A stretch of 27,283 nt of DNA from a virus: IMG/VR virus record IMGVR_UViG_3300035698_013216, positions 1 to 27,283 of that record; one strand, 5' to 3'. The position numbers and the translations under genes are program-made. Of the stretch, positions 1 to 27,283 are shown piece after piece; within the stretch, counting starts at the first letter, position 1, and every line of letters begins with the position of its first letter. Below the pieces are notes generated by a model. The model was not told the origin of the DNA. It saw only the letters and a list, made by a program, of their open reading frames with translations, and made no database searches.

Positions 1-3000
1 ATTGATGCCGCGCGTCAGTCGACTCAGCTTGTAGGCGGAGCGCGCATCGGAGAACAGCTTTCCGGAATTCGCCAGGCGCTCGTAGACGGCGAGCGAATCA
101 AGATCATCGAGCCAGGCCTGACGCATGCGGCGCATCAGGTCGGTTGAGATCATCTCCTTGAAACGCTCACCAATGGAGAGTTTCGGGCGTCCGATCTTTC
201 CTTCCATCGCGCGGATCGCGGCAAGCTGTTCTGCTGACAGGCTGTTGGCGACCTCTTCGCTGACCTGCTCCAGGGTCTGGGTGTTCGAGAGGGGTTTTGC
301 CCGGCGCTGGCCAATCGTACCGCCCTCGACATGAGCGAAGATGTCGTCAACACGACTGTAACCCATGCCGCTCAACGTATTTGCCAGGCGGCGCAGGAAC
401 GTCGCGATCTTGTCGAAGATGCTGCGGAACCCAGGGGGATACTTCGTGCCGCCGCGGTAGTCCGCGAAGGCCTGGGCGATCGCTTCTTCCTGCTGCTGGC
501 GACCATTGAGATCCGGATAGCGCCGCGCGATGTCGTACTTGGACATCCACGTATCCTTCGCCTTCTGCTCGAGCACAAGCCATTCACGGTTTGTGAACAT
601 GCCCAACTGGCGAAGCGCGTGAAGCGCCTCATGGCGCAGAGTGTTCTCCGGGTTGTCGTAGTTTAGGGCCACCGAGATCATGTTCTCGGTCGGGTCATAC
701 TGTCCCTTGATCTGACGGTTGGGATTCGCGCGAGAGAACAGTTCGTCAACCATGCGCATACGGGCGCCGGGTGCGATCTTTCTCAGGATATCCTTGATGC
801 GCGTGGCAATCTCACCGCGCTCACCCTCATACTTCTCGGTATAGGCCGGCCGGGTCACTTCCGATCTGGATTCGGAGGGCTGCGGATCATCGAGGCTTTC
901 GAGAGCGCCGCCCTCAACCTGGTTGGAAGCGTCCGGGGTCCCGGTGATCCTTCGCGCCGTCTCCAGGGTCGGAGCCGAATCCGTCTGGAACCCTTTGCCC
1001 ACCGTTTCCATTATGGCCGTCACGGCATCGAGGAACTTCCCCTCTTCGGTGTAGGGAAGTTTCTTGACCCAATAGACGCGGCCACCTTCCTTTTTGTATT
1101 TGAATACGACCTCTTCGTCATTGGCCGGGTCTGTCCGCAGGGCGCGCAGAACTTCCGGGGAGTTCAACACAGGCTTTGATTTCTGCGCCCGCACCTGAAT
1201 GATCCAGGACTGATCACTGTCGCGCTTCAACTGGACGACCTCATCGGTCGAGTTGGCGTAGCCGTAGAGGGCTTCCTCTTTGAGGTATCTGACGATCTGC
1301 TCCGGCGTCGAGAAGCCAACCGGCAATCCAGAAAGGTCGTTGGCGTCGAAGTCTGTGGGCAGGAGAACGCCCATGTTCACACCGCCATCGTGTGTCGAGT
1401 AATAGGTGATCGCACCCTTTTTCAGGAGAGCAAAGCCGGGGAGGATGTTGCCATTGATCATCCAGCGGTTCACGCGGCGGGCGCGCTGGTTGCTTTCCAT
1501 CAGGTCGACCATTTTCTCATAAGGCATCCCGCGGACCTGCCTGAACTCGGATGGGGTCTGTTCGTTTCCATCAACCCCAAGCGGGTTCACGATCTGGGTG
1601 AAGCGGACATTCATCGAGCGCGACTCACCATCCGCAACCGCGAACTCATAAGACAAGGCGCCGAGAGACAGCGGGTCCTTGCGGGATGTGTCGTATTTCA
1701 GGCCGGCAACCAAGCCACGGACCATTTGATCGGAGCCGTCCCCCCTTTTGGTGGACAGACGAACACTGCTGCCGATCGGAGTGCTCCGAATCTGCTCCGC
1801 AATTCTTTCATACAGCAACGCGCGGCTCTGGAGCCTGTTCTGCATGACCACAATTTTCGCGCGAAGTTTCGGCTTGTCGTTGTCGTCGGCCTTTTCAAAC
1901 GCGGCCTCGAGATCCTTGAGGGACGCTTCCATGGGCCGCTGATACATCTGCTCCCGCCGACCAATGGACTCGAGCACGGCGCGCTGTTGTAGCTTCCCAG
2001 CACGGCGGACGGCTTGGATCTCTCTCGCCACACTGGCCGGGACGGGGCCGACTGCCGGGCCTCCATCATCGTCCATGCGGGCTTCATCCGATGTCAATTC
2101 GTATGGGGGAAGCCGGCCCTCGAGGCGAGATGCAACATACTCAAGATATTGCTCCTGGGTCATCGGCTTGACCACCTGGTCAATCTCAACCTTGTCGAGA
2201 TACGCCGCCTCGTTAAACGCACTGTCACCGTCAGTCGCGGCAACGAGTGTGCCCCGGCTCAACAGCTTGGCATTCAGGTTTTTGAAGTCAGCTTCCAGGG
2301 GGTTGTTCCCCATCGCCAACTCCTGGTCCAGGATTGCCTTAAAGGAGTCGGTCAACTCCCGATACAGCGTGGTCTGGGATGGCAGTATGGCATCGCCGGC
2401 CAGGGCCATATCGTGATCAACCGAAAGCAAGGCGGCGCGGCCTGTCAGCTTTTTCAGAAGTGCTTCGCCGGTGGTGTTCCTGGCGATTCCCAGGAAGACC
2501 GGGAGCGCCGGATAGTTCGCCATAAGTTCCTGCGCCGCCTGGTAGCCGATGACGTTGAAGAAATCGACCTCATCATCCTTTGTCGAAATGGCAGTGGTCC
2601 GCGAAGACGTGGTGTTGGCGTTCAGCGTGCCCATCTTCTTCGCCAGGACTGCGGCCGGGCGTTTCTCGGACGGTATGTCACCGACCAAGACACTGTACTT
2701 GGGCAACACAACCTGACCGGTGCGGTTGATGCGCCCGAGAAGCTGGACGTGATTGTTGATGTCAGACTCGGCCTGCACGATGATCATGTGCCGCTGCTTC
2801 TGATCCTTGTAATGCTCGCTTGCGTGCAGCGAATATCCGGTGGCGCCGGACTGGTTCAAGATCAGCGCATCGAGCGTGCCGGCGTTGAAGCTGTTCATCT
2901 CTTTCGACTTGGCGCCTTCGTTCGAGACACGCTTTTTGATCTCTCCCGTTTCCAGGTCGACCATTGTCGAGCGGCCGGTGATCTCTCCAACAGATATGTC

Positions 3001-6000
3001 GTTCTCTGCGAGGATCTGACGAATGCGATCGATCGGACTGATAGACATGGAACTCAGGTCCTGGGCGTTGATCTGATCTTCCATGCCCTGGAACTGAACC
3101 AGAATTCCGAACTGCTGCATATCGTCTTCGGTCATCTGAATGCGGAGTTTGCCGTTCTTGTCGGCTTTGCCGTATTCGGTCACCTGGTTGGGCTTGAAAC
3201 CACTGAATGTGGAAGTGACCGTCTTGCCCAGATAGCGGTGATAAACCGGCGTGAACGATGTCTCCTGCATCGTGGAGCCAACCATCAGGTTCGACTGCTC
3301 CATGAAATCTGCCATCTGGGCTTCCATGGTGTTCGCCACGGTGATGACGGGCTTCTCTCCGGCCTTGTGGGCCTCAACCGCCATGTTCGCGGCCTGGTCT
3401 GCCTTCATGGCAAGAAGAGACTGGCCAACAACATTGTGCATGAGGGCCGAGAATGTCGTGTGATCTGCTCCAACGCCCTTGGCGGTTGATGCCGAAACAC
3501 CAAGATTGCCCTGCAATTCCTTCGCCCACCGATCCCGCGCGTCTGAAATTATTTGATCAAACTCGAAAATGTTGCGGACGAGTGTGGCATTGCTTTCAGC
3601 CAGATTGCGATCGATCGTGACTTCGACGTTCGGGATGTCGATGCCCTTGAAGGATTTCTCGCGACGGATGTACGCGGCGTCTTCTGTCAGCCGGGTTGAA
3701 ATGGCCTGCAACAGCGGGTCGCCACCCTTTTTGAGTGCTTCCTGCAACGCATCTGAGGACTGCACGGCCTCGGAAATTGAGGTCGCACCATACAAACCAA
3801 TCTGGTGCGGGCGCTTGGCGAAGGTGGCGCTCGAATAGAGAACCGACTTTGCCTGCATTGTCAGTGCGCGGAAATACTGGCCCACCGTCATGTTCTCTTT
3901 TTCGGCGTCGGCTTCTGTACCGCCCGCATTGTGGGACTCATCGAGAACGAGATAGGAACTCTCAATCAGGCCGTTCATCATGTTGTGGCGCTTGGTCGGG
4001 TTCCCATCAACAGTCTTCAACTGGTCATAGGTCGTGAAGATGATGTCCACATCTTCGTGTAGCGTCCCCTGCGTCATCGCCTGGGTCATGATCGCGTCAG
4101 ACTTCGGGTGCGACATGATCTTGGTCCCGTCCTGGGCCACAATCGCATTCGAATCCGTGATGCCGTCATTCGTGATAAAGACCCTTGCATCGTCCCAGCC
4201 GATATCCACCAGGTCGCGATACATATCCTTGTAGAGGCCGGGCTTGGCCGTCACAAAGATGGGGGGCATACCGGTCAGGTGGGCGTATCGCAGCGATGCG
4301 GCCACTACCCGGCCCTTACCAACGCCCGTCTGGTCGCCAATAATGAAGCCCTTGCCCTTGTCCGCATTCACGAGGGAGAAGGCCAGCGCGTCGATCTGTT
4401 CGGCCGAGAACCGGTCCTTGAACTCCTCGCGCGAGATGTTGTTCATCTGCAACTTGTCAGCCACGTACTGGCTGATCACGGCGCCGCGGTCTGCAATCTT
4501 CCGATAGCGCGGCTCTTGGCGCAGGCGGGAAATCAGCTTCTCGATGGCACTGTCGATCGCGGTCTGCTGGTTTTTTGGGACAAGCGTTTCAACTGAGCGA
4601 TGATCACTGCCGGGGATGTAGTCCGACTGGTAGTCGCTGGCGTGCTCTGACTTCTCGCGGATGTTGCGGCGGCGCGCGATCTCCGCTTCCACATCGACTG
4701 TTTCTTCGTCTTCCACAAGGGCTGCATCAAGAGCGGCGTCAGCCAGCGGATCGATCTTGCCTGTTTCCACATCTCTATAGAACCGGCTCAGACCTTTCCC
4801 CATCCGCAGGGTTTGTGCCTTGGTGGCGTTCTTCTCCTCAAGAACGCGCAACATCCCCTGGACCCACTGCCGGGCTGTCTCCCCGTTCGTCAATGCGTCT
4901 GCATATGTGTTTGTGAGAGTCGGGATTGCCCGCGCGTACCATTCCTCGAAGTCCGCGTCGTCGCTCTGCTCTTCGGGTTTGGGCCTGGCATCATGAACTT
5001 CCGACGCCATCAATATATCATCGATAGCATCGCGACGCTTATCGTCCAGTTCCTCTGTGGTGAGTTTTCTTACCGGCTTGCTTCGACCGCCAGGCTCAGA
5101 AACTCCTGGAGCGTCATTGCCTTCGCCCGTTCCACCTGTCTCGCTGTTGGGCGTTTCAGGTTGTCCGGATCCGGCATTCCCGTTGCCATCGTCATCGTTT
5201 CCGTCCGTAGCAGGAGGTGCCCCCACTGGGTTATCGGCTGGTCCACGATCGTCGCCAGTTCCGTCCTGACCGGGTTGTCCAGGAAGTCTTGTATCAGGAC
5301 CATTGCCTGGTCGTGCCCCGCGTGGTTGATCAGGTCGTCCAGTCTGGCTTCCACCCGTTGGCGGTACGCCGCCAGGCTGTGATCCTCCAGTGCCGGCTCC
5401 ACCAGTGTCAGTAGCGGGTCCGCGTCCGCCAGAAACGTCGCGTCGGGATGTGTTGAGGATTGCGCCATCCATCCGTCCTTTCAGTTGATTGATGTCGGTC
5501 ACCAGCGGCGGCAGTGCCCCGTTGGGATAGGCAAGAACAGTGTCGGTCGCGCCCTGATCGATCACGATGACATCGACCGGCCATGCTGCGCCCTGGGATT
5601 TGTAGAGTTCACCGGAAACCGTGAAGTGATCCTGCACCTTGTAGGTGTCATAGAGCCACTTCGTAAAACGTGCGCTCTTGGGACCCATGTTCTGCTCACC
5701 ATCGCCCCGGCCATACCGCAGGGATTTGATGATCAGGACGGCGCGTCCGTTTGTTTCATTGAGCGCCTTCAACGCATTTTCGGAAATCGCATGATCGATG
5801 GAGGTCGTTGAGCCGAACTCGGTGTTGTACTCGGTGTTGCTGCCGCCTTCTCCCACGACCGTTCCAAACGGCGGGTTGGCGAGCACAACATCAACCTGGG
5901 TTCCAAAGCCGACCCCGGCTGCATCCTCATTCGTGACATCGAAGCCCATGGATTCGAGCGCGGCCCGCCGTGCGCTGTCGATCTCGTTGGCCCAGGCCAG

Positions 6001-9000
6001 CTTCGGATCAGCCTCGATCAGGAGCGCGCCGTTCCCGGCTGTCGGCTCCAGGACGGAGGTATCGCCATCAACCCCGGCCATCTTGGACGCGAGATAGGCA
6101 AGCGTGAGGGGCGTGGAATACTGCTGACGCCGGCTGCTGACATCCGTGCGGGTGTTGAGAGCAGGCAACAGGCCCTCCAGCGTCTCCAGCGTGGCCATCT
6201 TGGCCCGGTCGCTCTTGTCACCCTGCACAACGTCGCGCGCGGCAAGCACCTTCGCCACTTCAAGGATCTCGTCCTTTGTCTTCGCATCGATGTCACCACC
6301 AACCAAAGTCGTGATCAGGTCCTTGATCTCCTTGCGGGTCAGCGCCTTTTCAGAATCCAGTCGGCTCGAGAGAAGCCGGGAGAAGTACGTGGCCAGTGCA
6401 AAACTATCAGGGGCATCGGGCGTGCCGTATTCACCGGACTCGCCCATATCCTCGATATCGGCGCTGCCCTCCTCGACCTGGGCCACCAGGTCCGGATAGT
6501 CCTCGAGCACTTCTTCGGAAACGGGCTTGCCCTCTTCGAGAGCCTGACGGATGAGGATCCGGTGCGGATAGTCGCGCTCGAAATCATCGAAGTATTTGTG
6601 ATGGCCAGCCGTGATCTTGCGATATGGCTTGCCGTCGCGGGTCTGGTGTGGATCAACGGCGATCTCGACCGAGGCTTTAAAGCCCGCAGCAATATCGATC
6701 ATGTGCTCGATCTCGTGCCGAACAACAATGATTTGAGCAAAATCTTCGAGGGTGTCCGAAATCTCTAACCCGACGATCTCCTTGCCACGGTAGATGACAC
6801 GCCCATGCGTTACCCCCGTGGGGGAGAACGGAGACTTGATCTTCCTGATCTTGATTGGTGGCAGGTCATACCGGTCACGGTAGTAGTCGTAGATCCCCTG
6901 CAACTTGTCGGTTCCGGCAAGTTTGACGATGCGCTCGGCCACGGCCGGATAGTATTTCTTCCACGCCGTTGCATCATCGACCTGACGGAATTCCTCGCGG
7001 GTCATCTCCCATGCTTCACGGAAGACCTCTTCCTTCGGCATTAACTCATTGATGATGTCATCAATGTTTTCACCACCGGCAAGCGCGTTGTTCGGCCGTC
7101 CTGTGCCCTCATCCTGGCCACGCGGGGCCGCTGGGCGCGTTCCAGGGCCTTCCGGGGTATCTGTTCCCCCATCCGATGGTGTCGGAGCCTGCGGACCTCC
7201 TGGAGCCTCTTCCTCTGGAGTGACAGGGGAAGGAGTTTCCGGCGTCGTGGGTTCGGGCGCGGCCGGGGTTTCGGGCGTCGGCGCCTCGGGCGTGGCAGGT
7301 TGGGGCGCCTCCGGCTCTGCAACCGGGGAGGACGGCGGAGCCGTTGGAGACGCCCCGGCACCCGGCCCGGTGCTCGGGTTGGGCTGCGAGATGTTGATCT
7401 CTTTGCCCTGATGAATGACCTTCGAGATCGGCCGGCCACCAACAGCGTTGCCCTCTTGACCGGTGATGTTGTTGATCGCCTGGATCATCTCCGGCGTGAT
7501 GTCAGAGGCGTGCATGCCGCTGAGCGGGAGGATCGCCACCGGGATCGGGACGTTCGGCTGCTTGCTGCGAATGGCTTCCACGCGCGCACGGCCTTCATGC
7601 CCGCGTACCTTGATTCCCTCTGGCGTCATCTCGACACTCAGGAACGGCATGCCCATGGTGGCGCCGCGGTCGATCAGGCCCGCAAAGGCACCCGATCGCT
7701 GACTGATATCCGGATCGTTCTGGGACGATTCCAGGAATGCCGAAGGCGGCATGAATGCCACGGCACCTTCATATTCAATGTTCTGTGCGGACGGGACTGC
7801 GCCGATGCCACGGGCGTTGTTGAACACCACTTCGCCCACGCGACCGCTCGATCCCTCGAAATCTGCTGCCGCATTCTTGCCGTTATTGATCTGCTCCGGG
7901 CCGAACTCGGGGATCTCGGAAGGCTCGCGCTCCTCATACGCATTCACAAGCCCGCGCTCGTTCCCGATCTCCGAGAGGCGCTGCCGCACTTCCTGGGGGG
8001 TTTCCTGGGACTGGTCGCGATCCTGCGCGAGAAGCGGGGTTTCTTCTTCTTTAAGCTGCTCTAGCCGCTCTTCTCGGGACTGGGCGAACGGTTGCCAAGG
8101 GGGAGTGCGGCCTTGTGCCGGGCTTTCCTCTGTCGCAGATTCATCTGCCACCGGCGCAGCAGGTGCCTCCGGCGCTTGCTCATTTGCTGGTGGTGCTGCG
8201 GTCGGTTCCTGCGGGGCACTGGCTCCTCCGTCATCGCCCTGATCACCCTCTGGATCAGCAATCGGAACGCCCGTATCCGGATCAAACGCCGGTTGGCCGG
8301 TCGGGGCTGCATCACCTTCGGGTGTCTCACCATCGAATGTCGGGGCATCTTCGTCAATGCCGCGCATCACATTGTCGTCTTCGGGCGGGGGAGGCGGTGT
8401 CGCGGGACGATTCTGCCTTTGTCCTTCAACTATCGCGCCCGGAATTGCCAGCGGTCCTGCACCGAAGCCGCCAGCGGCGGCAGCCTCAAGCATTTCTTTC
8501 ACAACGTCTTTGGTGAAGATTTCATCCAGGGACTTGCCCTGCTCCAGGCCAACCCTCGCGGCACTGATCCCGGTCTGCGCGCCTTCTGTGCCAGCCTCAC
8601 CAAGAGTTGTCTTGGGATATTCAGCCGCGAGGCGCCGCCAAAAACTACGCTTTAGAAGGTCTATTCCCTCTTCGGCAACTTCCCCGGCAACCTTCTTTGC
8701 ACCTAAGTTATGGAGCGCCTGACCAATTCTGGCGGCAGGGCCTAACCACTTCTCCATGAGCGCATAGGGGATTGCCCCCAACATGGAGTTGACGCCTCTG
8801 GGGTCCTTTATCTCATCCATGGCGGCGCCCTGGAGATCACCCAGACCCATTCCTCCAAGGACAAGCATGCCTAAAGCGGGATGAATTCTGAACGCGAGAA
8901 TGGTCGGAAGAGCAGAAACTGCTGCTTGTCCAACACTGGCGCCGGCCCAGGTCCCGAAATCCGCCAGCATATCGTCGCTCTCGAAAACCTGTTCGAGAGT

Positions 9001-9996
9001 CGGCTTGTACCCAAGATATTGAGTGGCCTCGCGAGAAAACTCCTCGTACTTGTTACGCGACCATTCATCGACGTTGCCGATTTTCTGGCCTGTGGCCCGC
9101 TGGAGTTCATCAACAACGGTATCAAGGGCGGTTACAGCAAACCCATGAAACGACTTGTATGCCGAATATGCACCACGACGAAAAGCGCCGTAGTCCTGCA
9201 TGTCGTTGTGGCGCTCGAGATATTGCGCGAACTCTTCCGGGTCCCGCGGAACAAGCGATCCCAGGTCGTTACGTGCCGTATCCGGGGCCTCGGGCTGCTC
9301 CTGGGGCTGCTGCTGACGAGAGGTGGCAATGCCCTTCTCCAGCGAAGGCAACAGCGCCTCAACGTAATCCGCGGTTTCCCTCGGGACGGTGCCGGTCATG
9401 CCGCCGTCGACCCACTTCTGCGTGGCCGTAGGACCCCAGTTGTAGGCCATCAAGGCCAGAGCCGGATCCTCGAACTTCTCCAACTGCTGGGAAAGGTATC
9501 GGATGCCGCCCTTGAGGTTCTGTTCCGGGTCATAAGGATCGACACCCAGTTCCTTTGCCGTGCCGGGCATCAACTGGGTGAGGCCGATCGCGCCTTTCGG
9601 GGATACAGCCTTTGAGTCGTGGCCGCTCTCACGTCCGACCCAATTTTTCACGAAGTCATTGCTGATGCCGTTCGGCAACAGGAACCCACCGCCGCTCGCG
9701 CCCGCTGCTGGGCCTGCGCCTTCGGGTGCCGGTTGCCATCCCTTGTCCGCCTGGAACGGGTCAAACATGATCCGCTGACCGGAATCGCTCTCCATGTATT
9801 GAGGGGTTGTGACGCTCTGTTGTGCCGGCGCAGCTTGAGGCGCGGCCGCAGCGGGAGCACCAGCATTCGGCGCAGCCTGATACGGTTGCCACCCCTTATC
9901 CGGTGCAGCAGGGTCATAATATGCTCGCTGCCCGCCATCGTTTTCGATGACAGGCAGTCCAGCGGAAACAGGATCGAAATCCCCAGTATTAGACAA
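1..9996 (-). CDS. Giant polyvalent virion-type protein (lytic transglycosylase, ParB-like, methylase, helicase, HExxH modules), 3'-truncated by window
   Basis: I read every in-frame codon from 9996 to base 1 and found no stop, so at least 3332 residues are encoded and the end lies outside the window. The start is TTG 9996: an in-frame TAG (the stop of the upstream gene) lies just before it, and AGGAGG sits 5 nt upstream. Modules, by residue: two short GQR..DP..DKGWQP repeats (22-38, 73-89); soluble lytic transglycosylase domain (about 105-205) with catalytic-type Glu123 in GRES, then GAIGLTQLMPGTA and AYNWG; a hydrophobic stretch (about 353-395); ParB/DdrB-like domain with GHEGRAR (799-805); HEIEH (1094-1098), followed by GKPVSEEVLEDYPDL, a string common in such proteins; N6-adenine methylase with EPTAGNGALL (from 1317) and NPPF (1374-1377); Gly/Pro-rich linker (about 1510-1640); Strawberry-notch/SNF2-type helicase with GVGKG (Lys1894), DESH (2019-2022) and GRINRTGQ (2421-2428); HEALH (3122-3126). 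Roles are inferred from these families: wall penetration, then modification or protection of injected DNA. It resembles DarB/DdrB-type polyvalent proteins. Entry with the DNA is inferred from gene position only. Confidence 0.93.
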   Translation of the reverse strand, partial: MSNTGDFDPVSAGLPVIENDGGQRAYYDPAAPDKGWQPYQAAPNAGAPAAAAPQAAPAQQSVTTPQYMESDSGQRIMFDPFQADKGWQPAPEGAGPAAGASGGGFLLPNGISNDFVKNWVGRESGHDSKAVSPKGAIGLTQLMPGTAKELGVDPYDPEQNLKGGIRYLSQQLEKFEDPALALMAYNWGPTATQKWVDGGMTGTVPRETADYVEALLPSLEKGIATSRQQQPQEQPEAPDTARNDLGSLVPRDPEEFAQYLERHNDMQDYGAFRRGAYSAYKSFHGFAVTALDTVVDELQRATGQKIGNVDEWSRNKYEEFSREATQYLGYKPTLEQVFESDDMLADFGTWAGASVGQAAVSALPTILAFRIHPALGMLVLGGMGLGDLQGAAMDEIKDPRGVNSMLGAIPYALMEKWLGPAARIGQALHNLGAKKVAGEVAEEGIDLLKRSFWRRLAAEYPKTTLGEAGTEGAQTGISAARVGLEQGKSLDEIFTKDVVKEMLEAAAAGGFGAGPLAIPGAIVEGQRQNRPATPPPPPEDDNVMRGIDEDAPTFDGETPEGDAAPTGQPAFDPDTGVPIADPEGDQGDDGGASAPQEPTAAPPANEQAPEAPAAPVADESATEESPAQGRTPPWQPFAQSREERLEQLKEEETPLLAQDRDQSQETPQEVRQRLSEIGNERGLVNAYEEREPSEIPEFGPEQINNGKNAAADFEGSSGRVGEVVFNNARGIGAVPSAQNIEYEGAVAFMPPSAFLESSQNDPDISQRSGAFAGLIDRGATMGMPFLSVEMTPEGIKVRGHEGRARVEAIRSKQPNVPIPVAILPLSGMHASDITPEMIQAINNITGQEGNAVGGRPISKVIHQGKEINISQPNPSTGPGAGASPTAPPSSPVAEPEAPQPATPEAPTPETPAAPEPTTPETPSPVTPEEEAPGGPQAPTPSDGGTDTPEGPGTRPAAPRGQDEGTGRPNNALAGGENIDDIINELMPKEEVFREAWEMTREEFRQVDDATAWKKYYPAVAERIVKLAGTDKLQGIYDYYRDRYDLPPIKIRKIKSPFSPTGVTHGRVIYRGKEIVGLEISDTLEDFAQIIVVRHEIEHMIDIAAGFKASVEIAVDPHQTRDGKPYRKITAGHHKYFDDFERDYPHRILIRQALEEGKPVSEEVLEDYPDLVAQVEEGSADIEDMGESGEYGTPDAPDSFALATYFSRLLSSRLDSEKALTRKEIKDLITTLVGGDIDAKTKDEILEVAKVLAARDVVQGDKSDRAKMATLETLEGLLPALNTRTDVSSRRQQYSTPLTLAYLASKMAGVDGDTSVLEPTAGNGALLIEADPKLAWANEIDSARRAALESMGFDVTNEDAAGVGFGTQVDVVLANPPFGTVVGEGGSNTEYNTEFGSTTSIDHAISENALKALNETNGRAVLIIKSLRYGRGDGEQNMGPKSARFTKWLYDTYKVQDHFTVSGELYKSQGAAWPVDVIVIDQGATDTVLAYPNGALPPLVTDINQLKGRMDGAILNTSRRDVSGGRGPATDTGGAGTGGSQPGGVPPTGGSQTGRPDQPRGARPGNGPDTRLPGQPGQDGTGDDRGPADNPVGAPPATDGNDDDGNGNAGSGQPETPNSETGGTGEGNDAPGVSEPGGRSKPVRKLTTEELDDKRRDAIDDILMASEVHDARPKPEEQSDDADFEEWYARAIPTLTNTYADALTNGETARQWVQGMLRVLEEKNATKAQTLRMGKGLSRFYRDVETGKIDPLADAALDAALVEDEETVDVEAEIARRRNIREKSEHASDYQSDYIPGSDHRSVETLVPKNQQTAIDSAIEKLISRLRQEPRYRKIADRGAVISQYVADKLQMNNISREEFKDRFSAEQIDALAFSLVNADKGKGFIIGDQTGVGKGRVVAASLRYAHLTGMPPIFVTAKPGLYKDMYRDLVDIGWDDARVFITNDGITDSNAIVAQDGTKIMSHPKSDAIMTQAMTQGTLHEDVDIIFTTYDQLKTVDGNPTKRHNMMNGLIESSYLVLDESHNAGGTEADAEKENMTVGQYFRALTMQAKSVLYSSATFAKRPHQIGLYGATSISEAVQSSDALQEALKKGGDPLLQAISTRLTEDAAYIRREKSFKGIDIPNVEVTIDRNLAESNATLVRNIFEFDQIISDARDRWAKELQGNLGVSASTAKGVGADHTTFSALMHNVVGQSLLAMKADQAANMAVEAHKAGEKPVITVANTMEAQMADFMEQSNLMVGSTMQETSFTPVYHRYLGKTVTSTFSGFKPNQVTEYGKADKNGKLRIQMTEDDMQQFGILVQFQGMEDQINAQDLSSMSISPIDRIRQILAENDISVGEITGRSTMVDLETGEIKKRVSNEGAKSKEMNSFNAGTLDALILNQSGATGYSLHASEHYKDQKQRHMIIVQAESDINNHVQLLGRINRTGQVVLPKYSVLVGDIPSEKRPAAVLAKKMGTLNANTTSSRTTAISTKDDEVDFFNVIGYQAAQELMANYPALPVFLGIARNTTGEALLKKLTGRAALLSVDHDMALAGDAILPSQTTLYRELTDSFKAILDQELAMGNNPLEADFKNLNAKLLSRGTLVAATDGDSAFNEAAYLDKVEIDQVVKPMTQEQYLEYVASRLEGRLPPYELTSDEARMDDDGGPAVGPVPASVAREIQAVRRAGKLQQRAVLESIGRREQMYQRPMEASLKDLEAAFEKADDNDKPKLRAKIVVMQNRLQSRALLYERIAEQIRSTPIGSSVRLSTKRGDGSDQMVRGLVAGLKYDTSRKDPLSLGALSYEFAVADGESRSMNVRFTQIVNPLGVDGNEQTPSEFRQVRGMPYEKMVDLMESNQRARRVNRWMINGNILPGFALLKKGAITYYSTHDGGVNMGVLLPTDFDANDLSGLPVGFSTPEQIVRYLKEEALYGYANSTDEVVQLKRDSDQSWIIQVRAQKSKPVLNSPEVLRALRTDPANDEEVVFKYKKEGGRVYWVKKLPYTEEGKFLDAVTAIMETVGKGFQTDSAPTLETARRITGTPDASNQVEGGALESLDDPQPSESRSEVTRPAYTEKYEGERGEIATRIKDILRKIAPGARMRMVDELFSRANPNRQIKGQYDPTENMISVALNYDNPENTLRHEALHALRQLGMFTNREWLVLEQKAKDTWMSKYDIARRYPDLNGRQQQEEAIAQAFADYRGGTKYPPGFRSIFDKIATFLRRLANTLSGMGYSRVDDIFAHVEGGTIGQRRAKPLSNTQTLEQVSEEVANSLSAEQLAAIRAMEGKIGRPKLSIGERFKEMISTDLMRRMRQAWLDDLDSLAVYERLANSGKLFSDARSAYKLSRLTRGIN
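5070..5468 (-). CDS. Candidate overlapping gene (132 aa) inside the giant ORF, +1 frame
   Basis: A complete ORF lies wholly within the methylase-helicase linker of the giant gene, in the +1 frame. It starts at ATG 5468 with AAAGGA at 5476-5481, 7 nt upstream, and a TGA in its own frame overlaps that site, so it is not a read-through of upstream sequence. The predicted protein looks like an ordinary helical protein rich in Leu, Ala, Asp and Glu, with stretches such as LAAYRQRVEARLDDLINHAG and MVLIQDFLDNPVRTELATIV. By contrast the giant protein is a Gly/Pro/Asp/Asn/Thr-rich string here. Other minus-strand shadow ORFs in the giant gene are Arg/Ser/Pro-rich and look unlike proteins. I recognise no family. 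It may be a real overprinted gene, the relic of one whose frame was absorbed as linker, or chance; sequence alone does not decide. Confidence 0.42.
   Translation of the reverse strand: MAQSSTHPDATFLADADPLLTLVEPALEDHSLAAYRQRVEARLDDLINHAGHDQAMVLIQDFLDNPVRTELATIVDQPITQWGHLLLRTETMTMATGMPDPDNLKRPTARQVERAKAMTLQEFLSLAVEASR
9730..9933 (-). repeat. Two-copy protein repeat at the giant protein N-terminus
   Basis: Residues 22-38 and 73-89 of the giant protein are two copies of a 17-residue motif, GQRAYYDPAAPDKGWQP and GQRIMFDPFQADKGWQP, separated by an Ala/Pro/Gln-rich spacer. Each is preceded by an acidic END or ESDS turn. They lie ahead of the transglycosylase domain, so they may bind a virion partner or act as a packaging tag; this is inference. 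Confidence 0.7.
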
Positions 9997-10008
9997 TAAC
10001 GCCTCCTA
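9997..10008 (-). promoter_or_regulatory. Ribosome binding site that fixes the TTG start of the giant gene
   Basis: On the minus strand the order is TAG (stop of the 527-aa gene, 10006-10008), an AGGAGG at 10002-10007 overlapping that stop, CGTTA, then TTG at 9996. The TAG is in frame with the giant ORF, so no start further upstream is possible. The next in-frame ATG is codon 68 (9793-9795), which would remove the first repeat copy and has no comparable site. A near-perfect ribosome site with a weak TTG suggests coupled, moderate translation. Confidence 0.75.
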
Positions 10009-11589
10009 CGTGACGGGCTTCCAGTTTCCAGGAGGCGGTGGGGGAAAATTGGCTGGGGCGACTGATGGTGCCGTTTGCTGCGCAGGAGTTGCGCTTCCAC
10101 CTGACTGTTGAATCAGGTTCATAATATCCTGCCGCCGCGCGGCAAAGTTGGCCCGCGTTTTTGCGATAGCGGCCTGCTCTTCCTGCGGTGTCACCGTAGT
10201 TTGCGAATTCATGAAGTTTTTTTGCAGTGTTTCGATCGCGTCCTGCTCTGCCTCATCAAGCGAAGCAAGGGCACTTTGGGCGTCAATCGCCTGCCCGGTT
10301 CTGGCCTGCTCTGCGCGCATCAACGAGATTTCATTCTGCATCTTCTGATTATGCTGCTGGAGGACCAGCGTGGCCTGTTTCAGGTTCGTGGTTGCTTCAA
10401 GCTGCTTTTTGTCGAGTTCCAGGCCACGAGCGAACTGGCTTTCCTCGCGGCCGGCTTTCGCGGCTGCGGCCTTCTTCGCATCCGAACGCTCCTGCGTTCC
10501 AAGGCCTGCTCTGCCAGCCGCGCCCAGTAGGCTCGGTCCAACTTCCGCCCCAGGCTGCGCCTCGGACTCGGCCATCATGCGCAATCCGAAGTTAAGCAGA
10601 TCGTCTTTGTTCCGATCGAGGAAGCTGCCCTGGCCGGGGAATGTCGGCGCTGGAGCGGCTGCGGCTGGTGCTGGTGGCGCACCCGGAGCAATGGTAGGGG
10701 CCGGCATCGGCATCTGTGGTTTCGGCATCGGCTGGGCGTTGGCCGTGTCGGGTTGGGCGGAAGCGCGAATTCGGTCAGCCACGGAAACCGGGGCCGGTGT
10801 AACGACAGAAGCGGGGGCAGGTCCCACGACTGTCTCCGGCCCCGGCGCCACCGGCCCGACCGTCGCGACCGGTGGTGTCGTAATGTCTTCTGGCCTCACA
10901 CTGTTTGGTGACAGCATGTTGGCCTGCTCGCGAGCCGTACCGCGCTGCTGCTGTGCAGCGATAAGGGATTGCGGAGTGCCGCCGTGATTGCGGACATCAG
11001 AAAGAAAATCGCCTGCACGCTCCATAAATCCGGCACCCGGATTTACAACGTCATTGGCTGGAGCGGCGGGAGCCTGCGCCGGCGGCTGCTGACGCCCCTG
11101 CGCGCGCCTCTCCTGCGCTGCGTTAAAGTCTTTGCCATGAACTCCGTGTTTGGTGACATCAGCAATCCAGTCACCGGCCCGGTCCAGAAAACCGCCTGCC
11201 GGGGCCATGTCAATTTCTTCACGAGAAGGGGCATATCCTCCAGATTGCGGCACGGGCTGCTGCTGGGGCGGCGCCACCGGGGCCTGGCCACCAATCTGAG
11301 GCAATCCGGGTCCGGCTGCGGGGGGCATCTGGGGCAAACCGTTTTGCAGATTCCCCGGCAACGGCGTCTGTCTAGGAACAGGAAGTCCGGCCGGGGCCTG
11401 GCCACCAATCGTGGGAAGCGGCGGCTGGGGCTGGCCTGGCTGAACAGGAGTGACCCCGCGTTGTGTCATCTGCGCCTGTACGGCGCGATGAAGCGGGGAT
11501 CCGGGCTTATCCGCAGCAATTTGACGCTCAACCGCCTGCAACTGATCAGGTCCCAGACCATCAAGAATACTTTGTGTCGATGCCGCCAT
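10006..11589 (-). CDS. Ala/Pro/Gln-rich putative ejection (internal virion) protein, 527 aa
   Basis: No named family is recognised. ATG 11589 follows GGAG by 7 nt, and the gene starts 11 bases after the stop of the 322-aa gene. The first 320 residues are mostly Pro/Ala/Gln/Gly linker with embedded repeats: GGFLDRAGDWIADVTKHG (132-149), AGFMERAGDFLSDVRNHG (186-203) and a partial third copy, GSFLDRNKDDLLNFGLRM (321-338); IGGQAP also occurs twice (61-66, 99-104). Residues about 365-490 are charged, Ala/Gln/Lys-rich and probably coiled coil; the end is Pro-rich (NFPPPPPGNW). Low-complexity helical proteins placed between tail-hub genes and a transglycosylase-bearing giant gene fit ejection proteins, as in P22 or T7, but this rests on context. 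An alternative is an assembly chaperone or scaffold for the giant protein. Confidence 0.85.
   Translation of the reverse strand: MAASTQSILDGLGPDQLQAVERQIAADKPGSPLHRAVQAQMTQRGVTPVQPGQPQPPLPTIGGQAPAGLPVPRQTPLPGNLQNGLPQMPPAAGPGLPQIGGQAPVAPPQQQPVPQSGGYAPSREEIDMAPAGGFLDRAGDWIADVTKHGVHGKDFNAAQERRAQGRQQPPAQAPAAPANDVVNPGAGFMERAGDFLSDVRNHGGTPQSLIAAQQQRGTAREQANMLSPNSVRPEDITTPPVATVGPVAPGPETVVGPAPASVVTPAPVSVADRIRASAQPDTANAQPMPKPQMPMPAPTIAPGAPPAPAAAAPAPTFPGQGSFLDRNKDDLLNFGLRMMAESEAQPGAEVGPSLLGAAGRAGLGTQERSDAKKAAAAKAGREESQFARGLELDKKQLEATTNLKQATLVLQQHNQKMQNEISLMRAEQARTGQAIDAQSALASLDEAEQDAIETLQKNFMNSQTTVTPQEEQAAIAKTRANFAARRQDIMNLIQQSGGSATPAQQTAPSVAPANFPPPPPGNWKPVT
10924..11196 (-). repeat. Tandem-like amphipathic repeat in the 527-aa protein
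   Basis: Residues 132-167 and 186-222 share the pattern G-G/A-F-L/M-D/E-R-A-G-D-W/F-I/L-A/S-D-V-x-K/N-H-G, followed by an AAQ-rich basic stretch (AAQERRAQGR and AAQQQRGTAR). A third, degenerate copy, GSFLDRNKDDLLNFG, lies at residues 321-335. The spacing and shared aromatic/acidic pattern suggest short amphipathic helices of one kind, separated by disordered linkers. Confidence 0.75.
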
Positions 11590-11600
11590 TTAACCGCTCC

Positions 11601-12569
11601 CTAGCCCATCAAGCCGTAGTTGGCGGAGTCGAGATAACCCATACCATTGCCGGAACTGCCGCGGCTGCCACCCGCCGCGGCCTGGAAGGCAAGGCTCGTG
11701 CCACCGGTGAAGTAAGCGCCCGCTGCGGTAGCTGCCAGACCGGCAAGCTGGCCAAGCGTGTTCGACTTCGCAACCTGTCTTTCGCCTCTGGTTTCAACCG
11801 TGCGTCCTGTCGGAATTCCGGAAAGCAGTGAGAGCAGGTATTGAGACTGATCCTGGGGATACACGAACTCATTCATGAACTCTTCATAGGTCATGTCGGC
11901 AAGGCGCTGTTCCTGCTGCTGCTGCTGCTCGCCAATATTTTGTAGTGACGCTGCGTCCGTGAGGTTCGTTTGCTGGGTCTGTTGCCCCAAGTTTGAGAAA
12001 AGACCGGCTGCGCTGGCATCACGTCCTCTCTGCTGATTGGCCTGGACAAGCGCATTCTGGAACCCCTGCATGTAAAGCTGGGATGAGGCGTTCGCGATCG
12101 TGTCGTTTTCACCCTCATTCGCGAGGTTGTCGATTACCTGGCGGCGGTCCTCATTCAAGTAGGATCCGCTTTTTGACATCCCGGCATTGCGATCAATCCG
12201 CTGACGCTGCGAATTCTCCGTGATCCGCTTGATCACATTGTCGACAACGCTGTCGGTATAGGGATTGAGATATGCGTTGATATCGCTCTGACCAACCGGA
12301 GCATGGCTCGCCGTGGTCGCAGCCGCGGCCTGATTGATATAGGGCTGGGAACCGCCAATGTTTTGTCGGATGAGGTCGAAGGCTGCAAACTGATCCGGCG
12401 TCAGGGTTGCGAGGCGATCACCTGGGTCGTAAGTGGGGGCCGGCCGGGCCGCATTAACCAGACCCTGTTTGTAGAGGTCTTCCCCGCCCTTCTCAACCCA
12501 TGCCGGTAGGGACACCTTCTGGGTCGTTAGGGTCGGTACTGTTTTCGATCCCCCTCCAAACAGTCCCAT
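11601..12569 (-). CDS. Gln/Ala-rich minor structural protein, probable ejection protein, 322 aa
   Basis: ATG 12569 (MGLFGGGSK) is preferred over TTG 12575 because GGAGG lies 6 nt before the ATG. The protein has an N-terminal Gly-rich tip, a middle with INAYLNPYTDSVVDNVIKRI and ENSQRQRIDRNAG, a Gln-rich helical region with QQQQQEQR, and a C-terminal hydrophobic Ala/Gly segment (LGQLAGLAATAAGAYFTGG) before a Gly/Ser-rich tail. From memory, proteins with the N/AYLNPYT plus helical layout are common in podovirus-like structural blocks and are usually annotated as structural or injection proteins. The Ala/Gly segment could insert in a membrane. Its first 77 bases overlap the end of the GNAT gene in another frame, so the two are translationally linked. 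Confidence 0.85.
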   Translation of the reverse strand: MGLFGGGSKTVPTLTTQKVSLPAWVEKGGEDLYKQGLVNAARPAPTYDPGDRLATLTPDQFAAFDLIRQNIGGSQPYINQAAAATTASHAPVGQSDINAYLNPYTDSVVDNVIKRITENSQRQRIDRNAGMSKSGSYLNEDRRQVIDNLANEGENDTIANASSQLYMQGFQNALVQANQQRGRDASAAGLFSNLGQQTQQTNLTDAASLQNIGEQQQQQEQRLADMTYEEFMNEFVYPQDQSQYLLSLLSGIPTGRTVETRGERQVAKSNTLGQLAGLAATAAGAYFTGGTSLAFQAAAGGSRGSSGNGMGYLDSANYGLMG

Positions 12570-13032
12570 CTTCAACCTCCAAAGCGTCTAGCCCGTGAAA
12601 GAAAAATTCACCGCCGACTTGCATCATCCGACGATATAGCTTGTTCTTCCGATTCGGCTTTCGGCGTGAAATCAGGCCAATAGCTATAGGTAATTGCGAT
12701 TTATCTGCAAATTCAGTCGCAGCATTCAGCAAGTCGCCGGCTATCTTGTACCTCTGATATTCTGGGGCAATGTAGGAAAACCCCGAAAAATGAAGTTCTT
12801 TAGAAAACCACCATTCCTGCAATGTCAGCAAAACAATGCCTGCCGGTGACCCATCAACTCGGGCAATATAGATGATGCCCGTTTTCAGAGAGAGCAGGAC
12901 CTGGTTGCGGACCCGATCTTCTTCAAGGGGGACATCCGGCCATTCTTCCTCAAGATACTGCTTCATCAGCAATACCGCTGTTTCAATGTCTGCCGGTCCT
13001 GCCATGGACACTAACTGCTCATGATCACTCAT
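12493..13032 (-). CDS. GNAT-family N-acetyltransferase, 179 aa
   Basis: The start is ATG 13032, which overlaps the TGA of the upstream gene as ATGA; a longer reading from TTG 13059 is possible but has no support. The fold pattern is GNAT: a substrate-side helix (IETAVLLMKQYLEEEWP), strand and turn IIYIARVDGSPAGIVLLTL, the central strand plus acetyl-CoA loop YIAPEYQRYKIAGDLL (87-102), a helix, strand IAIGLIS, and the late LYRRMMQVGG typical of the family. The pyrophosphate-binding loop is degenerate (QRYKIAG rather than Q/RxxGxG/A). The last 20 or so residues are acidic, lack GNAT features, and are encoded in the overlap with the next gene. The substrate is unknown: a virion protein, a host protein or a small molecule are all possible. 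Its place among tail and ejection genes is notable. Confidence 0.75.
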   Translation of the reverse strand: MSDHEQLVSMAGPADIETAVLLMKQYLEEEWPDVPLEEDRVRNQVLLSLKTGIIYIARVDGSPAGIVLLTLQEWWFSKELHFSGFSYIAPEYQRYKIAGDLLNAATEFADKSQLPIAIGLISRRKPNRKNKLYRRMMQVGGEFFFHGLDALEVEDGTVWRGIENSTDPNDPEGVPTGMG

Positions 13033-13466
13033 CCTGCCATCCACTTCGTTCCTGTCCAAACGAGTTCAACTCTGCCGTAATCTGCTGTTATCACATACGA
13101 TGTCGCGCCGTTGATCGTATCAGTGCCACCGCGATTGATGGTGATGTTGTTCGATGACGCAGCGCCGCTGCCATCAATGACCGTGATTTTCGTGCCGATC
13201 GTCGGGGATTGTGTCAGGGCCAGGGCCACGGCCGCTGCAAAATTGACGATCACATATTCATCAGCAATCGAAAGGTTGCCGGATCCAGCGGTGATGTTCG
13301 TGATGTGGACGCGCCGACCCTTGGTCGTGATCAGGATGTCTTTTGCCTCCAGGGGGCCGCGCAGCCCGTCAAAGTACCTGTTCAGCAGGGCCACCATGCC
13401 CGATGCCCAGTCCGGGCCAAAAGAGGTCGGCGGCTGGATATTGCCGGGCCGGTCGGTCGCGCCCAT
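13029..13466 (-). CDS. Beta-rich fibre-tip-like structural protein, 145 aa
   Basis: ATG 13466 overlaps the stop of the gp10-like gene (TAATG), and its own stop overlaps the GNAT start, so it is the middle of a coupled trio. After a helical N-terminus (PDWASGMVALLNRYFDGLRG), the rest is beta-rich: VHITNITAGSGNLSIADEY, ITVIDGSGAASSNNITINRG, INGATSYVITADYGRVELVW and a final TGTKWMAG. This glycine-turn pattern ending in an aromatic G-T-x-W strand is common in phage fibre tips and appendage domains. I infer a small tail-tip or appendage subunit attached near the hub; a head-completion role cannot be excluded. Confidence 0.8.
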   Translation of the reverse strand: MGATDRPGNIQPPTSFGPDWASGMVALLNRYFDGLRGPLEAKDILITTKGRRVHITNITAGSGNLSIADEYVIVNFAAAVALALTQSPTIGTKITVIDGSGAASSNNITINRGGTDTINGATSYVITADYGRVELVWTGTKWMAG

Positions 13467-15223
13467 TACCGCTTCGCCCCGCCGTCCACTTCAAAGATGA
13501 ATGCACCGGCCCGCCACTTTTCAGTGCGAGTTTCCGAACCGGCCAGCCTCAATCGGATCTGTCGACCATCGGCGTCCTGGTCCAGCTTTTCTGTGGTCGA
13601 GGTCGCATTCCCATATGACCGGGTGACCTCCGGGGAATTCGGATACTCCCGCGTCAACAGGCTGATAGCCAGATTGCCATCGAGGTTTTTCAGATCGGGA
13701 ATGATGGCGACAATCTCTGTGATGCTTTCACCGCCTTGTATTTGGGGCAAGGCCGCGCTCTCAATGAACTCGTTCATGGCCGCACCATCTGCATTGGCGC
13801 CGACTTCATGGTCATAAATGAAGAAATCCGACCCGGCCATGATCGGCCTCGAGAACACATCACTGTCAATTCCGAAGGTGCGGTCGATCGACCCGACATC
13901 CCACCGGCGTTCGATGGTGTTGTATTTGACGTATCTGTCGTTCTCCAGCGCGCTCGGCCAGAGGAACCATATCTCATTGAACTGGGTCACCGGAAAAGCC
14001 ACGACCTTGCGCCGCTCTGATTCGGCCATGGTGGCGAAGACATACTGCCGGATATCCTGGGAGTTGATCATTGTCCGGATCGTGCCGTCATAGCGGTAGA
14101 AGTCACCGTTGCCCATCCAGTAGACCACGTTGTCGATCTCGGCCACCGCGTTCGGGCCAATCAAGCCGCTCGAACCACCGGCGATCTGCACAAACGAGAA
14201 CGGGTTAAGCCCGCCGATGAAGGTCATGGCCCAGACTGCCGCGTCCGTAAAGATGAGGTTGGTGCCGCGCGATCGGATTCCCCGGTATATTTCAGACCCG
14301 CCGATGATCTTGCGCGATCCCGCTGTATTGAGGTCGGAAGGCGTCCAGACCGTGTTGTCATCCTGATCACACCACGCAACCAGAAGTTTGTCCCCGTCCG
14401 CCCCCAGCGCGACACAGTGCTTCTCCTCGGTCACAAACATGCTCGAGTTCTGTGTCGGCGCGTTCGCGAGAAGCGCGGCCGGCGCGCTGCCGTCATTTTG
14501 CCACTCATAGATCGATCCGCCAGACGGCGAGGCCAGGATGAATGCCCCCCAGCGATCCAGTGACCATACAGTCGGCGGCAGCAGGATGAACGAGGCGCGC
14601 GGCGTATTCCAGGTGCCCCGGTTGTATTGCCCAACGCCCCAGCCCGCGCCTTGGACCGAATGCTCCCGGCCGATGTTCAACTGATACTTGATCGTCCCTG
14701 ATCCGCCGCCGCCTGACACAGACGATGCCGCAGAAACACTGTGTTGAATCGTGTAGTTGTCGTTATCGATCACGGTCGCGACGGTGTAGTCCCCATCAAT
14801 CGTGATCCCGCCAACGGCTCCATATGACGCAAAATTGACTGCATCACCGACTGTCGCGGCATGGCTCGTGTCCGCCACGCTAACTGCGGTGGAACCGGCA
14901 ACCGTGGTGAATGGGTCGGTGGGTGTGACTGTCCGCCTGATAGGCGTGATGTTGATAATGGCCGATCCTTCAACCGCCATCAGTTTGCAATGGGTCCCCA
15001 GGATGAGACGTGCGGTATTCGAGTTGTCGATATAGGCCAGCATGTTCCGGCACTTACCGGAGAACTGGGCGGCAATGCGTTTGTTCCAGCCGCCGATCAT
15101 CTCTGGAAGGCCGCGGACAAAGCGCATTTTGTCGGAATCAACCCACCTGGGCTGGGCCGAAAGGTCTGTCGAATCCTTCACAACTCCGGAGAGGATTTCG
15201 ATCCGTTTGTCGCGCGGCGCCAT
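13466..15223 (-). CDS. Tail hub / packaged-DNA stabilization protein, P22 gp10-like, 585 aa
   Basis: The start is ATG 15223, placed at the end of the adaptor gene with no gap. The protein is long and beta-rich with features of the P22 gp10-type (nozzle or tubular B) family: an N-terminal WVDSDKMRFVRGLPEMIGGW, then repeated propeller-like strands such as WSLDRWGAFILASPSGGSIYEW, LLVAWCDQDDNTVWTPSDL, VVYWMGNGDFYRYDG and NEIWFLWPSALENDRYVKYN. An inserted Ser/Thr/Val-rich domain (about residues 95-180) interrupts the N-terminal part. Known role of the family: it sits below the adaptor and plugs or extends the tail channel, keeping packaged DNA in. The gene order portal, capsid, adaptor, hub supports the assignment. 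Assignment to gp10 rather than a T7 gp12-like tubular protein is tentative. Confidence 0.8.
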   Translation of the reverse strand: MAPRDKRIEILSGVVKDSTDLSAQPRWVDSDKMRFVRGLPEMIGGWNKRIAAQFSGKCRNMLAYIDNSNTARLILGTHCKLMAVEGSAIINITPIRRTVTPTDPFTTVAGSTAVSVADTSHAATVGDAVNFASYGAVGGITIDGDYTVATVIDNDNYTIQHSVSAASSVSGGGGSGTIKYQLNIGREHSVQGAGWGVGQYNRGTWNTPRASFILLPPTVWSLDRWGAFILASPSGGSIYEWQNDGSAPAALLANAPTQNSSMFVTEEKHCVALGADGDKLLVAWCDQDDNTVWTPSDLNTAGSRKIIGGSEIYRGIRSRGTNLIFTDAAVWAMTFIGGLNPFSFVQIAGGSSGLIGPNAVAEIDNVVYWMGNGDFYRYDGTIRTMINSQDIRQYVFATMAESERRKVVAFPVTQFNEIWFLWPSALENDRYVKYNTIERRWDVGSIDRTFGIDSDVFSRPIMAGSDFFIYDHEVGANADGAAMNEFIESAALPQIQGGESITEIVAIIPDLKNLDGNLAISLLTREYPNSPEVTRSYGNATSTTEKLDQDADGRQIRLRLAGSETRTEKWRAGAFIFEVDGGAKR

Positions 15224-15870
15224 TACACGATCTCGATATTGAGTTCGAGTGCGGCCAATTCCTTGTCAGAGGAATCATTGAGATCGTTGACCTCATCCTC
15301 AGAAATGGCCTTCCAGTAAAGCCGCTCGCCTTCATCCTTGCGGTATTCGTTCGCCCGATACATGCAGGCGGTGCGCAGGAGGGTCGGGTACTGATCCGTC
15401 AGGAAGTTTGTCTCGTTGCTACCGGAAAGGGCCTCGAGGGCCTGGTAGTACATGAAGACATACGGGTAGGCCCGGTCGACGGCATTGTCGAAGATGATCG
15501 CTGACGCATTGATCGCGTACTCGGTGATCGACCCCTGGGCACGCGCGCCGGCCCCATCCCACGAATAGTGACGGATAACGGTTTCAAGGTTCTCTTTTGA
15601 TGGGAAGCTGGATCCGATCCCGACTGTCGTGCCCGGCACATAGAAGAGATAGGGCTGTCGATATCGTGGGAAGTTGGAGAGCGCAACAGACACATCCCCG
15701 ATCGTGAGCGCCCCGGTGACCTCTGTCATCATCTCACGAGCGCGGAGGCGCTGGTATATCCAGGCCTCCGCTTCGATGAGAATCTGTGCCGAAGGAATGT
15801 TGGCCGAATTCACAAACTGCTTGATAGAGCCGTCTGTATCTCGATCACCAAGTAGCATGGTGTAGTTCAT
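15223..15870 (-). CDS. Head-tail adaptor protein (SU10/P22 gp4-like), 215 aa
   Basis: ATG 15870 is preceded by GTAGGAGGCCACA, a strong ribosome site, and also overlaps the stop of the 29-codon micro-ORF. The protein is mainly helical: IPSAQILIEAEAWIYQRLRA near the N-terminus, a beta hairpin (VALSNFPRYRQPYLFYV), then YPYVFMYYQALEALSG and the late RANEYRKDEGERLYWKAISE. This layout, a helical bundle of about 200 residues whose last helices carry a YR.DE..RLYWK stretch, is that of podovirus adaptor (gatekeeper) proteins, which form a ring beneath the portal. Position directly before the hub gene agrees. Family assignment is from pattern and context. Confidence 0.8.
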   Translation of the reverse strand: MNYTMLLGDRDTDGSIKQFVNSANIPSAQILIEAEAWIYQRLRAREMMTEVTGALTIGDVSVALSNFPRYRQPYLFYVPGTTVGIGSSFPSKENLETVIRHYSWDGAGARAQGSITEYAINASAIIFDNAVDRAYPYVFMYYQALEALSGSNETNFLTDQYPTLLRTACMYRANEYRKDEGERLYWKAISEDEVNDLNDSSDKELAALELNIEIV

Positions 15871-15956
15871 TGTGGCCTCCTACGGCACGGGCACGGTTTG
15901 TTGACGCGCTTTCCTGAACGAACCTGCCAGTCCTCTTCGTCGTCGCAATTCCTCAT
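15867..15956 (-). CDS. Putative 29-aa Cys-containing microprotein
   Basis: This tiny ORF exactly fills the gap between the glycosyltransferase fusion gene and the adaptor gene. Its ATG (15956) overlaps the upstream TGA as ATGA, its TGA (15867-15869) overlaps the adaptor ATG in the same way, and GAGAAGG lies 4 nt before its start. The product is acidic at first (CDDEEDW), then strongly basic and Cys-rich (NKPCPCRRRP). The CPC pair plus Cys4 could bind metal or form a disulfide, and the basic end could bind nucleic acid. Alternatively it only couples translation of its neighbours. No family is recognised. Confidence 0.5.
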   Translation of the reverse strand: MRNCDDEEDWQVRSGKRVNKPCPCRRRPQ

Positions 15957-17623
15957 GCGGCCTTCTCGTTGTTCTTCCTCTCATTGAGGCGATCAACCAC
16001 CGCCCCGAATATAACATCCGGGATGATCATGGAAGCGCACTTTGCCGCAAACGTCTCCTGATCGATATTGCAGAAGTCGCTATTGCGGTGCATTCGGTGG
16101 CACGGATAGCACTCCAGGGTGTTCGGAGGCTCGACATATGTGGTGGCTTCCCAGTCACGAGTGAGGTTTTCATGGCTGGAGTGCGAAAGCATGACCACCT
16201 TGGCGATGTTGGCGTGCATGGCCACGGAATTCACAAGGCCCGTTTCAGGCCCGACCACGACATCCGCGAACTGTGCCAGAGAGTACGCCTCCCGAATGCC
16301 AACCTGCCCCGATAAGGTGCGGACACGCCGATAACCAAAGTGGTCTTTCAGCTTTTTCACCATCTCACTCAATTTCATCTCGTGAGATTCCTCGAACGGG
16401 ATGTCGCAGAACATCTTGCAGGCGTGCTGCATGATCACCGCTTCCAGCACCTGTTCCATGGGGCCACCGGTAAGGCAGATCCAGGCGTCCGTTTTCTGGA
16501 GAAGCCAGCAAATAACTTCGGCCGAGTGGGGATAGACCTTGTGTTGCGATGATCCAGACAGCGCCCAAACGATCATTGGATTGTCCGGGTGCTGGGCGCG
16601 GAACTTCTCGGCCCGGTCCTGTTCATCCTTCGCCATGTGGAATTTCGGGGCATACGGCCCAGGAACGCCAGCGATAGCGTGGTGGAATTGCACGTAGTTC
16701 ACGTTGCACAACAGGTGCCGCGCTTCCTTTGGCAGAGCGTGCGTGCGCCGCCCGGCCTCTGTGAGCAGGGTTCCTTCGACGGATTCATTCAGATTGATGA
16801 AATCATCGAACTCCGGCATGAGGGCCTGCCAGAACTCGGACAGTTCATGATTGGGAACCTGGTCATGGTCCTGGATCATGAAGACATCCACGTTCGGATC
16901 GTGCCTGAGAACTTCTTCTCCTGTTGGCACGGTGCAATAGACCACCTGGTCGTACTTCTCTTTCAGGCCCGGCAACACGCTCGATGCCATGATGTGATCC
17001 CCGAATGCGCCATACCGGCACACAAGCACGCGCGAGCCGCGGACATCTGGGTGTGGAAACAGACCCTTGGGATCTCGGGTCGATACCGTCTGCCCGGTGC
17101 CCTTGCGCTTTTCGTAGACCTGGAGGAACGAATACTCGTCCCCGCCGTCCCGCGTCAGGTTGACCTGCAGGTCCCAGGCCTTCCCCACCTGTTGCATGAG
17201 GCCCACAACGTCTTCGGGAAGGAAGTCGCTGTGGTGGTCAGGATTGCTCCCAGGCTCTCCCATGCGCGGGTAGAGGTCCGCATGGGGCAGATAGAGCACA
17301 AGACGCCCACCCGGCTTGAGAACGCGCCACCACTCCCGCAGCGCGGCTTCTGGATCGGGTAGGTGCTCCAGCAGGTGAGATGAGAAGATGAAGTCGAGAG
17401 AACGATCAGCGAACATCTCGAGGTTCAAAACGTCCCCCCGGATGTCGGGTGCCCAGCCGGAAATGCCGGACCACTCGTCGTAATTGTCAACTCCGATGAA
17501 ATGAGGCCAGGCCTTCCATGGGCCGCAGCCCAAATCGAGTCCTGTCCCGCGCGTGAAGGGAACGATCAAGTGCCTGATCTTGCGTGCCTCATTCCCCTCC
17601 GGCGCTTCCGGTCGCCATACCAT
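15953..17623 (-). CDS. SAM methyltransferase fused to GT9 (heptosyltransferase-like) glycosyltransferase, 556 aa
   Basis: ATG 17623 follows the stop of the 170-aa gene by 8 bases. Residues about 1-175 are a class I methyltransferase: motif I LDLGCGPW (29-36), acidic strand-2 end FIGVDNYDEW, LDFIFSSHLLEHLPDPEAAL (76-95) and VLKPGG (101-106). Residues about 195-550 resemble family 9 glycosyltransferases (ADP-heptose:LPS type): VLVCRYGAFGDHIMASSVLPGL at the start (199-220), strand-helix units IVWALSGSSQ and WICLTGGP, and the nucleotide-sugar side DVVVGPETGLVNSVAMH (454-470). A Cys/His cluster (C505, C508, H509, C518) near the end could bind metal. Likely role: methylation and glycosylation of a sugar or protein, either decorating the virion or altering host surface. 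Substrates are unknown. Fusion of the two in a structural block is unusual. Confidence 0.88.
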   Translation of the reverse strand: MVWRPEAPEGNEARKIRHLIVPFTRGTGLDLGCGPWKAWPHFIGVDNYDEWSGISGWAPDIRGDVLNLEMFADRSLDFIFSSHLLEHLPDPEAALREWWRVLKPGGRLVLYLPHADLYPRMGEPGSNPDHHSDFLPEDVVGLMQQVGKAWDLQVNLTRDGGDEYSFLQVYEKRKGTGQTVSTRDPKGLFPHPDVRGSRVLVCRYGAFGDHIMASSVLPGLKEKYDQVVYCTVPTGEEVLRHDPNVDVFMIQDHDQVPNHELSEFWQALMPEFDDFINLNESVEGTLLTEAGRRTHALPKEARHLLCNVNYVQFHHAIAGVPGPYAPKFHMAKDEQDRAEKFRAQHPDNPMIVWALSGSSQHKVYPHSAEVICWLLQKTDAWICLTGGPMEQVLEAVIMQHACKMFCDIPFEESHEMKLSEMVKKLKDHFGYRRVRTLSGQVGIREAYSLAQFADVVVGPETGLVNSVAMHANIAKVVMLSHSSHENLTRDWEATTYVEPPNTLECYPCHRMHRNSDFCNIDQETFAAKCASMIIPDVIFGAVVDRLNERKNNEKAA

Positions 17624-17631
17624 GTCCGCCC

Positions 17632-18144
17632 CTACTCTGCCTGGGCGGCGATAATGGCATCCTGCAATTCGGCTTTGTCGAGATCCTTCGGGGCCGATGA
17701 GGCGCCGGTGACTTCAACATAGCGCGCACGCAGGGTCGAGATCGTGACGGCCTTCAACAGCTTGTCTTCCGGGTTCAACCTTTCCCCGGCGCCCTTTGGC
17801 TCCTTCACGGTGACTTCCATCTCAGCAAGTTCCGAAAGGCGCATCCGAACCGGACCCTTTTTCGTCTGAACCGTGACAAACGGATCCCCCGCCGCTGCTG
17901 CCGCCGCTGTTTCAGCCTGGCCAGCCTCGATGTCGGTTTCGACTCGCGCCTCAACATCGGTCATGAAGATGTGCTTGCCGTTGGTGGGATCGACCTCGCC
18001 GCCGTCCGGGCCATAGAACCGTGTGCCCTGCTCATAGCGGTGATAGATGCCTTCGCCGGCCCCTGAAATGGCAACCTCGCCATAGTCTTTTGTCAGGTCG
18101 ACAACGCGCTGAGTGCTTCCGTCTGCATTTTCTCTGGTTTTCAT
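17632..18144 (-). CDS. Hypothetical acidic protein with HeH-like C-terminus, 170 aa
   Basis: ATG 18144 (MKTRENADG) is chosen because AGGAG lies 7 nt upstream; a longer reading to 18189 would run back through the terminator stem. It is the first gene after that terminator. The N-terminal half holds VVDLTKDYGEVAISGAG and RFYGPDGGEVDP; an Ala/Glu-rich stretch follows, then VQTKKGPVRMRLSEL. The end (TLRARYVEVTGASSAPKDL, then DKAELQDAIIAAQ) resembles the short helix-extension-helix motif often seen at the ends of phage structural proteins. No enzymatic motif is visible. A minor head protein or head completion factor is possible by position. Confidence 0.8.
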   Translation of the reverse strand: MKTRENADGSTQRVVDLTKDYGEVAISGAGEGIYHRYEQGTRFYGPDGGEVDPTNGKHIFMTDVEARVETDIEAGQAETAAAAAAGDPFVTVQTKKGPVRMRLSELAEMEVTVKEPKGAGERLNPEDKLLKAVTISTLRARYVEVTGASSAPKDLDKAELQDAIIAAQAE

Positions 18145-18163
18145 GTTCCTGCTCCTGGTGATG

Positions 18164-18198
18164 ACAAAAAAGGGACGATGCGTGAACACCGTCCCTTT
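18164..18198 (-). terminator. Intrinsic terminator inside the structural operon
   Basis: Read on the minus strand, AAAGGGACG (18198-18190) pairs perfectly with CGTCCCTTT (18177-18169) across a 12-base loop, and the second arm runs into TTTTTTGT. This is a clear 9-bp stem plus U-tract. It lies between the 63-aa gene and the 170-aa gene, with its T-run only about 20 bases before ATG 18144, leaving no room for a new promoter. Confidence 0.85.
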
Positions 18199-18208
18199 CT
18201 CATATGTG

Positions 18209-18227
18209 ACCGAACTGTGTGTCCGGT
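18209..18227 (-). promoter_or_regulatory. Short hairpin directly after the 63-aa gene
   Basis: On the minus strand, ACCGGAC (18227-18221) and GTTCGGT (18215-18209) can form a 7-bp stem with one G-U pair and a 5-base loop. It begins right after the TAA of the 63-aa gene and 10 bases before the intrinsic terminator, giving two hairpins in series. It may protect the 3' end of the capsid transcript or assist termination. Confidence 0.45.
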
Positions 18228-18419
18228 TTACTTGAAGTTGAACTTCTGGCCCTGCTTCCCGGTGACAGTCGTGTCGCCGTGCATGCCGCCCTGACCTGTT
18301 TCAGCGTGCAGGTTGGAATAGGGTCCTTCCGGCGCACTGTTGAGGCTGGGGTGTGAGTTCGGATTGCGGCTCGCTGCGGCTTTGAGGCCGGAGTCTGCTG
18401 ACTTGGAATTGTCCTTCAT
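18228..18419 (-). CDS. Small Ser/Asn/Gly-rich protein, 63 aa
   Basis: ATG 18419 (MKDNSK) has AAAGG 8 nt upstream; the longer GTG form at 18446 overlaps the end of the preceding gene without support. The product is rich in Ser, Asn, Gly and Lys with no predicted hydrophobic core (SADSGLKAAASRNPNSHPSL, HAETGQGGMHGDTTVTGK), so it is probably disordered. It is the last gene before the terminator and therefore belongs to the highly expressed capsid segment. A head-associated or regulatory role is possible; no family is recognised. Confidence 0.7.
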   Translation of the reverse strand: MKDNSKSADSGLKAAASRNPNSHPSLNSAPEGPYSNLHAETGQGGMHGDTTVTGKQGQKFNFK

Positions 18420-18423
18420 CGGA

Positions 18424-18570
18424 TTAACCTTTCTTCTGGAATCCACGTTTCAGGTCTTCCTCGGAGGCCTCTTTGAGAGACTTTCCCAGGTCGTACCCAG
18501 GTCGGTACGTCTTGTCGGAGAACCCTTCCCCGTCAAGATCCTTCGGATTGTTTCGCGCGTCGTTGTTCAC
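18424..18570 (-). CDS. Small basic/acidic hypothetical protein, 48 aa
   Basis: GTG 18570 lies two bases after the TGA of the 95-aa gene, with GAGGAGG overlapping that gene end and 6 nt before the GTG. The 48 residues (VNNDARNNPKDLDGEGFSDK at the start, then YRPGYDLGKSLKEASEEDLK and a basic RGFQKKG end) are charged and plausibly helical in the second half. The stop is 4 bases before ATG 18419. The tight packing and ribosome site support a real gene. Function unknown. Confidence 0.7.
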   Translation of the reverse strand: MNNDARNNPKDLDGEGFSDKTYRPGYDLGKSLKEASEEDLKRGFQKKG

Positions 18571-18572
18571 GA

Positions 18573-18860
18573 TCAACCTCCTCGCCGGCGTGACACCTTG
18601 TCGCCCACTCCGGGTCGAGACAGGAAACCGCCGTTTTCGGTGTTTTCAGAAGGGACCCATTCATGATCAGGATCCCAGTAAATTTCTTCCTCTTTCACCG
18701 GATCGAGGCCGCGTTCGTATTCAGAGACTTCCTGAAAACGATACTTCTCGCCGGGTCCTGCGTCCGTGTAACCGTTCGCAAGCGCATCGTCACCACCTTC
18801 AATATACGAAAGGTCGGTGTCACCGATGGTGTTGGAAAGAGACTTGTCCTTCTTGTCCAT
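18573..18860 (-). CDS. Acidic hypothetical protein, 95 aa
   Basis: ATG 18860 has GGAGG 6 nt upstream. The protein is acidic and rich in Asp, Glu, Gly and Tyr (DTDLSYIEGGDDALANGY, RFQEVSEYERGLDPVKEEE, IYWDPDHEW) and ends in a basic RRRGG. It has no hydrophobic core or known motif and is probably flexible. It lies between a beta-rich capsid-associated protein and two other small proteins, all before the terminator. Its ribosome site can pair with an arm of the upstream hairpin (18872-18906), so its translation may be controlled by RNA structure. Confidence 0.75.
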   Translation of the reverse strand: MDKKDKSLSNTIGDTDLSYIEGGDDALANGYTDAGPGEKYRFQEVSEYERGLDPVKEEEIYWDPDHEWVPSENTENGGFLSRPGVGDKVSRRRGG

Positions 18861-18866
18861 GCTGGA

Positions 18867-18906
18867 CCTCCAATTGAGGAGGCGAGCCTATCCCGCCTCC
18901 TCGATT
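18867..18906 (-). promoter_or_regulatory. Strong hairpin next to, and in competition with, a ribosome-site hairpin
   Basis: On the minus strand AATCGAGGAGGCG (18906-18894) pairs with CGCCTCCTCAATT (18884-18872) over a 9-base loop: 13 bp with one G-U pair, and no U-tract after it. Within the second arm, CCTCC (18882-18878) can instead pair with the GGAGG ribosome site of the 95-aa gene (18871-18867) across six bases. The two foldings exclude each other. This may tune translation, or the long hairpin may only stabilise or process mRNA. Confidence 0.5.
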
Positions 18907-18910
18907 CGCT

Positions 18911-19309
18911 CTACTCGGTGAGAGCCGCGTCCGGCAGGACCTCGAACTCATAGACAGCATCGACCACGCCCGTATTGTCTCCGACGATGGTCACGGAAAG
19001 ATCCGATTCGCCGTCAACGGCAACGCCCTTCGGGGAGTTCGCGGTGCCAGCCAACAGCGTCTGCTTGACCCCGACAGTGCCGGTTCCGAAGGTGGCCGTG
19101 CCGATCGTGCTCGTGCCGGCGATGACGGCGCCGGTGAACCCGTTGGCTGTGCCGGCAACGCGGTTGACGAAGTGAACCGCCTTCAACCGCATCTTCTGAT
19201 AGTGATGAAAGCGGTTCTTTGTGCCCGTGCCAGCCGCGCCAGCAACAGATACTTCCCGGCGAACCAGATTGTTCGGGTGGTCATAACGACCGTTTGATGT
19301 GGTGCCCAT
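18911..19309 (-). CDS. Beta-rich capsid-associated protein, 132 aa
   Basis: ATG 19309 has AGGAGG 7 nt upstream. It is the first gene after the major capsid gene. The N-terminus is Arg/Asn/His-rich (RYDHPNNLVRREVSV, FHHYQKMRLKAVHF); the rest is Gly/Thr/Val/Ala-rich and beta-like (GTSTIGTATFGTGTVGVKQT, VDGESDLSVTIVGDNTGVVD, VYEFEVLPDA). Position and composition suggest a head decoration or capsid-stabilising protein; this is inference and no specific family is recognised. Confidence 0.8.
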   Translation of the reverse strand: MGTTSNGRYDHPNNLVRREVSVAGAAGTGTKNRFHHYQKMRLKAVHFVNRVAGTANGFTGAVIAGTSTIGTATFGTGTVGVKQTLLAGTANSPKGVAVDGESDLSVTIVGDNTGVVDAVYEFEVLPDAALTE

Positions 19310-19327
19310 GTGGGAACCTCCTGAGTT

Positions 19328-19352
19328 GCCCGCGCAGCCTCCTTACGCGGGC
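19328..19352 (-). promoter_or_regulatory. GC-rich hairpin after the capsid gene
   Basis: On the minus strand GCCCGCG (19352-19346) pairs with CGCGGGC (19334-19328), extendable by G-U pairs, with an 11-base loop that carries AAGGAGG. No T-run follows, so it is not a standard terminator. It lies within the 95-base gap between the capsid gene and the next gene, which is the longest gene-free stretch in the window; nothing else but a 10-base palindrome (GTTCATGAAC, 19354-19363) is seen there. It may protect the capsid mRNA 3' end. Confidence 0.4.
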
Positions 19353-19404
19353 GGTTCATGAACGGCAGGGAGGAAGGCCCCTAAATGCCGTGTCGGGTGT
19401 TCGG

Positions 19405-20409
19405 CTAGACCGCCGAATCCCACTTTGCGATGCGCTCCTGGTCGGCCGAAGAGTGGACCTTCCCGAAGCCAAGCAGGGCATACCAGGCGACACCCTTGGA
19501 GCGACCGTAGTCACTCGGGATCTTGCCTCGCATTTCCTCGCCAATGACAAGGCCTTCCGCCACGGTGTCTTCACCGAAGAAGAATGCCCAATCCGAAGCG
19601 CCGTTGTTCCAGGCATCGGGCGTCTGCGCCGTCCAGGTCGTGGAGTCCGCAGCGCCGCCCTTGGCGATATGGGTCTGTTCGCAGAAGCGGACATTCTCAT
19701 ACCGGCCAATTTCGCCGTTGTGGATCTTCACAAAGCCCTGCTCGGTGTACTGATGGATGGCCTCGAGGTCATCTTTCAGCGTGCGATAGGTCGAAACCCA
19801 TGCGATCGACATAAAGTCGTCCCCGATGTACGGCGGGATATTCCGCTCCTTCATCGTGTCCGAGATTGCCTTCACATGGCCTTTGCCCAGGGCGACGTTG
19901 TTCGTGCCCGTGGCGGTGCCGTTGGTCGTCAGGGTGACGCCGGTGGTGGACGTGCCGGAAGTCGGTACGAACCGGAGCAAGGCGTCATCGAACTGGGTGT
20001 GGGCATCGATGTCGAATGCCTTTTTCGCGTCGTTCTTGAGGACCTTGTGGATGATCTCCTTGACCGGGTGCTCGGACAGATCGTCCAGCTTGCCCGAATA
20101 GGGGACCGAGTTGCCATACTCCGTGACCGTCAGGGTGCCCTGAGTGATCGTGAAGTTGGTTTCCGGCATGGTCGACGTTTCGGACAGAGTACCGCCCTGA
20201 TCCGCTGCATCGGAATAGATATCCCAATGGAACGTGTCGCCCTTACCAAGCTGACCGCCGCTGCTGTTACGTGAAGCAGTTGCGTCCTTGGCGTCGCAGA
20301 ATTGACGAAACTTCAATGCAGGCTGAACGGCCATGCGAAGTTCGCGTGAGAGTTTGTCGGAATACATATAGCCACCGAGCGTGTCGGTGACCCAAAGCTG
20401 ACCAGACAT
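19405..20409 (-). CDS. Major capsid protein, N4-gp56 family, 334 aa
   Basis: ATG 20409 has GGAGG 8 nt upstream. The protein has the marks of the N4-gp56 coat family: an N-terminal YSDKLSRELRMAVQPALKFR, a Gly/Lys-rich E-loop-like segment (SGGQLGKGDTFHWDIY), ITQGTLTVTEYGNSVPYSGK with DDLSEHPVKE following (88-117), the A-domain side DDFMSIAWVSTYRTLKDD, and EQGFVKIHNGEIGRYENVRF (223-242) before a FFFGEDTVAEGLV stretch. It forms the icosahedral shell with an HK97-like fold (known for the family). Length and position after a scaffold-like gene agree. Hairpins follow the gene, and with the terminator further down they would favour abundant capsid mRNA. Confidence 0.9.
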   Translation of the reverse strand: MSGQLWVTDTLGGYMYSDKLSRELRMAVQPALKFRQFCDAKDATASRNSSGGQLGKGDTFHWDIYSDAADQGGTLSETSTMPETNFTITQGTLTVTEYGNSVPYSGKLDDLSEHPVKEIIHKVLKNDAKKAFDIDAHTQFDDALLRFVPTSGTSTTGVTLTTNGTATGTNNVALGKGHVKAISDTMKERNIPPYIGDDFMSIAWVSTYRTLKDDLEAIHQYTEQGFVKIHNGEIGRYENVRFCEQTHIAKGGAADSTTWTAQTPDAWNNGASDWAFFFGEDTVAEGLVIGEEMRGKIPSDYGRSKGVAWYALLGFGKVHSSADQERIAKWDSAV

Positions 20410-20432
20410 GGCGAAAGCCTCCGTCTACATGA

Positions 20433-21506
20433 TTATGCAGCGGCGCCTCCGGCCCTCCCTGTACGTTCGCGAACAATCGATGCCACACCAGCGCGTCTAG
20501 CTTTTTCAATGGTTTGAGCCGGATCCTCGGATGGCGCGTCGTCGTTCGTTCCACTCTGTCGTACAAGACGTGGGGACGGTGACGAAACTGCTTGGCGCTT
20601 CCGCTCTTCACGAGCAGGAATATTAACGCCACGGTTTCCATCTTTCGGTTCTGGCATTTCGTCCGGGCTACCGCCCGCGAGTCCTTGGAGCCATTCGAGG
20701 GTCCGATTGCCTGCTGTTTCAAAAACCTCGGTCCAGGAAAGCATCGGCTTTCCATTCTCGCGGGTTTCGAAAAGAGCAGTCGCATAGACCGTCTTTGCCG
20801 TCTCAAGGGCACGATTCCCGAGTGTGTCATCTTCCATGATGACCGCATACTTCGGGTTCTCACCAAAACTCGAGAGTGCATCATTGAACCGTAGGCTCGT
20901 CGTCACCCTCGTCGCGATCTCATCCACATCAACGGATTTACTTCCGCCGAGTTTCGAGAACGCTTCTTGCAACGCAGTGGCCCCCTCTTCCTGGGAGCCG
21001 TACTGCAATGCGGTGGCAAGTTCTTGGTAGTCGATGCCACCATCTTCGGCCGCTTCGGTGCTGGTGGGCTGGTCATCCACGGGCACACTGTCGGGGCCAC
21101 TTTCCTGTGCCGGTGCTGCATTGGCCCTAGCAAGGCCTTCTGCAATACGGTCCAGCACATCAAGATTCGGTTGTCCGCCCGTGTTTCGGGCGTCATATGC
21201 CGCTGCAAGATCAGCGGCGGAAACTTTCCGGCCATCCGGGAGATCAATCAGATCGGGTTCCGGCTCGGCCTGTTCGACCTCTTCCTCGGCAGGAGCGGCA
21301 TCCTCTTCCTCGTCACCGAAGGAGACACCGTTTGCCTCCATCTCTTCGCGACGCGCCGCGTCAACGCGGGCCAGGATCGCTTCACGCGGATCTTCCGCAG
21401 CGTCTTCCGGGGGGGAACTCTCTTCCTCAGATGCAATCTCCTCTGCCGGCGTCTCCGCCGCAGAGTCCAGATTTTCTTCTGAGACTGTTTCGTCTTCCGG
21501 TTCCAT
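20433..21506 (-). CDS. Scaffold-like capsid assembly protein, 357 aa
   Basis: ATG 21506 has AGAGG 5 nt upstream. The first 85 residues are strongly acidic (SEEESSPPEDAAEDP, GDEEEDAAPAEEEVEQAEPE), followed by the short motif LIDLPDGRKVSAADLAAAYD (86-105) that recurs in phage scaffold-like proteins. The middle is helical (DYQELATALQYGSQEEGATA, NRALETAKTVYATALFET), and the end is basic (SIVRERTGRAGG). An acidic, helical, partly disordered protein with a basic tail, encoded between portal and coat genes, is the usual scaffold arrangement: the basic end would bind coat protein. No protease motif was seen. Confidence 0.82.
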   Translation of the reverse strand: MEPEDETVSEENLDSAAETPAEEIASEEESSPPEDAAEDPREAILARVDAARREEMEANGVSFGDEEEDAAPAEEEVEQAEPEPDLIDLPDGRKVSAADLAAAYDARNTGGQPNLDVLDRIAEGLARANAAPAQESGPDSVPVDDQPTSTEAAEDGGIDYQELATALQYGSQEEGATALQEAFSKLGGSKSVDVDEIATRVTTSLRFNDALSSFGENPKYAVIMEDDTLGNRALETAKTVYATALFETRENGKPMLSWTEVFETAGNRTLEWLQGLAGGSPDEMPEPKDGNRGVNIPAREERKRQAVSSPSPRLVRQSGTNDDAPSEDPAQTIEKARRAGVASIVRERTGRAGGAAA

Positions 21507-21514
21507 GTTTGCCT

Positions 21515-21826
21515 CTAGGTTGTCGAATTGTTGGCATCAACGACTTCAACGTCAATGCCCTGCTGTATCAACTCTTCGATCGAATCCTGCATCCAATAGA
21601 ACCGTTGAACTCGATTCTGTAAATCATGAACTTTTGCAGCATCCGCGGGCGGGCATACTTCCGGACTGGCAATGTCGTCCTTTGCCTGCTCTGCCTCTGC
21701 TTGCAGTTTGAGCATCAATAGCTGAAAGGCAGGGTCATCTTTCAGCTTGATCAGGCGCTCTGCCGCGTCTTTGAGAACGTGTGCGCCTTCACCTGTTAGG
21801 CGGAGGGCTTCCGTTGTTTCCGTCAT
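21515..21826 (-). CDS. Small helical head protein, 103 aa
   Basis: ATG 21826 has AGGA 7 nt upstream and the gene overlaps the last 38 bases of the portal gene in another frame. The product is almost wholly helical and charged (EGAHVLKDAAERLIKLKDDP, LLMLKLQAEAEQAKDDIA, NRVQRFYWMQDSIEELIQQG), with one Cys. Coupling to the portal and placement before the scaffold gene suggest a role in procapsid assembly. No family is recognised. Confidence 0.78.
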   Translation of the reverse strand: MTETTEALRLTGEGAHVLKDAAERLIKLKDDPAFQLLMLKLQAEAEQAKDDIASPEVCPPADAAKVHDLQNRVQRFYWMQDSIEELIQQGIDVEVVDANNSTT

Positions 21827-24026
21827 TTGTCTGTCCTGCCATCTTCAACATTTCCTGCCGGAAATTGCCCATATTGTTTTCGCGGGTCTTCGCCATTGAT
21901 CCCGCGTTCGTGCGGGAAATCTTCTCGAGATCGGACTGCCCCTTGGCCTGGGCCTCCTGGACACTGCCCTGATTCTCAACCACCTGCTGCATGATCCGGC
22001 TCTCCGCCATGATCTCGGCAACCTGGATCTTGGTCTGGTTGGCCTCGCCGCGTTTCTCGAGTTCGGCCTGCATCTCCTTGACCGTCTCCATGAGCATCGC
22101 AACGGTCGGGTCCTGGCCTTTGAAGTCGAAGAACCGGGATCCGTCGCGGAAGCCGAGAGGCGCGAAGATTTCTTTCAGAACCTCGTCGGCTTTCATGAAC
22201 GGCATGATCATGTCGCCAAACATTTCTTTGGCCGACGAAATTCCGGCCATCATCTTCTGGAGGCGTGCTTCGGGGTCGGTCGCGCCGATGCCGGCGTTCA
22301 CGTTGAGCATGAGGTCGTGATCAAATATCTGATCTGTCAGGGGGTCTGTGCCGTACTTGGGGGCGACCTGGGACAGATCAGCGGCCAGGGCCATGATCGT
22401 CAGGTCGCTCTCGTAGTACCGCTCCAGGCGCATGATGTGGCGCAACACCGGCTCCGCCCATGTTTCGGTGAAGGTGCGCAGATCGAGTTCGCCAAGCATG
22501 TTGGCGCCGCCCTGCATCAGCTTCATGCCGCCGACCGTCTCATTGAGTGACCGATTGGACTGCACCGTCCCGGCATTGAATGATCCAGCCAGGTCATCGA
22601 AATCGATGTTGATCCGGTTCTGTTCTTCATAGGCCGAAGATGTCACGTCCCTGGTGTCGATTTCCTTCACGTCACCTTCGGTGTCGGCAACCAGAGTGAT
22701 AGACCCCGGTGAAGAACGCATGAGGGAACGTAGGTCGACCTGCCGCCCGCGCCGCACGAGATACCGCTTGTTCAATGCCAGCTTCACATTGTCGATGCGC
22801 TGGTTGGCGACCTCGTTGGCCTCTCCCTGCAACTGCTCAGTAAGTTGGATCTTGGCCGCGGGCACATTCTTGTGCGTCTCAATGACACTGAAACCAACGA
22901 CAATCGGGCGCTCGCTCTCGGGCAACCACGGGTAAACCTCACTGACCGGCTCCGGGTCTGTCAGGAGATGCTGGTATCCAGCGGTCCAGTAGACGTAATC
23001 CACGCCACCCCAGCGCACAAAGTTTTCATGGACCCATACGGTCTTGAATTCATCGACACTGATGTCGCTGTCCTTGGAGTCCTCGCGGCCTTGCTCGCGG
23101 GCCTGCCTTGTCGAATCCCATGTTTCGCGATCGCCAACAGCCATGAGGGCTGATTTATCGACCTTCTTCCATTTTGGCTTGCCGGTGCGCTCATCTATTT
23201 CTTTCATCATCCCGAGAGCGGCATCAACGGTCATTGGGTACTGAATGATGAAATACGAACTGGAGTTCGCCGGGTCCATCCAATGGGCATCACGGGAAAA
23301 CCGGATGTTCTCAGGCGGGATCAGATCGCACTTTGGCTTGTCGGCCAAGATGGCCCGCCGCGTGGATTCCTCCATGATTGGAAGGCCGGTTTCCTCATCC
23401 AGGAGAACGCTGCCAGCTTCATCCGTCGCCTTTTTACGGGTCGGGATATCGGCCGTTTTGTATTCCCACCACTGCTTCGAACAGGTGATCCCGTATTTCT
23501 GGGCATCCTGCATGGAACCGACCACTGTCAGGAACCACGGAATTCCGTTGGCCGATGACTGGCTCGATAGCCGGTACTGGAGCAAGGCCTGATGGAATGA
23601 AGCCGCGGCGGTGGCTTCTACGCTGCCGCTGTCATACGCGCGGACGTTGACAACTTCCTCTGATGCGAAAAACGAGGCCGCAACCTGCGCCTCGCCCATT
23701 CGAACCATTGCCCGTGTTTTTGGACGGAAGAGTTTCGAGCGCGCCCGGTATTCAGGCGAATAGTATTTCGAGCCGGAGGGATGGACGGACTGGAAGTTCT
23801 TCTCGTTCTTTTCCCACTGCTTGCGCAGGCTGCTTTCCCAGTAGTCATCGCTGTCTTCGTATATCGACCGCGCTACATCCAGGGGGTTGAAGGGAAGCGC
23901 ACCTTCCTCATCGACCTCGACCTCGGTCGCGTACTCAGACACCGTTGCGCGGTTCTCTTCCGCATTGCTCTTGCCGTGTGAGCCGTCTTCGATGGCCGGG
24001 CCATACCGGGTGATTTCTTTTGCCAC
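21789..24026 (-). CDS. Portal protein, 745 aa
   Basis: GTG 24026 is the start: GGAG lies 7 nt upstream and the previous gene stops two bases before. The N-terminal part has YYSPEYRARSKLFRPKTRAM followed by VRMGEAQVAASFFASEEVV (88-126), typical of large podovirus portals; the middle has GGVDYVYWTAGYQHLLTDPE and PWLPESERPIVVGFSVIETH; the stem and wing region follows (ERYYESDLTIMALAADLSQV). The last 130 residues are a long charged coiled coil (LMETVKEMQAELEKRGEANQ onward) ending Asn/Pro-rich, like the barrel helices of long portals. It forms the ring at the capsid vertex for DNA packaging and exit. Confidence 0.88.
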   Translation of the reverse strand: MAKEITRYGPAIEDGSHGKSNAEENRATVSEYATEVEVDEEGALPFNPLDVARSIYEDSDDYWESSLRKQWEKNEKNFQSVHPSGSKYYSPEYRARSKLFRPKTRAMVRMGEAQVAASFFASEEVVNVRAYDSGSVEATAAASFHQALLQYRLSSQSSANGIPWFLTVVGSMQDAQKYGITCSKQWWEYKTADIPTRKKATDEAGSVLLDEETGLPIMEESTRRAILADKPKCDLIPPENIRFSRDAHWMDPANSSSYFIIQYPMTVDAALGMMKEIDERTGKPKWKKVDKSALMAVGDRETWDSTRQAREQGREDSKDSDISVDEFKTVWVHENFVRWGGVDYVYWTAGYQHLLTDPEPVSEVYPWLPESERPIVVGFSVIETHKNVPAAKIQLTEQLQGEANEVANQRIDNVKLALNKRYLVRRGRQVDLRSLMRSSPGSITLVADTEGDVKEIDTRDVTSSAYEEQNRINIDFDDLAGSFNAGTVQSNRSLNETVGGMKLMQGGANMLGELDLRTFTETWAEPVLRHIMRLERYYESDLTIMALAADLSQVAPKYGTDPLTDQIFDHDLMLNVNAGIGATDPEARLQKMMAGISSAKEMFGDMIMPFMKADEVLKEIFAPLGFRDGSRFFDFKGQDPTVAMLMETVKEMQAELEKRGEANQTKIQVAEIMAESRIMQQVVENQGSVQEAQAKGQSDLEKISRTNAGSMAKTRENNMGNFRQEMLKMAGQTNDGNNGSPPPNR

Positions 24027-24027
24027 A

Positions 24028-24444
24028 TCAGTTCTCCGGCTTAAAAAGTCGGCTGTCCGTGCCTGCTACCCGGTTGAGCCATTCGTCGTTATCGAACTTG
24101 TTGCGCTTCATGCGATACCGCTCCAGGAACTCGCCGCCCGCGACCATAATCTTGTGATCCGCGTCGCCACCAGACAAGGCGGTTTTGCGAATCATGAACC
24201 CCATTGTGCCGCTCGGGTCCAGGTCTGTGTTGCGAATAATGAGGGCATCCTGGTCGACCAGCACGTTACGGGGAACCTCGATGCGCCACTGCCAGCCCGG
24301 ATAGTGCTCCTCCAGAACGGACAAAACCCGCTTGGCCAGCAGGATATCAGCCCTATCGATTGTGGGGTCGAGCGCGCTCAAGGGGGTGGCCGTCGCCGGA
24401 ACCGAAACGACTGGAGCGGCAAGATCGGTAATGATTTTGCTCAT
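24028..24444 (-). CDS. Hypothetical protein upstream of portal, 138 aa
   Basis: ATG 24444 overlaps the stop of the 52-aa gene (ATGA), so translation is probably coupled. The product has a Thr/Ala/Val-rich start, a helix (DRADILLAKRVLSVLEEHYP), then a compact alpha/beta part (WQWRIEVPRNVLVDQDALII, GTMGFMIRKTALSGGDADHK) and a basic end (FLERYRMKRNKFDNDEWLNR). No catalytic motif is visible. It stops two bases before the portal start, so a role in head morphogenesis is likely but not shown. Confidence 0.78.
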   Translation of the reverse strand: MSKIITDLAAPVVSVPATATPLSALDPTIDRADILLAKRVLSVLEEHYPGWQWRIEVPRNVLVDQDALIIRNTDLDPSGTMGFMIRKTALSGGDADHKIMVAGGEFLERYRMKRNKFDNDEWLNRVAGTDSRLFKPEN

Positions 24445-24599
24445 TCAATCACCTGCGGTTCCGTGCTGTCCTCATAGAGGTTCGCCTTCTGGTCCATGGT
24501 CATGAATTCCCATTCACGCCTTGTGAGCGTGCATCGGATGGCCTCTGGCAAAGCGTCATAGCCGCTTTCGTAGCGAACCTCTATTGGATCTCGGGCCAC
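24441..24599 (-). CDS. Small hypothetical protein, 52 aa
   Basis: GTG 24599 shares its first base with the TAG of the 136-aa gene (TAGTG), and its TGA overlaps the next ATG (ATGA). GGAAGG lies about 9 nt before the start. The product is small and acidic at its end: VARDPIEVRYESGYDALPEA, a central LTRREWEFMTMDQKANLYED and STEPQVIE. The REW...MDQKANLYE stretch looks like a short helical pair. Two-sided overlap supports a real gene. Function unknown. Confidence 0.72.
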   Translation of the reverse strand: MARDPIEVRYESGYDALPEAIRCTLTRREWEFMTMDQKANLYEDSTEPQVIE

Positions 24600-25009
24600 T
24601 ACTCGTCGCCTTCCACATCGTCATCGTCTTCGCCCGATCCGCCAATCACGATCAGGACCTGGCCGGCGACGCTTGTCTGAAAATTGCGTGCCACCAGGCG
24701 TTCAATCATCGCGTACTGGGCGGGCGAGAGTTCGAGATCATCTGTGGTGTCCCGAATTTCCATTGCCAACAGGGTGCGCTCGATCTTCTTGGACGCTCCC
24801 AGCTTCTTCTCATCTTCGAAGAACGCCCCCAGCGCCCGGATGATTGCCATCCGAACCGTCAGGGGTGAAATGTTGTCGTCATTCTCACGTTCTCCGTTTT
24901 CCCACCGGGGTTCACGGGACTTGAACGATTCGCCGGTTGCCAGATCGACAATCTCATGCTCGAGATCGTCCCCTGAAATGACGACAACTTTCTTTTTCTT
25001 ATCAACCAT
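24599..25009 (-). CDS. Acidic-tailed hypothetical protein, 136 aa
   Basis: ATG 25009 (MVDKKKK) is the supported start, with AAGG 7 nt upstream; a longer frame to 25228 overlaps the 132-aa gene and its extra N-terminus is Arg/Trp/Gln-rich and unprotein-like. The product has a basic start, VVVISGDDLEHEIVDLATGE, a helical middle (TVRMAIIRALGAFFEDEKKL, IERTLLAMEIRDTTDDLELS, YAMIERLVARNFQTSVAGQV) and a Gly/Asp/Glu tail (GEDDDDVEGDE). It resembles small phage assembly factors in layout, with a helical core and an acidic tail. No family is recognised. Confidence 0.78.
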   Translation of the reverse strand: MVDKKKKVVVISGDDLEHEIVDLATGESFKSREPRWENGERENDDNISPLTVRMAIIRALGAFFEDEKKLGASKKIERTLLAMEIRDTTDDLELSPAQYAMIERLVARNFQTSVAGQVLIVIGGSGEDDDDVEGDE

Positions 25010-25044
25010 ATTCCTGCCTTTTGGTCTTGGGGTTCGTTGTGGGC

Positions 25045-25443
25045 TTACGCCGTGGCGTCGATGTCCTCGAGCACAGCGGCGATGAACGCGATACGCGCGG
25101 CATTGACGGCAGAGCCATCTTTCCACGGGGTATTCTTGGTGCCTTTGGTCTTGCTGCCAGAACCATTGCGATAGACCCACGTACAGGCCAGCCCGCCATT
25201 CGAGCCACCGGCGCGCGTGCCGTAGCACTGGACGGTTTCAACGTCCTTGGCGAGATCGGGCGTCAGCGCGTCCACGGCATCGATCAGGGCTTTGGCGAGA
25301 TCAATGGTTTCTTCGGTGAGTTCCTTGGAGTCGATCACGATCGGGGCTTCATCGCCCTCGGCGTCGGTGTGAAAGACATTGACGCGGATCTCCGGCGAGG
25401 GTTCGTCGGCGGTCAGCATGATATCGAGAAGTTCTTTGGACAT
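25045..25443 (-). CDS. Hypothetical alpha/beta protein, 132 aa
   Basis: ATG 25443 has AAGGA 7 nt upstream, overlapping the fibre gene stop. The product has MSKELLDIMLTADEPSPEIR, a strand region (VNVFHTDAEGDEAPIVIDSK), helices (ELTEETIDLAKALIDAVDAL) and a late AGGSNGGLACTWVYRNGSGS before a helical end (ARIAFIAAVLEDIDATA). It could be a small fibre assembly chaperone given its position right after the fibre gene, but this rests only on location. No family is recognised. Confidence 0.75.
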   Translation of the reverse strand: MSKELLDIMLTADEPSPEIRVNVFHTDAEGDEAPIVIDSKELTEETIDLAKALIDAVDALTPDLAKDVETVQCYGTRAGGSNGGLACTWVYRNGSGSKTKGTKNTPWKDGSAVNAARIAFIAAVLEDIDATA

Positions 25444-25454
25444 GGGGTTTTCCT

Positions 25455-27283
25455 TTACGATTTAAGTTGCGCAACTTCATCCGTGAGGGCCTGGACCTGT
25501 GCGGTCAAGCCTTCGACAAGTTCCCAGACACTTTGATCGCGATCGCGTTCCGGGTCTTCGACATTCTTTCGATACACAATCTTTTCGCCCGAGAGGTCTT
25601 CGACCAGGCCCAGAGCATAGGTGATATCCGCATTGATCTCGGCCGGCTCGTCGTCACCGAGATCCTTTGTTGAGTAATAGCCCCAAGCCATTGATTCGCT
25701 CGGGCCATCGGGGATCAGTGAGAAGTTATGCGGGGAAAGCGTGGTCGCGTTGCCCGCATCATCCTTCACGACCAGTTCGCCGGCCGTGGCATAGAGGTAG
25801 ATGCCGGCCGTTGGGGTGCCGGGCGCGGTGCCGTCACTGATGTAGAAGACGTTCGTGCCGCTCGTGAGATCACCGAAGATAAAGTTCGTCGTGCCCGAGG
25901 CGTCCCCGACCCGGACAATCCCCGCTCCCTTGGCGAACAGGCCGAGACTGACATCGGCATCGCTACCTTGGGCGTACAGGGCCGGAACTTGGCCGGTCGA
26001 TCGCGCGCGCGCCTCGAGGTAGTTGACCGCCGAGGTCGTCATGGTGGCCTGGAAGACGATCTCACCAGCGGCGCCCGTGGCCTTAAAGGCGCCCGTGCCC
26101 TTCACGTAATGCAGGGCATCAACATTGGTGTCCGATCCAGTGACAACCTGACGCGGCCCATTTCCTGTTCCAAGCCCCTGAACGGCGTAATAGTTCACCG
26201 CGCTGGTTGTGGTGTGCTGGACCTCAAAGCCAATATTGTTTTCACTCGTGTTGGTCGAGAAACGAAAACCGCCCGTGCCTTTGGTGATCAAGACGCCGTA
26301 GATGTTGGCGTCTGACCCCGTGACATTGAGTTTAGCGTTGCCCGTGGTGGCCCCACCTGTCACGGACAAATAATTCACCGCGCTGGCCGTGTGATTGATC
26401 ACGAATTGTGTAAATCCGCCCCAATGCGTCCCCGACCCGGTGCCGAACGAAAACGCCGCATTGGTATCGAAGCGAAGTGATTCTGCCGTCGATGCGCCTG
26501 TCCCCATGGCCGCAAGGCCGGTCCCGTTGTTGGCGAGGAAGTCGATCAGAACTTTTTCTGTGGACGTGGCACCAAACGCTTGAAGGCCAAGGGCAATCTT
26601 GGTCGCGCTATCTGGCTGGATTTGCAGCTTCCGGGCCGGGTTGCCGCCCGTGCTGGTCGTGGACGCCAAGTAGACGTTGCCCGTGCCCTTGGTGAACAGG
26701 CCAATGCCCACATTGGCATCCGATCCAGCGGGGCGTAATTGCACGTAGCCGTTCGCGAGGGTCGCGGCGCCGTGGATCACCGCGTAGTTGACCGCGCTCG
26801 TTAAGTTGCCGACCTGGATCTGTGGGTCTGCCCCGCTGCCGGTGCGAAGCCATAGATCACCCGTGCCCTTGCTATCCACCACGGCGTCAACATTTGTGTT
26901 CCCGCCCGATGCCGATAACTGGGCATAACCCGAGTACCCGTGAGCATCAAAGTGATCCGTTCCACCAGCTGTGACGCGAAAACCAGTGGCACCACCGGGA
27001 TTGAAGAACTGGATGCCCGTTCCCTTGGTCGAGAACGACTGATTGACGTTCGTGTCGGAGCCATTGCTGGCAAGCGTCGGGAGGTTACCCGTCGCGGCGC
27101 CGGAGATCGAGTGGTAGTTGACCGCGCTCGCGACATGAGCGACTTCAACCTGTAGGGTCCCCGAATTGGTCCGCAGATTCAGGCTTCCCGTGCCCTTGGT
27201 TTCAATGTAGCCCGCGACATTGGTATCCGAACCATTCATCCGGAAGATCGGGCCAGTGCCGGTCGCGCTATTGATGGCGAGGA
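25455..27283 (-). CDS. Tail fibre / appendage protein with about 57-residue repeats, 5'-truncated by window
   Basis: The frame stays open from the window edge (27283) to TAA 25455, giving 608 residues; the true start lies beyond the window (the Met at 27239 is inside a repeat). Most of it is a repeat array. A C-terminal domain follows (NFSLIPDGPSESMAWGYYST, then INADITYALGLVEDLSGEKI) and the last 25 residues are a short coiled coil (WELVEGLTAQVQALTDEVAQ). Beta-rich repeats ending in a coiled coil suggest a trimeric fibre or tailspike-like appendage that contacts the host surface. No endosialidase, peptidase S74 or hydrolase motif is seen. It may be a tail fibre or a capsid-attached fibre, since it lies upstream of the head genes. 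Confidence 0.88.
   Translation of the reverse strand, partial: LAINSATGTGPIFRMNGSDTNVAGYIETKGTGSLNLRTNSGTLQVEVAHVASAVNYHSISGAATGNLPTLASNGSDTNVNQSFSTKGTGIQFFNPGGATGFRVTAGGTDHFDAHGYSGYAQLSASGGNTNVDAVVDSKGTGDLWLRTGSGADPQIQVGNLTSAVNYAVIHGAATLANGYVQLRPAGSDANVGIGLFTKGTGNVYLASTTSTGGNPARKLQIQPDSATKIALGLQAFGATSTEKVLIDFLANNGTGLAAMGTGASTAESLRFDTNAAFSFGTGSGTHWGGFTQFVINHTASAVNYLSVTGGATTGNAKLNVTGSDANIYGVLITKGTGGFRFSTNTSENNIGFEVQHTTTSAVNYYAVQGLGTGNGPRQVVTGSDTNVDALHYVKGTGAFKATGAAGEIVFQATMTTSAVNYLEARARSTGQVPALYAQGSDADVSLGLFAKGAGIVRVGDASGTTNFIFGDLTSGTNVFYISDGTAPGTPTAGIYLYATAGELVVKDDAGNATTLSPHNFSLIPDGPSESMAWGYYSTKDLGDDEPAEINADITYALGLVEDLSGEKIVYRKNVEDPERDRDQSVWELVEGLTAQVQALTDEVAQLKS
25920..27283 (-). repeat. Degenerate protein repeat array of the fibre gene
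   Basis: The pattern G-S-D-T/A-N/D-V...KGTG occurs seven times in the window (GSDTNVAGYIETKGTG, GSDTNVNQSFSTKGTG, GGNTNVDAVVDSKGTG, GSDANVGIGLFTKGTG, GSDANIYGVLITKGTG, GSDTNVDALHYVKGTG, GSDADVSLGLFAKGAG). The companion SAVNY occurs five times, normally at the start of each unit of roughly 55-60 residues; one longer unit holds an insertion of about 75 residues. Copies differ at many residues, so this is old duplication rather than recent. Confidence 0.85.

Follow-up and report, generated by a model that had tools for sequence, protein, structure and literature searches.

Gene content of the window

The stretch of DNA analysed here (the window) is an entire IMG/VR record of 27,283 bp, classed as linear, which carries on its minus strand a series of phage structural genes followed by one giant open reading frame (Table 1). 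The portal, capsid, hub and ejection genes share the strand of the giant gene and place it in a late, virion-gene context. The gene order 556-215-585-145-GNAT-324-527-giant is common to the window and three uncultured phages, G001, G002 and G012 (the 527-aa gene of G012 was matched by blastp, not by a stricter scan), and in 11 contigs besides the window, some of them near-duplicates, a giant is preceded by homologues of the hub and the 324-aa protein. Three phages with portals 36-40% identical (G006, G010 and G011) have ejection-type genes of ordinary size, with no LPD38 domain and, among the frames listed, none longer than 800 aa; G006 encodes a 645-aa transglycosylase protein. In Caulobacter phage RLK the 324-aa gene has a homologue, but behind it come only genes of 436 aa and 723 aa (sizes from coordinates).

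Two further genes of the window were noted. An open-ended, fibre-like protein of repeated units (25455-27281, minus strand) is cut by the other contig end, and a single ORF within the block of tail genes (15953-17623, minus strand) encodes both a Methyltransf_11 and a glycosyltransferase-9 (heptosyltransferase-like) domain; this ORF is retained in many of the portal relatives.

Table 1. Features of the giant gene and its neighbourhood (window coordinates unless another locus is named; aa, residues of the giant protein).
Feature	Position	Strand	Remarks
Giant polyvalent ORF	1-9996	-	at least 3,332 aa; 3' end beyond contig
Start of conserved C-terminal (LPD38) block	1-432	-	aa 3189-3332; remainder off contig
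Metallopeptidase domain 2	403-852	-	aa 3049-3198; HEALH at aa 3122, downstream EEAIA
Conserved region after helicase	1207-2019	-	aa 2660-2930
Strawberry-notch helicase, C-terminal lobe (Helicase_C_4)	2515-2994	-	aa 2335-2494; Pfam 1e-23
Strawberry-notch helicase, first NTPase lobe (AAA_34)	3604-4371	-	aa 1876-2131; Pfam 4e-20
N6-adenine methylase region	5317-6270	-	aa 1243-1560; STP, LEPTAGNG, NPPF (aa 1374)
Metallopeptidase-like domain 1	6457-6945	-	aa 1018-1180; HEIEH at aa 1094
Region around GHEGRAR	7447-7779	-	aa 740-850; GHEGRAR at about aa 799; proposed ParB-like, unconfirmed
Hydrophobic segment (weak)	8428-8484	-	aa 505-523
Hydrophobic segment, possible membrane helix (weak)	8857-8946	-	aa 351-380
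SLT lytic transglycosylase	9406-9645	-	aa 118-197; catalytic Glu123; Pfam SLT 4e-18
N-terminal repeat, copy 2	9727-9798	-	aa 67-90; GQRIMFDPFQADKGWQP
N-terminal repeat, copy 1	9880-9951	-	aa 16-39; GQRAYYDPAAPDKGWQP
Ribosome-binding site (AGGAGG) of giant gene	10002-10007	-	5 bases before TTG 9996
g527, gene directly before giant	10006-11589	-	same-place homologues in G001, G002 and G012
Ejection-protein homologue, syntenic	11601-12575	-	weak PHROG 4287 match
GNAT acetyltransferase of cassette	12493-13059	-
g145, tail/baseplate-like protein	13029-13466	-
Tail hub / "stabilization protein"	13466-15223	-	PHROG 3287
Major capsid protein	19405-20409	-
SU10-type portal protein	21789-24026	-
InPase domain of G001	L006 6656-18517	+	residues 612-746 of translation P0004; Pfam PF18823

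Reading frame of the giant gene

An initial annotation of this DNA proposed a single frame of at least 3,332 codons between position 9996 and base 1, and the frame is indeed stop-free from TTG 9996 to base 1. Shuffling the bases of the window 100 times produced open runs of 370 codons at most, and the remaining two minus-strand frames contain stops in each 200-codon block; the giant frame is thus neither a product of chance nor the result of a concealed frameshift, the latter a caveat of that annotation, and no frame change was found within it. At its start, the stop codon of the upstream gene (TAG 10008-10006) is succeeded by the ribosome-binding site (10007-10002) and then by the TTG codon. 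Because the window is the whole record and the frame runs off base 1, the giant gene is 3'-incomplete; about 730-830 residues would be missing, judging by the proteins of G001 and G012.

Domain composition

The giant protein combines a transglycosylase, a methylase and a helicase in one stop-free frame, the joining of unlike domains that marks polyvalent proteins. The lytic transglycosylase that had been predicted around Glu123 is identified by its Pfam match and by alignment of Glu123 with the catalytic Glu of solved Slt70-type transglycosylases. An SLT domain is present in a giant-size frame in six of 48 records tested, which were contigs picked for the methylase motif or for kinship and yield no estimate of prevalence; no SLT match was found in the giant of G012. 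Ahead of the transglycosylase, a short repeat of the form GQR..(Y/F)DP...DKGWQP occurs twice (9727-9951, minus strand) in the first 90 residues. As to a pair of membrane regions like that of T7 gp16, the N-terminal segments of the window protein are weak and hydrophobic segments are fewer in total than expected by chance (114 in the proteins vs 280 in shuffles), so that only the recurrence of one such segment about 340 aa from the C-terminal end of many complete relatives is of note.

Both HExxH motifs that had been pointed out, HEIEH and HEALH, are present. In the first peptidase-like domain, RHEIEH and an Asp three residues further on are invariant in eight phage sequences, and an Asp of this kind has been described in one phage-type peptidase clade (Iyer et al., PMC5512222). 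In the structural model of this domain (pLDDT 71.7), helices and three strands follow one another in a zincin-like order and the motif falls in the helix; a fold search gave no PDB match and weak SprT-/IrrE-like viral matches, and tblastn matched no phage record. The second domain has the classical zincin layout of HExxH plus Glu, in which HEALH is followed by an EEAIA motif conserved in the window, G001 and G012.

The N6-adenine methylase and the Strawberry-notch-type superfamily 2 helicase of the initial annotation are both substantiated, the helicase by its two Pfam matches and by the motifs GVGKG (aa 1891), DESH (aa 2019) and GRINRTGQ (aa 2421), and the methylase, for which the Pfam matches are weak, by comparison with phage relatives. 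When the window protein is aligned with gp3 of Bacteroides phage BS-TP4 and a protein of an Acinetobacter phage, STP, LEPT.GN, NPPF, GDQTG.GKGR and DESH are invariant, as are the arginines in the final motif of the helicase, and the catalytic motifs are intact; STP before NPPF corresponds to the TP motif of polyvalent methylases (Iyer et al., PMC5512222). The fusion of an EcoKI/TaqI-type N6 methylase to a helicase of the SWI2/SNF2 clade is a further mark of polyvalent proteins. Used as a single sequence, the helicase region retrieved no relatives from IMG/VR, and the three-sequence alignment as query retrieved 83; dozens of similar giants exist in IMG/VR. No trustworthy solved relative was found by sequence for the methylase-helicase region, the portal or the 324-aa protein.

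The complete giant of G012 (L109 8213-19663; 3,817 aa) shows no methylase motif, although helicase, C-terminal block and both peptidases are retained. The methylase-helicase pair is therefore not indivisible, and a separate role for the translocase is conceivable.

The one module of the initial annotation that was not confirmed is the ParB/DdrB-like domain at GHEGRAR. The Pfam ddrB-ParB model (PF18763) does not match this region at E values up to 1, and the same model does detect BS-TP4 and seven other records. No relatives of the region were found by tblastn against phages or by a scan of IMG/VR, and its single-sequence AlphaFold model (pLDDT 34.5) is unusable; the order of strands and helices predicted around GHEGRAR would suit a ParB fold, which is a weak hint. 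In G001, the nearest relative, the position between the transglycosylase and the first peptidase is occupied by an InPase domain (PF18823, 2e-46) in place of GHEGRAR, and so this zone appears to be exchangeable, probably through a domain swap.

Relatives and the shared C-terminal block

A non-iterated profile of the C-termini of G001 and G012 matches the last 144 residues of the window protein at 6e-32, which indicates that the protein enters a common block just before the contig ends. The same profile matches proteins of Vibrio phage 1.232.O (1e-131), E. coli phage PTXU04 (8e-118) and Planktothrix phage Pra-JY27 (1e-46); it matched 11 targets in all, and none in a reversed-sequence control. 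Iteration of the profile raised the matches to 34 of 63 targets, a result judged inflated and not used. Directly compared, the C-terminal 800 residues of G001 and PTXU04 gp25 share 31% identity in an alignment of 850 columns (E 8e-107). In the sister proteins the block continues into a Pfam LPD38 domain, before which the window ends; LPD38 is present in 23 of the 48 selected records, not always in the giant frame. On this sequence evidence, the C-terminal block is the feature that unites these giants, and the modules ahead of it vary.

Several cultured phages have proteins of this kind. The structural block of Vibrio phage 1.232.O, which has an SU10-type portal, ends with a giant of 3,292 aa (NVP1232O_28, AUR96762) that resembles the window protein in its position and in possessing a helicase and a methylase, and that has LPD38; it differs in that the helicase precedes the methylase and is of the ResIII/Helicase_C type, in an additional GNAT domain, and in lacking an SLT match. 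PTXU04 gp25 (YP_009823381; 2,197 aa) occupies the corresponding place behind the ejection genes, where the structural block ends, and shares the homologous C-terminal LPD38 block and an HExxxH motif, but has no Pfam match for a transglycosylase, methylase or helicase. It has been named a putative polyvalent protein that is critical for fitness, its knockdown causing a large loss of plating with a library assayed in BL21 (PMC11879866). Pra-JY27 encodes a 2,803-aa LPD38 giant two genes after its homologue of the 324-aa protein, likewise where the structural block ends; this giant (L141 16555-24966), annotated merely as hypothetical, has a sub-threshold match to polyvalent ART. The giant BS-TP4 gp3 (5,391 aa) adjoins the portal gene and shares the methylase, Strawberry-notch helicase, HExxxH motif and LPD38, but has a true ddrB-ParB domain and an InPase domain, and no transglycosylase.

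The window protein is, on good evidence, a clear member of the known polyvalent-protein class and not a new kind of protein. Like the members of that class (PMC5512222), it has many unlike enzymes in a chain, a methylase-helicase pair, HExxH peptidases, a lysozyme-type wall enzyme and a late-gene position, and its sisters have LPD38; the exact set and order of modules in a cassette of SU10-portal type was not found described in the literature searched. With T7 gp16 and SU10 gp20 it shares a transglycosylase (N-terminal in T7 gp16) and a position within an ejection cassette, but gp16-like proteins measure up to about 1,300 aa and have no methylase or helicase, the likeness being that of the SLT domain. 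With P1 DarB, which acts in cis in antirestriction, it shares the methylase-helicase (superfamily 2) pair; the helicase of the window is of the Strawberry-notch type, DarB having been compared by description.

Proposed function

The initial annotation viewed the giant as a possible all-in-one machine for entry. Its identification as a polyvalent protein, its place after hub and ejection-type genes and its wall-enzyme-first order, which fits entry, are upheld, and the ParB/DdrB module is not. The polyvalent class and the reasoning about entry were already published in 2017 (Iyer et al., PMC5512222). The giant is probably the last gene of an ejection cassette in short-tailed phages of SU10-portal type, a protein with a shared C-terminal block and swappable modules that would open the wall, enter with the DNA and counter restriction through its methylase and helicase. 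The C-terminal LPD38 block would be the shared part, probably bound to the virion or the ejection apparatus. By analogy with T7 gp16 and SU10 gp20, the N-terminal transglycosylase would open peptidoglycan as proteins leave the head; the middle part may then reach the cytoplasm, where the Strawberry-notch translocase and the N6-adenine methylase would mark or shield the entering genome against restriction, and the two metallopeptidases may cut the chain into working pieces. We infer packaging, ejection, self-processing and antirestriction of the window giant.

This assignment of the C-terminal block to ejection, with the methylase-helicase pair as antirestriction cargo, draws on published systems. 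SU10 releases five ejection proteins, among them gp20, which has transglycosylase activity and to which degradation of the wall is attributed (PMC9509320); the transglycosylase of T7 gp16 lies at its N-terminus, and its cytoplasmic part binds DNA (PMC8954989); the methylase-helicase DarB of P1 is a virion component that confers protection in cis (PMC5512222); PTXU04 gp25 is as described above; and HelliStehle, a relative of PTXU04, is very sensitive to restriction (PMC11990801), as expected if the cargo missing there is the antirestriction part. Some observations count against this reading: gp25 was not among the proteins assigned from PTXU04 particles (PMC6563267), an SLT domain is not general in the giants, the G012 giant shows neither an SLT match nor a methylase motif, and the N-terminal hydrophobic segments are weak candidates for membrane helices.

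It is unlikely, though the most credible of the alternatives, that the giant is made late and acts unpackaged inside the infected cell in DNA marking or take-over. Peptide fingerprinting of PTXU04 particles assigned four proteins (gp7, gp10, gp11 and gp12), gp25 not among them (PMC6563267), which agrees with such a role, but in several phages the giants sit in the cassette just where ejection genes precede them, and the polyvalent class has repeatedly been linked to virions (PMC5512222).

Somewhat less likely still is a methylase-helicase dyad that shields the DNA physically or blocks restriction enzymes, the methylase motifs being kept for binding. The protective mechanism of DarB-type proteins is proposed and not settled (PMC5512222), which leaves room for such shielding, but the invariance of STP and NPPF in all three aligned proteins speaks against it.

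The giant might instead be a translocase for entry itself, a Strawberry-notch motor that the ejection part anchors at the envelope and that pulls the genome in, with methylation secondary. The G012 giant, in which helicase, both peptidases and C-terminal block persist without the methylase motif, is consistent with such a motor, as is T7 gp16, for which a ratchet-like uptake of the initial stretch of the genome has been described (PMC8954989), but Pfam matches no helicase in PTXU04 gp25, so that PTXU04 needs no motor of this kind, and the idea is judged improbable. On a broader and equally speculative version, which we regard as a long shot, the LPD38 block would be a general docking and ejection platform of these short-tailed phages with cargo swapped by lineage, and the ATP-driven translocase of the window would reel the genome in while methylating it, entry and antirestriction being the work of one enzyme. 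That separate genes were fused by chimeric assembly or sequencing error is scarcely credible and is refuted for the part of the giant that was read: the frame does touch the contig end, but it is unbroken by stops or frame changes, the G001 protein aligns with it in one frame (2,509 aa, 36%) and has its modules in the same order, and complete giants exist in G012 and in cultured phages.

Significance

The prediction of the polyvalent class dates from 2017, and tests have covered few of its members. The shared C-terminal block, of which 850 residues are present in G001 and the first 144 are visible in the window, ties the giant to PTXU04 gp25. E. coli BL21 is devoid of type I restriction. A role of the C-terminal block beyond antirestriction is hinted at, since gp25, with no recognisable methylase or helicase, blocks plaquing when it is knocked down in the BL21 screen. 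PTXU04 offers an E. coli phage in culture with which entry, assigned to the shared block, and defence, assigned to the swappable modules, would be separable, and the giant gains added interest because it links a common C-terminal block, an ejection slot and a tractable phage of E. coli.
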